DNA from: Lucinisca nassula
Taxonomy: Eukaryota; Mollusca; Bivalvia; Lucinida; Lucinidae
Length of the DNA stretch: 64,000 bases
Assembly: GCA_963580285.1 (NCBI GenBank)
Contig: OY757026.1
Span: forward strand, 89,254,651 to 89,318,650
Reading direction: 5' to 3'
Shown: piece after piece, positions 1 to 64,000 of the stretch
Numbering within the stretch: the stretch's first letter is position 1
How the letters are laid out: the number at the start of each line of letters is the position of its first letter
Made by a program: the position numbers and the translations under genes
Notes under the pieces: generated by a model
The model's database searches: none
Told to the model about the DNA's origin: nothing
What the model saw: the letters and a program-made list of their open reading frames with translations, nothing else

Positions 1-795
1 TTTTGCCGTTGTACAACCGGCGATTCTTGTGTACGCATGTTTTTATTGCGACAGGCGTCCAAAATTACAGGACCGTAGCAAAGGAGTTATGTACAGAAGC
101 GGTAAATTCAGAAGCTAATTTAGGCCGCTTATGCAATACCAATAAAAGATCAAATGCAGCGCCGCTTTTTATGTTGAAAGCGCACGTGCCACAAACCAGT
201 AGGCGTGACCTATATTGACAGGTATTTTTGCACCTGTCAGTGGGAGAGACGATATTGGAAAGTGGTCGGTTTGCGGCACGTGTTAAAAATGATTGTACCT
301 GTTTAATCTCGCTGCGCTAATCCCCGTGTTATTACGGATTACAATTAAATAGTTTACTAATTGATGTAAGCTCATATCACCAACCGATTAGCATGAGTCG
401 GTAAAATATCATGTTTAGTTAAACCAGGGTTACGGCGAAGACGATATAATTGACAAATTATCAATGTCATGTATTTTTGGGACTACACGGTCGTACTTTT
501 TATCGCTCGGTCAAAGTGTGTTTCGACGTTTACTGGTGACAAAAATGTATGTAATTCTTCAAAATACAATCACTTTTATTAACAATTACAGGAAGTCAGA
601 CGTGGTTAAGATGCTTCCCCTACGTATTTGTTTTCACCAATTAAAAATAATTGAGCTACTGTCACGTACAGATACGTCCGAATTTGAAAGCACAAATATA
701 GCTAAATAGAATGCTGCTTTTCTGATCTGGGTATACATTATATCTGGTGTTATCCTAATACTACCTTATTTTTTAGTTTTACGTCCCACCAACAG
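1..795. other. Intergenic, no gene recognised
   Basis: Only short reading frames without recognisable motifs occur here. Base composition is mixed and I see no clear repeat, tRNA or transposon end. It is most simply unannotated intergenic DNA. Confidence 0.5.
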
Positions 796-920
796 CTAAG
801 GTCATACGGAGATGGGACCTCGGTTTAAAGACTCATCCGAAAGTCTGGAGAAGCCCGGGATCGATCCTGCGATCCCTGGTTTACAAGGCGAGTAGCGTAA
901 CCACTGCACCACGGAGGCTT
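796..920 (-). repeat. tRNA-derived SINE head
   Basis: Read on the minus strand from about 917, the sequence starts GCCTCCGTGGTGCAGTGG, which fits a pol III A box. About 35 bases later GGATCGATCCC fits a B box. The tRNA-like fold is degenerate and there is no clean acceptor stem, so this is a SINE promoter region rather than a working tRNA gene. The 3' limit is uncertain. A related A/B-box head is seen at 53870-53945. Confidence 0.6.
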
Positions 921-1089
921 CTTGGGGGGTGGGGGGGGATAGACACATCAGTGAAATATTTCTAACTAGTACCCACAATCTACATGATTGGAACGAAGTT
1001 ATTAAATGCATTTATCAGAAAAAAAGAGTTTGGGAGCCATGAAAGTATACAGTTTTTCATATGGACGTGTAGCCTGATAATAAGAAGTT

Positions 1090-1550
1090 TTTGTCTATGT
1101 TCTATGCGCGATCAAGATCAGAACTCCAACTTTTTTATGTGGGAATCCAACTTTTTATCTGTGAATCCAACTTTTTACAAGGAAGGATTCCTGGAATCCT
1201 GTTTATCAAAATCCTAGTGAGAGCTCTGCCAGTTGATAGGGTTCTACATTGTATAGGCTTGCAAATGCGATGGTAGCTCCCCCCCCCCCCCTCCCATTCA
1301 GAGAGAAACAGTGAATAGACTGTGCATTATATATGTAAAATATAATTTTTGGGTGCCAAATTGGTTTGGGGCCGAGTTTGTAGGGGCCGAGTCTGTTAGG
1401 TGTCGAGATGTCCCGTCACCTGTGTCACCAGTAAAAATTCTGATTCGATTCCGTGTCACCAGTAACAATTCCGATATCACAGTGTATAATGTCATTTGAC
1501 GTGTCACCAGCAACAATTCTGATTCTGATTCAAGATTCCACAATGACTTA
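1090..1550. repeat. Short internal repeats, non-coding
   Basis: Around 1120-1235 the phrase 'aatccaactttt' recurs three times and is followed by 'atcctagtgagagctctgcc'. A diverged copy lies at 44390-44510 inside the TOP2 intron, so this is a dispersed repeat. From 1375 to 1540 the phrases 'gggccgagt' and 'gtgtcaccag' recur two to four times. No coding capacity is evident. Confidence 0.45.
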
Positions 1551-1789
1551 AACAATGTTGACGGGGACGTAAATAATCAACACAAACCAAACATAGCCAC
1601 GAAAACACATGACAATAGCAATGCGACAGATCTTTAAGCTCATAAAATGGCAATATTGCATACGTTTGTATTCAGCCATCAAACGTTTTAAAGCAGAACC
1701 CGCCATAGTGAGATAATTCTCCTGGACAGCTAAAAAATATGTCAAATTAATCTTCCATTTTTGAGGACGTAAACAAAGAACTCTTTCAA

Positions 1790-2120
1790 AAGAAGGTAGA
1801 TATCTGATGCTAAAGGTCCCGGGTTCGATCCCCGGCAGCGGCGATAAAATTTCGGTGTCCGAACACGCTCCAGTGGCATCATTGCAGGGATGAATGTCAT
1901 AAAAGTGCACCGTCCTTCGGATCGGGACGTTAACTGGAGGCCCCCTGTGCAGGGAGATCCATCCCCTGTGCAGGTTAAAGATCCCTACCGTAATTACATG
2001 ATTACTGTGTAGGCTTTCATCCTGCAAAACCTGGAGTGTATGTAATATACACCTGCGGTAATGGTCAAATGTGACCGACGCAGTATCAGAAGATAGATAG
2101 ATAGATAGATAGATAGATAC
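1790..2120 (+). repeat. SINE with GATA-repeat tail
   Basis: A B-box-like GGTTCGATCCC lies at about 1820 within a tRNA-like half. It is followed by a body of about 270 bp and ends in a (GATA)n run at 2093-2118. The last 50 bp before the run (CGGTAATGGTCAAATGTGAC onward) match the 3' end of the LINE at 2727-4190, as expected for a SINE mobilised by that LINE. Truncated copies of the tail lie at 13340-13405 and 37499-37583, both on the minus strand. Confidence 0.7.
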
Positions 2121-2700
2121 CCTTAAGTTAAAACTCTTCTCATTGGATCATGTCAACTATTGACTCAATCGTCGTATGCGAGAAATATCGACAAGACAGT
2201 TCACCAACAAAAGTGGTACAGTCTGGCAGTTACCTCCCCTCACTCGCTCAGTTGGCGATCTTTGAGGTTGGGCGCCTAGTAAATTTATCCAAGCATATTG
2301 GCTGGGATTGCTTTGTGCATATTCTTTGCGCATCTGATTTAAAATACAAATTCTCTGTAGTATGCGGTAGCCCCAATGTGCTTCTAGCGCCCGGTTACCT
2401 TAAAAACCAAATCAATCAATAGTATGCGACGATGTTTATACACACAAGCTATGTTACAAACAACCTATCTTATCCCGGGAGCTAATAGTGAATAACAATT
2501 GATGTTTGCAGAGTCTAATTATTTACTTTCTGAGCTACTTCTGCTTTAATCAAAAGTCAATAAGGTCTCCTAGAAAATTAAATAGTGACAGCTGATGCCC
2601 CCGATCGGCAGGATGCCCCCGATCGGCAAGGCCGATCATGATATAGTTTATAATGAGTATGACATAATAGCAAAGCGAATCCGACAGGTCCCGCGTAAAA
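2121..2700. other. No gene seen
   Basis: No convincing coding frame. The stretch 2225-2420 ends 'ttaaaaaccaaatcaatcaa', which looks like a retroposon tail, but no promoter boxes are clear. GCCCCCGATCGGCA is tandemly repeated at 2594-2625. Confidence 0.35.
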
Positions 2701-2726
2701 TATATTTATATAAGCATGCATCTGTT

Positions 2727-4073
2727 GCAAAACCCTGGAGCATATATTAGTTAGCAACATCAACAAGCACCTAGCCTCTGAAAGCATTCTTGCTGACTGT
2801 CAGCATGCTTTCCGAAGTCGAAGGTCTTGTGAAACTCAATAAGTTCAGTTCTACCATGACATAGTTAGCAATCTGGATGGGGCCATTAATCGTGGCCACA
2901 AACAGACTGACCTGATTATCATGGATTTTGCCAAGGCCTTCGACAAGGTACCTCACAGGAGGCTATTGTACAAACTGGATCATTATGGGATTAGAGGATC
3001 CACACTTAAGTGGGTTAGCTCATGGCTCTCTGGACGCACACAACAAGTTGTACTTGACGGCCAAGCGTCAGATCCAGTCCCTGTTTTGTCCGGTGTCCCA
3101 CAAGGTTCGGTACTTGGACCGGTCCTTTTTCTTGATATTTATTAACGATCTTCCTGATAATATCAGGTCATCTGTTCGCTTGTTTGCTGATGATTGTGTT
3201 TTGTATAGGAACATATATACTACTTCTGACTGTCTTATCTTACAAGATGACCTGGATAGCCTAGCACGTTGGGAGGCCGATTGGCAAATGAAGTTCAATG
3301 TGGCCAAATGTCATTCAATGAGGGTGTCACGGCACCCTCCAGACAAGCAGATTAAATTCAACTACTCATTACATCAGCATACTTTGGAACATGTCCAATC
3401 CGCAAAATATCTTGGTATCACCATTACTGATAATCTTGATTGGGGTCAATATATTTCTGAGATTACCTCTAAAGCAACTAGGACATTAGGGTTTCTTAGA
3501 CGTAATTTGGCTTTTGCACCTAGGCAGACAAAGGGTGTTGCATACAAAACCTTGGTTAGACCTCAATTAGAGTATGCATCACCTGTTTGACATCCCCATG
3601 TTAAAACTCAGGTTCAACAGGTTGAGAAGGTTCAGAGGACGGCTGCCCGATGGACCTGCAGGCGATGGCGGAACAGAAGTAGTGTTGGTGAAATGCTCGA
3701 TGAGCTGGAGTGGCCATCGTTGGAGGCCCGTCGCGAGCAGCCCTCTTTAACCTTCTTTTATAAGATACACTCTGACACAGTGTCTCTTAATAAAGATAAA
3801 TACTTGACCCCTGTGACTACTTCAACTCAAACAAGGGCATCAAAACTAAACAACAGTCAATATCGTAGGTTCCAGGCCTATAGTGATGCCCTGAAGAATT
3901 CTTTCTTCCCTAGAACTATTCCTCAGTGGAATAGTCTTCCCTCCTCTGTGGTAAATGCCAAAACTGCAGAGGAGTTCAAAGCCCGCATGGTGTAGATTGG
4001 GATCCAGAGGTGTGCGTTTTAGTACACCTCTGAAAGCAGATTGTAAATAGTTTTAAGAACTCATCCAGTGGGT

Positions 4074-4110
<37 letters not shown>

Positions 4111-4195
4111 AAATTCTAAATTTAGCGCACCACCCAACTGAGGTAATGGCCAAGTATGACCGACTCAGTATATGAAGATAGATAGATAGATTATA
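2727..4195 (+). pseudogene. CR1/Jockey-type LINE, 3' half, broken
   Basis: This is the C-terminal half of a LINE reverse transcriptase. In order it shows the RT motif 'HAFRSRRSCETQ' (2800s), 'MDFAKAFDKVPHRRLL' (motif A, from 2921), 'SGVPQGSVLGPVLF', 'INDLPDN', the catalytic 'LFADD' near 3180, and a C-terminal 'IPQWNSLPSSVV' region ending at 3995. It is dead: TAA after 'CETQ', a frameshift near 3120-3145, and TGA replacing the expected Trp after 'SPV' at 3588. The 5' half (endonuclease) is absent. After the stop comes a T-run at 4077-4107, then a terminal segment ending in (GATA)n at about 4176-4190. The family is assigned from motif style; a close relative such as Rex is possible. Confidence 0.85.
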
Positions 4196-4306
4196 GGCTT
4201 CTGTGCTCATAACGAGCCATTTTCTCGCACCACATTTATTCCCCTGAAAATGTTGTCTTTTCATGTCGTCTACTGCATCTTCTTGCAAACTTTTTTAAAC
4301 TATTTT

Positions 4307-4492
4307 TGCTTACAGACAACACATTATAAGAGAAGAATAAAGCTGGTTTCTTAACTTTATTTGTCTACAAGCACTGCTGAACTAACAACAGAATATCATG
4401 CATACATTATGAGATGCAAACAAGACTGACACATGTATACTAGCTAGTGGGAGGAGCTTAGAGGCGGTAATGGTTTTTGCATTATCCAAACA
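4307..4492 (-). mobile_element. Gypsy 3' LTR (putative)
   Basis: On the minus strand a purine run (AAGGGGGAGA, 4493-4502) is followed by a TG...CA-bounded segment of about 186 bp containing AATAAAG. This is the expected polypurine tract and LTR order downstream of the Gypsy integrase at 4742-6275. The partner 5' LTR is missing, so the ends are inferred. Confidence 0.5.
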
Positions 4493-4664
4493 TCTCCCCC
4501 TTATTGAAAACTTTTGACTTTCATCAATGTAACGTAGATAAAGTTCTCTGAGAGTTTTACTATTTCAAAGTCATGCGTTGAACACGGAAAGGTGGTAAAT
4601 CCTATTCGGCTTAAAAATTCTAGTCAAACATCAAGACATTAATTGGCTGTATTTATGAGTTTTG

Positions 4665-6290
4665 TTAGATTAAATCATATCGTGACTGAAATCCAAGTCT
4701 TTCAGTTGATAAGAATTTACATTTTGTTCCAGTGCATAATTTTAACTCCAAGTTCCCAAGAGATAATGTACATAAGTACCACTCAGCATACCTCTGCGGG
4801 GGTTTAATCTGTCTGCCACATCGTGTTTTATTTCGATGCTGTCCTGTATCAAGTTCCTGCGGTATCTGCGAATTTCCCGTGTCAATATTTTGTCCCATGT
4901 TTGCCTTATTTTCTCCCATGTTTCCCTGATCATACTGCGAGGGAATTTTCTGAAGATGGACACGGTTTCGCCTGTAAGTTCCGTCATTCGTTTTACCGTA
5001 TATGTTCTATTTTCTGTATCACAATCAACTACTGTCCCTTCTTTTTGCCACCGCTTCTCACTGTCAAGTTTTATCCGCACTTTGTCTCCGGCAGCCAAAT
5101 TTGGGAGTGAATGGGCTGCGTGTCTCCTATTGAAGAAGAATGTTTGATTTCCCTACGATTTGTCATGATGTATTTTCACAAGGTCATGACTTGGCCACTT
5201 AGGTCTAAGTTTTTCTATAGCACACGGTACATGTATCCGGATTTGTCTACCTATCATTAGTTCCGAAGGACTAAAGCTGGTAGCTACGGTCGGTGTACAA
5301 AGATAGGTCCTTAGTGCACTGTACGAATCCTTTTGTTAGAGAATATTTTTAGCGATTCAGGGTCACTGATGAGGCTTTATTAGCCGAAACTACGTAATAT
5401 GACCCATCTTCTTTCTTATGAATGTTTTCATTGCTCTTAAAGGAACTCATTTTTGATTTTTATTTGACGCCTGCTTCTGCAGCACAATTGGCCTGCGCAA
5501 AATAAGGAGAACTATATGTTTCTTTAATATTGTGTTCCTTTGCAAAGTCTTTAAAACACTTGGCTATGAACTGAGGGCCGCCATCGCACGTGATTTCTTC
5601 AGGGTCTCCCCAGCGCGAAAACATGTTTTCCATTTTGTCCACTACACGTTCACTGGTCAATGTATTCAGATATCCAATTTCTATGTATTTAGAATATGTA
5701 TCCATGGCAATGAGGTACGTTTTATTGTTCAACTGGCATAAATCTGCTGCAACCTTGACCCAAGGTCTCGATGGTAGTTCTGACGGTTTCAGTGGCTCTC
5801 GACGCTGTGTAGGTCTAGATTCCTGGCAAAATGTACAATTTTGCACCTTTTCAGTTAAGTCTTTATTAATTGTCGGCCACCACACGCACTGTGCTGCAAA
5901 GTCTTTGCATTTTGTGGGTCCCTGGTGCGACATATGCAGGTTGTCTAACACTTCCATGCGCCGGCTTACTGGAATAACGAGTCTATTTCTGTACATTAAC
6001 AGACCGTCAACAACAGAAAGTTCATTTCGAGCGCTGAAATACTCGTTGATAGAATCTGACAGATTTTGTCCAGTTTCTGGCAATCCTTTTCTCGTGAGCG
6101 AGATGACCTGCTGAATTTCTGAATCATTTAGCGTAGCATCGTAGATCATTTTCAAGCGCGTGTCACTAATTTGCATATAAGCAGTTACTGAATCAACATA
6201 CATTTTCAACTCATTTTCAATTTTACAGTCAATTTGCTTTAACGGCGATCTAGATAAACAATCAGATACTATCATGTCTTTTGAATTACC
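4665..6290 (-). pseudogene. Gypsy-type pol remnant: integrase
   Basis: The minus-strand frame 6275-5460 encodes an integrase. It has an H2C2-like zinc region (HMSHQGP, later CTFCQE), the D,D-35-E core with first Asp in 'VAADLCQL', second in 'TCDGGPQF', and a Glu in 'NCAAEAGVK'. The usual NGQAE context is altered. After about 360 bp of decayed sequence the frame 5098-4742 gives the C-terminal tail ('AAGDKVRIKL...EKRWQKEGTVV'), similar in layout to the tail of the intact Gypsy pol at 26621-29683. Protease, RT and RNase H are absent. The copy is cut at about 6300 where PLE sequence begins. Confidence 0.8.
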
Positions 6291-6351
6291 TATGCAATTA
6301 AATCTGCGTAACCGTAAAAGCAGCCTCTGGCATCTGATCGGTGCCCTGTCA

Positions 6352-6561
6352 ATGTAGAAGTAAAATAAAGATCAGGAATCGATACAATTAACTTACTCCA
6401 ACCATCAAAGACACCAAAGGGAAAGAAATACAAACATGAAGCGACCAGACCATAATGGAAACCTACCTAAACAAAGGAAGGCCATAAGGATAGTTACTTT
6501 CCCGCAAAATGGCGAAATGGCCATCCAAAATAAAAAGACACAAGTGATACACACAGTAAAG
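6352..6561 (-). mobile_element. PLE 3'-tail fragment
   Basis: A strongly 5'-truncated PLE insertion holding only the last ~210 bp. Read on the minus strand it ends TTTACTTCTAC. It abuts the start of the next copy's tail at 6562, so two copies lie head-to-tail in the same orientation. Confidence 0.75.
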
Positions 6562-9030
6562 TAGAAGTAAAACAAAGATCAGGAATTGATACAATTAACT
6601 TACTCCATCCATAAAAGACACCAAAGGGAAAGAAATACAAACATTAAGCGACCAGACCATAATGGAAACCTAAACAAAGGAAGGCCATATGGACAGTTAC
6701 TTTCCCACAAAATGGCCATATGGCCATCCAAAATTAAAAGACACAAGTGATACACACAGTAAGTAACAAACAACAACATAAATAAATCGCCACAGAAGAG
6801 CCGCCTTGGAACGGTCAGTGGAAGATTTCCACTGGGGGGCTTAAATCGATTTTACGTGGCCACAATCCTCGCCCTTACTTCCGTCGCGATTTAGACAAAT
6901 AATTTGTTCAGTCCGCATGAAGGCCTCCTAACTCATCAGTGCAACATCTCCGTGAACACAGAAATCAAAGAACCACAGAGGTGAGACAACGGTGAGGACT
7001 CGACAGCAAGAAATCACTGAAATGCTGGAGCAAAAGAAAACCAACAGTTAGACTCCGATGAGCCCGACCAGAGACAGAGCATCAGGCACCAACCAACATT
7101 ATCTCTTTAATTTTCAATAAGCCTTTACGTTGGAGCCGTCATAGAATCTGAGGCCTGACCCACCGGCGTGCAATTAAAGAGGGAAGCAAAGTTGCCAACC
7201 GTGATTGGGTTAACTACCATGCATGCAGTCTGTCGTATAATATCCATGTTGTACCCAATCTTTTTATATCGAAGAATGATTTTACGAAATTGGGTGCTGA
7301 AGTCATTGCGGTTATATATTTTTCTGAATTTATATACTAAGTCACCATAAAATTCGGGTTCCGATAGACCTTGTTGCAGAAGAGATTTAAGTCCAATATT
7401 GAATTTTGAAATTAAATCAGAATGGCGTCTATAAAATTTTGAAAAGGCTTTGCGTAGTTTATGGTACCGATAACCCTGATTAAGAAGTTTAGCCGTTAAT
7501 AATTTATTACGAGTGTTGAAGTCAGTTACATGACTACACACTCTAGCAAATCGAATTAATTGCGAAATATAAACGCCATAGGATGGCGCACGAGGAACAT
7601 CACCATCCAAAAAAGGAAAATTTACAATCTCAAAATCAAAGTCATCGCGTTTATCATAAATTTTGCACGAAACAAATCCATCTACAATAGATAGATGTAA
7701 ATCCAAAAACGGGGCCTCGGTATCAGAAGAATTTGCTTTATTTAACTGAAGTTCTAGGGGGTAAATCTGACTGATCAAACCATCAAAATAGGTATTATCA
7801 ATATTTAATAAATCATCTAAATATCTAGAAGTAGAGCTAAAAGCTTCAATAATTTCAGATTGGTTATCAATGGAAAGCGACAAAATGAAGTCTCTTTCAT
7901 AACAATACAAGAACAGATCAGCCACAAGAGGTGCGCAATTAGTACCCATCGGAGTACCCACAATTTGTCTAAATAACTTAGTACCGAATCTAATATAAAT
8001 ATTGTCAAGTAGAAAGGTGAGGGCATCACACACTTTCTGACATGACCAAAGTGTATAATTCTTATGCTCTTTAGAAGTGAAAAATGCATTTCTGACATTA
8101 CATGCAAGATAGAGAGAATCTTCTCTGTGAAAAGCCCATTCAATTAAATCATTAAGCTTTTCTTTTATAAGATTATGAGGAAGTGTAGTGTAAAGAGTGG
8201 AAAAATCGTAGGTAGACAGACTAGAAGCACGAAACTGTCTAGATTTCAATTTATTTAAAACCTCATTCGAATTTTTTATAGACCAAAACAGATTTCTTCC
8301 TGATCTTTCAAAGACTTTATCACAATATTTAATTACATGCGTTTTAATAGCAGTAAGACAGGAAGTTAATAATTTAGAAAGTTCAGTGGTAGTGCAAGAA
8401 CTTGAATTTGCAATAAACCGTGCTTTGTAAGGTTTTTTATGAAGTTTTGGTAACCAGTATAGCGTAGGAAGCTTGTATTGGCCTTCGTTAACACACACAG
8501 CAAACTTGGTGGCTGAAAGACAAACATGTTTATCTACTATAGCTCTCTCTTCAGCCAAAGGCTGAAGTTCATAGGCCTTAGTACCACCAAGCTCCTGCTT
8601 AAGCATGTTAACATAGTGGAGCCGTCACACAACGACGACGTTGTTAGCGGCCTTGTCTGCAGGGGCCAAAACAAACTTCTTATGAAATTCTTGAATACCT
8701 AGTTTAAGATGACGTAAAGACGTCTTGGGCTTAGGAGGTAATAAGTTAGTATTTTGAGAATAGAAAGAAATGCGTTTATTCACTAGTCTTAAAATGCTAA
8801 GTTTCCAGTCCTTTAGGGCTTTATACTCAACATACTCTCGCTTACACCATCGATTACCGAATTCATTCAAGGAAGCAGCGATTTCATCTCTACATTTACT
8901 GAAATCAATTCTAGAAGGAAACCGATATTTCGGTCCTTTAGAAATTATATTCCTTATCCTAGAATCAGGAATAATTTTCAAATTGCCAGTAATTACATGA
9001 CCAGCAGCAGGATAGCAATACTTGGAGTTA
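6562..9030 (-). mobile_element. Penelope-like element, longest copy
   Basis: The minus-strand copy runs from the linker and RT coding region (from about 9030 down to 7125) through a ~560-bp 3' UTR to the shared 3' tail at 6562. The 3' UTR contains a G-run (TCCACTGGGGGGC in plus orientation) whose length varies between copies. The 5' end, with the GIY-YIG endonuclease, is missing at a junction with another PLE tail near 9030. It is bordered by further copies on both sides. Confidence 0.85.
7125..9030 (-). CDS. PLE reverse transcriptase with in-frame UGA
   Basis: The frame starts with 'YCYPAAGHVITGNLKIIPDS', continues 'GPKYRFPSRIDF', and reaches 'APADKAANNVVVV'. UGA at 8627-8625 follows, then 'RLHYVNMLKQELGG' in the same frame. 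After that: fingers motif 'LPKLHKKPYKARFIANS', motif A 'YDFSTLYTTLP', motif B 'GTPMGTNCAPLVADLF', catalytic 'RYLDD' and a thumb region ending 'DSMTAPT' at 7125. Apart from the single UGA it is open for about 635 codons, unusual for a fragment. The family is expected to carry Cys at the UGA position, and another copy shares the UGA, so recoding as selenocysteine is plausible. PLE RTs prime reverse transcription at a nicked target in the nucleus. The N-terminal endonuclease is missing here. Confidence 0.85.
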
Positions 9031-9361
9031 AGTAACAAACAACAACATAAATAAACCGCCACAGAAGAACCGCTTTGGAATGGTCAGTGGAAAGATTTCG
9101 ATACAATTAACCAACAGCTCCCATCAGAGACATCAAAGGGAAAGAAATACAAACATGAAACAACAGACCCTAATGGAAACATCAATAGCGGAAAGCGAGA
9201 AGGACAGTTACTTTCCAACAAAATGGCCAATAGGCTATCCAAAGTAAAATTATATAAGCGACACAACCACCAAAAGACAAAACATAACAAAAATAAACCG
9301 CGACAGAAGAACCGCCTTGGAACGGTCAGCGGAAACGAATTCCACTGGGGGTGGGGGGCTT
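9031..9361 (-). mobile_element. PLE 3' UTR and tail fragments
   Basis: Two short minus-strand pieces (9031-9097 and 9098-9361) match the PLE 3' UTR and tail. The second belongs to a tail subtype with ACAGCTCCCATCAGAGACA in place of the usual ACTTACTCCA sequence. That subtype recurs at 10454, 13406 and 48802, and on the plus strand at 12316. Confidence 0.65.
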
Positions 9362-9592
9362 TCATTCAAGCTTCGTCCGAAAATCATATCCAATCAAAAC
9401 CTAGCAGATCTGTATCTTCAATTCCTTGTATCACACCGGAAATAAGAAGAAAGATTCGGAGGAGAATTAATATTCATGCTAAGGCAAAAAAGCTTGGAAG
9501 TGGTAAACTCCGGGCAAAAATTGAAAACTTGAGACGAGAAACTAAAAATGACATAAAAAATCAGCATGATCTGTATATGAATAACTTATTAT
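9362..9592 (+). pseudogene. LINE linker fragment (CR1-like)
   Basis: The frame reads 'IPCITPEIRRKIRRRINIHA', then 'LRAKIENLRRETKNDIKNQH'. This basic, helical style is typical of the region between the endonuclease and RT in CR1/Jockey LINEs. It is fused at both ends to PLE sequence, so the 131-residue reading frame across 9223-9618 is a chimera and not a gene. Confidence 0.6.
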
Positions 9593-9800
9593 ATACATTC
9601 AGGAAAATATATAATTGAAATGACTTCAGGACCCAATTCCGTAAAATTATTCTTCGATATAAAAATATTGGGTACAACATAAATGTTATACGACAGACTG
9701 CATTCATGGTAGTTAACCCAATCACGGTTGACAACTTTGCTTCCATCTTTAATTGCACGCCGGTGGGTCAGGCCTCAGATTCTATGACAGTTCCAGCGTA
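9593..9800 (+). pseudogene. PLE RT C-terminal fragment
   Basis: Matches the last ~65 codons of the PLE RT, from 'FRKIYN' to 'DSMTVPA' and stop. The plus-strand copy is joined directly to RT N-terminal sequence of another copy at about 9810. Confidence 0.75.
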
Positions 9801-10150
9801 AAGGCTACTGGCGGTGTGGTCGTTGTTTGGCGGCTTCGTTGTGTTGGCGCTCTTCGGCAGGGGCTTGGTGGTACTAGGGCCTATGGGCTTCAGCCTTTGC
9901 CTGTAGAGGGGGCTTTGGTTGATGACCACGTTTGTCGTTCGGCCACCAAGTTTGCTGTCTGTGTTACAGAAGGCCAAGACAAGCTTCCTGCGTTATATTG
10001 GTTGCCTGGGCTTCGTGGAAGACCATGCAAAGCACTGTTTATTGCAAATTCAGGCTCTTGTACCACCACTGAACTCTCCAAATTATTAACTTCATGTTTT
10101 ACTGCCATAAAAAACATGCGATAAGTCTTCGAAAGATCAGGTAGAAATCT

Positions 10151-10391
10151 GGTTCTTCTGTCGCGGTTTATTTATGTTGTTGTTTGTTACTTACTGTGTG
10201 TATCACTTGTGTCTTTTTATTTTGGATGGCCATATGACCATTTTGTGGGAAAGTGACTGTCCTTATGGCCTTCCTTTGTTTAGGTTTCCATTATGGTCTG
10301 GTCGCTTAATGTTTGTGTTTATTTCCCTTTGGTGTCTTTGATGGGTGGAGTAAGTTAATTGTATCGATTCCTGATCTTTGTTTTACTTCTA
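10151..10391 (+). mobile_element. Nested PLE tail insertion
   Basis: About 240 bp of PLE 3' terminus (GTTCTTCTGTCGCGGTTTAT ... ACTTCTAC) interrupts the RT gene between 'AGAAATCTG' and 'TTTGGTCTATAAAAAATTC'. The uninterrupted sequence is visible at 8255-8300 on the minus strand. This shows directly that the recurring ~250-bp module is a 5'-truncated PLE insertion. Confidence 0.75.
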
Positions 10392-10453
10392 CTTTGGTCT
10401 ATAAAAAATTCTAATGAAGTTTTGGATAATCCGGGCGTTTTCGTGCTTCAAAA

Positions 10454-10678
10454 TAGAAGTAGAGGCAATGATCAGGAATCGATACAATCAACCCATAGTT
10501 CCCATCAGAGACACAAAAGGGAAAGAAACACAAACATGCAGCAACAGACCTAATGGAAACATCAACAGCGGAAAGCCAAAAGGACAGTTACTTTCCCACA
10601 AAATGGCCAACAGGCTAGCCAAAATAAAATAATACAAGCGACACAAACACCTAAAAACAAACCATAACAAAAATAAAT
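10454..10678 (-). mobile_element. Nested PLE tail insertion, inverted
   Basis: The minus-orientation tail of the second subtype (CAGCAACAGACC, AGCGGAAAGCC) interrupts the RT gene after 'TTTTCGTGCTTC'. The host sequence resumes at 10679 with TCTGTCTACTTATGATTTTT. The insertion therefore lies opposite to the host copy. Confidence 0.7.
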
Positions 10679-12315
10679 CTGTCTACTTATGATTTTTCCA
10701 CCCTTAACACTACACTTCCTCATAATCCTATAAAGGGAAAACTTAATGATTTAATTGAATGGTCATTTCGTGGGGAGGACTCCCTCTGTCTTGCATGTAA
10801 TGTAAGGAATGCTTTTTTCACTTCTGGAGAGAATACAAATTAAACTTTATGGTCATGTCGGGAAGTGTGTGAGGCTCTCACCTTTCTGCTTGACATTATT
10901 TACACAATATTTGGTACTAGGTTATTTGGACGGGTTGTGGGTGTTCCGGTGGGTGCTAATTGCGCACCACTCGTGGCTGATCTGTTTTTGTTCCGTTATG
11001 AGGGAGACTTCGTGGTGTCCCTTTCTGCTGAAAACCAGTCTGAAATCATTGGGGCTTTTAGCTCCACTTCCAGATATATTTGGATGTTTATTAAATGCTG
11101 GTTGTACCTGTTTCGGTGGTTTGGTCGGTCGGTTTTGCCCCCCCCCCCGGGCTTCGGTTAAATAGGGCAGATTCTTTTGATGCCGAGGCTCCGTTTTTGG
11201 ATTTACATCTATCTATTGTAGATGGGTTTGTTTCATGCAAGGTTTGTGGTTGGCCCGATGATTTTGGCTTTGGGATTGTAAATTTTCCTATTTTTGATGG
11301 TGATGCTCCTCGTTCGCCATCCTATGACGTTAATGTTTCGCAATTGGTTCGGTTTGCCAGAGTGTGTAGTCATGTAGCTGACTTCAACATTCGTGGTGTA
11401 TTGTTAACGGCTAACCTTCTAAGTCAGGGTTGTCGGTACCATGGACTGATCGGGGCCTTTTCGAAATTTTATAGACGTCATTCTGATTTAATTTCAAAAT
11501 TCAATATTGGACTTAAATCTCTTCTGCAACAGGGTCTATCGAAGCTCGAGTTTTGTGGTAGCCTGGTATGTGGATTCAGAGGGATAAGTGGCCGCAGTGA
11601 CTTCGGCACCCAATTTCGTAGGGTCATTCTTCGATATGGAGGGATTGGGTAAAGCATGGGTGTTGTGCGGCAGGCTGCGTGCATGGTGGTTGACCCGGTC
11701 GCGGTTGGCAGCTTCGCTTCCCTCTTTGGTTGCACGCCGGGCCTCGGGTTCTATGACGGTTCCAGCGTTGGGGCTTATTGAGAATTAGAGGGATCTAATT
11801 CAAGGTAATGTTGGTTGGTGCCTGGTGATGTGTCTCTGGTCGGGCCCATCGGGGTCTAGCTGTTGGTTTTCTTTTGCTCCGGCGTTTCGGTGGTTTCTTG
11901 CTGTCGAGTCCTCGCCGTTGTTTCATCTCTGTGGTTGTTTGATTATTTGTGTTCACGGAGATGTTGCGCTGATGTGTTGGGAGGCCTTCATGCGGACTGG
12001 GCGGATTATTTGTCTAAATCGCGACGGAAGTAAGGGCGAGGATTGTGGTCACGTAAAATCGATTGATGCCCCCCCCCCCACCAGTCGAATTCGTTTCCGC
12101 TGACCGTTCCAAGGCGGTTCTTCTGTCGCGGTTTATTTTTTTTTATGGTTTGTCTTTGGGTCTTCGTGGGAAAGTAACTGTCCTTATGGCCTTCCTTTGT
12201 TTAGGTTTCCATTATGGTCTGGTCGCTTCATGTTTGTGTTTCTTTCCCTTTGGTGTCTTTGATGGGTGGAGTAAGTTAATTGTATCGATTCCTGATCTTT
12301 GTTTTACTTCTACTT

Positions 12316-12700
12316 TGAGTGTTTGTGTCGCTTATATTATTTTATTATGGATAGCCTATTTGCCATTTTGTGGGAAAGTAAATGTCCTTTTGGCTTGCCG
12401 CTATTGATGTTTCCATTAGGGTCTGTTGCTTCATGTTTGGGTTTCTTTCCCTTTGGTGTCTCTGATGGGAGCTGTGGGTTGATTGTATCGATTCCTGATC
12501 ATTGCCTCCACTTCTATTTTACTGAGAATTAGAGAGAATTTAACTGTATGTAATGTTGGTTGGTGCCTGATGCTCGGAAATGTTGCACTGATGAGTTAGG
12601 AGGCCTCCATGCGGACTGAACAAATTATTTTGCTAAATCGACGGAAGTAAGGATGAAGATTGCGGCCGCATAAATCGATTTAAGCCCCCCCCCCCCCCCC
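12316..12700 (+). mobile_element. PLE tail plus 3' UTR fragment
   Basis: A second-subtype tail (12316-12525) is followed by a partial 3' UTR (12526-12700) ending in a run of 17 C at about 12685. The C-run is the expanded form of the G/C tract found in every copy. Confidence 0.65.
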
Positions 12701-12731
12701 CACCGCACACACACACACTCACCCAGATGCT

Positions 12732-13050
12732 GGCTTCGGTAGCTCAGTCGAATGCGCGTCTGGCTGGTGATTAGGAGGACGCGAGTTCGATACCTGCCGG
12801 GGTCGGCAACATTCTTTCGTAGAGATTGATCATGAAATCTTTTCTACGGTCATTCTCTCCCTTCTGCTGTTTCAAGAAGGGCAGTTGTCAGTTTCGGGCG
12901 AAAGAATGTACACTGTACTGGTTAACCGCTTATTATAAGCTTGCCCAAGAAAAGAGTTGATAGGTAAACTGACCGGCTCAAAAATGGCCTAGAATTAATT
13001 GTGTTGACTGTGCCGTTAACTTCAATTCAAACAAACAAACACCCCCACCC
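12732..13050 (+). repeat. tRNA-derived SINE, full length (RUDI-like?)
   Basis: GGCTTCGGTAGCTCAGTCG (A box) and GAGTTCGATACC (B box) form a recognisable tRNA-like head at 12732-12808. A central body includes GGGCAGTTGTCAGTTTCGGG near 12880, and the end is (CAAA)n-like at 13020-13045. The layout resembles ancient bivalve tRNA-SINEs such as RUDI, but that identity is from general memory and not an alignment. It sits between two PLE fragments. Confidence 0.7.
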
Positions 13051-13335
13051 CACAGTGGAATTCGTTTCACTGACAGTTCCAAGGTAGTTCTTCTGTCCCG
13101 GTTAATTTTTGTTATGGTGTTTGTCTTTGAGTTTGTGTATCGCCTATATTTTTTTGTTTTGAATAGCCAATTGGCCATTTTGTGGAAAGTAACTGTCCTT
13201 TTGATGTTTCCATTAGGGTCTAGTTATTTAATGTGTGTGTTTCTTTCCCGTTGGTGTCTCTGATGGGAGCTGTGGGTTAATAGTATCGATTCCTAGTCAT
13301 TGTCTTCACTCCTATTTTTCTCTCTTTCTTTCTAC
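13051..13335 (+). mobile_element. PLE 3' UTR and tail, second subtype
   Basis: The plus-strand PLE end runs from GTGGAATTCGTTTCACTGAC to ATTGTCTTCACTCC. It carries the second-subtype tail and a short internal deletion near 13195. Confidence 0.6.
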
Positions 13336-13339
13336 TGAT

Positions 13340-13405
13340 ACTGCGTCGGCCACATTTAACCATTACCGCAGGTGTACATTGCATACACTCCAGGTTTGCA
13401 GGATG
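13340..13405 (-). repeat. GATA-SINE tail fragment
   Basis: Reverse complement of the terminal segment of the SINE at 1790-2120 (GATACTGCGTCGGCCACATT). It is joined directly to a PLE tail at 13406. Confidence 0.6.
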
Positions 13406-14262
13406 AAAAGTAGAAGTGGAGGCAATGATCAGGAATCGATACAAATAACCCATAGCTCCCATCAGAGACACCAAAGGGAAAGAAAAACAAACATGAAACA
13501 ACAGACCCTAATGGAAACATCAATAGCGGAAAGCCAAAAGGACAGTTACTTTCCCACAGAATGGTCAATAGATTATCCAAAATAAAATAGTATAAGCGAC
13601 ACAAACACCCAAAGACAAAATAGACGGTCAGCGGAAACGAATTCCACTGGGTGGGGTGGGGGGGGGGGGCTTAAATCGATTTAACGTGGCCACAATCCTC
13701 ACCCTTACTTCCGTCGCGATTTAGACAAATAATTTGTTCAGTCCGCATGAAGGTCTCCTAACTCATCAGGGCAACATCTCCGTGTACACAAATAATCAAA
13801 CAACCACAGAGATGAAACAACGGCGAGGACCCGACAGCAAGAAACCACTGAAATGCTGGAGCAAAAGAAAACCAACAATTAGACTCCGATTGGCCCGACC
13901 AGAGACAGAGCATCAGGCACCAACCAACATTACCTTGAATTAGATCTCTCTAATTCTCAATAAGCCTTTACACCGGCGTGCAATTAAAGAGGGAAGCAAA
14001 GTTGTCAACCGTGATTGGGTTAACTACCATGCAAAACCATAACAAAAATAAACCGCGACAGAAGAACCGCCTTGGAACGATCAGCGGAAACGAAATCCAC
14101 TAGGGGGCTTAAATCGATTTTACGTGACCACAGTCCTCGCCCTTACTTCCGTCGCGATTAAGACAAATAATTTTTTTCAGTCCGCACGAAGGCCTCTTAA
14201 CTCATCAGTGCAACATTTCCGTGAACACAAAAATCAAACAACAACAGAGATAAAACCAGAGA
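13406..14262 (-). mobile_element. PLE tail and 3' UTR pieces
   Basis: The minus-strand second-subtype tail (13406-13620) is followed by 3' UTR pieces. The 3' UTR appears twice (13625-13970 and 14036-14262), with a short RT C-terminal scrap between. It is interrupted at about 14262 by a Helentron-like insertion. Confidence 0.65.
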
Positions 14263-15505
14263 TTCAACTTCGGTGAAGTTGATGTCGCACCTGCTCCCCA
14301 CCTGCCCCCTATTCCCCCCCCCCCCACCCCCCACCAAAAAATGTTTATTTAAGGCAGAAGAAATGAATATAGGGCTTTGAGAAGAATCCATAGCCTATAT
14401 ATGTGAGGTAAAAAACTGACTAAGTTCACAATGTGGAAAAAAAGAGATAAAAATTGATCCCAACATAAAGTCCAAACCATCCTCATACCATAGCAAAAAC
14501 ACAAACAAAGTTTCAAAATGATCAATATAAAAGTGTAAGAGGAGTTGCGATGACAAGAGGTACCTATCGTATATCAACTGAAGCTTAAAAATGGCTAAGT
14601 TCACAATGTGCGAAAAGTGAAAAAAAAAATCTGAGAATTATGTCGAAACCACATGCACAACCTTATAGTTTCAAAATGATCGGTATAAAACTGCAAGAGG
14701 AGGTTCGAAGACAAGAGGTACCTATCATATATCAATTGAAGGTTGAAGGTTAAAAATGACGAAGTTCACAATGTGGAAAAAGTGACAAAAATTTATCCGA
14801 AGATAAAGTAGAAGTAAAACTGTAGGAGGAAATGCGATGACAAAAGGTACCAATCGTATATCAAATGAAGCTTAAAAATGGCTAAGTTCATAATGTGCAA
14901 AAAGTGAAAAAAAAAATATTGTGAGAATTATGTCGAAACCACATGCACATCCTCATACCATGGCGAAAGCACACGCAAAGTTTCAAAATGATCGGTATAA
15001 AACTGTAAGAAGAGTTGCGATGACAAGAGGTACCTATCATATATCAATTGAATGTTAAAAATGACTAAGTTCACAATGTGGAAAAAGTGACAAAAAATGC
15101 TCCGACGATAAAGTCCAAACCACATGCGCATCCTCATTCCATGGCGAAAGCACACGCAAAGTTTCAAAATAATCGGTATAAAACTGTAAGGGGAGTTGCG
15201 ATGACAAGAGGTACCTATCATATATCAATTGAAGGTTAAAAATGACTACGTTCACAATGTGGAAAAAGTGACAAAAATTGATCGGACGATAAAGACCAAA
15301 CCACATGCACATCCTCATACCATGGCAAAAACACATGCAAAGTTCCAGAATAATCGGTATGAAACTGTAGGAGGAGTTGCGATGACAAGACACCCAGTGT
15401 AATATGTTGACGGAAAGACGGACGGACGGACGACGGGACGGAAGGACAGACAGACAACCGGACGGACGAAACTTGCACGCCTATGTCTTCCTGCTAAAGC
15501 AGGTG
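14263..15505 (-). mobile_element. Helentron-like element with minisatellite
   Basis: Minus-strand element. Its 5' end starts near 15505 with GTCGCACCTGCTTTAGCAGG, followed by a GTCCGTCC-type run (15418-15470). Then come about six diverged units of ~165 bp, each with an AACTCCTCCTACAGTTTCAT-like phrase. The 3' end carries GCAGGTGCGAC again, and a terminal hairpin (TCAACTTCACCGAAGTTGA) near 14265-14285. Subterminal inverted repeats, short tandem repeats and a 3' hairpin are features of non-autonomous Helentrons. It splits a PLE 3' UTR, which continues on both sides. Confidence 0.6.
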
Positions 15506-17250
15506 CGACAGCAAAGGTGAGGACTCGACAGCAAGAAACCACTGAAATGCTGAAGCAAAAGAAAACCAACAGTTAGACTCCGACGGGGCCGACCAGAGAC
15601 AGAGCATCAGGTACCAACCAACATAAACCTTTACGTTGGAACCGTCATAGAATCTTATGCCTGACCCACCGGCGTGCAATTAAAGAGGGGAGTAAAGTTG
15701 TCAACCGTGACTGGGTTAACTACCATGCATGCAATCTGTCGTATAACATTTATGTTGTACCCAATCTTTTCATATCGAAGAATGATTTTACGAAATTGGG
15801 TGCTGAAGTCATTGCGGTTATATATTTTTCTGAATTTATATATGTCACAGAGTGAAATTATGGAAACTGGAGGAGCGCTTGCGTTTAGGACTTTCTAGTC
15901 GTCTCCAGTTATTTTCCCCTATTGGTCGTCGTTTTTCATACTTCATATACTCATATATTCCATATTTCATTAAGCATTAAGCATTCCTGAGTAGCGTATA
16001 TCAATTTCCGGTGTCCTTATGTAAGTCTCGCGCACTTTTCACTTCACTGATTAACACCGCATGCGCACATTCTTACCTCAGCCTTTGTCAGTCTTTCTTT
16101 GTCCCTGGCGAAGGTAGGTCTCACGACCACCTGTCGGACACCATCTTTATGTTATTCCTAATTACTTAGGATATTTATAATATTATTCAGGTATGCGTTT
16201 ACTTTATTTCATTATCATGATGAACATTTGTAAATTATCATAATTGTCATTATTTCATGAATATTCGTATCTTGCCATTTCGATCTCTCGACCTCGGAGT
16301 CAGTCTTTCTTTGTCCCTGGCGAAGGTAGGTCTCACGACCACCTGACGGACACATCTTTATGTTATTCCTAATTACTTAGGATATTCATATTATTATTCA
16401 GATGACGAGGTCGAGAGGGAGAAGGTTCTGATTTAAAAACATGGAAACATCAAACAGAGTTATCGTTCGTTGAACCCCGAACCCCCTCGAGAAAGCGGGA
16501 GAAGTTATTATAACGTTGTATCAACGTCGTCATCATCACCATGTGGCCACAACCACCTTAAACCCATTCATCAACTCGATACAACCAACCCGTAACAACA
16601 ATCTTTCCCGTGACATATATACTAAGTCACCATAAAATTCTGGTTCCGATAGACCTTGTTGCAGAAGAGATTTAAGTCCAATATTGAATTTTGAAATTAA
16701 ATCAGAATGGCGTCTATAAAACTTTGAAAAGGCTTTGCGTAGTTTATGGCACCGATAACCCTGATTAAGAAGTTTAGCCGTTAATAATTTATTACAAGTG
16801 TTGAAGTCAGTTACATGACTACACACTCTAGCAAATCGAATTAATTGCGAATTATAAACGCCATAGGATGGCGCACGAGGAACATCACAGTCCAAAAAAG
16901 GAAAATTTACAATCTCAAAATCAAAATCATCGCGTCTATCATAAATTTTGCAAGAAACAAACCCATCTACAATAGATAGATGTAAATCCAAAAACGGGGC
17001 CTCGGTATCAGAAGAATTTGCTTTATTCAACTGAAGTTCGGGGGGGGGGGGGGTAAATTTGTCTGATCAATATTTAATAAATCATCCAAATATCTAGAAG
17101 TGGAGCTAAAAGCTTCAATGATTTCAGACTGGTTTTCAGCAGAAAGTGAAATCATGAAGTCTCTCTCATAACGAACAAAAACAGATCAGCCACGAGTGGT
17201 GCGCAATTAGAACCCATCGGAATACCCACAACTTGTCTAAGTAACTAAGT
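15506..17250 (-). pseudogene. PLE copy split by a solo LTR
   Basis: The minus-strand copy holds the 3' UTR (15506-15630), the RT C-terminus (15631-15842), then after the LTR the rest of the RT thumb and palm (16616-17250). A reading frame of about 137 codons survives at 17030-16620. A G-run at 17041-17053 and the missing catalytic segment show decay. The two halves match continuous sequence in the copy at 7125-8606. Confidence 0.75.
15843..16615 (+). mobile_element. Solo LTR-like insertion
   Basis: A 773-bp segment starts TGTCACAG and ends CGTGACA. It interrupts a PLE coding region whose uninterrupted form reads 'tttatatactaag'; TATATA is present on both sides, consistent with a 5-6 bp target duplication. 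It has no coding capacity. A ~110-bp internal segment (TGTCCCTGGCGAAGGTAGGT) is present twice, at 16085-16200 and 16295-16410. Orientation is not determined. Confidence 0.6.
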
Positions 17251-17832
17251 ACCAAAGTAGAAGTAAAACAAAGATCAGGAATCGATACAATTAACTTACT
17301 CCATCCGTCAAAGACACCAAAGGGAAAGAAACACAAACATGAAGCCACCAGACCATAATGGAGACCTAAACAAACGAAGGCCATAAGGATAGTTACTTTC
17401 CCACAAAATGGCCATCCAAAATAAAAAGACACAAGTGATACACACAGTAAGTAACAAACAACAACATAATTAAACCGCCACGGAACGGTCAGTGGAAAGA
17501 ATTCCACTGGGGGGTGGGGCTTAAATCGATTTTACATGGCCATAATCCTCGCCCTTACATCTGTTGCGGTATACACTAATTTTGTTTAGACCGCATGAAG
17601 GCTTCCTAACTCATCAGTGTAACATCTCCGAGAACATACAAATAAAAAAACTACAGAGATGAAACAAGGTTGAGGACTCGACAGCATACAACAACAGAAT
17701 TGCTGGAGCAAAAGAAAACCAACAGTTAGAAGTTGAAGTAAAACAAAGATCAGGAATCAGAAGAGCCGCCTTGGAACGGTCAGTGGAAGATTTCCACTGG
17801 GGGGCTTAAATCGATTTTACGTGGCCACAATC
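17251..17832 (-). mobile_element. PLE tail fragments
   Basis: The minus-strand tail and partial 3' UTR (17251-17735) are followed by a second short tail piece that ends at an inversion point at about 17832, where sequence flips to a plus-strand copy. Confidence 0.65.
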
Positions 17833-19300
17833 CAAGGCGGTTCTTCTGTGGCGATTTATTTATGTTGTTGTTTGTTACTTACTGTGTGTATCACTTGTGT
17901 CTTTTAATTTTGGATGGCCATATGGCCATTTTGTGGGAAAGTAACTGTCCTTATGGCCTTCCTTTGTTTAGGTTTCCATTATGGTCTGGTCGCTTAATGT
18001 TTGTATTTCTTTCCCTTTGGTGTCTTTGGTGGGTGGAGTAAGTTAATTGGACCGATTCCTGATCTTTGTTTTACTTCTACTTTTCATAGAGAAGATTCTC
18101 TCTATCTTGCATGTAATATCAGAAATGCATTTTTCTCTTCTAAAGAGCATAAGAATTATACACTTTGGTCATGTCAGAAAGTGTGTGATGCCCTCACCTT
18201 TCTACTTGACAATATTTATATTAGATTCGGTACTAAGTTATTTAGACAAATAGTGGATATTCCGATGGGTACGAATTGCGCACCTCTTATGGCTGATCTG
18301 TTCTTGAATTGTTATGAAAGAGACTTCTTGTTGTCGCTTTCCATTGATAACCAATCTGAAATTATTGAAGCTTTTAGCTCCACTTCTAGATATTTAGATG
18401 ATTTATTAAATATTGATAATACATATTTCTATGGTTTGATCAGTCAGATTTACCCCCCAGAACTTCAGTTAAATAAAGCAAATTCTTCTGATACCGAGGC
18501 CCCGTTTTTGGATTTACATCTATCTATTGTAGATGGGTTTGTTTCGTGCAAAATTTATGATAAACGCGATGACTTTGATTTTGAGATTGTAAGTTTTCCT
18601 TTTTTAGTTGGTGATGTTCCTCGTGCGCCATCCTATGGCGTTTATATTTCGCAATTAATTCGATTTGCTAGAGTGTGTAGTCATGTAACTGACTTCAACA
18701 CTCGTAATAAATTATCAACGGCTAAACTTCTTAATCAGGGTTATCGGTACCATAAACTACGCAAAGCCTTTTCAAAATTTTATAGACGCCATTCTGATTT
18801 AATTTCAAAATTCAATATTGGACTTAAATCTCTTCTACAACAAGGTCTATCGGAACCCGAATTTTATGGTGACTTAGAATATAAATTCAGAAAAATATAT
18901 AACCGCAATGACTTCAGCACCCAATTTCGTAAAATCACTCTTCGATATAAAAAGATTGGGTACAACATGGACGTTATACGACAAACTGCATGCATGGTAG
19001 TTAACCCAATCACGGTTGGCAATTTTGCTTCCCTCTTTAATTGCACAACGGTGGGTCACGCATCAGATTCTATGACGGTTCCAACGTAAAGGCTTATTGA
19101 GAATTAGAGAGATCTAATTCAAGGTAATGTTGGTTGGTACCTGATACTCTGTCTCTGGTTGGGCCCATCGGAGTCTAACTGTTGGTTTTTCTTTTGCTCC
19201 AGCATTTCAGTGGTTTCTTGCTGTCGAGTCCTCACCGTTGTCTCACCTCTGTGGTTCTTTGATTATTTGTGTTCACGGAGATGTTGCACTGATGAGTTAG
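17833..19300 (+). pseudogene. PLE copy with long RT frame
   Basis: A tail (17833-18083) is joined at CTACTTT to RT sequence. From there to 19089 the frame is open for about 335 codons: 'GTKLFRQIVDIPMGTNCAPL', 'RYLDDLLNIDN', through 'DSMTVPT'. All palm motifs from motif B onward are intact. The 3' UTR follows to about 19300, then the orientation flips. The upstream 27 residues of the open frame are translated tail and are not protein sequence. Confidence 0.8.
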
Positions 19301-20600
19301 TGTCAAGTAGAAAGGTGGGGGCATCACACTCTTTCTGACCTGACCAAAGTGTATAATTCTTATGCTCTATAGAAGTGAAAAATGCATTTCTGACATTACA
19401 TACACGATAGAGAGAATCTTCTCTGTGAAAAGCCCATTCAATTAAATCATTAAGCTTTTCTTTTATAATATTATGGGGAAGTGTGGTGTAAAGATTGGAA
19501 AAATCGTAAGTAGACAGACTTGAAGCACGGAAACGTCTGGATTTCAATTTATTTAAAGTAGAAGTAAAACAAAGATCAGGAATTGATACAATTAACTTAC
19601 TCCATCCATAAAAGACACCAAAGGGAAAGAAATACAAACATTAAGCGACCAGACCATAATGGAAACCTAAACAAAGGAAGGCCATATGGACAGTTACTTT
19701 CCCACAAAATGGCCATATGGCCATCCAAAATTAAAAGACACAAGTGATACACACAGTAAGTAACACACAACAACATAAATAAATCGCCACGGAAGAGCCG
19801 CCTTGGAACGGTCAGTGGAAGATTTCCACTGGGGGGCTTAAATCGATTTTACGTGGCCACAATCCTCGCCCTTACTTCCGTCGCGATTTAGACAAATAAT
19901 TTGTTCAGTCCGCATGAAGGCCTCCTAACTCATCAGTGCAACATCTCCGTGAACACAGAAATCAAAGAACCACAGAGGTGAAACAACGGTGAGGACTCGA
20001 CAGCAAGAAACCACTGAAATGCTGGAGCAAAAGAAAACCAACAGTTAGACTCCGATGAGCCCGACCAGAGACAGAGCATCAGGCACCAACCAACATTATC
20101 TCTTTAATTTTCAATAAGCCTTTACGTTGGAGCCGTCATAGAATCTGAGGCCTGACCCACCGGCGTGCAATTAAAGAGGGAAGCAAAGTTGCCAACCGTG
20201 ATTGGGTTAACTACCATGCATGCAGTCTGTCGTATAATATCCATGTTGTACCCAATCTTTTTATATCGAAGAATGATTTTACGAAATTGGGTGCTGAAGT
20301 CATTGCGGTTATATATTTTTCTGAATTTATATACTAAGTCACCATAAAATTCGGGTTCCGATAGACCTTGTTGCAGAAGAGATTTAAGTCCAATATTGAA
20401 TTTTGAAATTAAATCAGAATGGCGTCTATAAAATTTTGAAAATGCTTTGCGTAGTTTATGGTACCGATTAACCTGATTAAGGAGTTTAGCCGTTAATAAT
20501 TGATTACGAGTGTTGAAGTCAGTTACATGACTACACACTCTAGCAAATCGAACTAATTGCGAAATATAAACGCCATAGGATGGCGCACGAGGAACATCCT
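19301..20600 (-). pseudogene. PLE copies, minus strand
   Basis: An RT middle fragment (19301-19555) is joined to the tail of another copy (19557 onward), which continues through its 3' UTR and RT C-terminus up to about 20600. There it meets an inverted copy at a C-run (20601-20612). The 20122-20538 frame is nearly identical to the copy at 7125, suggesting recent duplication. Confidence 0.75.
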
Positions 20601-21833
20601 TCCCCCCCCCCCCAGAACTTCAATTAAATAAAGCAAATGCTTCTGATACCGAGGCCCCGTTTTTGGATTTACATCTATCTATTGTAGATGGGTTTGTTAT
20701 GTGCAAAATTTGTGATAAACGCGATGACTTTGATTTTGAGATTGTAAGTTTTCCTTTTTTGGATGGTGATGTTCCTCGTGCGCCATCCTATGGCGTTTAT
20801 ATTTCGCAATTAATTCGATTTGCTAGAGTGTGTAGTCATGTAACTGACTTCAACACTCGTAATAAATTATTAACGGCTAAACTCCTTAATCAGGGTTATC
20901 GGTACAATAAACTACGCAAAGCCTTTTCAAAATTTTATAGAAGCCATTCTGATTTAATTTCAAAATTCAATATTGGACTTAAATCTCTTCTGCAACAAGG
21001 TCTATCGGAACCCGAATTTTATGGTGACTTAGTATATAAATTCAGAAAAATATATAACCGCAATGACTTCAGCACCCAATTTCGTAAAATCACTCTTCGA
21101 TATAAAAAGATTGGGTACAACATGGATGTTATACGACAGACTGCATGCATGCTAGTTAACCGAATCACGGTTGGCAACTTTGCTTTCCTCTTTAATTGCA
21201 CGCCGGTGGGTCAGGCCTCAGATTCTATGACGGCTCCAACGTAAAGGCTTATTGGGAATTAGAGAGATCTAATTCTTGGTAATGTTGGTTGGTGCCTGAT
21301 GTGCTGTCTCTGGTTGGGCCCATCGGAGTCTAACTGTTGGTTTTCTTTTGCTCCAGCATTTCAGTGGTTTCTTGCTGTCGAGTCCTCACCGTTGTCTCAC
21401 CTCTTTGGTTCTTTGATTTTTTTGTGTTCACGGAGATGTTGCACTGATGAGTTAGGAGGCCTTCATGCGGACTGAACAAATTATTTGTCTAAATCGCGAC
21501 GGAAGTAAGGACGAGGATTGTGGCCAGGTAAAATCGATTTAAGCCCCCCCCCCCCAGTGGAAATGTTTCCACTGACCGTTCCAAGGCGGTTCTTCTGTGG
21601 CGATTTATTTATGTTGTTTGTTACTTACTGTGTGTATCACTTGTGTCTTTTAATTTTGGATGGCCATATGGCCATTTTGTGGGAAAGTAACTGTCCTTAT
21701 GGCCTTCCTTTGTTTAGGTTTCCATTATGGTCTGGTCGCTTAATGTTTGTATTTCTTTCCCTTTGGTGTCTTTGATGGGTGGAGTAAGTTAATTGTATCG
21801 ATTCCTGATCTTTGTTTTACTTCTACTTTACTT
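20601..21833 (+). pseudogene. PLE RT C-terminal copy, plus strand
   Basis: The open frame from 20613 to 21244 covers the RT thumb ('MDLHLSIVDGF' to 'DSMTAPT'), followed by a complete 3' UTR and tail ending CTTCTACTTT at 21833. It forms an inverted repeat of more than 500 bp with the preceding minus-strand copy, separated only by the C-run. Confidence 0.75.
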
Positions 21834-22093
21834 AATAACCGGTATGAAGATTGCTTTAGTTTTGACGGTATCAAAACCATATAAACCCTAATGAGTATCA
21901 CAAATTCATTTAAACTATATCACCCCTTAGGTTACACTCTGCTTCTTCTGTACGGATTCCCCATTCTATTAAGAACTTTAATACTATGCTGCCTTCGGTA
22001 TTGGTCAGACCCTTAACTTTGTCTTCTGTAACTTCATTTAATCTCAATGGAGGAGGCAATACCAATATGTTTAATAATAATCTTCATATAAAA
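21834..22093 (+). other. Unassigned segment between PLE tails
   Basis: It does not match the PLE 3' half. One frame reads 'SASSVRIPHSIKNFNTML', then 'PLTLSSVTSFNLNGGG', so it may be N-terminal PLE coding sequence upstream of the endonuclease. That is a guess; no other copy in the window is available to confirm it. Confidence 0.3.
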
Positions 22094-22957
22094 AGTAGAA
22101 GTAAAACAAGGATCAGGAATCGATACAATTAACTTACTCCACCCATCAAAGACACCAAAGGGAAAGAAACACAAATATTAAGCGACCAGACCATAATGGA
22201 AACCTTAACAAAGGAAGGCCATAAGGACAGTTACTTTCCCACAAAATGGCCATATGGCCATCCAAAATAAAAAGACACAAGCGATACACACAGCAAGTAA
22301 CAAACAACAACACAAATAAACCGCCACAGAACGCCTTGGAACGGTCAGTGGAAAGATTTCCACTGGGGGGCTTACATCGATTTTACGAGGCCACAATCCT
22401 CGCCCTTACTTCCGTCGCGATTTAGACAAATAATTAGTTCAGTCCGCATGAAGGCCCCCAACCCACCAGCGCAACATCTCCGTGAACATAAAAAAATCAA
22501 AGAACCACAGAGGTGAAACAATGGTGAGGACTCGACAGCAAGAAACCACTGAAATGCTGGAGCAAAAGAAAACCAAAGTAAGACCCCGACGGGCCCGACC
22601 AGAGACAAAGCATCAGGCACCAACCAACATTACCAAGAACCAGACCCCCCCCCCCCAACTCCTAACAAGCCCCCACGCCGGAGCCGCCACAGAATCCGAG
22701 GCCCGACCCACCGACGCGCAGCCAAAGAGGGAAGCAAAGCCGCCAACCGTGACCGGGCCAACCACCATGCATGCAGTCCGCCGCACAACACCCACGCTGC
22801 ACCCAACCTTTTTATACCGAAGAACGACCTCACGAAACCGGGCGCCGAAGCCACCGCGGTCACCCCCCCCCCCCGAATTTATACACTAAGTCACCATAAA
22901 ACTCGGGCTCCGACAGACCCTGCCGCAGAAGAGACTCAAGTCCAACACCGAATTTGT
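22094..22957 (-). pseudogene. PLE copy, hypermutated (A-to-G sense strand)
   Basis: The minus-strand tail and 3' UTR (22094-22630) look normal. From 22631 to 22955 the 3' UTR start and RT C-terminus differ from other copies at dozens of sites, almost all T-to-C in plus orientation, that is A-to-G on the element's sense strand. C-runs at 22646 and 22866 arise where other copies have TCTCTCT or TATATATTTTTC. The protein reads 'GVVRRTACMVVGPVTVGGFA' against 'DVIRQTACMVVNPITVGNFA' elsewhere. Confidence 0.75.
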
Positions 22958-23261
22958 GGCCACGTAAAATCGATTTAAGCCCCCCAGTGTAAATCTTCCA
23001 CTGACCGTTCCAAGGCGGCTCTTCTGTGGCGATTTATTTATGTTGTTGTTTGTTACTTACTGTGTGTATCACTTGTGTCTTTTAATTTTGGATGGCCATA
23101 TGGCCATTTTGTGGGAAAGTAACTGTCCATATGGCCTTCCTTTGTTTAGGTTTCCATTATGGTCTGGTCGCTTATTGTTTGTATTTCTTTCCCTTTGGTG
23201 TCTTTTATGGATGGAGTAAGTTAATTGTATCAATTCCTGATCTTTGTTTTACTTCTACTTT
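22958..23261 (+). mobile_element. PLE tail, plus strand
   Basis: The plus-strand 3' UTR end and tail are joined at CTACTTTGAAATT to a minus-strand RT fragment. The junction letters CTTTGAAATT could come from either side, so there is microhomology. Confidence 0.65.
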
Positions 23262-23493
23262 GAAATTAAATCAGAATGGCGTCTATAAAATTTCGAAAAG
23301 GCTTTGCGTAGTTTATGGTACCGATAACCCTGATTAAGGAGTTTAGCCGTCAATAATTCACCACGAGCGCCGAAGTCAGCCACACGACCACACAAGCTAG
23401 CAAATCGAATTAACTGCGAAACACAAACGCCATAGGATGGCGCACGAGGAACACCACCATCCAAAAAAGGAAAACCCACAATTTCAAAACCAA
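23262..23493 (-). pseudogene. PLE RT fragment, patchily hypermutated
   Basis: The minus-strand RT thumb fragment is normal from 23262 to 23343 ('KLRKAFSKFYRRHSDLIS'). From 23344 to 23493 it carries about 19 T-to-C changes against about 3 others relative to 7497-7650. The encoded changes (N to G, D to G, Y to C, I to V, H to R, T to A, K to E) are all explained by A-to-G on the sense strand. Confidence 0.75.
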
Positions 23494-24290
23494 AGACTAT
23501 CTCCTCTCATGTCACCAATCCTTCGAAAATATACTAATCCGTGGAAAAGAAGTGGAATGTATATTATTATTTCTAAGTGCAATGCCAAGAGGTGCAGATG
23601 TTGTTCGCATTTAAGCACAGCTACTACCGTTACTTCATCTGTAAACGGTAGACGCTTCTCTGTAGTTAACATGTCTGATTTGACATGGCAGTCTACAGAT
23701 TTAATTTATCTAATTACATGACGTGCTGCAAACTGTAATATGCAGTACGTCGGTCAAACTAACCGCATGCTTAAAACTAGATTGAACGAGCATTATCGTA
23801 GAATGAGTAAAGAAGAAGTAAAAAGACACAAGCGACACACACAGTAAGTAACAAACAACAACATAAATAAACCGCCACAGAAGAACCGCCTTGGAACGGT
23901 CAGTGGAAAGATTTCTAAGAAAACTGACACTTTCTTGTACCGTCACTTTCGACGTACAGGTCATTCTGTAAATAACATTGTTATACAACCAGTGGAAAAA
24001 CTTTACTACGAAGCAAATTCTACATCTAGATTCAAAATTTATCAAAAGACAGGAGTCTGAACTGAAATGGATTAAATCTATACAGACCCCTTTTCCACAT
24101 TGGGATTTAATGACAACATTTATCATAAGGGTATTATTTCCTGGATGCCGGACTTTGATATTTTCTCGCTCCTCGAATGTCAAAAACGCAGAACTAGATC
24201 TCACGGCACCAGGAAAAATGGTAACTTTAAACGTAAATTACGTGCGTTTAAACGAAACAATACTAGACTGAAGTAACTGTCAATTATATT
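23494..24290 (+). pseudogene. PLE GIY-YIG endonuclease domain
   Basis: Reads 'ISKCNAKRCRCCSHL' (Cys/His zinc-binding style), 'FSVVNMSDLTWQSTDLIYLI', then T-UGA-R, 'AANCNMQYVGQTNRMLKTRL' and 'NEHYRRMS'. After an inserted 95-bp minus-strand PLE piece (23819-23915) it resumes 'KKTDTFLYRHFRRTGHSVNN' and ends in a basic region near 24275. The GIY-YIG nuclease nicks target DNA to prime PLE integration. UGA at 23719-23721 lies where a Cys is expected. Two small frameshifts near 24050-24110 and TAA codons at 24272 and about 24332 show the copy is dead. Confidence 0.8.
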
Positions 24291-25048
24291 ATTAAATCAT
24301 GGACGCCACTCTATGCTTTCATTTCTTAGTTAATTACCCGTTTCTGTTTTACGTCTTCTGGACACCGAGGCGAATAAATTCTACGATAGTTCTAATCAGT
24401 TATATGATGCGGCTCTCTTAACTAGAGGCTATACTCAGCATACTCTCCGTCCTTACATTGATTCTGAAATTAATCATAAACGCCATTTCTTCAAAATATC
24501 CTTCATTAATAAGGGTATGGATTTTATAGATTTACCCAGTATTTTTCGTGAGAGCTCGGTGCTTTCTTCCTTTCCTGCTTATTTTCAAAATACTGAAACA
24601 CCTATAATTTGCTATAAATATAACAAACCTGTTAGATCTATCATTTTTAATTTCAATAAACTTGTTTCAGATCTTGATATTGATACTTATACTCCTGATT
24701 CATGTGATTGTAAAAACTCAGTGTATTGCTATCCTTCTGCTGATCATGTAATTACTGGCAATTTGAAAATTATTCCTGATTCTAGGATTTCTAAAGGATC
24801 GAAATATCGATTTCCTTCTAAAATTGATTTCAGTAACTGTAGAGATGAAATCCCTGCTGCCTTGAACGAATTCGGTAATCGATGGTGTAAGCGAGGGTAT
24901 GTTGAGCATAAAGCCCTTAAGGACTGGAAACTTACCATTTTAAAACTAGTGAATAAACGCATTTCTGTCTATTCTCAAAATACTAACTTATTACCTCCTA
25001 AGCCTAAGACGTCTTTATGCCATCTAAAACTAGGTATTCAAGAATTTC
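24291..25048 (+). pseudogene. PLE CxC linker and RT N-terminus
   Basis: Continues in the reading frame of the GIY-YIG domain: 'VLRLLDTEANKFYDSSNQLY', 'INKGMDFIDLPSIFRES', 'SCDCKNSVYCYPSADHVITG' with the CxC motif, and 'GSKYRFPSKIDFSNCRDE', ending at 'QEFHKK' where an inverted tail is inserted. It overlaps the start of the RT copy at 9030-8700. Together they show the order GIY-YIG, CxC linker, RT, which is diagnostic of Naiad-type PLEs as I recall the family description. Confidence 0.8.
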
Positions 25049-25510
25049 ATAAGAAAAGTAGAAGTAAAACAAAGATCAGGAATTGATACAATTAACTTAC
25101 TCCACCCATCAAAGACACCAAAGGCAAAGAAACACAAACATTAAGCGACCCGACCATAATGGAAACCTAAACAAAGGAAGGCCATAAGGACAGTTACTTT
25201 CCCACAAAATGGCCATATGGCCATCCAAAATAAAAAGACACAAGTGATACACACAGTAAGTAACATACAACAACATAAATAAACCGCCACAGATGAACCG
25301 CCTTGGAACGGTCAGTGGAAAGATTTCCACGGGGGGGGGGGGGTTAAATCGATTTCACATGGCCACAATCCTCGCCCTTACTTCCGTCGCGATTTAGACA
25401 AATAATTTGTTCAGTCCGCATGAAGGCCTCCTTACTCATCAGTGCAACATCTCCGTGAACACAAATAATCAAAGAACCACAGAGGTGAGACAACGGTGAG
25501 GACTCGACAG
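25049..25510 (-). mobile_element. PLE tail and 3' UTR, split by Gypsy
   Basis: The minus-strand PLE end is interrupted at GACAG (25506-25510) by the Gypsy element. It resumes after the second GACAG at 31094-31098 with 'caagaaaccactgaaatgct'. Confidence 0.75.
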
Positions 25511-25767
25511 TGTAATGATAAAAGACATCTGTTTCAATTAGGTATATCTCACCAGAAAATACACACCCTTATTATCAAATGATATATTATAAAGTTCTCG
25601 CCCACTTAGAACTAGCAGTCTGTATTTAGAGCTGGAATGGTTTTGTACTAAATGAAAGCCGTATTAAAGTAGCTTTGTTATTCTATATATTATATATCAA
25701 TTAAAAAGTTTAGTTCTAGATCTAAGAAGTTGGTCTCATTAAGAAAGACCCAGCCAAACATAGGACA
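25511..25767 (+). mobile_element. Gypsy 5' LTR
   Basis: The 257-bp LTR begins TGTAATGAT and ends ATAGGACA, flanked on the left by the target duplicate GACAG. It differs from the 3' LTR at about four positions. A likely primer binding site, TGGTGTCAGAAGT, starts at 25768 directly after it. Confidence 0.85.
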
Positions 25768-25860
25768 TGGTGTCAGAAGTACTGTAGGCGGGATTATTTT
25801 TGCAGTGACTTATATTTCACAATTTCATATTTACCATTAACGAAGTAAATTTTGTGAGAA

Positions 25861-26628
25861 ATGGATCAGTTACACCAGCCTGCGGAAATGGACTATTCCA
25901 CTTCTGGAAATATTGCAGAAAGATGGAAAATGTGGAAACAAACTGTGCAGCTGTATTTAGACGTTGTAATGTCGGATAAAAAGGAAAAAGAACAGTGCAA
26001 AGCATTGCTGTATATTATTGGCAAAGACGGTTGGGAAATTTACAATACATTTGTGTTACAAGAGGCAGAAAGGGACAAATTAGTTCCACTTCTTGACAAG
26101 TTTGAGACCTATTGTATTCCAAAAAAGATTATCACAATGGAGAGACACAAATTTAACACCAGGACACAAGGCAGTACCGAACTCATAGATCAGTTTGTAA
26201 CGGATTTGAAAAATATTGCACGCGAATGTGAATTTGGCGACATCAAAAATGATTTAATCAGGGACAGAATTGTTTGTGGCACAAGCTCAGAAAAAGTCAA
26301 AGAAAGATTGTTGCGAGAAGATAAACTGACTTTAGAGAAGGCGATTTCAATATGTAGAGCGGATGAGGAATCAAAAAGGCAGATCCAAAAAATGAACGAG
26401 GATCATGAAAATGCTGTGCACTACGTGAAAAGTAAACGGAAGTCAAAAGGAGTCGTAGGAGGTGCAAGACCCAAAGAATATTCGGATAAAAAATTCCAAT
26501 GTGGCAAATGCGGAATTATGCATGAAAGAAGAAAGCGTCTGGCTTATGGAAAATTATGTCATAATTGTCAAAGGCCTCATCATTTTGCTAAATTTTGTAA
26601 GTCTAAATTAAAGAAAAAATGTGCATAA
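25861..26628 (+). CDS. gag: Gypsy gag polyprotein
   Basis: A 255-residue capsid/nucleocapsid protein that packages the retrotransposon RNA into cytoplasmic particles. The N-terminal ~185 residues are helical and Trp-containing ('RWKMWKQTVQLYLD'), in the style of retrotransposon gag. The C-terminus has CGKCGIMHERR and a zinc knuckle CHNCQRPHHFAKFC that fits CX2CX4HX4C. The start ATG at 25861 is the first after the LTR and primer binding site. It overlaps pol by 8 bases; pol is in the +1 frame relative to gag, so a +1 frameshift or re-initiation is needed. The frame is intact. Confidence 0.85.
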   Translation: MDQLHQPAEMDYSTSGNIAERWKMWKQTVQLYLDVVMSDKKEKEQCKALLYIIGKDGWEIYNTFVLQEAERDKLVPLLDKFETYCIPKKIITMERHKFNTRTQGSTELIDQFVTDLKNIARECEFGDIKNDLIRDRIVCGTSSEKVKERLLREDKLTLEKAISICRADEESKRQIQKMNEDHENAVHYVKSKRKSKGVVGGARPKEYSDKKFQCGKCGIMHERRKRLAYGKLCHNCQRPHHFAKFCKSKLKKKCA

Positions 26629-29600
26629 TTTGGAGGAAAATTCGTCGGAAAGTGATTCAGAAAATCTTTTTGTTGGATCTATAAATGAAAAGTGTCAAAA
26701 GAAAACGGAAATAAGTGATAATGAGTATTTCGTTACGATGGATGTAAATGGAATGCAAGTGAAATTTAAAATCGATACAGGATCGCAGTGCAATATCATA
26801 GCGGATAGAGTGTTCAGAAAAGTTAAGGCACCACATTGTGTGCTGGAAAAGTCAACGTCGCGTCTCACCAGTTATACGGGAGATCGTCTCAAAGTTCTTG
26901 GAAAAACTACACTAAACTGCATGGGACAGGAGCTGGAGTTCTTCTACGTTACAGATTCAAGACAAACGTCTTTACTGGGCTTTAAAGCATCACAGGACCT
27001 TGGACTAATTAATGTGGTATTAGCAGTCAATACCAATGGACTAGATAAACTAATACGAGAACATCCTAAAGTATTCTTTGGTTTAGGTTGTCTAGAGAAA
27101 CCCTACAAAATAATGATCGATTCTATAGTCACACCAGTGGTCAACCCGCCCAGGAAAATACCCGCTGTATTACGTAAAAGGGTGAAAAAAGCTCTGCAAG
27201 ACATGGTAAAGGATGGCGTTATCAGGCCAGTGGATGAACCTACGGACTGGGTAAATTCTATGGTTATAGTGGAAAAACCTAACAAAAAATTAAGAATTTG
27301 TCTCGATCCGAGAAATCTGAACGCTGCTTTAAAACGGGAACATTTTCAGTTACCCATGATAGAGGAAATAACTAGTAGAATGTCTGGAGCGAACGTATTT
27401 TCAAAACTGGATGGAAACAATTCGTATTGGCAGTTAAAATTGGATTCCGACAGCCAGTTACTAACTACATTCGATACCCCATATGGAAGATATTGCTATT
27501 TAAGGACACCGTTTGGAATAAAGAGCGCCCAGGAAGTGTATCAAAAAATGATATCACAGTTATTTGAAGACCTCGAAGGAGTCGAAACTGACATTGATGA
27601 TATTTTGATATGGGGCAGATCAAAAGAAGAACATGATCAACGCTTGAAACTAGCCCTGAAACGTTGCGAAGACGTTGGATTGACATTGAATAAGGACAAA
27701 TGCATCATAGGTGCAAGTTCAGTAACCTATATTGGACATGTGTTAACACAGGAAGGTGTGAAACCTGACGATAGCAAAATTAAGGCTATCATTGAGATGC
27801 CTGCACCAACTGACAAAAAAGGAGTCATGCGACTTTTGGGTACTGTCAATTATTTAGCCAAATTTGTGCCAGATATGTCACAGGTAACTGAACCAATCAG
27901 AATATTGCTGAGGCAGGATGTAGAATTTGAATGGAATTCAGAACAAGAAATTGCGTTCAATAAAGTCAAGGACATTTTGACCAGTGATCTAGTTCTGAAG
28001 TATTTTGACGTCACTAAACCAGTGACAATAAGTTGTGACGCAAGTAAGTCAGGACTAGGAGCAGTTTTGTTACAAGATAACAAACCAGTTGCATATGCAT
28101 CGAGGTCAATGACAGATGCAGAGACCAGATATGCGCAGATTGAGAAAGAGCTACTCGCCGTACTCTTTGGAATGGAACGTTTCCATCAATATACATACGG
28201 GAAAGAAGTATCAGTCGAATGTGATCATAAGCCGATCGAGTCGATTGTCAAAAAACCGTTAGCCAGTAGTCCTCCGAGACTTCAAAGGATGCTTCTACGC
28301 TTACAGAAGTACAACTATACGGTCAGGTACAAACCCGGATCAGAAATGCACGTACCAGACATGCTTTCAAGGGCATATATCAACGAAACAGTCGATAAAG
28401 AACTCGAAGAAGCATTGAAATGTCATGTGCATTTAGTGGTAAGCAATTTACCATATTCTGATGAGAAATTGAAACAAATCAGAAATGCTACAAAAAATGA
28501 CAATACTTTGACAGCTGTCAATAAAATGATCAAAGAAGGTTGGCCTGATCACAGGAAAAATGTACCTTTTAAAGGCAGGGAATATTGGAATCATAGACAG
28601 GAACTGTCAGAAAATGATGGCTTGATTCTGAAAGGAACTCAGATTGTAATTCCACGCGAGTTAAGGAAAGAAATGTTGTTGATTTTGCACGAGTCACACT
28701 TCGGAATAGAGAAAACGTGCAACCTAGCCAAAGACATCATGTTTTGGGTAGGAATGAACGCTGAAATACGGGACTTCATTTCAAAATGTGGAATATGCAA
28801 TGAACATAGAAGTTCGAATCAGAAGGAAACCCTGATTCCATCAAAAATTTCAGAGTTGCCATGGCAAGTGGTTGGAACGGATCTATTCACCTGGAATGGG
28901 AATAATTACGTTCTAGTTGTTGACTACATGTCAAGATTTTTTGAAGTTGCAAGGCTAGAAAACATGAAATCTTCCACTGTTATCAATCACATGAAATCCA
29001 TCTTTGCTCGTCATGGTATAGCAATTGAGGTAAGGTCAGACAATGGGCCATGTTACACTTCAGTAGAATTCCAAAACTTTGCTAAAGACTGGGGATTCAA
29101 ACATGTGACCTCGTCTCCATATATGAGTAATTCTAATGGACAGGCCGAAATCTATGTGAAAATCGTGAAAGGGATTCTAGATAAGTCGAAAGCTGAAAAC
29201 AAAGACCCATATTTGAGTATTCTCAATTACCGTAATACTCCCATTGACAATCTTGGATCACCTCCGCAACTACTCATGAATCGCAGACTAAGATCAAAAC
29301 TACCGGTAACACAGAAACAATTAAAACCGAAAGTTATCAGCCAGAAAACTGTTCATGATAGACTTACCAAGAAACAAGAAAAACAGAAATACTTCTATGA
29401 CAAAAGTAGCAAAAACTTATCTCAGTTACACCCAGGAGATACTATTCGTGTACAAAACGAAAAGCGTTGGGAACCAGGGGTAGTTGTTCAAAATGCACCT
29501 ACACCACGATCGTATCATGTTCAAACAAAGAGGGGACAGTATAGGAGAAATCGGAAACATCTAATGAAAACAAATGAAAATAAGATTGATTTCGATACGG

Positions 29601-29683
29601 ATTACGACGACATCGACCAAAGGGAAGAGCACATGATGATAGCATACAATCGGACGAACGACAGGGAGATACTCGGGAGATAA
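26621..29683 (+). CDS. pol: Gypsy pol polyprotein (PR-RT-RH-IN)
   Basis: A 1020-residue frame with no internal stop. Protease: 'KIDTGSQCNII' near residue 50. RT: 'LRICLDPRNLNAAL', motif A 'FSKLDGNNSYWQLKL', 'RTPFGIKSAQEVYQ', and catalytic Asp pair in 'DIDDILIWG', with Ile where Tyr-x is more usual. RNase H: 'SCDASKSGLGAVLLQ', 'EKELLAVLFGMERF', 'CDHKPIES'. Integrase: zinc region with 'CGICNEHR', then DDE residues in 'GTDLFTW', 'RSDNGPCY' and 'SNGQAEIYV'. Past the stop, an offset frame reads 'TRSGRVVRIPARFNDYVT', which looks like a normal Gypsy pol terminus, so a small frame lesion near 29650 may have shortened the protein. Order and integrity suggest a recently active element. Confidence 0.9.
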   Translation: MHNLEENSSESDSENLFVGSINEKCQKKTEISDNEYFVTMDVNGMQVKFKIDTGSQCNIIADRVFRKVKAPHCVLEKSTSRLTSYTGDRLKVLGKTTLNCMGQELEFFYVTDSRQTSLLGFKASQDLGLINVVLAVNTNGLDKLIREHPKVFFGLGCLEKPYKIMIDSIVTPVVNPPRKIPAVLRKRVKKALQDMVKDGVIRPVDEPTDWVNSMVIVEKPNKKLRICLDPRNLNAALKREHFQLPMIEEITSRMSGANVFSKLDGNNSYWQLKLDSDSQLLTTFDTPYGRYCYLRTPFGIKSAQEVYQKMISQLFEDLEGVETDIDDILIWGRSKEEHDQRLKLALKRCEDVGLTLNKDKCIIGASSVTYIGHVLTQEGVKPDDSKIKAIIEMPAPTDKKGVMRLLGTVNYLAKFVPDMSQVTEPIRILLRQDVEFEWNSEQEIAFNKVKDILTSDLVLKYFDVTKPVTISCDASKSGLGAVLLQDNKPVAYASRSMTDAETRYAQIEKELLAVLFGMERFHQYTYGKEVSVECDHKPIESIVKKPLASSPPRLQRMLLRLQKYNYTVRYKPGSEMHVPDMLSRAYINETVDKELEEALKCHVHLVVSNLPYSDEKLKQIRNATKNDNTLTAVNKMIKEGWPDHRKNVPFKGREYWNHRQELSENDGLILKGTQIVIPRELRKEMLLILHESHFGIEKTCNLAKDIMFWVGMNAEIRDFISKCGICNEHRSSNQKETLIPSKISELPWQVVGTDLFTWNGNNYVLVVDYMSRFFEVARLENMKSSTVINHMKSIFARHGIAIEVRSDNGPCYTSVEFQNFAKDWGFKHVTSSPYMSNSNGQAEIYVKIVKGILDKSKAENKDPYLSILNYRNTPIDNLGSPPQLLMNRRLRSKLPVTQKQLKPKVISQKTVHDRLTKKQEKQKYFYDKSSKNLSQLHPGDTIRVQNEKRWEPGVVVQNAPTPRSYHVQTKRGQYRRNRKHLMKTNENKIDFDTDYDDIDQREEHMMIAYNRTNDREILGR

Positions 29684-30160
29684 AGCCTTATGTAACTCGA
29701 TCTGGGAGAGTCGTACGAATACCAGCGCGATTCAATGACTATGTCACATAAGACATACAAACCCGGGAAAACTGTATATAGCTTGCGTATAGAATAGATA
29801 CAATGTTTGCATATTCTTTGTTTAAAATGTGTGTTTTAACATGTATTCATATAAGGATTACATTCACATAAGCTTGAAGGAACTAGTCGCGTTAAGTGCT
29901 AAAATGCTTCATAAAGAATACACTGTTTTCACCATTCTCTCATGATGCCTAAACAATCATGTGCAGTATAGAAATACAGTTTTTCTTAAACTGAAGGTTA
30001 TTCTCAAGCTGGAATTTCATTCATAAGATTAGAGATTATTATTTCCATGTATCAGAAACAAAAACAATGCCTTATCTTGATAAGCATGCTTGAAGAAATT
30101 TTTATGATTCAATTCTAAGATAATATCACTGACTGTTTACAATCATCTTAGAAAGGGGGT
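29684..30160 (+). other. Gypsy 3' untranslated region and PPT
   Basis: An AT-rich, non-coding spacer after pol; no envelope-like frame is seen. It ends with the purine run TTAGAAAGGGGGT (30149-30160) immediately before the 3' LTR, which serves as the plus-strand primer tract. Confidence 0.7.
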
Positions 30161-31093
30161 TGTAATGATAAAGGACATCTGTTTCAATTAGGTATATCTC
30201 ACCAGAAAATACACACCCTTATTATCAAATGATATATTATAAAGTTCTCGCCCACTTAGAACTAGCAGTCTGTATCTAGAGCTGGAATGGTTTAGTACTA
30301 AATGAAAGCCGTATTAAAGTAGAAGTAAAACAAAGATCAGGAATTGATACAATTAACTTACTCCACCCATAAAAGACACCAAAGGGAAAGAAATACAAAC
30401 ATTAAGCGACCAGACCATATTGGAAACCTAAACAAAGGAAGGCCATAAGGACAGTTACTTTCCCACAAAATGGCCATATGGCCATCCAAAACCAAAAGAC
30501 ACAAGTGATACACACAGCAAGTAACAAACAACAACATAAATAAATCGCCACAGAAGAGCCGCCTTGGAACGGTCAGTGGAAGATTTCTACTGGGGGGCTT
30601 AAATCGATTTTACGTGGCCATAGTCCTCGCCCTTACTTCCGTCGCGATTTAGACAAATAATTTGTTCAGTCCGCATGAAGGCCTCCTAACTCATCAGTGC
30701 AACATCTCCGTGAACACAAAAATCAAAGAACCACAGAGGTGAGACAACGGTGAGGACTCGACAGCAAGAAACCACTGAAATGCTGGAGCAAAAGAAAACC
30801 AACAGTTAGACTCCGATGAGCCCAACCAGAGACAGAGCATCAGGCACCAACCAACATTATCTCTCTAATTTTCAATAAGCCTTTACGTTGGAGCCGTCAT
30901 AGAATCTGAGGCCTGACCCACCGGCGTGCAATTAAAGAGGGAAGCAAAGTTACCAACCGTGATTGGGTTAACTACCATGCATGCAGTCTGTCAAGTAGCT
31001 TTGTTATTCTATATATTATATATCAATTAAAAAGTTTAGTACTAGATCTAAGAAGTTGGTCTCATTAAGAAAGACCCAGCCAAACATAGGACA
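30161..31093 (+). mobile_element. Gypsy 3' LTR interrupted by PLE
   Basis: The LTR is present as 30161-30322 and 30993-31093, with a minus-strand PLE between. AAGTAG occurs at both edges. The LTR end ATAGGACA is followed by the target duplicate GACAG (31094-31098), matching 25506-25510. The two LTRs differ by roughly 4 of 257 positions. Confidence 0.85.
30323..30992 (-). mobile_element. PLE inserted in the Gypsy 3' LTR
   Basis: A 5'-truncated PLE copy of about 670 bp: tail, 3' UTR and the last ~30 codons of the RT. It is younger than the Gypsy insertion. The target, intact in the 5' LTR at 25670, reads GTATTAAAGTAGCTTTG. The flanking AAGTAG is either a 6-bp target duplication or microhomology with the element end, which itself reads AAGTAGAAGTAAAAC in plus orientation. 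Confidence 0.8.
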
Positions 31094-31098
31094 GACAG

Positions 31099-33062
31099 CA
31101 AGAAACCACTGAAATGCTGGAGCAAAAGAAAACCAACAGTTAGACTCCGATGGGCCCGACCAGAGACAGAGCATCAGGCACCAACCAACATTACCTTGAA
31201 TTAGATCTCTCTAATTCTCAATAAGCCTTTACGTTGGAGCCGTCATAGAATCTGAGGCCTGACCCACCGGCGTGCAATTAAAGAGGGAAGCAAAGTTACC
31301 AACCGTGATTGGGTTAACTACCATGCATGCAGTCTGTCGTATAACATCCATGTTGTACCCAATCTTTTTATATCGAAGAATGATTTTACGAAATTGGGTG
31401 CTGAAGTCATTGCGGTTATATATTTTTCTAAATTTATATACTAAGTCACCATAAAATTCGGGTTCCGATAGACCTTGTTGCAGAAGAGATTTAAGTCCAA
31501 TATTGAATTTCGAAATTAAATCAGAATGGCTTAATGTTTGTATTTCTTTCCCTTTGGTGTCTTTTATGGATGGAGTAAGTTAATTGTATCAATTCCTGAT
31601 CTTTGTTTTACTTCTACTTGGAACGGTCAGTGGAAAGATTTCCACTGGGGGGGCTTAAATCGATTTTACGTGGCCACAATCCTCGCCCTTACTTCCGTCG
31701 CGATTTAGACAAATAATTTGTTCAGTCCGCATGAAGGCCTCCTAACTCATCAGTGCAACATCTCCGTGAACACAAAAAAAAATCAAAGAACCACAGAGGT
31801 GAGACAACGGTGAGGACTCGACAGCAAGAAACCACTAAAATGCTGGAGGAAAAGAAAACCAACAGTTAGACTCCGATGGGCCCGACCAGAGACAGAGCAT
31901 CAGGCACCAACCAACATTACCAAGAATTAGATCTCTCTAATTCTCAATAAGCCTTTACGTTGGAGCCGTCATAGAATCTGAGGCCTGACCCACCGGCGTG
32001 CAATTAAAGAGGGAAGCAAAGTTACCAACCGTGATTGGGTTAACTACCATGCATGCAGTCTGTCGTATAACATCCATGTTGTACCCAATCTTTTTATATC
32101 GAAGAATGATTTTACGAAATTGGGTGCTGAAGTCATTGCGGTTATATATTTTTCTAAATTTATATACTAAGTCACCATAAAATTCGGGTTCCGATAGACC
32201 TTGTTGCAGAAGAGATTTAAGTCCAATATTGAATTTCGAAATTAAATCAGAATGGCTTAATGTTTGTATTTCTTTCCCTTTGGTGTCTTTTATGGATGGA
32301 GTAAGTTAATTGTATCAATTCCTGATCTTTGTTTTACTTCTACTTGGAACGGTCAGTGGAAAGATTTCCACTGGGGGGCTTAAATCGATTTTACGTGGCC
32401 ACAATCCTCGCCCTTACTTCCGTCGCGATTTAGACAAATAATTTGTTCAGTCCGCATGAAGGCCTCCTAACTCATCAGTGCAACATCTCCGTGAACACAA
32501 AAAAAATCAAAGAACCACAGAGGTGAGACAACGGTGAGGACTCGACAGCAAGAAACCACTAAAATGCTGGAGCAAAAGAAAACCAACAGTTAGACTCCGA
32601 TGGGCCCGACCAGAGACAGAGCATCAGGCACCAACCAACATTACCAAGAATTAGATCTCTCTAATTCTCAATAAGCCTTTACGTTGGAGCCGTCATAGAA
32701 TCTGAGGCCTGACCCACCGGCGTGCAATTAAAGAGGGAAGCAAAGTTACCAACCGTGATTGGGTTAACTACCATGCATGCAGTCTGTCGTATAACATCCA
32801 TGTTGTACCCAATCTTTTTATATCGAAGAATGATTTTACGAAATTGGGTGCTGAAGTCATTGCGGTTATATATTTTTCTAAATTTATATACTAAGTCACC
32901 ATAAAATTCGGGTTCCGATAGACCTTGTTGCAGAAGAGATTTAAGTCCAATATTGAATTTTGAAATTAAATCAGAATGGCGTCTATGGCCATCCAAAATA
33001 AAAAAAACACAAGTGATACACACAGTAAGTGACAAACAACAACATAAATAAATCGCCACAGA
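31099..33062 (-). repeat. Tandem array of a PLE composite unit
   Basis: A composite of about 725 bp (minus-strand PLE 3' UTR and RT C-terminus joined to an 85-bp plus-strand tail) occurs three times head-to-tail. The same 60-codon shadow frame recurs at 31272, 31998 and 32722, spacing 726 and 724 bp. The units are almost identical, including the same novel junction 'cagaatgg|cttaatgtttg' at 31530 and 32257. They therefore arose by tandem duplication after the composite formed, not by separate insertions. Confidence 0.8.
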
Positions 33063-33947
33063 TGAACCGCCTTGGAACGGTCAGTGGAAAGATTTCCACT
33101 TGGGGGGGGGGGGGGGGGATTAAATCGATTTCACATGGCCACAATCCTCGCCCTTACTTCCATCGCGATTTAGACAAATAATTTGTTCAGTCCGCATGAA
33201 GGCATCCTAACTCATCAGTGCAACATCTCCGTGAACACAAATAATCAAAGAACCACAGAGGTGAGACAACGGTGAGGACTCGACAGCAAGAAACCACTGA
33301 AATGCTGGAGCAAAAGAAAACCAACAGTTAGACTCTGATGGGCCCGACCAGAGACAGAGCATCAGGCACCAATCAACATTACCTTGAATTAGATCTCTCT
33401 AATTCTCAATAAGCATTTACGTTGGAACCGTCATAGAATCTGAGGCCTGACCCACCGGCATGCAATTAAAGAGGGAAGCAAAGTTACCAACCGTGATTGG
33501 GTTAACTACCATGCATGCAGTCTGTCGTATAACATCCATGTTGTACCCAATCTTTTTATATCAAAGAATGATTTTACGAAATTGGGTGCTGAAGTCATTG
33601 CGGTTGTTTTTCTGAATTTATATACTAAGTCACCATAAAATTGGGGTTCCGATAGACCATGTTGCAGAAGAGATTCAAGTCCAATATTGAATTTTGAAAT
33701 TAAATCAGAATAGCGTCTATAAAATTTTGAAAAGGCTTTGCGTAGTTTATGGTACCGATAACCCTGATTAAGAAGTTGAGCCGTTAATAATTTATTACGA
33801 GTGTTAAAGTCAGTTACATGACTACACACTCTAGCAAATCGAATTAATTGCGAAATGTAAACGCCATAGGATGGCGCACGATGAACATCACCATCCAAAA
33901 AAGGAAAACTTACTATCTCAAAATCAAAGTCATCTTGTTTATCAAGT
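33063..33947 (-). pseudogene. PLE copy, RT C-terminal half
   Basis: Minus-strand 3' UTR with a long G-run (33102-33118) and RT C-terminus to about 33947. A small deletion near 33606 shifts the frame ('RKTTAMTSAPNF'). It meets an inverted RT N-terminal fragment at 33948. Confidence 0.75.
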
Positions 33948-34263
33948 TTGTTGTGGTCCCTGCAGACAAGGCCGCTAACAATGTCGTCGTTATGTGACGG
34001 CTCAACTATGTTAACACGCTTAAGCAAGAGCTTGATGGTACTAAGGCCTATGAACTTCAGCCTTTAGCTGAAGAGAGAGCTATAGTAGATGAACATATTT
34101 GTCATTCAGCCACCAAGTTTGCTGTGTGTGTGTTACAGAAGGCCAAGACAAGCTTCCTACACTATACTGGTTACTAAAACTTCATAAAAGACATTACAAA
34201 GCACGGTTTATTGCAAATTCTAGCTTTTGCACTACCGCTGAACTTTGTAAATTATTAACTTTC
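33948..34263 (+). pseudogene. PLE RT N-terminal fragment with UGA
   Basis: Reads 'VVVPADKAANNVVVM', UGA (33995-33997), 'RLNYVNTLKQELDGTKAYEL', 'QPLAEERAIVDEHICHSATK'. A 2-nt insertion near 34130 shifts the frame before 'TEGQDKLPTLYW'. The sequence differs from the copy at 8600 at several positions yet keeps UGA at the same site. This is the last PLE piece before the TOP2 gene. Confidence 0.75.
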
Positions 34264-34299
34264 GTGATTTGTACTCTACTTCACAGAATCTCTGCCGTG

Positions 34300-34673
34300 A
34301 ACTGTCTTATCGGTAAAGTTCCACGCGTTCTAAGTTGATAGTCCAACTATTTTCTTTTATCCAATCAAAACTATCGTTTCATGATAAATATGGCTTCCTT
34401 CGATCAGCGCCGACTGAGAAAAGATATACCTTAAAGAAAACTTATTTTTTTCACTTGCGATTGCTGATCTCGGTCTGCTTTCCAATGAATTCTGTGCTAA
34501 AACATTGACTATTTAAGAAATGTGTTTTCTTTGGGAAAATCTTCGAAAAAGGCAAAGCAATACTGATCTCAAATAAGAGTTATAGAGCTAGACTCTATTT
34601 TCATTTTCAGATTGGACATACAAAACCGGAATAATTGGATTGTTCGGGGTCTATTTCGCGTATTAAGACCACA
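34300..34673 (+). promoter_or_regulatory. Putative TOP2 promoter and 5' UTR
   Basis: The unique sequence before the first coding exon contains CCAAT at 34361 and 34482 and inverted CCAAT (ATTGG) at 34611 and 34633. Inverted CCAAT boxes bound by NF-Y are known in vertebrate TOP2A promoters. The transcription start is not determined, and some boxes may lie in the 5' UTR. No TATA box is evident at a clear position. Confidence 0.4.
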
Positions 34674-34709
34674 ATGGCTCAGCAAGAAGTTGACTCCATG
34701 AAATTTTCG
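34674..34709 (+). CDS. TOP2: TOP2 coding exon 1 (36 nt)
   Basis: ATG starts 'MAQQEVDSMKFS', followed by a strong donor (gtaagt) in phase 0. Joined to exon 2 it gives 'MKFSTLFDKMNSQ'; vertebrate TOP2B has a similar TLFD segment just before its variable linker. Too short for an ORF scan. Alternative: translation could start at the in-frame ATG at 45459 in exon 2. Confidence 0.7.
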
Positions 34710-37700
34710 GTAAGTATTCGTTTTTTAGATTCGGCTTTGTAAGAAATTCGCGATTGAAACTTAATTTATTTTAATGAGCCAGGGGTCATGACCCGTGAAA
34801 GTATCACGTGACTACAGTTTTTGAATTTCATTCGCTGACGGTCAGCCGCCAAAAACAAACCACTGGTGAATGCTGAAAAGCTTATTTTCAAGTTCAACAG
34901 CTGAATGTCTAAAGGCTTGTACTGCTAAGAACCTGACTAACAGGAGCATGGCTACATCAGGGCCATTGAAGGCAATTATTTTATTGTTTTAACAGAGAAA
35001 TCAGAAAAATCTGTTTATGCTTTTGGCTTGTTGGTGGGTGGGGAGAAGAATCATTTCAATGCCCTATTTTCAATTTTAGCCTGGAAACCCATAACTCTGT
35101 TCATCTAAGGTTGAGCAATCCTGCTTCAAATTTTTGTTTCTAGAATAATTTTCTGCAGGTATTTTTAAACATTTGACTAAATGCTTATGAGAATCTCAAG
35201 ATTTAAGAAAATATACATCACTTCTGTTTATTCTACAGCTATCTTCTTCTTCTTCTTGTCACGTTTATTTTGCGTAGCACCACAGATTGTGAAGTGAATA
35301 TTTATCACAGATTTAAATTCATTTCATTTGCACAGATAAACAAACTTGTGGTCTTTAAAGTTTTCCTATCTTATGCTCTCTGGTACTTTCAGCACTTCCT
35401 AGTCAGTTTTCAGTAAACGAACGCGATTCAGGTGTAACTCGTGAATCAGTTCCCGGGAATGTAACTCCAGAAGTTCTGTTTGTCTGTTGGTAAACTCAAG
35501 CCTCTGAGTAACATGCGGGTGACTTGAATCCAGTAGAAGCTGTACACACAGTTCGGGAGTCTCTAGAACGTGGTCAATTTCTCTGGAATAGTTAAACAAA
35601 GTCCTAATTTTGAGAATGTACGGTACCCTTACACAATTTAATCTTTCACAGATGACAATGAAGTGTTCTCTATCCTCAGGTTGCTTATTACAGAGAGGAC
35701 ATTGCGGATTAACATTAAATTGGTTAAACCTTGCCCTATTGGCCTGCAACGTATATGTTCCTGTTAGTAGCCTAGCCTTCGTTTCAGCCCTCGTGACATC
35801 AAAGATACTATTGTTTACGTATGCGTAAATTTGATGGACCTTGCCTACCTTTAAGGAGTCTGGGTTTAGGTATTTCAGAGAGGATTTACTAGCAATATCC
35901 TCCTTCCACAGGGTTTCCACGTGCAAGTGCACATTGGAGTTTACTAACTTTTTCCATTTCTCTTTCTTGGGAGTATTAGGTTGACTTAATATGATTGAAT
36001 GATTGTGGTTCATGTTTTCATGGTTATCTGGAGGACAGTAAGTGGCCGACACGGCTGTACCTGGCCTTCAAAATTCATCAAACATTATGGGAATGAGTGT
36101 GGTTCACATTTAATTAAGTACTACATATTCTTTGATGTATTGTAATCATTATCTATATTCATGGTTATATCTGAACGGTGGGAAGTGGCCGACACGGCTG
36201 TACCTGGTCTGAGGATATACATAAATTTATCATACATTATGGGACTGAGTGTGGTTGACCTTTAATTGCTACATATTCTTTGGAGACTTTGATATGTATT
36301 GCAATCATTATTTTCGGGGCACTCGGTTTGTTTTTCTTTACAGATTGTTCTCCTCAGATGCAGTGGTATCTGGTGGGGTGGTTGCCCGTGGGTCCTGGGG
36401 TGGGTGGGGATGCAGCGGAGTCAAATAAATCTGGAAATGTGATTCATTCTGCAGGTGGTGCGGTTGGAGTGTGTTTGGGCGTCGGCTTTTTGTGGCCGCT
36501 GGCGGTATCAAGCCCAGGACCTATGGTGTCGGGGGCAAGTGGATTAACCACTGAAATATCACGCTGCTTTAATCATGGGTCGGGGCACTAGACTGGATTT
36601 TTTTTTTTTTTCCCTACTACAGTGGTGCCTGGTGCCAGGATGATTATTGCTGCAGCCCATGGATGGACCAGATTAAGCGGAGTCAAGAGGAGTTAAAAAT
36701 ATGACATGTTTAAATGAGTCTCTCCTAAACATTTTAAATATTGGTTTCTTTGTAGGATAGAGGAATGAAGTAGCACGACATAATAAATCGCCTTATTTGG
36801 AGTGCAAAACCGACCGGTCTGACTGGCCCGAACCTTTTGGCCTGGTGTTTGACTCGCTTGCTTTTTGGCCTCAGGGTTGTGGGCTCGGTCCCCGGTCGGG
36901 GCACTTGTTGTTTTTCTTTACAATTTTTCTCCTCATTGCAGCGGTGCCGGGATGGTTACCGATGAAGCCCAGGAGAGGTGCAGATGCAGCAGAGTCAAAA
37001 GAAGCTAGAAATGTGATATGATTACATGAGTATCCCCTGAACATTTGAAAATAATAATAATAATGATAGTAATAATAATTGTCTCTTTGTAGGATGGAGT
37101 GCAACAATAAATATGTATTTAGAGTGCATGATTGATGGTCTTATCTAAATCTTAACCCTGTTGATTGCTGTTTATGTCTGATTTTCAACATGTTGGGTGA
37201 AAGAGGGAGGGAAAAAAAAAAATTATTCCTCTATACTATGAGTTATTACGCAGACACTACTTGTGAAAGATTATACTTGTGAGTTATCTCAGCCAGTAGA
37301 AGGCTTTGAAATGAAATGACTTCGCTTGGGGCTATTGCCGCGGCAATTGTAAGTAGAAATGACCCAAACACGAATAGCCACGGCTATAATGACATCATCT
37401 GACATTTAACCTTGGCAATAGTCAGAATGGCCGGAGCTATAACTCGAAAGTGCCCGGATGTAAGTATTCAACCAATCGACGTTGGAGAAACAAAATTCTA
37501 TCAATCTATCTTCTGATACTGCGTCGGTCACATTTGACCATTGCCGCAGGTGTATATTACATACACTCCAGGTTTCGTGCAAATTGTTAAACTCATTTTG
37601 ATTGGATAGTATTTTATGTGGAGTAAATGAGTTTTATAGAACAGCGGCTAGCCGGTCAAGCGAAGTCGGTCCTAGAAACGCAGAGCGCTTTGGGGGCATG

Positions 37701-40700
37701 TTCTCATAACTCTGTTCACCCAAATTTATTTGATTATCATAAGGAATCAGATTCATTCTATGAATATTATACATGATGGGTATTTTATTTAGACTGTGCA
37801 CTATTCTAATTTGTTGATACTTTTTATTATCAGTCACATACTTGTCACTGGTTAGATTATTTTGGGGAACCCCATTAATATTAAGCATTTTGTGACAAAT
37901 TTCGATTTCTGTGAATTAAATTGTAAGTCAAAACTGATTTTCTTCAAAACAGGTTGAAATGTTAGTTATTAACTACAAATTCTGGTGTGTGATAATTGTC
38001 AAAAGGATTCCTTTTCATATTAATCAAAGAAGCGGGTGAACGGAGTTATGAGACTGAACGGAGATATGAGAAAATGGGATATATTGCAGTTAAATTTTTT
38101 TTTACCCCTCAAATCACTTACTTTTAACCTTTTATCTTTGCTCACCTCACTATCCCATCTAATACTTTCTCCCATTACTCATACTTTATCTCATTACTCA
38201 TACTTTTTTCAGCACTGACAGTGCACACCAGAAAGTCCGTTTTTCAGGCCTCATATTTTTCAGGCATATGCAAAATATTTAGGGCTTGAGTGTTCCTTGA
38301 TTTTTTCTTGATTTCAGGCTTTTTAGATTTGGATTTTTTCCTCCTATATTCTGTTCAAAATAACTATTGAACACTTATCCTCTGAATAACATATTTTGCT
38401 ACACCCATTTCTAACTATTCAATCAAATTATTTGATATTATGTATTCAAGTCACAAACTGCATTACAAACAGTGTAGATCCTGATCAGATGGCTTCTTCA
38501 GAAGCCATCTGATCTGGATCTACACTGTTTGCAAAGATTATGGTGGTCATGTACAGCAGGATGAGGGTTAAGGCTGCAAAATCAGGTCTTTCAGGCTTTG
38601 AAAAGCTTGGTCAGTATGAGGCCTGGTTTTTAAACATGCTTATAGTAGTTGCAGAAAAGACTATGCAGAGCTATCTTTTTGTTCTGTAACAGTAAACTAA
38701 GTCACCCAATTGTGTGAATTCAACTGCAACACAAGGAAAGCTGTGGCGTATATGGTCATTTGTACTGTAACACCACCTGTTTTACTATGCTAAGTGAAGA
38801 GACCATTGGTGACAAGAAGTTTATGTTTGTAAGCAAGCTGATTACTGATAGAAACAAGATAAGTTTTGTACATGTTTGAGTCACAGCACACATTCTCTAA
38901 TATATGATGAGATGACACAGGTCAGGCACACTTTCACACTTCAATTGTTTGCAATTGGTGTCACTTACATTTGTTATCAAAACACTGTTGAATTCTTTGT
39001 CAGTTAAAGGCATTTATTCTGTAACAGTAAAACACACCGTGTGTCCATAATTGTTTTATTGCCCCCTGTGATATACTGACTAAAGCAGATCAAAGGCAGC
39101 CCTTAATAGGGTGATTTGTAGCTCTTGTTGAATCCCCTGACTGAGACACTTACGGGGAAAATCAATAATGTACACCAGTCAACAGTAAGTAGTTTATTGA
39201 TTTTCCCCAAGGCGGCCCCTTACCTGTTGAAGATAGAGGACTTCTCTCCAGTGAGCATTGAGGGCTACATAATATTATGTAATGAAATGATAGTCCTCAA
39301 TAATCAAGAATAAATGCCCTTAATTAAGTACAATAAACAGGGGAATAAGCAGTCAACCATGGTCTCAAATAGGCCTAAATTTTATTGCTAAAGATGTCTA
39401 AAATAGTCATTATTTAAACGCCATATGTTCTTTCTTTGGAACTCTGTTTTTTCTTTAAAAAAAGGAATTATTACAGTTGTTACTGTAAGAATCCAACAAT
39501 TATTACTAAGATGAAATGCATGCCTTTCTATTAAAGAGAAGTGTACACAATTAACAATTGCTCACACTCAATTTAAACCCTCATCCTGTTTAATAATCTA
39601 ATTTAGCCAAATCACAGACATAATCCCCCCTTCTTCAGGGGTGTAAAATTCCACTCGCCCGCTCACATTTGCGAGTAAGTTTTAAGGCAGGTCGAGTAAG
39701 GTTTTCAAAACTGACCTTACTTTTTCTTCATTTTTAGCACCTAAACAGTGATTTATCTACCTTTTGGCCTGGCTGAGTCAAACTGACTACTCGCTCCAAA
39801 ACACTGAGTCAAATTTCAAAATAGTGAGTCAAATTTATCGGGACAGAGACAAGTATGAAAATAGGTGTCTACCATAATAAAGTAAGCAATGGGGGTTTTA
39901 GATGTAGAACAGGGGCTGACAAATCCATTTCCCGGCCGTCCGGGACAAGACCGAAATCACGACGGACAGGTGCACTTTGACCTTATGACGCTCGGTTCGG
40001 GACAAGTGCAAAAAAAAAAAAAATCGTCTACAACTGCCCGTTTTTTGGGGGCCTTAAATACGGTAAAACTAGACCAGTAAGTAAATCGCTGTCAATTCAG
40101 AGACAAACCATCTGTGTATTTATTACGGTTCAAGTATGACACTATTGTTAATCCCTGTCGTAAAATTGCCACCCTGCGGTGCGTGTCAATAAGGTGTGAA
40201 AATATGGTCAAGTTATGTCTCTAATTTGCGTTTATCCTCCGGTCATAAAATTTAATCCGCAATCAATGTGAAAATGATTGAATTGCTCCTCAGACTATTA
40301 GCTACATCTAACGGTAAATGTTTGCATTATAAAATCGGACTATTCTACGGTCTCATGAATGGTTATGTTTTGGCGCCAAATAGCCGAACGCTGTTGTTGG
40401 TTATTGACACGGAGCTTCTGGGGATAATTCGGGAGCTGTGCAAAGCATTGATTTTCTATCCACCTCTATTCACTTAGCTATCGGGAAAATATTTTTTACC
40501 GGTTCGAAACATTTATTTTTATGAAAGAGATACACACAATGACATTAAACACGTGTGGGGTAATGGCGTCGGATTACGTCATTTACCGATCGCGTGCAGA
40601 AAAATCGTAGCGGTGGTTTGTGGGCGGCGATTTATATCAATTCAAAAATCACCGATCGGCTTTTTCCGTATGTCTGGTCTTCGTCGGACATTGCCAGAAA

Positions 40701-43700
40701 AAAGCCTGCAGTCCATGACCTCGGCTATAAGACGGGGTCATTTTTTGGGGCTCATTTTGGAGGGGAAAATCCTCGTCTTATAGCCGAATTTTTACGGTAC
40801 TTAAGAAAGCACCGGCGCGAAAAAAACGTTGCGTCAGGCATACGCATGTCGGGATTTTTTTTGCGTCACGCTGGGAAAATTTGCGTAATCTACGCATGAC
40901 GCAGAGGTAGATAAATCACTGCTAAATGAAAAGTTTAGACTATAAGGGCGAGTAAGTTTGAGGGAAATTTTACACCTCTGCTTCTTGTAAAGTTGGAAAA
41001 AATCCCCCCCCCCCCCCAATCATTTGTTTAGGTCAGGGATTTTCCTACCCTTCAGAATCAGGGTCCATGGGCCGCTGGGTTTGGGAAAAACAGCTCGCTA
41101 ATATTTATAGTTGGGAAATTAAACCAGCATGAAATTTTTATCAAAATGTAGCACAACATCGGAAATTGGGAAATTTATTATAAAATTTGGGAATATCTGT
41201 CTCTAAATTGGGAAAAATAGGGGCCGATTACCAGCCCCAAAATTGCACTAGGAAAATCCCTGTAGGTGGATGAAATCCCCCCCCCCCCTGCTATTTATAA
41301 TGGTGGATGATATCCCCCCACATGCACAGTTATAGTATTTTAAAATGGTGTGTCAGGGAGGGGGTCAACCTGACATACAGCGGGGGGATTTTGTCCGCCT
41401 TTACAAAAGGAATTTAGCCACGTCCACTTAGAACTCACCTAGGTTATTCACAAACTGAGTGACCGTGTAGGTCCTGATGGAAGCCATCTGATCTGGATCT
41501 ACACCTTAAAACTAAACTTTGTCGTCTTCTGAGTAATTAGGGTTCAAGTCCCAAAGTCATTTGGTTCCTTACAAGACTACAGGGTTCATACGCGTCAGGG
41601 AAAAGTCAGGGAAAAAAATTTTTTTCAAGGTCAGGGAATTTTACAAAATGTCAGGGAATTTTTGAAATTTGGAAAATGTCAGGGAATTTTCTGATCTGGG
41701 CAGGCACCAATTTGTAAAGGTTATAATCACACTTACAGCAATTTAAGCATAACTTTGAAATGTATGCATATATCTATATTCTACATATTTTTCAAGTTCC
41801 ATATAGAAGAAACTGAAAGGGATTTGCACCCCTTACCTCCTGAGCAAATCTGGTGATAGCTATATCTAGTGATTCGATCCCCCCCTCCACTTCATAAAAG
41901 GCAATATAACTCAGAAACCATTCAGATTCCCATCCCTAAACCATATATATTCTTGTTCCTTTTGATAAGACGCATTCAGTAACACCAACCTGGGGCTCCT
42001 CCGGAATGCGCGGGGTCATGCTCCACCCCCTCCATTTCATAAAAGGCCCAATTTCTCAGAAACCTTACAGATCCCAACCCCTCAACCATATATACTCTTG
42101 TTCCTTATGAAGAGACACATTCAATGACGCTAACTTGGGGGGTCGAGCTGGGGCCTTGCTCAACCCCTCCACATCACAAAAGGCAATATATCTCAGAAAA
42201 CATTCAGATCCCCACCCCTAAGCCATATACATTCTTGTTCCTTTTGATAGAACGCATTCAGTGGCACCAGCCTGACGGTCCCATGGAATGCGCCAGGGTC
42301 ATGCCCCACCCCCTCCATTTCATAAAAGGCCCAATATCTTGGAAACCTTACAGACCCCCACCCCTTAACCATATGTTGATCTTTTTCCTTAAAATGAGAT
42401 GCACTCATTGACACCAACTTGGGGGGTCTCCCTGGGTGCGCCGGGGCCTTGCCCCACCTGTATAAGTTGTCATCTATAGTAACTATGCAAAAAGATGCAG
42501 ACTTTTGTTTGAAACAGTGTATTTGATTACTTTTTAATGCATGATAATTCATGTCATTTTGCTTACCAATGTGTATTGTATAATCACCAGCTACATATCC
42601 AGTTGATTTGGAATAAACAAACAAAATATTAAACAATGTAAATGTTTGTCAAAAAAGGAGGTAAGGGTTGGCTGTAGGGGTGGTGGAGGTCAACATTCTA
42701 TTTTTATGCCCCCAACTTTAAAAAAGTTGGGGGGCATATTTTATGCCCCCAACTTTAAAAAAGTTGGGGGGGCATATTGCTTCTGGCTTGTCCGTCCGTT
42801 AGTCCGTTCGTACGTCACGCTTTCTTGTGCATAGCATATCTTTAGAACCGTGTATGCTAGTGTTTTGAAATTTCATATATGGGTTCCTCATGAAAAAATA
42901 GTTGACCCGTATTTTTTTTCTTGTCCAAATTATCTCCCCTTCTTGAATTATTTCCCCTTTAATTAAATAACATAGAATTCTCGTTAGCAAGATATCTCAA
43001 AAAGTATTTGAGCTACAGCCTTGATATTTGGTATAGTGATTGGGACTAAGGAGGAGATTACCTGATTAAATTTTCAACCAATTCTATAAAATTTTGTTAG
43101 AGTTATGGCCCTTTGTAATTTTTTGCCACTCAATTGTGTTGCTTTCTGGTGCATAGCATATCTTTAGAACCGTGTATGCTAGTGTTTTGAAATTTCATAT
43201 ATGGGTTCCTCATGAAAAAATAGTTAACCCGTATTTTTTTCCTTGTCCAAATTATCTCCCCTTCTTGAATTATTTCCCCTTTAATTAAATAACATAGAAT
43301 TCTCGTTAGCAAGATATCTCAAAAAGTATTTGAGCTACAGCCTTGATATTTGGTATAGTGATTGGGACTAAGGAGGAGACTACCTGATTAAATTTTCAAC
43401 CAATTCGATAAAATTTTGTTAGAGTTATGGCCCTTTGTAATTTTTTGCTACTCAATTGTGTTGCTTTCTGGTGCATAGCATATCTTCAGAACCGTGTATG
43501 CTAGTGTTTTGAAATTTCATATATGAGTTCCTCATGAAAAAATAGTTGACCCGTATTTTTTTTCTTGTCCAAATTATCTCCCCTTCTTGAATTATTTCCC
43601 CTTTAATTAAAAAACATAGAATTCTCGTTAGCAAGATATCTCAAAAAGTATTTAAGCTACAGCCCTGATACATGGTATAGTGATTGGGACTAAGGAGGAG

Positions 43701-46700
43701 ACTACCTGATTAAAGTTTCAACCAATTCTATAAAATTTTGTTAAAGTTATGGCCCTTTATAATTTTTTGCCTCTCAATTGTGTTTCTTTCTGGTTCTTCT
43801 AAAATTTCAGCATTGCAGCCAAATAAAAAAAAGATATCTCAATTACTGTTAGGGACAAGCAGTGTTAGGGTCAAGCAGTGTTAGGGTCAAGCAGTTGGGG
43901 GCATTGTGTTTCATAAACACTGGCTCTAGTTCATTTAAGATTGAACCACTAAATGTGCACATTTTAAAATAACAAAAGTTTGTATCGTGCCAAACCAAAA
44001 TGTCAGGGAAAAATGCTTTCATGTCAGGGAAAAGTTAGGGAAATGTCAGGGAATTTTGTCTGAAAAAATTTGTATGAACCATGGACTAACTTAACCCTTA
44101 TCTTGCTGAATATTCATTTAAGCCACACCCATTCCTGTCTATCAACCAATCAAATTACTTGATGTAATTCATTGCTACAAATTCGTAAACTGAATGCCAA
44201 ACAGTGTAGATCCTGATCAGATGGCTTCTTCAGAAGCCATCTGATCTGGATCTACACTGTTTCCAAAGATAGGGGTTGTCGTGAACAGCAAGATAAGGGT
44301 TAACGAGCTGAAAAGTCATAATGCTGTCAACTACAACAGCCTATAACACTGGCACTGCATGCAATGCTTCAGATGTCCGTGATTTTTTAGGTCAGACTCC
44401 AACTTTTCAAGATTTGAATCAAACTTTTCAAATTTGAATCCAACTTCTTCCATAGATGGATTCTTTAACTCCTGTTTTCAAAATCTTAGTGAGAACTCTA
44501 GAAAACAATCTGTATTTTACGAATTTAAACCTTTGATATAAGTTACTGTGCTGTAAATTAAAGTTCCCTTTATTGTCGTTATTGACACATAAATCCAGTC
44601 AGCGTTTTAAACATTTTATGATTTGTTACATGTTAGAGTATAACAAATCTTGGATGAAATTGCCATCAATGGAATCGTAACCCTTAATACCCTGAGAAAA
44701 ACTGCATCTGAAAATGTCTGATTATGTTGTTTGCTGAATCTTCTAGCAAACATGTTTAAAAATATTTTTGCATACAAACAGTGTGGGCCCAGATTAAACT
44801 GCTCATTCAGGAACAGTCTGATCTGGGTACAGGTACACCAGGGCTCTAGAAAACCAATGTTTTGCCGGTCCAGACTGATTTATGAAATTAAAAACCGATT
44901 TATTTCAAAATTAAAATTTGTTGGTGGTGGGGTTTAATTTATTTTTTTATGGGTGGTGGGTCTTTGAAAAAGGTGGCACCCATCCCCACACCCATATGGT
45001 TAATTCTGGAAAAGCCCTTAGCATTTTTAGGAAAAAAAATCTCACTCTTTCAAATTTTTCCTGAAAATTCCCAGCATGCCAAATAATAAAAAAGAAGGGG
45101 GAAAATGGTCCGTCGCAGTCTCACTCTTTGGAATTTTTCAAAGTTGACCGGTATGAGCTGGAAATGACAAAAGGTAATCTGTTTACAATAATATGCATTG
45201 ATATGCATTGATGATGACATCATCTGTCAGCTTGTCGGACCGATTCAGATTTCAAAATTTCTAGTTCTGGTCCACACTGTTGGAAAAAAAGCCTTTTAAG
45301 GTAACCGGCGGACGGCAATGCAGACGAATGTTGTCATGATTGGCATTTTATGGGTACGGTAGCTTCTTTGGTACATGTACTTACACAGGTTTGTTACTGG
45401 AAATTGCGAACCCTGTTTTAAACCACTAAAATCTCTTTTACAGACCCTCTTTGACAAGATGAACTCCCAGGCAGCAACTGGAGGGGGTGAGGGTGAAAAG
45501 AAGCAGAAAAAGGAAAAGAAAACAACTGCAGCTAAGGAGAACTTTGATGAATTTCACATTCCAAGTGCTGAGGGTGAGGGGAAGGGTACAAAGAAAAGAC
45601 TGTCTGTTGAGAGAATCTACCAGAAAAAGTCACAACTTGAGCACATTCTGCTCCGACCTGATACCTACATTGGTTCTGTTGAGGCGGTTACTCAGGTACA
45701 GTATTTCTTGATTGATCTATGCAGAAAGCAGTACTTTAGCCCTTATCTTGCTGAATACAGTGGTACTTCGATGGCTCGTTTACCATGGATGTGTCGAACC
45801 CATTCTTGAGCCCCTAGCGAAATCCTCTATGTACATTAGAAATAGTGGGGGATAATTAAGGAGATTTTAGTCTTTTATCTTGCAATTAAATGCTGTGTGT
45901 ACTCATTAGAATCGCCTCAATGAGGCGATTCTAATGAGTACACACAGCATACATTTTCATTATAGAACATCGAAAAGATGTCTAAAAGTATCTGGTTATG
46001 CCTCCTGGCAGTAACCTCAGTGGCTCGAACTACCCCTGTCTCGAACAGAATTTCGAGGTCCCAACGGTGTTCGAGCCATTGAAGTTCGGCTGTATTCATC
46101 TAAGCCACAGTGACACCCATTTCGTTATATATATCTACCCATCAGATAACTTGATGTAATTTATTGCTACAAATTCATAAACTGAATGCCAAACAGTGTA
46201 GATCCTGATCAGATGGCTTCTTCAGATCTGGATCTACACTGTTTGCAAAGATAGGGGATGTTGTGAACAGCAAGATAAGAGTTAAAAGAGTGGCCAGACT
46301 AGATGTGAACACTGATCTAACTTGTGGGTGGTCTGACAGATCTTTTTGTTTGTTTAACCCAAATTTGAAAGTGGGGAAACCTCTAAAGGTGTACCTTGGC
46401 AAACAGTGCAGGCCCAGATCTGACACCACAGAATGTGACGTCTGATCAGGACGGCTGGCCTGCACTATTTGTTAAATAGAATTTTCCAGCAAAAATAGAA
46501 TAAAAACAAAAATAGGCCTGCCACCCCTTATATGACAAATGGGCTTGACCAGGATATAGCAATGGAAGAGTCCACTAGTATACAATGGGTTAAAAAAAAC
46601 GCTTTGTCATTATGTTAACCCTTATCTTGCTGTTCACGACAACCCCTATCTTTGCAAACATTGTAGATCCAGATCAGATGGCTTCTGAAGAAGCCATCTG

Positions 46701-49700
46701 ATCAGGATCTACACTGTTTGGCATTCAGTTTATGAATTTGTAACAATAAATTACATCAAGTAATTTGATTGGTTGATAGACAGAAATGGGTGTGGCTTAA
46801 ATGAATATTCAGCAAGATAAGGGTTAAGCATCTGCGTGACACAGTGCATTCTATCTTATATCTCCAAAACATATTTTTCTGATGAAATATTGAGATATTT
46901 TACTTATTATTACTCCAAACATAGGTCGTGGGTACTCGTTAGAACCGCCTTGATGCTTATAAACCCTATTGGTTTCATTGGGGGACAAGGCTTGAGATGT
47001 CACTTCATCTCAATGTTGGATAAAAGTCTCACAAAATTCAGGGATTTTCCTACCCTTCATAATCAGGGTCCAGGGGCCGTTGGGTTTGGGAAAAACAGCT
47101 TGTCAATATTTATAGTTGGGAATTTAAATCAGCTGTAACTTGGTCAATTTTCATGAAATTTCCATCAAAATGTAGCACAAATTCAGAAATTGGGAAATTT
47201 GTTGTAAAATTTGAGAATATCTGTCTCTAAATTTGGAAAAAGTAGGGGCCGATTACCGGCCCCAAATTTGCACTAGGAAAATCCCTGAAATTGGAGGCAA
47301 CGTCTCCAAAATGACCTATCCACAGTATCCAGTGTTGACAGGGACCTTAAACCTCAAATGAAACAAACAAAACCGTTTGCAAATAGTGAAGGTATTGATC
47401 AGATCTGATCTGGGCCTACACTGTCAGCCAGTGACCCATTTTTGGTATCCCATATAAAGTGAGCTAATTGTGATTTGTTTGTTAGTTTGATTTGAGGTTT
47501 AACGTCCCCGTCATAACTGTAAAGGTCATTATGGAGAGGTTGCTTCCAATTTTGTGGGACTTTTACCCGACATTGAGATGAAAGACATCTCAAGCCCTGT
47601 CGCCTAATGAAACCAATAGGGTTTTATAAGCATGGACGGGCCGACTGGCACCGCTTTGCCTGGGCAGGCTTAGATCCTCTAAGCGGTTAACCAGTACTCT
47701 TGTGCTGGTCGGTTTCAGCTCTGCATGGAAGCATCATGCAGCCTATATATTTCTTCAAGCCCAGATGGGCAGGGGCCGCAGCTAATTGTTATTTTTAACC
47801 CTTTTTGTACCAAATGGAATCTTCCTCCTTATATATGGCAGGAGTCCATTTCAAAATTTAGGGGTGCCAGGTTGCATTTTCTTCAAAATTTATTTGGAAA
47901 ATGACTGAACTTTTAGCAAACACTGCAGGCGTCTGATCTGGGTCTGCACTGTTTGCCAGGGTACCCGTTTTAGGCTTTCTGGTACAAAATTGGTTAAGAC
48001 CCAGTGAAATCACCACAACTAATTATTTTTGTTTTTCAGCCGATGTGGGTTTATGACGAAGACAGCTCCACAATGGTGCAGAGAGACATCACATTTGTGC
48101 CCGGCTTATACAAGATCTTTGATGAAATTCTGGGTAATTTGCTCTCAATTTAATACTATTAAAGTCTTTGAATTAAACCAGTCTGACATTGCAGAAGCGA
48201 ACATTTAATATTATGATCTATATTTGGACACTTCTATTTATAAGACGAAGAGACATGTATAAGTTTGATTAATTTCTGTTCTGCATGTTCTGTATACATG
48301 TATAGGTATACATACATGAAAAATTTACAATAACAATTTTAAAGTAAAGAACATAATGTAATGTCATGTGTCAGAACGTGTACATAAGTATACAAGTATC
48401 GTTTCGTTGTAAAATCATAGGATCATATGCTGATCCAGCTTCAATAATGATTTTATATGTTATTCATAACCCATTTAGTACCAGAAACCCCAAAACGATT
48501 ACCCTGGCAAACAGTGCAGGCCCAGATCAGACGCCGCTGAACGCGGCGTCTGATCAGGGCCTACACTGTTTGCAAAAATTTAAGCCATTTCTTGAATAAA
48601 TTTTGAAGAAAACACAACCTGACACCCCTAAATTTTGAAATGGACTCTTGCTATATATAAGATGGAAGTTTCCATTTGGTACAAAAGGGTAATGTTAATA
48701 GTTATATCCGAATAAAATCAAGTCTACTTTCCATAGCAAGAAATTTATAGCTTTTATATCTCCTGGTGCTGTTGTGTATATGATATCATTAAGTAAATAT
48801 CAAAATAGAAATGAAGGCAATGGTTAGGAATCGATACAATTAACCCACAGCTCCCGTCAGAGACACCAAGGGAAAGAAACACAAACACGAAACAAACAAC
48901 TAGACCCCACAGCCAAAAGCCAAAAGGACAGTTACTTTCCCACAAAATGTCAGATTGGTAAGGCTTACAAGATTAATCGTATAATCGATCGATATATTCC
49001 ACAAAAATGATTATCATTTCTGATTCGCTTTTAATCGATTACTTGATAGGTACAATGTACTACCAAAAGTTATGCCTAAAATAGCTGGAGGAGTGGCAAA
49101 CAGTGCAGACCCTGATGAGACGCTGCAGTCTGCGGCGTCTCATCTGGGTCTACACTGTTTGCTCAGGTCTGTCTGTTCAAATTTACATATGGTAAAGTGC
49201 AACAAATGGTAAGAGTCATGCTCAGAAAGCCTGACAGGTAAAATTATGGCAAAAACCTTAGCGATTACTGATCGATTATCGATCGCAATGACAGGACTGA
49301 TAACCGATAATCTTTTCAGCTCCGAGTAGTCAGCCCTAATCCTCAACTAATATCAAGCCTTAGTTAAAAATAATGAAAATATGAAGAAGTATCTGAAAGT
49401 ACGTTTGATAGTTGCTTTGAGGCAATCAGGGTTACCGCACATAATCAAATGCATGCCTTTTACTTTTGGCATGTTGGAAGTTTGCTGAGCGTGTCAAAGA
49501 AAATCCTGTATGTAGAACTACAAATGTGCAAACACTGCCATGCTGGTTGGAAGTAATACAAGGACACCCTCAAAGCTTCTCTCAGGGACTGAACATACCA
49601 ACAGAGACATGAGAGCACAGGACTGAGCAAGTGTCAAGGTCTCGCAAGAAGGGGTGCTAGCAAATATGAGGCAAAAAGATTCGGCAATACTGAGCAGAAA

Positions 49701-52700
49701 GGTGCTCATCACAAAGCTAGAGCTAAGGCATTATCAGCGGAGTTTTCTTCCTCTGACCTCTCTCCCTCTGACACAGACAGACTCATCAGTAAGGCTGACA
49801 CGTTTAATCGGATAACCGATTAATCGTTCAATAATTTCATGAAAAAAGATTTTCAATACTGATTTGCTTGTAATCAATTATTTGATTTAGCACAATCTAA
49901 TACCAAATGTTGTGCCAAAAATAGCTGGATGAGTGGCAAACAGTGCAGACCCTGATGAGATGCTCATTCTGCGGCGTCTCATCTGGGTCTACACTGCTCA
50001 TGCCTGTCTGTTCAAACACATATGGTAAAGTACAAAATATGGTAGGAGTCATGCTCAGACAGAAAGCCAGATAGGTAAAATTATGACCATATCTTCAGTG
50101 ATTACTATTCGATATCGATCACAATGGTAGGACTGATAATCGATTATCTTTTCAGCTCCGATTAGCCAGCCATACTCATCAGCCATGTTTGAACACACAA
50201 ACAGTAACATAACATACATCAGGGCTTCCCCGCAGACCTAATCTGACCACACATGAATACTGGTTAACCGCATAGGTCTAAGCCTGTACAGGCCAAGTTG
50301 TGCGAATTCGACTGTACCTGCATATTAGCCCTAACAGTTTGTTTGGGCAGTAGGGCTTTAGATGCTGATTCATCTTAATGTCTGGTAAAAATCCCACAAA
50401 AATTTGTCGCAATGACGAGGATGTAAAACCTTAATTGAAACAGACAAACACACATGAATAAGATTGGTCATTGCCAGTAATGACATGTATGCAAACTATC
50501 CTTAGTTTGAAATGTAAGTTGTGTTTTGTAGTTAATGCTGCTGACAACAAACAGAGGGACCCCAAGATGAGTGCTATCAAGATTGACATAGATCCGTAAG
50601 TGATGTGACAAGTATTTAAGATAACTTTTCATAGTTTTCCATATACATGTACATCTGTTGACTGTTTAGAGTTTATGTACCATAATTATCCAAGTATTGG
50701 GACAGGTAGGTCTTAACAAACAGTGCAGACCCAGGCCAGACTGCTCCTGATCAGGGTCTACACTGTCACTGTTTGCCATTCTGTGTGAGTGTCTGTACCT
50801 TTTGGACTCCTTGCTGGATCATGAAACAAATTTGTTAAAATTTTTGGAGAATTACAGCAAGTTCTCAAGGTGCCTGGACTTTTAGGATTTTTACAATCCT
50901 TGCTTGCTGATAATATTTTAATAGTATTTATTTAATAGAGATGTGGAACAACATGCACCCGATGGCCTAGGGCACTTTGAAAATTTTCCAAATATTACTA
51001 AATCTGGGATAACTTTGAGAGAATTGTCTTATCTTGAAAATGTGTGCTATGTGTACTCAGTAAGGGTGACACGATTAATCGTATAATCGATTAATCGATC
51101 GATAAGTTCAACAAAAATGATTATCATTTCTGATTTGCTTTTAATCGATTACTTGATAGGTACAATTTACTACCCAAATTTATGCCTAAAATAGCTGGAT
51201 GAGTGGCAAACAATGCAGACCCTGATGAGACGCCGCATTCTGCGGCGTCTCATCTGGGTCTACACTGTTTGCTCAGGCCTGTCTGTTCAAATATACATAT
51301 GGTAAAGTGCAACATATGGTAAAAGTCAGGCTCAGAAGAAAGCCAGACAGGTAAAATTATGACAAACACCTTAGCGATTACTAATCGATTATCGATCGCA
51401 ATGACATGACTGATAATCGATTATCTTTTCAGCTCCGATTAGCCAGCCCTAGTTCTCAGTAGAATCACTTGGATGAGACGATTCTTATGACGATCCACGA
51501 CAAGACTTTTTAAAGATGACCTTAAAAAATGTCTGTCTTATGCCTCATGACCTTGCTCCATGATGAACCATCAATGGCTCAAACTACCTTTGTCGAAAAA
51601 AATCATGATCCCAAATAGGTTTAAACCATTGAAGTTCAACTCACTTTAATTTTTAATATGTTGTCTTTGTGCATTTTACAGAGTTAATAACAAGATAAAG
51701 ATCTGGAACAATGGTCGAGGGATACCTGTGGTAGAACATAAGGAACACAATATGTATGTCCCCAGCCTTATCTTTGGTCACTTACTCACATCCAGTAACT
51801 ATGACGACTCGGAGAAAAAAGTCACAGGTAAGTGTGATCCAAATACTATTGATAAAGACTTAACCCTTGTTCTGCTGAGCCCGGATATGCCTTTTCTTTG
51901 AAACAATGCAGATCCAGATCAGATGGCTTCTGAAGAAGCCATCTGATCAGGATCTACATTGTTTGACATTCAGATTGTGAATTTGTTGTAATAATTTGCT
52001 ACAGGTAATCTGATTGGTTGATAATCGGTAGTGGGTGTGGCACATATGAATATTCAGCAGGACAAGGGTTAATATGCTTGTGCTGCTAGTAAGTCTGAAC
52101 CAAATGGAATCTTCCTCCTATTATATAGCAGGAGTCCATTTCAAAACTAAGGGGTGTCAGATTGTGTTTTCTTCAAAATTGATTAGGAAAATGGCTTAAC
52201 TTTTAGCAAACAGTGGAGGCCCTGATCAGACGCTGCGTTCTGCGGCGTCTAATCTGGGCATGAACTGTTTGCCAGGGTACCCGTTTTGGGGTTTCTGGTA
52301 CAAAATGGGTTAATGTAATGGTGGACAGGTGTGTTTCAGTGTTATAAGGCTGAAGTGATAAATCAGATAATCAGTTAAATTCTGCAAAAATGATTATCGT
52401 TGCTGATATGCTAATAAGGGATTATTTGATTTCTGTGTTTATTAGATTAACATATTTCACCTATTTATTTACCATCTGCTTGTTATTCTTTTTATGCCCC
52501 CGGAATCTAAGATTCTGGGGGGCATATAGTTTTTGGTCTGTCCGTCTGTTTGTCCGTTTGTCCGTTTGTCCGTCTGCAAAAACTTTAACATTGGGCATAA
52601 CTTTTGAATGGTAAGTGGTACAGCTTTCATACTTCACATGTGCATTCCTTGTCACAAGACCTTTCAAGAGGTACCATAAATTTTGACCTCGTGACCTTCA

Positions 52701-52712
52701 CCTTGCGCTGTC

Positions 52713-52748
<36 letters not shown>

Positions 52749-55700
52749 AAATTTGAACAAGTACAATTTACTACCCAACGTTGGCAAACCTTGTAGACCC
52801 TGTTGAGATGCCGCATTCTTGCACACCAGATAAGGAAATCCGTGATTTTACCCTGGGATAGAAATTTATGCTCTGACCCTGGTGTTCCGACCCGAAATCG
52901 AATATAATTGCGTGTTTGATAAATGCATTGGTTGATTATGACCTTGTATGCGCCGTCGTTAAGGTTGACGTCAGAGTCAGAGCATGTTACGTGATGTCAC
53001 TAAACATTCCTGCAGTGTCAACACAACATGGCGGACGTTGGTAACTGAAGTGACTGCAGCATTAAAATCGGCGCTAAGAAATGGCCTTAACTCTGTTGTC
53101 ATTTTTGGCTGAATTACCTCCCTTTGAAATTTGGCAAAAACTCCTATGGGTGGGGTGGGGGGGGGGGGGGGGGGCATCGGTCACCTATAGTGACAGCTCG
53201 TTTCAGCTTTGATTAGCCAAACCTAGCTTCAAGCAATTCTGTTCACCTGGTAATCAGCCTAGAATACGAAACATTATAATCACCTATCTGTTTGAGCTTT
53301 ACTTTTAACAGCATGTGTTGATGGTATCATTGAATGCCGAGCCACCTTAGTTACCGTATTCATTCAGACTGACAGGCCTGAGTAAACAGTGTAGGCCTAG
53401 ATGAGCGTGGTCAGAACAGGATTCATTCTTCTTTAACCCTTATCTTGCTGAATATTCATTTAAGCCACATCCATTTCTGTCTGTCAACCAATCAAATTAC
53501 TTGATGTAATTTATTGCTACAAATCCATAAACTGAATGCCAAACAGTGTAGATCCTGATCAGATGGCTTCTGAAGAAGCCATCTGATCTGGATCTACACT
53601 GTTTACAAAAGATAGGGGTTGTCGTGAACAGCAAGATAAGGGTTAATTTTCGGTATCTCTTCAGGTGGTAGAAATGGCTATGGTGCTAAGTTGTGTAACA
53701 TTTTCAGTAAGAAATTCATCGTGGAAACGTCGGCAAAAGATTTCAAGAAGGGATTCAGACAGGTTTGTTAACTGTTATATATGTCTTGAACTCATTTGGT
53801 GACATGAGAAATTATTGGCGACGGGGGTAGTTACAGCCCCTGAGGAAAACTTATAGCGCCAGGAAAAACTTGAGTGGAGTAGTGGTTAAGCTACTTGCCT
53901 CATAAAATAGGGGTCATGGGTTCGATTTGTTTCTCCAGATGCTCAGATGTGTCTTTTAACAAAGGTCTTTGCCTAGGGGATAAGAGCGCTGACTCTTAAT
54001 CACCACTGGGACGAACCATGCTAGGGTCACATGTGAGAAACCAAGTTCTGCAACAGAAGGTCAGGTGGTTTTCTAAAACAAAGGTCTTCCCCTGCTCATT
54101 TGTTAGGAACTCTGTATCAATAATAATTTTTCTTTAATTAATCTATTGAATAATTTATTATCCAATTTAATAATCTTGACACATTAACCAACGGTAACAC
54201 CATGGCCACCATAGCAATAAATATGGTGTGTATTTTAGGATAATTGAAGGATAACTTTTGTCAGGTCTCCATAAAAACCTCTGTTATGATAGTCCATAAG
54301 GACGGCTTCATAGGTTGTGTGTACTCGTTAGAACCGCCTCAATGAGGCGGTTCTAACAAGTACCCACAACCGACAAGCTGGTTGTAATGAATACCCATGA
54401 CATAGGTTTGTATTGAGAAATAAGGAAAATTAATCTTCAATTATCATCATATACTAACCTTATGATACAATGCTTCTATGAATCAGCCCCCGCCGATCAG
54501 GGCTTGATGAAATAGATGGGCGGCATGATGCTTCCACGCAGAGCTGAAACCCGCCGCACACCAGTACTTAAAACCGCTTAGAGGATCTAAGCCTGCCCAG
54601 GCAAAGAGGTGCGAGCCGAATCGTCTATGCTTATAAAACCTATTGGTTTCATTGGACGACAGGGCATGCGATGTCATTTTATCTCGATGTCGGGTAAAAG
54701 TACCACAAAATTGGAAGCAGCGTCATCAAAATGACCTATACAGTGTTGACGGGGGAGACGTTAAACCTGAAATAAAACAGAACAAAGCTTCTATGAATCA
54801 TTCAATGAATTTCTTGTTTTTCAGACCTGGAATGACAACATGGGTAAGACAAAAGAGCCCACTCTCACCGATGCCAAAGAAGATGATTTCACAGCAATCA
54901 CATTCCATCCCGATCTTGAGAAGTTCAAGATGGAGACTCTCGATAAAGACACTGTGGATCTGTTTACAAGGAGAGCCTATGATATAGCAGCCGCGGCCAA
55001 AGGTGTTAAGGTTTTCTTGAATGGGAAAAAACTGCCTGTAAGTTCAGCACTGACTTAAACCATGGTTCGGGGTTAAGAAGTGTAATAAAAGTCCTTTATT
55101 TCTTGTAGGAAGTTTATGTTGCGGGTACTTGTTAGAATAGCCTTGATGAGGCGATTCAAACAAGTACCCTCATGTTTTATAAGGATTAACCCTTTTTGTA
55201 CCAAATTGAATCTTCCTCCTTATATATAGTAGGAGTCTATTTCAAAATTTAGGGGTGTCAGGTTGTGTTTTCTTCAGAATTCATCTTGAAAACAGCTTAA
55301 CTTTTTCCAAACAGTGTAGGCCCTGATCAGACGCCGCGTTCTGCGGCGACTGATCTGGGCCTGCACTGTTTGCCAATTCTGGTATGAAATAGTTTGATTG
55401 TTTTGGGGTTTAACTTGTTGGTCATTTTGTGTTGTCTTCCATAGAAAAAAAAAAGAGATAGAAGAGGACAGTAGAAAAGATGAAAGAGAGAGATGGAAGA
55501 AAGAGGGAAATAAACTGAAGTGTCAGACCTCATATTTTTCAGGCATCTGCAGGATTTCAGGCTTTCAGAGCTTGTTTTTTTCTTGATTTCAGGCTTCTAG
55601 AGCTTGATATTTCTTCCTATACCTTATTAAAATGACTATTTAATGCTTATCCTGCTGAAAAAAGTTATTTAGCCACACCCATTTCGGACTATTCACCAAT

Positions 55701-58700
55701 CAAATTACTTGATATAATGTATTTGTTCAATTCACAAACTGCATTACAAACAGAGTAGATCCTAATCAGATGGCTTCTTCAGAAGCCATCTGATCTGGAT
55801 CTACACTGTTTGCAAAGGTAATGGTTGGCATGTTCAGCAGGATAAGGGTTAAGGCTGCAAAATCGGGCCTTTCAGGCATGGAAAAGGTTGGTCAGTATGA
55901 GGCCTGAGTGTGTATGCCCTAGTGACACAAGATACATGCCAATCTTGCCTCTGACACCAAACCACCCCATTTTTTTTATGAAAAAATAAGAAAAAAAAAT
56001 TCTTCAATTATAACGTGCCTCAGTGGGTAAGAGTGTTGTCTCTTAAACCACAGGTCTTGCTCGGGTCACAAGAGTTGCCAAGTTCTGCTACAGAAGGACT
56101 TAGGGCAGGTAGTTTTTCTCTAGGTACTCTGTTTATTAGCGACCGCCTTGTTCAAAATAAGTGAAATATCTTGAAAGGGCTGTGAAGCCCAAAAATAATA
56201 ATACTTCTCTTAATTGACCCAGCACATGACAAAATCTGCAAGAAGTCTTGAGCGACCAGTGAAGACTCAGATCAGCCTGGGCATTCGTGCAGTCTGATCC
56301 GAGTCTTCCCTGATTGCATGTACCTACTACAGGCTAATATCTATGCAAAGGGACATAAGCAAAAGGTCTTGTCATAGAGGGTGGGTGCGCAGGTTGATTT
56401 GAGTCTCTGCTGGTCGCACCGGTCTTATTTTAGATTTTGTCATGCGCCGGCTCATTTATGTTACACCTCCCTGTTATGTTAAACCCTTGCACTCCTGAGG
56501 TTTGGCAGTGCACTGTTCCATCTTGGGTATTTGACATGTACAAACTTGGAAATATTGGGTTTAAACCAAATTTCTGATATTGACAGGATGGCAAACAGTA
56601 TTGATGCTGATGATCAAAATGAGCCATCTCTCGTCTGGGTCTACACTGTTTTCCTATGTATCTGTACCAGTATATTGGGTTGAAAGATTTCAGTGATGCT
56701 GTTCTTGATTCAGATTGTGTCAGAAATTTTAAGTGAAATGGATACACCTTCTGGGGGAAGCAACTCTTTTAAAGTAAATTTGTCTCCCATGTCAATAGGG
56801 GTCAACCCTTAAAGGAAAGAATTTGCTACTGAGTAGCAAATGCTTTCCTTCAAGAGTAGACCCCTTTTTCCTTGGTTTAGAGTTTATAGAAAAGCGAACG
56901 GGAAGTCCCGAAAGTTGTCTCCCTTTGAAAAATGTCAGGTGTATCCATTCCCCTTAACCCTTCTCTTGATGAATATTCAGTTAAGTCACACCCATTTCTG
57001 ACTTTGAACCAATCAGATCACTTGATGTAACTCATTCCAACAAATTTATAAACTGAATGTCAAACTGTGTACATCCTGATCAGATGGCTTCTTCAGAAGC
57101 CATCTGATCTGGATCTACACTGTTTCCCAAGATAGGGGTTGTCGTGAACAGCAGTAAACAGGAGTTAAAACTTGACTTGTGACAAAAAAAAAAACAAAAA
57201 AAAAAAAACCCAGAAAAATAAGAAATCCATATGGTAAAGTTTATCATTTGAAAATGTTCATGAATGCATGTTTTTGTTTAGATCAAGAATTTTCGTGACT
57301 ATGTTGACCTGTTCGTCAAAGATAAAGTAGACGAAGCAGGGGCTCCTATCAAGGTCGTCCATGAAGTGGTTAATGATAGATGGGAGGTGGCCGTTGCTAT
57401 GAGTGAAAAAGGATTTCAACAGGCGAGCTTTGTCAACAGCATTGCTACTACAAAGGTAGGGTGATTATGAGCTTTGTCAACAGCATTGCTAAGAACTACA
57501 AAGGTAGGGTGATTATGAGCTTTGTCAACAGCATTGCTAAGTACTACAAAGGTAGGGTGATTATGAGCTTTGTCAACAGCATTGCTAAGTACTACAAAGG
57601 TAGGGTGATTATGAGCTTTGTCAACAGCATTGCTACTACAAAGGTAGGGTGATTATGAGCTTTGTCAACAGCATTGCTAAGTACTACAAGGTTAGGGTGA
57701 TTATGAGCTTTGTCAACAGCATTGCTACTACAAAGGTAGGGGGATTATGAGCTTTGGAAGTGCTCTAGATAAGATTTTGGTACAATGAGGATTTTACCCC
57801 TTGCTTTAAAGCTTTATACTAATATGACCATTTGCAGTACTCAACTCTTAAAGAACCAAACATAAGAGAGTGTACAAAATTCTGTTGTTTTGGAGAGAAA
57901 ACAAAGTATGTCATTTCATGTGAATTGCATGTAAACAGTTCTGTACATCCTTTGCACAAAGCAAGCAACCCAAGGCAAGAAGACCTGCATGGGTTATTAT
58001 ACAAACAAGAAAGTTTCAACTTTGTAAGAATTATAGGTAAGCTTGTAAAATGTTTTTTTGATATCTTGGATTTTTTTTATTTTGGATTTTGTTGCACAGC
58101 AACTTATTTTATAATTGGGCATTCTTTCAGCCGCCATCTTGTGTGTATCTTTACATAACAAATATTTACTGCGACTAAGTGCCTTAAGTGCATGTTTCGC
58201 TGTCAAATATGACCTACCTACAATCTGTATAGGTTTAAAGGAAGCAGCATATGAAAGAAACTAAATGTACACTTGGAACAATGGCGCCCTAAGTTAGAAA
58301 TGTTTTACTGATGTCACATCCACAGATGTCATTTTAGCTTTGTGCTAGTGGGCATGGTTTTTCAACGTGGAGGAAAACACCTTTTGACCAGCATTATTTT
58401 TCATTTCAAGCCACTTGAAGATATATTTTGATTTTCCATTCAGACTTCTATGCCAGACAAAGCGGATTTTTCGTAGGCAGTGTAAATAATAAAAAGGTCA
58501 TTGACTTTATATTGTGAAATATTTTATATTGTGAATTATCATATTTCTTCGCGTCTGAGAGTAATAACGCCATGTAATATTTTCAATAATCCACTAGTGG
58601 ATTAAATATGCAAATTAGCTAGATACGTCCCGTAACGTTACATGTAGGATGTCCTTAACGACGCCGCACTTACTAATGGCGGAATATTGACATTTCTGTA

Positions 58701-59375
58701 AACAATCATGAATAAAATACCTTTTAAATGTCATATGATAAATAGAATCTTGCATTCATGCTCGTGTATTATAGAGGATCTTATATGAGTGCTCATGTAT
58801 TATTGAATTTATTAAACTTGTTGAGGAAAAGCGATAAAATGCTTGGCAAAGCCTCGCATTTTATCCCTTTTCCTCCACTTGTTTAATAAATTCAATAATA
58901 CATGAACACTCATATAAGATCCTCTATATATTCGGCACTCAAGCATGGCAGAGATGCTGTCGCTAGCTCTCCACTCCTTTGCTCTTTGTACTTGTACCAT
59001 ATATTTTACAATATAAAGTCAGTATCCTATCCATTTGTATAGAGTTGTACATAGCAATAGATAAGGTTGGTATTTTGTGATAACTGAAGCATAGCTTTTG
59101 TCAGTTCTCCATAAAAACCTATGTTGTGGGTATTCATTAGAACCGCCTCATCGAGGCGGTTCTAATGAATACCCACAACATAGGTTTATATGGATAAACA
59201 AGGAAAGCTATCCTTCAGTTATCACAAAATACGTACCTTATCTGTTGCTATGGTTGTATTTTTGGATTTCTAGGGTGGGCGACATATTGACCATGTAGCA
59301 GATCAGATAGTGACCAAATTGATAGAAGTTGTCAAGAAAAAGAACAAAGGTGGTGTCAACATTAAACCTTTTCAG
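34674..59375 (+). CDS. TOP2: DNA topoisomerase II, N-terminal part (9 exons)
   Basis: The ATP-dependent type II topoisomerase passes one DNA duplex through another in the nucleus for chromosome segregation and transcription. Nine exons, each with consensus GT-AG borders and compatible phases, join to 393 codons without a stop. Visible features: a charged N-terminal extension, 'KKRLSVERIYQKK', 'LLRPDTYIGS', GHKL N-box 'FDEILGNAADNKQRD' (Gly spans a splice site and may read Val), 'IWNNGRGIPVVEH', glycine loop 'VTGGRNGYGAKLCN', and the transducer 'EKGFQQASFVNSIATTKGGR'. The QTK-loop lysine, TOPRIM, Tyr and C-terminal parts lie beyond the window. Introns span about 1.1-10.7 kb and are full of MITEs. 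One TOP2 gene is usual in invertebrates. Confidence 0.93.
35399..36052 (-). pseudogene. LINE C-terminal fragment (zf-RVT type)
   Basis: A 217-residue minus-strand frame. It contains a Lys-rich start, 'ETKARLLTGTYTLQANRARF' and the zinc-binding 'CPLCNKQPEDREHFIVIC', which is the C-terminal Cys/His motif found after the RT in many LINEs. No RT motifs are upstream. It lies in TOP2 intron 1 in antisense orientation. The frame is open, but a host gene is unlikely. Confidence 0.65.
36040..36285 (+). repeat. Direct repeat of ~100 bp
   Basis: GTGGCCGACACGGCTGTACC and the following ~80 bp occur twice (36041-36135 and 36184-36282), each ending near 'ctacatattctttg'. No coding potential; identity unknown. 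Confidence 0.55.
36330..37110 (+). repeat. Three SINE-like repeat copies
   Basis: A ~120-bp segment recurs at about 36345-36450, 36612-36745 and 36926-37045, each with a CAGTGGT/CAGCGGT start and a GCAGCGGAGTCAA-like core. The last is preceded by a B-box-like GTGGGCTCGGTCCCCGG at 36880, so it is probably a tRNA-derived SINE. It ends in an AAT microsatellite at 37050-37080. Confidence 0.5.
37499..37583 (-). repeat. GATA-SINE tail fragment
   Basis: Reverse complement of the 3' part of the SINE at 1790-2120 (TCTGATACTGCGTCGGTCAC), preceded by 'tctatct'. It is 5'-truncated. Confidence 0.6.
38245..38625 (+). mobile_element. CAGGCCTCATA-ended MITE enclosing TTAA MITE
   Basis: Terminal inverted repeats CAGGCCTCATA (38245) and TATGAGGCCTG (38625). 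Inside lies a degenerate TTAA-type hairpin MITE (38368-38572). The same composite occurs at 55523-55906, so either the outer element moved after capturing the inner one or both sites were hit alike. Confidence 0.6.
39004..39323 (+). mobile_element. TTAA-flanked MITE, family C
   Basis: A 320-bp non-coding element with ends TTAAAGGCATTTATTCT and AGAATAAATGCCCTTAA. The inverted repeats are 17 bp including TTAA, which is the piggyBac-type target. A second internal inverted pair (GGGAAAATCAATA / TATTGATTTTCCCC) lies at 39155-39208. Confidence 0.55.
39636..40980 (+). mobile_element. DNA transposon-like element, TIR CAGGGGTGTAAAATT
   Basis: A ~1.3-kb segment bounded by CAGGGGTGTAAAATT and AATTTTACACCTCTG. 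CTTCTT lies on both sides. There is no transposase frame. The interior contains further repeats, including 'ggctataagacg' in inverted arrangement near 40725 and 40778. The ends resemble hAT-type termini, but the 6-bp direct repeat is shorter than the usual 8. Confidence 0.5.
41034..41262 (+). mobile_element. MITE, TIR CAGGGATTTTCCTA, 5-bp TSD
   Basis: A 229-bp element with ends CAGGGATTTTCCTA and TAGGAAAATCCCTG, flanked by TAGGT on both sides. A second copy at 47039-47287 is flanked by AAATT. Non-coding; superfamily not assigned. Confidence 0.75.
41582..44080 (+). mobile_element. Long element with GGTTCATAC ends
   Basis: Outer inverted ends GGGTTCATAC (41582) and GTATGAACC (44080), each with subterminal clusters of GTCAGGGAA. 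The interior holds about four units of ~150 bp (41820-42450, recurring CCTCCATTTCATAAAAGG) and a nested Helentron-like element (42701-43931). No transposase is visible; the minus-strand frame at 42193-42636 runs through the tandem units and is probably not a gene. Confidence 0.5.
42701..43931 (+). mobile_element. Helentron-like element, 322-bp tandem core
   Basis: The 5' end is a hairpin (ATGCCCCCAACTTTAAAAAA / GTTGGGGGGCAT), present twice in tandem at 42705 and 42743, then a GTCCGTCC run. The core is three head-to-tail units of ~322 bp (phrase GGTGCATAGCATATCTTTAG at about 42829, 43151, 43473). The 3' end returns to TTGGGGGCAT, followed by the hairpin GTGTTTCATAAACAC and CTGGCTCTAGTT. Architecture matches non-autonomous Helentrons. 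Confidence 0.6.
44091..44303 (+). mobile_element. TTAA MITE, family A
   Basis: A 213-bp element with termini TTAACCCTTATCTTGCTG and CAGCAAGATAAGGGTTAA. The centre is a hairpin, AAACAGTGTAGATCCTGATC through GGCTTC, TTC, GAAGCC and back to CTACACTGTTT. The TTAA target and CCC start are piggyBac-like. Other copies: 46615-46827, 51860-52072, 53433-53646, 55640-55852, 56954-57168, 63438-63646, 38368-38572, 45736-46285. Confidence 0.75.
45444..45695 (+). CDS. TOP2: TOP2 exon 2
   Basis: Acceptor TTTTACAG, donor at 45696 (gtacag), phase 0. Encodes 'TLFDKMNSQ', a Lys/Glu-rich linker ('EKKQKKEKKTTAAKEN'), then the conserved 'RLSVERIYQKKSQLEHILL' and 'RPDTYIGSVEAVTQ' that opens the ATPase domain. Confidence 0.92.
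45736..46285 (+). mobile_element. TTAA MITE family A, split by another MITE
   Basis: The left end (TTAGCCCTTATCTTGCTGAA) and right end (ending AAGATAAGAGTTAA) of family A are separated by a 335-bp insertion at 45758-46092. The left end starts 40 bp after the exon 2 donor. Confidence 0.7.
45758..46092 (+). mobile_element. TA-flanked MITE (mariner/pogo-like)
   Basis: Ends CAGTGGTACTTCGATGGC and GCCATTGAAGTTCGGCTG, flanked by TA on both sides within a family A MITE whose intact form reads GCTGAATATTCAT. The TA duplication and CAGT-type ends suggest a Tc1/mariner or pogo relative. The centre is a perfect palindrome around CGCCTCAATGAGGCG. Confidence 0.7.
46615..46827 (-). mobile_element. TTAA MITE, family A
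   Basis: Inverted relative to the copy at 44091; both ends are intact and carry TTAA. The central hairpin is complete (46660-46722). Confidence 0.75.
46930..47375 (+). repeat. Bivalve-type retroposon fragment, split by a MITE
   Basis: 'cttataaaccctattggtttc' to 'gacagggaccttaaacctc' is a dispersed repeat. Other copies: 47455-47775 (minus), 54484-54790 (plus) and a diverged one at 50230-50450. It ends in a CAAACAAA-type tail, so it is probably a SINE. Here it is interrupted by the 5-bp-TSD MITE at 47039-47287. Confidence 0.5.
47039..47287 (+). mobile_element. MITE, TIR CAGGGATTTTCCTA, second copy
   Basis: A 249-bp copy flanked by AAATT on both sides. The pre-insertion sequence 'cacaaaattgga' is visible in the related repeat at 54705-54715, which confirms the ends. 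Confidence 0.8.
47795..47997 (+). mobile_element. TTAA MITE, family B
   Basis: Ends TTAACCCTTTTTGTACCA and TGGTACAAAATTGGTTAA. The centre is a decayed form of the same AAACAGTGCAGGC hairpin core as family A. Other copies: 48476-48692, 52097-52313, 55196-55390. Confidence 0.65.
48040..48133 (+). CDS. TOP2: TOP2 exon 3
   Basis: Acceptor GTTTTTCAG, donor tgg|gtaatt, ends in phase 1. Encodes 'MWVYDEDSSTMVQRDITFV' and 'PGLYKIFDEIL', the helix carrying the catalytic Glu of the GHKL N-box. Confidence 0.93.
48476..48692 (-). mobile_element. TTAA MITE, family B
   Basis: The TTAA ends are degenerate here (ATAACCC / GGGTAATG), but the hairpin is perfect: CAGATCAGACGCCGC, TGAAC, GCGGCGTCTGATCAGGGCC. 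Confidence 0.65.
48802..48950 (-). mobile_element. PLE tail in TOP2 intron 3
   Basis: A second-subtype PLE tail of about 150 bp (AATCGATACAATTAACCCAC ... TTTCCCACAAAATG), 5'-truncated. It shows the PLE family also inserted outside the 6-34 kb nest. Confidence 0.65.
48959..49338 (+). mobile_element. hAT-like MITE, family H
   Basis: Starts TAAGGCTTACAAGATTAATC and ends AGTAGTCAGCCCTA. The centre has the AAACAGTGCAGACC hairpin with inner stem ACGCTGCAGTCTGCGGCGT. No matching flanks are found at this copy. Confidence 0.6.
49800..50174 (+). mobile_element. hAT-like MITE, family H, 8-bp TSD
   Basis: Ends TAAGGCTGAC and GCCAGCCATA, flanked by a perfect CTCATCAG duplicate at 49792-49799 and 50175-50182. 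Eight-base duplications are typical of hAT transposases. The same hairpin core as families A and B lies at 49936-49995. Confidence 0.75.
50532..50595 (+). CDS. TOP2: TOP2 exon 4
   Basis: Acceptor TTTTGTAG, donor cc|gtaagtg; starts in phase 1, ends in phase 2. Encodes 'NAADNKQRDPKMSAIKIDID', with the Asn residues that bind Mg-ATP. Confidence 0.93.
51061..51451 (+). mobile_element. hAT-like MITE, family H, 8-bp TSD
   Basis: Ends TAAGGGTGAC and CCAGCCCTA, flanked by GTACTCAG and GTTCTCAG (7 of 8 match). It is inserted in another palindromic repeat whose halves continue at 51040 and 51460. Contains the hairpin with inner stem ACGCCGCATTCTGCGGCGT. Confidence 0.75.
51682..51827 (+). CDS. TOP2: TOP2 exon 5
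   Basis: Acceptor ATTTTACAG, donor gtaagtg, ends in phase 1. Encodes 'VNNKIKIWNNGRGIPVVEHK', 'YVPSLIFGHLLTSSNYDD' and 'SEKKVTG', covering the ATP-lid and adenine-contact region. Confidence 0.93.
51860..52072 (-). mobile_element. TTAA MITE, family A
   Basis: Both TTAA ends are present; TIR variant TTAACCCTTGTTCTGCTG. It lies 32 bp after the exon 5 donor. Confidence 0.7.
52097..52313 (+). mobile_element. TTAA MITE, family B
   Basis: The left end is degenerate and the right end reads TGGTACAAAATGGGTTAA. Hairpin core with inner stem ACGCTGCGTTCTGCGGCGT. Confidence 0.6.
52344..53222 (+). mobile_element. Decayed hAT-like MITE with insertion
   Basis: The left part (AAGGCTGAAGTGATAAATC) and right end (CAGCTTTGATTAGCCAAACC) of family H are separated by a Helentron-like element and other sequence, including a G-run at 53156-53174. 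Confidence 0.45.
52490..52747 (+). mobile_element. Short Helentron-like element
   Basis: A 258-bp element. 5' hairpin TATGCCCCCGGAATC / GATTCTGGGGGGCATA, a GTCCGTTT run, a single core unit, then GGGGGCATT, hairpin GTGTTTCACAAACAC and ATCTTGTTT at the 3' end. Same plan as 42701-43931, without the tandem expansion. Confidence 0.65.
53433..53646 (+). mobile_element. TTAA MITE, family A
   Basis: Complete, with both TTAA ends. It ends 19 bp upstream of exon 6, so the polypyrimidine tract and acceptor lie just outside the element. Confidence 0.75.
53665..53762 (+). CDS. TOP2: TOP2 exon 6
   Basis: Acceptor CTCTTCAG, donor cag|gtttg. Encodes 'GGRNGYGAKLCNIFSKKFIV', the glycine-rich phosphate loop, and 'ETSAKDFKKGFRQ'. 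Ends in phase 0. A TTAA-flanked MITE ends only 19 bp upstream of the exon. Confidence 0.93.
53865..54130 (+). repeat. tRNA-derived SINE, degenerate
   Basis: A-box-like GGAGTAGTGGTTAAG and B-box-like GGGTTCGATTT at 53875-53935, followed by a body ('gacgaaccatgctagggtca', 'ccaagttctgcaacagaagg'). A related body recurs at 56015-56150. Confidence 0.5.
54232..54450. repeat. Palindromic MITE with GAACCGCC core
   Basis: Outer inverted arms (GGATAATTGAAGGATAACTT / AATTAATCTTCAATTATC) around the core GTTAGAACCGCCTCAATGAG and its complement. Same core as 45758-46092 and 59050-59252, but the outer arms differ from the former. Confidence 0.6.
54484..54790 (+). repeat. Bivalve-type retroposon copy
   Basis: The longest plus-strand copy of the repeat described at 46930. 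It includes 'ccgcttagaggatctaagcc', 'tattggtttcatt' and a 3' end 'gttaaacctgaaataaaaca'. It is probably a SINE; promoter boxes are not clear. Confidence 0.5.
54825..55037 (+). CDS. TOP2: TOP2 exon 7
   Basis: Acceptor GTTTTTCAG, donor gtaagttc, 71 codons in phase 0. Encodes 'TWNDNMGKTKEPTLTD', 'DFTAITFHPDLEKFKMETLD', 'LFTRRAYDIAAAAKGVKVFL', 'NGKKLP', the start of the transducer domain. Confidence 0.93.
55196..55390 (+). mobile_element. TTAA MITE, family B, right end lost
   Basis: Left end TTAACCCTTTTTGTACCA. The hairpin core is present; the right end stops at 'ttctggtatgaaat' without TTAA. Confidence 0.55.
55523..55906 (+). mobile_element. CAGGCCTCATA-ended composite MITE, second copy
   Basis: Ends CAGACCTCATA and TATGAGGCCTG with AGTGT on both sides. 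It contains a family A MITE at 55640-55852, just as the copy at 38245 does. Confidence 0.6.
56954..57168 (+). mobile_element. TTAA MITE, family A, diverged
   Basis: TTAACCCTTCTCTTGATG left end; right end ACAGGAGTTAA. Hairpin intact. Confidence 0.65.
57282..57455 (+). CDS. TOP2: TOP2 exon 8
   Basis: Acceptor TTTGTTTAG, donor aaag|gtaggg, 58 codons in phase 0. Encodes 'IKNFRDYVDLFVKDKVDEAG', 'VVHEVVNDRWEVAVAMSEKG' and 'FQQASFVNSIATTK'. The last 31 nt and the donor are the first unit of a seven-fold tandem repeat that continues into the intron. Confidence 0.92.
57425..57757 (+). repeat. Tandem repeat of the exon 8 end and splice donor
   Basis: Seven units of 44 or 48 bp (44, 48, 48, 48, 44, 48, 44) start at 57425, 57469, 57517, 57565, 57613, 57657 and 57705, with a partial eighth at 57749. 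Each holds GAGCTTTGTCAACAGCATTG, then CTACAAAG|GTAGGG, that is the exon end and its 5' splice site. Only the first is exonic. The 48-bp units carry an extra AAGT or AAGA. Confidence 0.9.
59050..59252. repeat. Near-perfect palindromic MITE before exon 9
   Basis: Arms of about 100 bp pair from CATAGCAATAGATAAGGT to its complement near 59250. The core is GAACCGCCTCATCGAGGCGG. It ends 21 bp from the exon 9 start. Confidence 0.75.
59274..59375 (+). CDS. TOP2: TOP2 exon 9
   Basis: Acceptor GATTTCTAG, donor gttggt, 34 codons in phase 0. Encodes 'GGRHIDHVADQIVTKLIEVV' and 'KKKNKGGVNIKPFQ'. A 203-bp palindromic element ends about 21 bp before the exon. The next exon, expected to start with a VKNH-type sequence and to hold the ATP-contacting QTK lysine, is not found before 64000. 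Confidence 0.92.
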
Positions 59376-61065
59376 GTTGGTACACGTATTAAGTGAATTA
59401 ATAAAAGAGACCTAGATCTGTCTTACTGGTGTAGTTTTTATAGCCCCGCTTTGAAAAAGTGGGGGCTATATGATCAAGAATTCACTGTCCAGGAATATTG
59501 GTTACATCACTGTCAATTTCATTTCCACACTTTATTCAAAGTCCTATCTTCAGACTGCTGATGGCCAATTAAAGAATGGCCTAGTGGGCATAATTTAAAG
59601 TATAATAAGCTTGGTAGTACAAACAACTTCAAGGAGAAAACTGTTAAAATCTGCCATTTTTCTGGACACAAAGCGTTAATTTTTTTTCACTGGTTAATTT
59701 TGAAATTAAATATCAAGCATCTTCATTGATATTCCAAAGTACAAATTGTCTTGATGACTGACAAAGGCCCACAAGAAAATAATTTAGTAGCTCTTGAGCT
59801 TCTAAATACAGGTTCTTTGGGTTAAAAATTAAATTTTATTTCGTGACTTCGTGATGTAACTTTTCGTGTCCATTTTTGTTACATCCTAGACAAGGCTGAA
59901 TTCTGAGACAGGAGATCTCCTGTCATTTTACAAAATTCGTATATAGTAAGGCTGTTGATTTTATTTGATTTCGGACTTAAGTATAATTAACTGAAAAGAA
60001 AATGTAATTAAAAAAATTTGTACGAAGTACTCACACTGCCATTTCGTGTCCATTTTGTTACATCACAGGATATTTCATTTTTCAGTCCCTGTAAATTTCT
60101 TATCATGGACTGTTGCAATCAAACATCACTTGCTGCATCATCATCTAGGTCACTTTTAGCATGGGTGAAAACATTCCAGAACATGTGATGATCATAAGTG
60201 ACAGGTCAAGGTTAAATATTGGACACCGTTACCTCTGAAGATGTTACATCTTCAAAAATCTTAAAAAACCCAACAAAACAGGCATTGAAACTGCTTTTTA
60301 TGTGGTTGTCACTGGGCTACTCTTATGTATATGTGTTTTTTAGATAAAAACACATGCAAGGTTTTTTTTTATTGTAAAATATATATGCATAGAACTGCTG
60401 GTAAATTGTCTGACAAACATTTTATAGTGAACCTATCAGAATTGGAGTAGTGTCAAAGTTACATCCTACAGACAGTTAATGATTTAAGCTGACTGGTTAA
60501 TTGTAGCATGCTAACTACAAAACTGAAGATTAGCCAGCAATATAAGGAGAAAATCATGTATGGCAGGGATTAGGTTAAGCTGCTGCTACATCATTATAAA
60601 TCAAAAATTAAACCAGATGTAACTGGACAGATGGTGTCCATTGTTACATCCTATAATGGTTTGTTTCTTGTATTTTAAGACATATTAAATCAAGGAATAT
60701 ACATTATAATAGTTGACTACAGCAGTGTATTCATTTGTGTAAATATCAGTTTCGATTACATTGCAAACATGTGAAAAACAACAACATGTATTAGCATTCC
60801 AATCAATGAAAAGAAGTTAGATGTAACAGGACAATATTACATCATTATTTAATTACTGAACAATTATTAAAATCAGCAAACTCTAGTGCAAATGATACAC
60901 ATATAATATGCTGAAATTTGTTTCAAATGATTTTCTTTCAAATACTGAAATGAAAGAGACAATAATCATTGCATAAAAAATTTAAAAGGGGAAAAGTCAG
61001 TTGTGACATGAAGTAACTTGGACACTGGTGTCCAATGTTACCTTACACATTTACAAAGAAACCGT
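59376..61065. other. TOP2 intron 9, no gene seen
   Basis: AT-rich. A Helentron-like 5' hairpin (ATAGCCCCGCTTTGAAAAAG / GTGGGGGCTAT) lies at 59436-59471, but no matching 3' end was found. The words 'tgtccattttgttacatc' and variants recur at about 59868, 60048, 60632 and 61020. Confidence 0.45.
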
Positions 61066-61140
61066 TTTTTATACGCCCGTTTTGAAAAAACGGGACGTAT
61101 TATGTTATGGGGTCCGCGTCTGTCCGTCCGTCCGTCCGTA

Positions 61141-61930
61141 AACTTTTCGTTTCCGGATAACTCCTCCTACAGTTTTCATCCGATCAAGTTGAAACTTGGT
61201 AGGTAGTAAGACCATGATGTGTAGATGTGCGTAAAGTTTCGAGAATTAACGTTCGCCAAATATTAACAGAGTTATGCCCCTTTGAAAATTTTGTAAACAT
61301 TTTCGTTTCCGGATAACTCCTCCTACAGTTTTCATCTGATCAAGCTGAAACTTGGTAGGTAGTAAGACCATGATGTGTAGATGTGCGTAAAGTTTCGAGA
61401 ATTAACGTTCGCCAAATATTAACAGAGTTATGCCCCTTTGAAAATTTTGTAAACATTTTCGTTTCCGGATAACTCCTCCTACAGTTTTCATCCGATCAAG
61501 CTGAAACTTGGTAGGTAGTAAGACCATGATGTGTAGATGTGCGTAAAGTTTCGAGAATTAACGTTCGCCAAATATTAACAGAGTTATGTCCCTTTGAAAT
61601 TTTTGTAAACATTTTCGTTTCCGGATAACTCCTCCTACAGTTTTCATCCGATCAAGCTGAAACTTGGTAGGTGGTAAGACCATGATGTGTAGCTGTGCGT
61701 AAAGTTTCGAGAATTAACATCCGCCAAATATTAACAGAGTTATGCCCCTTTGAAATTTTTGTAAACATTTTCGTTTCCGGATAACTCCTCCTACAGTTTT
61801 CATCCGATCAAGCTGAAACTTGGTAGGTAGTAAGACCATGATGTGTAGATGTGCGTAAAGTTTCGAGAATTAACGTTCGCCAAATATTAACAGAGTTATG
61901 TCCCTTTGAAATTTTTGTAAACATTTTCGT
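61141..61930 (+). repeat. Five-unit minisatellite in Helentron
   Basis: Units of about 158 bp with few differences. They contain AAACTTGGTAGGTAGTAAGA and end TTTGTAAACATTTTCG. The phrase AACTCCTCCTACAGTTTTCA is shared with the minisatellite of the element at 14263-15505. Confidence 0.85.
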
Positions 61931-62983
61931 GATCCTCATATAGGTACAGCTCTGCGCAATCAGAGTAGGAAATTGTATAAAAAAGGAATCCCTAAAGAAT
62001 GGACACCTATTGAACCTATCGTTAAACAGTATCCTGCTGGTTTTAAAGGTGAAGCTCAGATACAAAGATATCAATTCCCTTTACGGCCAGCACATGCAAA
62101 AACAATTCACCGGTCACAAGGTGATACTCTAGAAGAAGCAGTCATAGATCTGACAATGAGAAACAAAGTTGACCATATACACTATGTTGCTGTTAGCAGA
62201 TTAAAAAGCCTTGATGGATTGTATCTGAGGAATCTTGAAGAGAATAAGATCTCAGTTTCAAAACAAGTCAAAGAAGAAATGGCTCGACTTCGATCGTCCA
62301 CCCTTTTATATTCTTTAAAGTTTCTAGATGATATACAAGATAAATTTAAACTTGTTTTTCTAAATGCTCGTTCCATGAAAAGACATATTGATGACATCAG
62401 AGATGATCCAAACATAAAATCTGCTGATATTGCATGTTTTTGTGAAACACGATTCTCTATCAGTGACTCGCTAGAACAGACGAACTTACAGTCCTTTAAT
62501 CAGTACAGACAGGATGGTACAAATTCTAATCCAAACCAGAGATCTCCGTATGGGATAGTGGCTTATTCAAAAAGTTCCTTTGTTGGTACTCCTCAGAATG
62601 AAAATGTTACAAATAAACTAGAAATATCAGTCATTTCAGTGCATGATAGAAAAGATACATTAATTATTGCACTATACAAATCACCTGCTACCCCTGTTCG
62701 AGTATTATGTGAAAAACTGTCAAACCTTCACCAGAAGTACCTTCAAAACAAGACAGTTATTATTCTTGGAGATTTCAACATCAATTGGAACATTGATAAT
62801 TGTGATAAAACAATTCTTCATAACCTTCTGGTAAAAACCTTCAAATACAGGCAGGTTATTTCACAACCAACAAACGACCATGGCTCAATAATAGACTTGA
62901 TATTTACTAACATTCAAAATGTGGATTCTGGTGTGTGTGAAACATACTACTCAGATCATAACATAATCTGGATAGCTTGGTAA
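61931..62983 (+). pseudogene. Helentron helicase C-terminus plus endonuclease
   Basis: The frame opens 'DPHIGTALRNQSRKLYKKGI' with no start codon. It continues with Pif1-type helicase motifs: 'AHAKTIHRSQGDTLEEAVID' (motif V) and 'HYVAVSRLKSLDGLYL' (motif VI). From about residue 135 an endonuclease/exonuclease/phosphatase domain follows: 'LVFLNARSMKRHI', 'ACFCETRFS', 'ALYKSPATP', 'VIILGDFNINW', 'IIDLIFTNI', 'YYSDHNIIW'. All EEP signature residues appear present. The helicase-EEP fusion is characteristic of Helentrons. It is open for 351 codons although the element is otherwise reduced. Confidence 0.85.
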
Positions 62984-63437
62984 ACATTTTGCAGCACCTG
63001 CTGCTTGGAGTAAGGCCTTCAATAGGCAAGATAGAATCATGGTATTCGCTCTAAAGTGTCTATTTAACAGCCACCTTAATACTTAATAACACTCACCCTT
63101 AAATATTTGGGAGTCATACTGACTCAAATGACTGGAAGTTGTCAAACCATTGTGGCACAAGGATCCATACCAGAAATTGGTGTTTCATTATGTGAGTTTT
63201 AACATAGATCCAGATTAGGAGTAACAAGGAAATGTGCATAAAGAATAATTTTACATTTCTTTAAAAAAAAAACAGTTGTGTGTACTTGTTAGAATAACCT
63301 TCATGAGGTGATTTAAAGAAGTACCAAAAATATTCATTTTTGAAGAGTATTAAGGAAATGTTGTTGCTTAATTGCCCTTGTTACTTCCCTTATGTGTTAT
63401 AATATTGATAGTATGTTTACTACTGCAATGACCAGTC

Positions 63438-63646
63438 TTAACCTTTATCCTGCTGTAGGCGACAAGCCCTATCTTTGCAAACATTGTAGATCCAGATCAG
63501 ATGGCTTCTGAAGAAGTCATCTGATCAGGATCTACACTGACATTCAGTAAATGAACATGTAGAAATAAACTGCATCGAGTAATCTGATTGGTTCAAAGTC
63601 AGATTTGGGTGTGGCTTAATTGAATATTCAGCAGGTTAAAGGCTAA
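63438..63646 (-). mobile_element. TTAA MITE, family A, diverged
   Basis: TTAACCTTTATCCTGCTG left end; the right end is degenerate. The hairpin is present (63480-63540) with a small deletion after CTACACTG. Confidence 0.6.
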
Positions 63647-64000
63647 GCAAATGCTATAAGTGCTCTTTTTTATGTGTTCTAAATTGCTAATCAGATTAAT
63701 TCTAGTTCTAAGCTGTTTGCTGTGGATGCAGCAATACAGGGAAAAGGAAGAAAGCTCTGTTTGTGATGCCCTAGCTCTGGATTCGCACTGTGCATGCTCT
63801 TCTTGCATTTTGCTGTCACCCATTGAAACTTGAAAAATAGTTCCACCATGAATAAGCAATGAATACTGTTTTCAGATTTCAGTCTACCAAATACGAATTT
63901 GCCACGGGCGTATAATGCCCCGCTTGCGGAGCTCTTGTTTGTAACTTTATTGCAGTAGAAGAACAGTAAACAGTGTTTTATCCATTTGGTTACAAAATTT

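Follow-up and report, generated by a model that had tools for sequence, protein, structure and literature searches.

A very abundant Naiad-type Penelope-like element in the genome of Lucinisca nassula very probably encodes a selenoprotein with four UGA-coded selenocysteines

Naiads, a kind of Penelope-like element (PLE), reportedly encode selenoproteins with multiple selenocysteines in clams and spiders, as Craig, Yushenova, Rodriguez and Arkhipova are said to have described in 2021 (Mol Biol Evol 38:5005). A selenoprotein-coding kind of PLE has thus reportedly already been published for clams; the term combinations that we searched in the literature listed no paper on such elements. In selenoprotein genes the SECIS usually lies in the 3' UTR, and one placed in a coding region is reported for a poxvirus gene. 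Canonical Penelope and Poseidon PLEs carry a reverse transcriptase (RT) and a GIY-YIG endonuclease in one protein, with the endonuclease at the C-terminus (PMC11167929); the element studied here has the same two domains, but its endonuclease precedes the RT.

The window, that is, the whole analysed stretch of 64 kb, comes from a genome of 2.93 Gb. It would hold pieces of a Naiad-type retrotransposon of very high abundance, with a GIY-YIG-like endonuclease, a CxC linker and an RT; most of the PLE copies in the window are truncated. We consider it very probable that this is a selenoprotein-encoding Naiad-type PLE, in which four UGAs are read as selenocysteine (Sec) through one 3' SECIS. In the mechanism that we propose, the host's selenocysteine machinery would decode the four UGAs of one long frame, and a single SECIS, placed 3'-terminally in the transcript, would direct the decoding of them all. 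This SECIS would span the end of the coding sequence, taking its 5' core from the last codons and its AAA from the UAA terminator and the next base.

Three copies in the window bear on the RT site:

7125..9041 (-): 5'-truncated PLE copy whose RT frame contains a single UGA and ends in TAA (frame and translation)
8625..8627 (-): in-frame TGA at the RT site, codon 575 in the frame of copy L012 (sequence and genome-wide flank counts)
9735..10151 (+): third copy spanning the RT site, A-to-G-rich, with TGG at 9828-9830 (sequence, alignment)
33944..34261 (+): second UGA copy, with 91.8% identity to the first copy in 318 bases (alignment)
33995..33997 (+): in-frame TGA at the same RT site (sequence)

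An earlier note on this DNA had pointed to an in-frame UGA at 8627-8625 (-), flanked by NNVVVV and RLHYVN, and to another at the same site of a second copy, at 33995-33997 (+), with NNVVVM before it and RLNYVN after it. Both are present as described, and the RT frame of the first copy, 9041-7128 (-), contains no stop besides the UGA until the TAA at 7127-7125. The argument that the note built on the two copies holds in part. They are indeed diverged, and not one fresh duplication, because 25 of 318 aligned bases differ; their sharing of the UGA alone, however, proves little, because one UGA-bearing ancestor could have given both. The third copy is rich in A-to-G changes, so its TGG is most simply read as a former TGA.

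The genome-wide count of TGA is stronger evidence than the two copies of the window. The note had called for tabulating UGA against UGU/UGC over the copies of the family: the query GTCGTTGTG-NNN-CGGCTCCACT, with exact flanks, finds the site at 6835 places in the genome, with TGA in 6664 (97.5%) and TGT or TGC in 16, while 155 matches belong to neither count and Cys-coding copies with altered flanks would escape it. With up to three flank mismatches there are 8981 places, and the 100 listed comprise 99 TGA and one TGG. In 45 loci fetched from the 85 listed copies outside the window, the RT site was recognised 46 times, always as TGA; these copies are about 99% identical and therefore represent one recent burst, not independent evidence of long-term constraint. 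In a protein search of the genome, the 499 codons after the UGA were open in all 86 copies scored, the best of 142,075 first-look candidates. The in-frame UGA is conserved and coding remains open beyond it, as in a selenoprotein gene.

These figures also bear on whether the UGAs are nonsense mutations, in dead-end copies mobilised by the enzyme of intact Cys-coding elements elsewhere in the genome. We hold this to be highly improbable: the truncation of most window copies and the 16 copies with TGT or TGC, together with any Cys copies missed for their changed flanks, would agree with it, but TGA prevails at 97.5% of the exact matches, the frame is open in 86 of 86 copies, and the predicted ORFs of listed relatives at 50-84% identity end at the same site. 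With TGA in thousands of copies, and a SECIS-like hairpin in most of those looked at closely, the RT-site UGA is most likely a selenocysteine codon and not a broken one.

The RT-site UGA is real, but the note's single UGA is too few. Long fetched copies have a single frame of about 1074 codons with four in-frame UGAs, which lie at 133, 144, 294 and 575 in the L012 frame (UGA read as U): two in the N-terminal GIY-YIG-like endonuclease (EN1 and EN2), one in the linker and one in the RT. Wherever the flanks were recognised in fetched copies the codon was TGA (EN1 22/22, EN2 22/22, linker 26/26, RT 45/45). The endonuclease UGAs sit just upstream of MQYVGQT, presumably at the two Cys positions of the CCHH motif of PLEs. 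An older N-terminal copy in the window has TGG, TGA and TAA at the first three sites, all of them TGA or one step off:

23686..25056 (+): N-terminal half of a decayed copy (sequence; endonuclease coordinates derived)
23686-23688 (+): EN site 1, TGG
23719-23721 (+): EN site 2, TGA
24274-24276 (+): linker site, TAA
24703-24711 (+): CxC, TGT GAT TGT

In long copies the order is GIY-YIG-like region, CxC, RT. The region upstream of the CxC and the RT reads SDLTUQSTDLIYLITURAANCNMQYVGQT...RLNEH, presumably a GIY-YIG-type endonuclease motif, and one relative, P0292, has a precomputed annotation of PF01541, which we take to be the family name for the GIY-YIG endonuclease. The CxC is found as TGT GAT TGT in 30 of 46 rows of the fetched loci, the 16 others being mostly too short upstream. 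An N-terminal GIY-YIG endonuclease and a CxC before the RT would place the element with the Naiad PLEs. Pfam gave no match to the L012 frame at E <= 1 and nothing relevant above cut-off for the read-through RT, the linker or the full frame (RVT_1, 13 bits vs 29.6). No hammerhead ribozyme occurs among 33 Rfam matches at E <= 5 in the 64-kb window, whose copies are mostly truncated. Scans of viral contigs found no relative, and a scan of genome contigs found two distant fragments (one mussel-symbiont assembly), too distant to inform on the SECIS. Sequence searches against solved structures yielded four weak insulin matches, which we discarded, and then none.

The 3' ends of the copies carry SECIS-like hairpins:

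7073..7152 (-): SECIS-like element over the last codons and the UAA stop at 7127-7125 (SECIS_1, 25.1 bits; fold)
15606..15647 (-): SECIS-like core without helix III, with a U-A pair; minimum-energy fold not SECIS-like (core scan)
19073..19145 (+): SECIS-like core of copy 18079-19086, helix II U-A in place of C-G (core scan)
20070..20149 (-): SECIS-like element of copy 20598-20125 (Rfam, fold, core scan)
21228..21300 (+): SECIS-like core of copy 20609-21241, z -3.63 (core scan, fold)
30831..30910 (-): SECIS-like element of copy 30990-30886 (Rfam, fold, core scan)
31165..31256 (-): SECIS-like element with long helix III, z -2.33 (Rfam, fold, core scan)
31891..31982 (-): SECIS-like element, long form (Rfam, core scan)
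32615..32706 (-): SECIS-like element, long form, z -3.41 (Rfam, fold, core scan)

Six of these match SECIS_1 in the window, all on the sense strand and at 3' ends of copies, at 24.1-25.1 bits, below the gathering score of 35 of the eukaryotic SECIS family (Rfam RF00031). On a 351-base stretch the SECIS_1 match has an E-value of 0.0087 over all families; the long form at 32615..32706 gave no SECIS_1 match when a 201-base stretch was scanned alone. A scan for the core (AUGA...AAA...UGAU), with a pattern chosen after these elements had been seen, finds nine matches in the window; every one lies at the end of an element, and shuffled windows give 0.37 on average. The core is present in 9 of the 12 window copies that keep both halves, failing in two A-to-G-rich copies and in the copy ending at 33420, and is intact in 42 of the 45 fetched copies; it is lost in part in L012 (3' half gone) and L024 and was not found in L031. 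Within 30658-33458 the 3' end of the element is repeated several times in tandem, in near-identical form and each time with a SECIS-like hairpin.

The AUGA of the core lies within the codons ATG ACG, and the unpaired AAA consists of the UAA stop and the next A. Met 1070 occurs in all 62 listed relatives selected for aligning to the end, and in 61 of the 62 the residue after it has codons starting with A, in keeping with a preserved AUGA in relatives. Covariation is weak: the one compensatory change, in helix II (C-G 9, U-A 2, U-G 1), was also reached in 239 of 500 shuffles, with the number of paired cells equalled in 27 of 500 and the covariation score in 7 of 500. The short form does not stand out by its fold z-scores (-0.98 and -0.24), and of another four elements three reach only -1.1 to -1.3. 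Core and position are those of a SECIS at the 3' end, with 25.1 bits at best vs the gathering score of 35. By inference, the hairpin would act as a SECIS, each of the four sites would receive Sec, and the product would be active. At the level of sequence, the earlier note's reading of the UGA as a selenocysteine codon is supported: the family shows neither a majority of Cys codons at the site nor a lack of SECIS folds.

The same hairpin, scoring under the Rfam gathering score, might have another role if the UGAs were leaky stops, passed by a near-cognate tRNA in programmed readthrough that needs no selenium. A UGA followed by C is a leaky stop context, and C is the next base after each of the four UGAs of L012; UGA-CGG, found at the RT site, is similar to a viral readthrough context. 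Against this, the SECIS core stands at the expected place, four leaky stops in series would leave very little full-length product, and the listed relatives most often have Cys at the RT site (32 of 58), as the earlier note expected of the family. Such readthrough appears quite unlikely to us, and selenocysteine remains the preferred reading.

As for the host, a tRNA-Sec model has 31 matches in the genome, nine of them above the cut-off of 47, the best two at 80.0 and 77.4 bits; all 14 control genomes gave matches to the model as well, above the cut-off in five. The genome probably has a tRNA-Sec, and this tRNA would speak for Sec machinery in the host. Estimates of dN/dS, also called for by the note, are only partly favourable: the three longest RT comparisons gave 0.28, 0.31 and 0.38, but four shorter ones 0.46, 0.58, 0.59 and 1.22; a comparison of the 24334 copy with L012 was left out as mis-registered.

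We aligned to the L012 frame 359 distinct relatives, listed by three protein searches (best 120 of 1427, best 120 of 1085 and best 120 of 435). Their ends cluster at 1074 (62 relatives), the element stop, at 574 (23), the codon preceding the RT UGA, and at 436 (23), the position preceding the initial Cys of the CxC (CxC1); no further end position is shared by more than three. Starts cluster at 151 (66), 307 (31) and 577 (18). Some relatives fill whole segments to within one residue, 17 at 151-436 and 11 at 577-1074, as would be expected if the UGAs were genuine stops and the segments between them were translated singly by reinitiation. Yet gene callers derive such ORFs from every in-frame stop, termination within the endonuclease and within the RT would leave neither domain whole, and a Cys reading alternates among relatives with a stop or Trp reading; we give split products very little credence. 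Under the selenoprotein reading, relatives appear cut at UGA sites in the searched protein collection, and such elements are therefore probably misannotated.

Trp is frequent at EN1 (36 of 39 listed relatives; Cys 1), EN2 (30 of 38; Cys 6), the RT site (24 of 58) and CxC1 (68 of 122), and reaches 0-4 at each of the other Cys columns; at the linker site Asp prevails (69 of 95; Cys 5). Trp at these four columns would fit TGA read as Trp by the gene callers of the sources. On this account the endonuclease sites of relatives would be UGA read under another code, with few Cys, the RT site Cys or Trp/stop, and the linker site mostly Asp. P0133 and P0136, with Trp at CxC1 yet an end at the RT site, run contrary to it. 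Among 240 listed proteins, many of which end elsewhere, 18 have W both at CxC1 and at the RT site; W at CxC1 is combined once with Cys at the RT site and twice with an end there. Of those with C at CxC1, 13 end at the RT site, one has Cys there and two have W. Of the 32 listed relatives with Cys at the RT site, 28 have an alignable part that starts downstream of CxC1, some with unrelated leading residues; the others have one Cys, two Ser and one Trp at CxC1. Homologues thus appear to have Cys for UGA clearly at the RT site and weakly at EN2 and EN1, with the linker unsupported. There seems to be an alternation of Sec and Cys among lineages, with Cys at CxC1 but UGA at the RT site in the genome of the window and apparently the reverse, or both, in others. 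The relatives of other species are known as proteins, so their UGAs and SECIS are inferred from these.

A joint reading, which we advance tentatively and think somewhat doubtful, has four Sec inserted via a single SECIS built across the element's own stop codon, together with turnover of Sec sites between lineages. A terminating ribosome would then enter the very element that directs recoding. Turnover would consist of Cys/Sec exchange at the RT site and the CxC, and of gain at the linker site, mostly Asp; the element would tolerate or favour Sec without dependence on any one position.

PLE copies rich in A-to-G changes on the sense strand lie at 9735-11999 (+) and 22431-23495 (-). Of the 91 substitutions in 22955-22431, 78 are A-to-G, as are 130 of the 218 in 10678-11999; four segments pooled have 256 of 398, with 34 T-to-C and a mild preference for G 3' of the site. 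These copies look like ADAR-edited RNA, reverse transcribed and inserted. ADAR1 edits viral RNA in molluscs (PMC6651903). G or R in place of N or K gives P0033, P0083 and P0136, relatives from other sources, an A-to-G-edited look, so editing may be recurrent.

Other features of the window include an LTR-type retroelement by appearance, largely intact, at 25849-29683 (+), with a 1023-codon frame at 26612-29683 (+) and a second frame upstream, and an integrase fragment at 5460-6392 (-) (PF17921, PF00665). An exon at 45363-45839 (+) is presumably similar to the N-terminus of DNA topoisomerase II. At 61100-62080 (-) the peptide KMFTKISKGHNSVNIWR is repeated in tandem, with one TGA per unit.

Selenoproteins are rare and costly. 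An element that has thousands of UGA-bearing copies in a single genome would, if the reading is true, be an extreme case, and its retrotransposition could be linked to the supply of selenium. A natural series on how one SECIS serves several UGAs would be offered by a SECIS that overlaps the stop and by Sec/Cys sites that shift.

Altogether, the element resembles Naiad PLEs in its N-terminal GIY-YIG-type endonuclease, CxC linker, RT and very high copy number. What is described here for this genome is a set of four UGA sites, a SECIS that extends over the stop codon and a linker UGA at a site that is mostly Asp; the latter two, together with the turnover of Sec and Cys, may be new features. With eukaryotic selenoprotein genes and their SECIS (RF00031) it shares the AUGA / AAA / UGAU core at the 3' end, and it differs from them in that the SECIS overlaps the stop codon.
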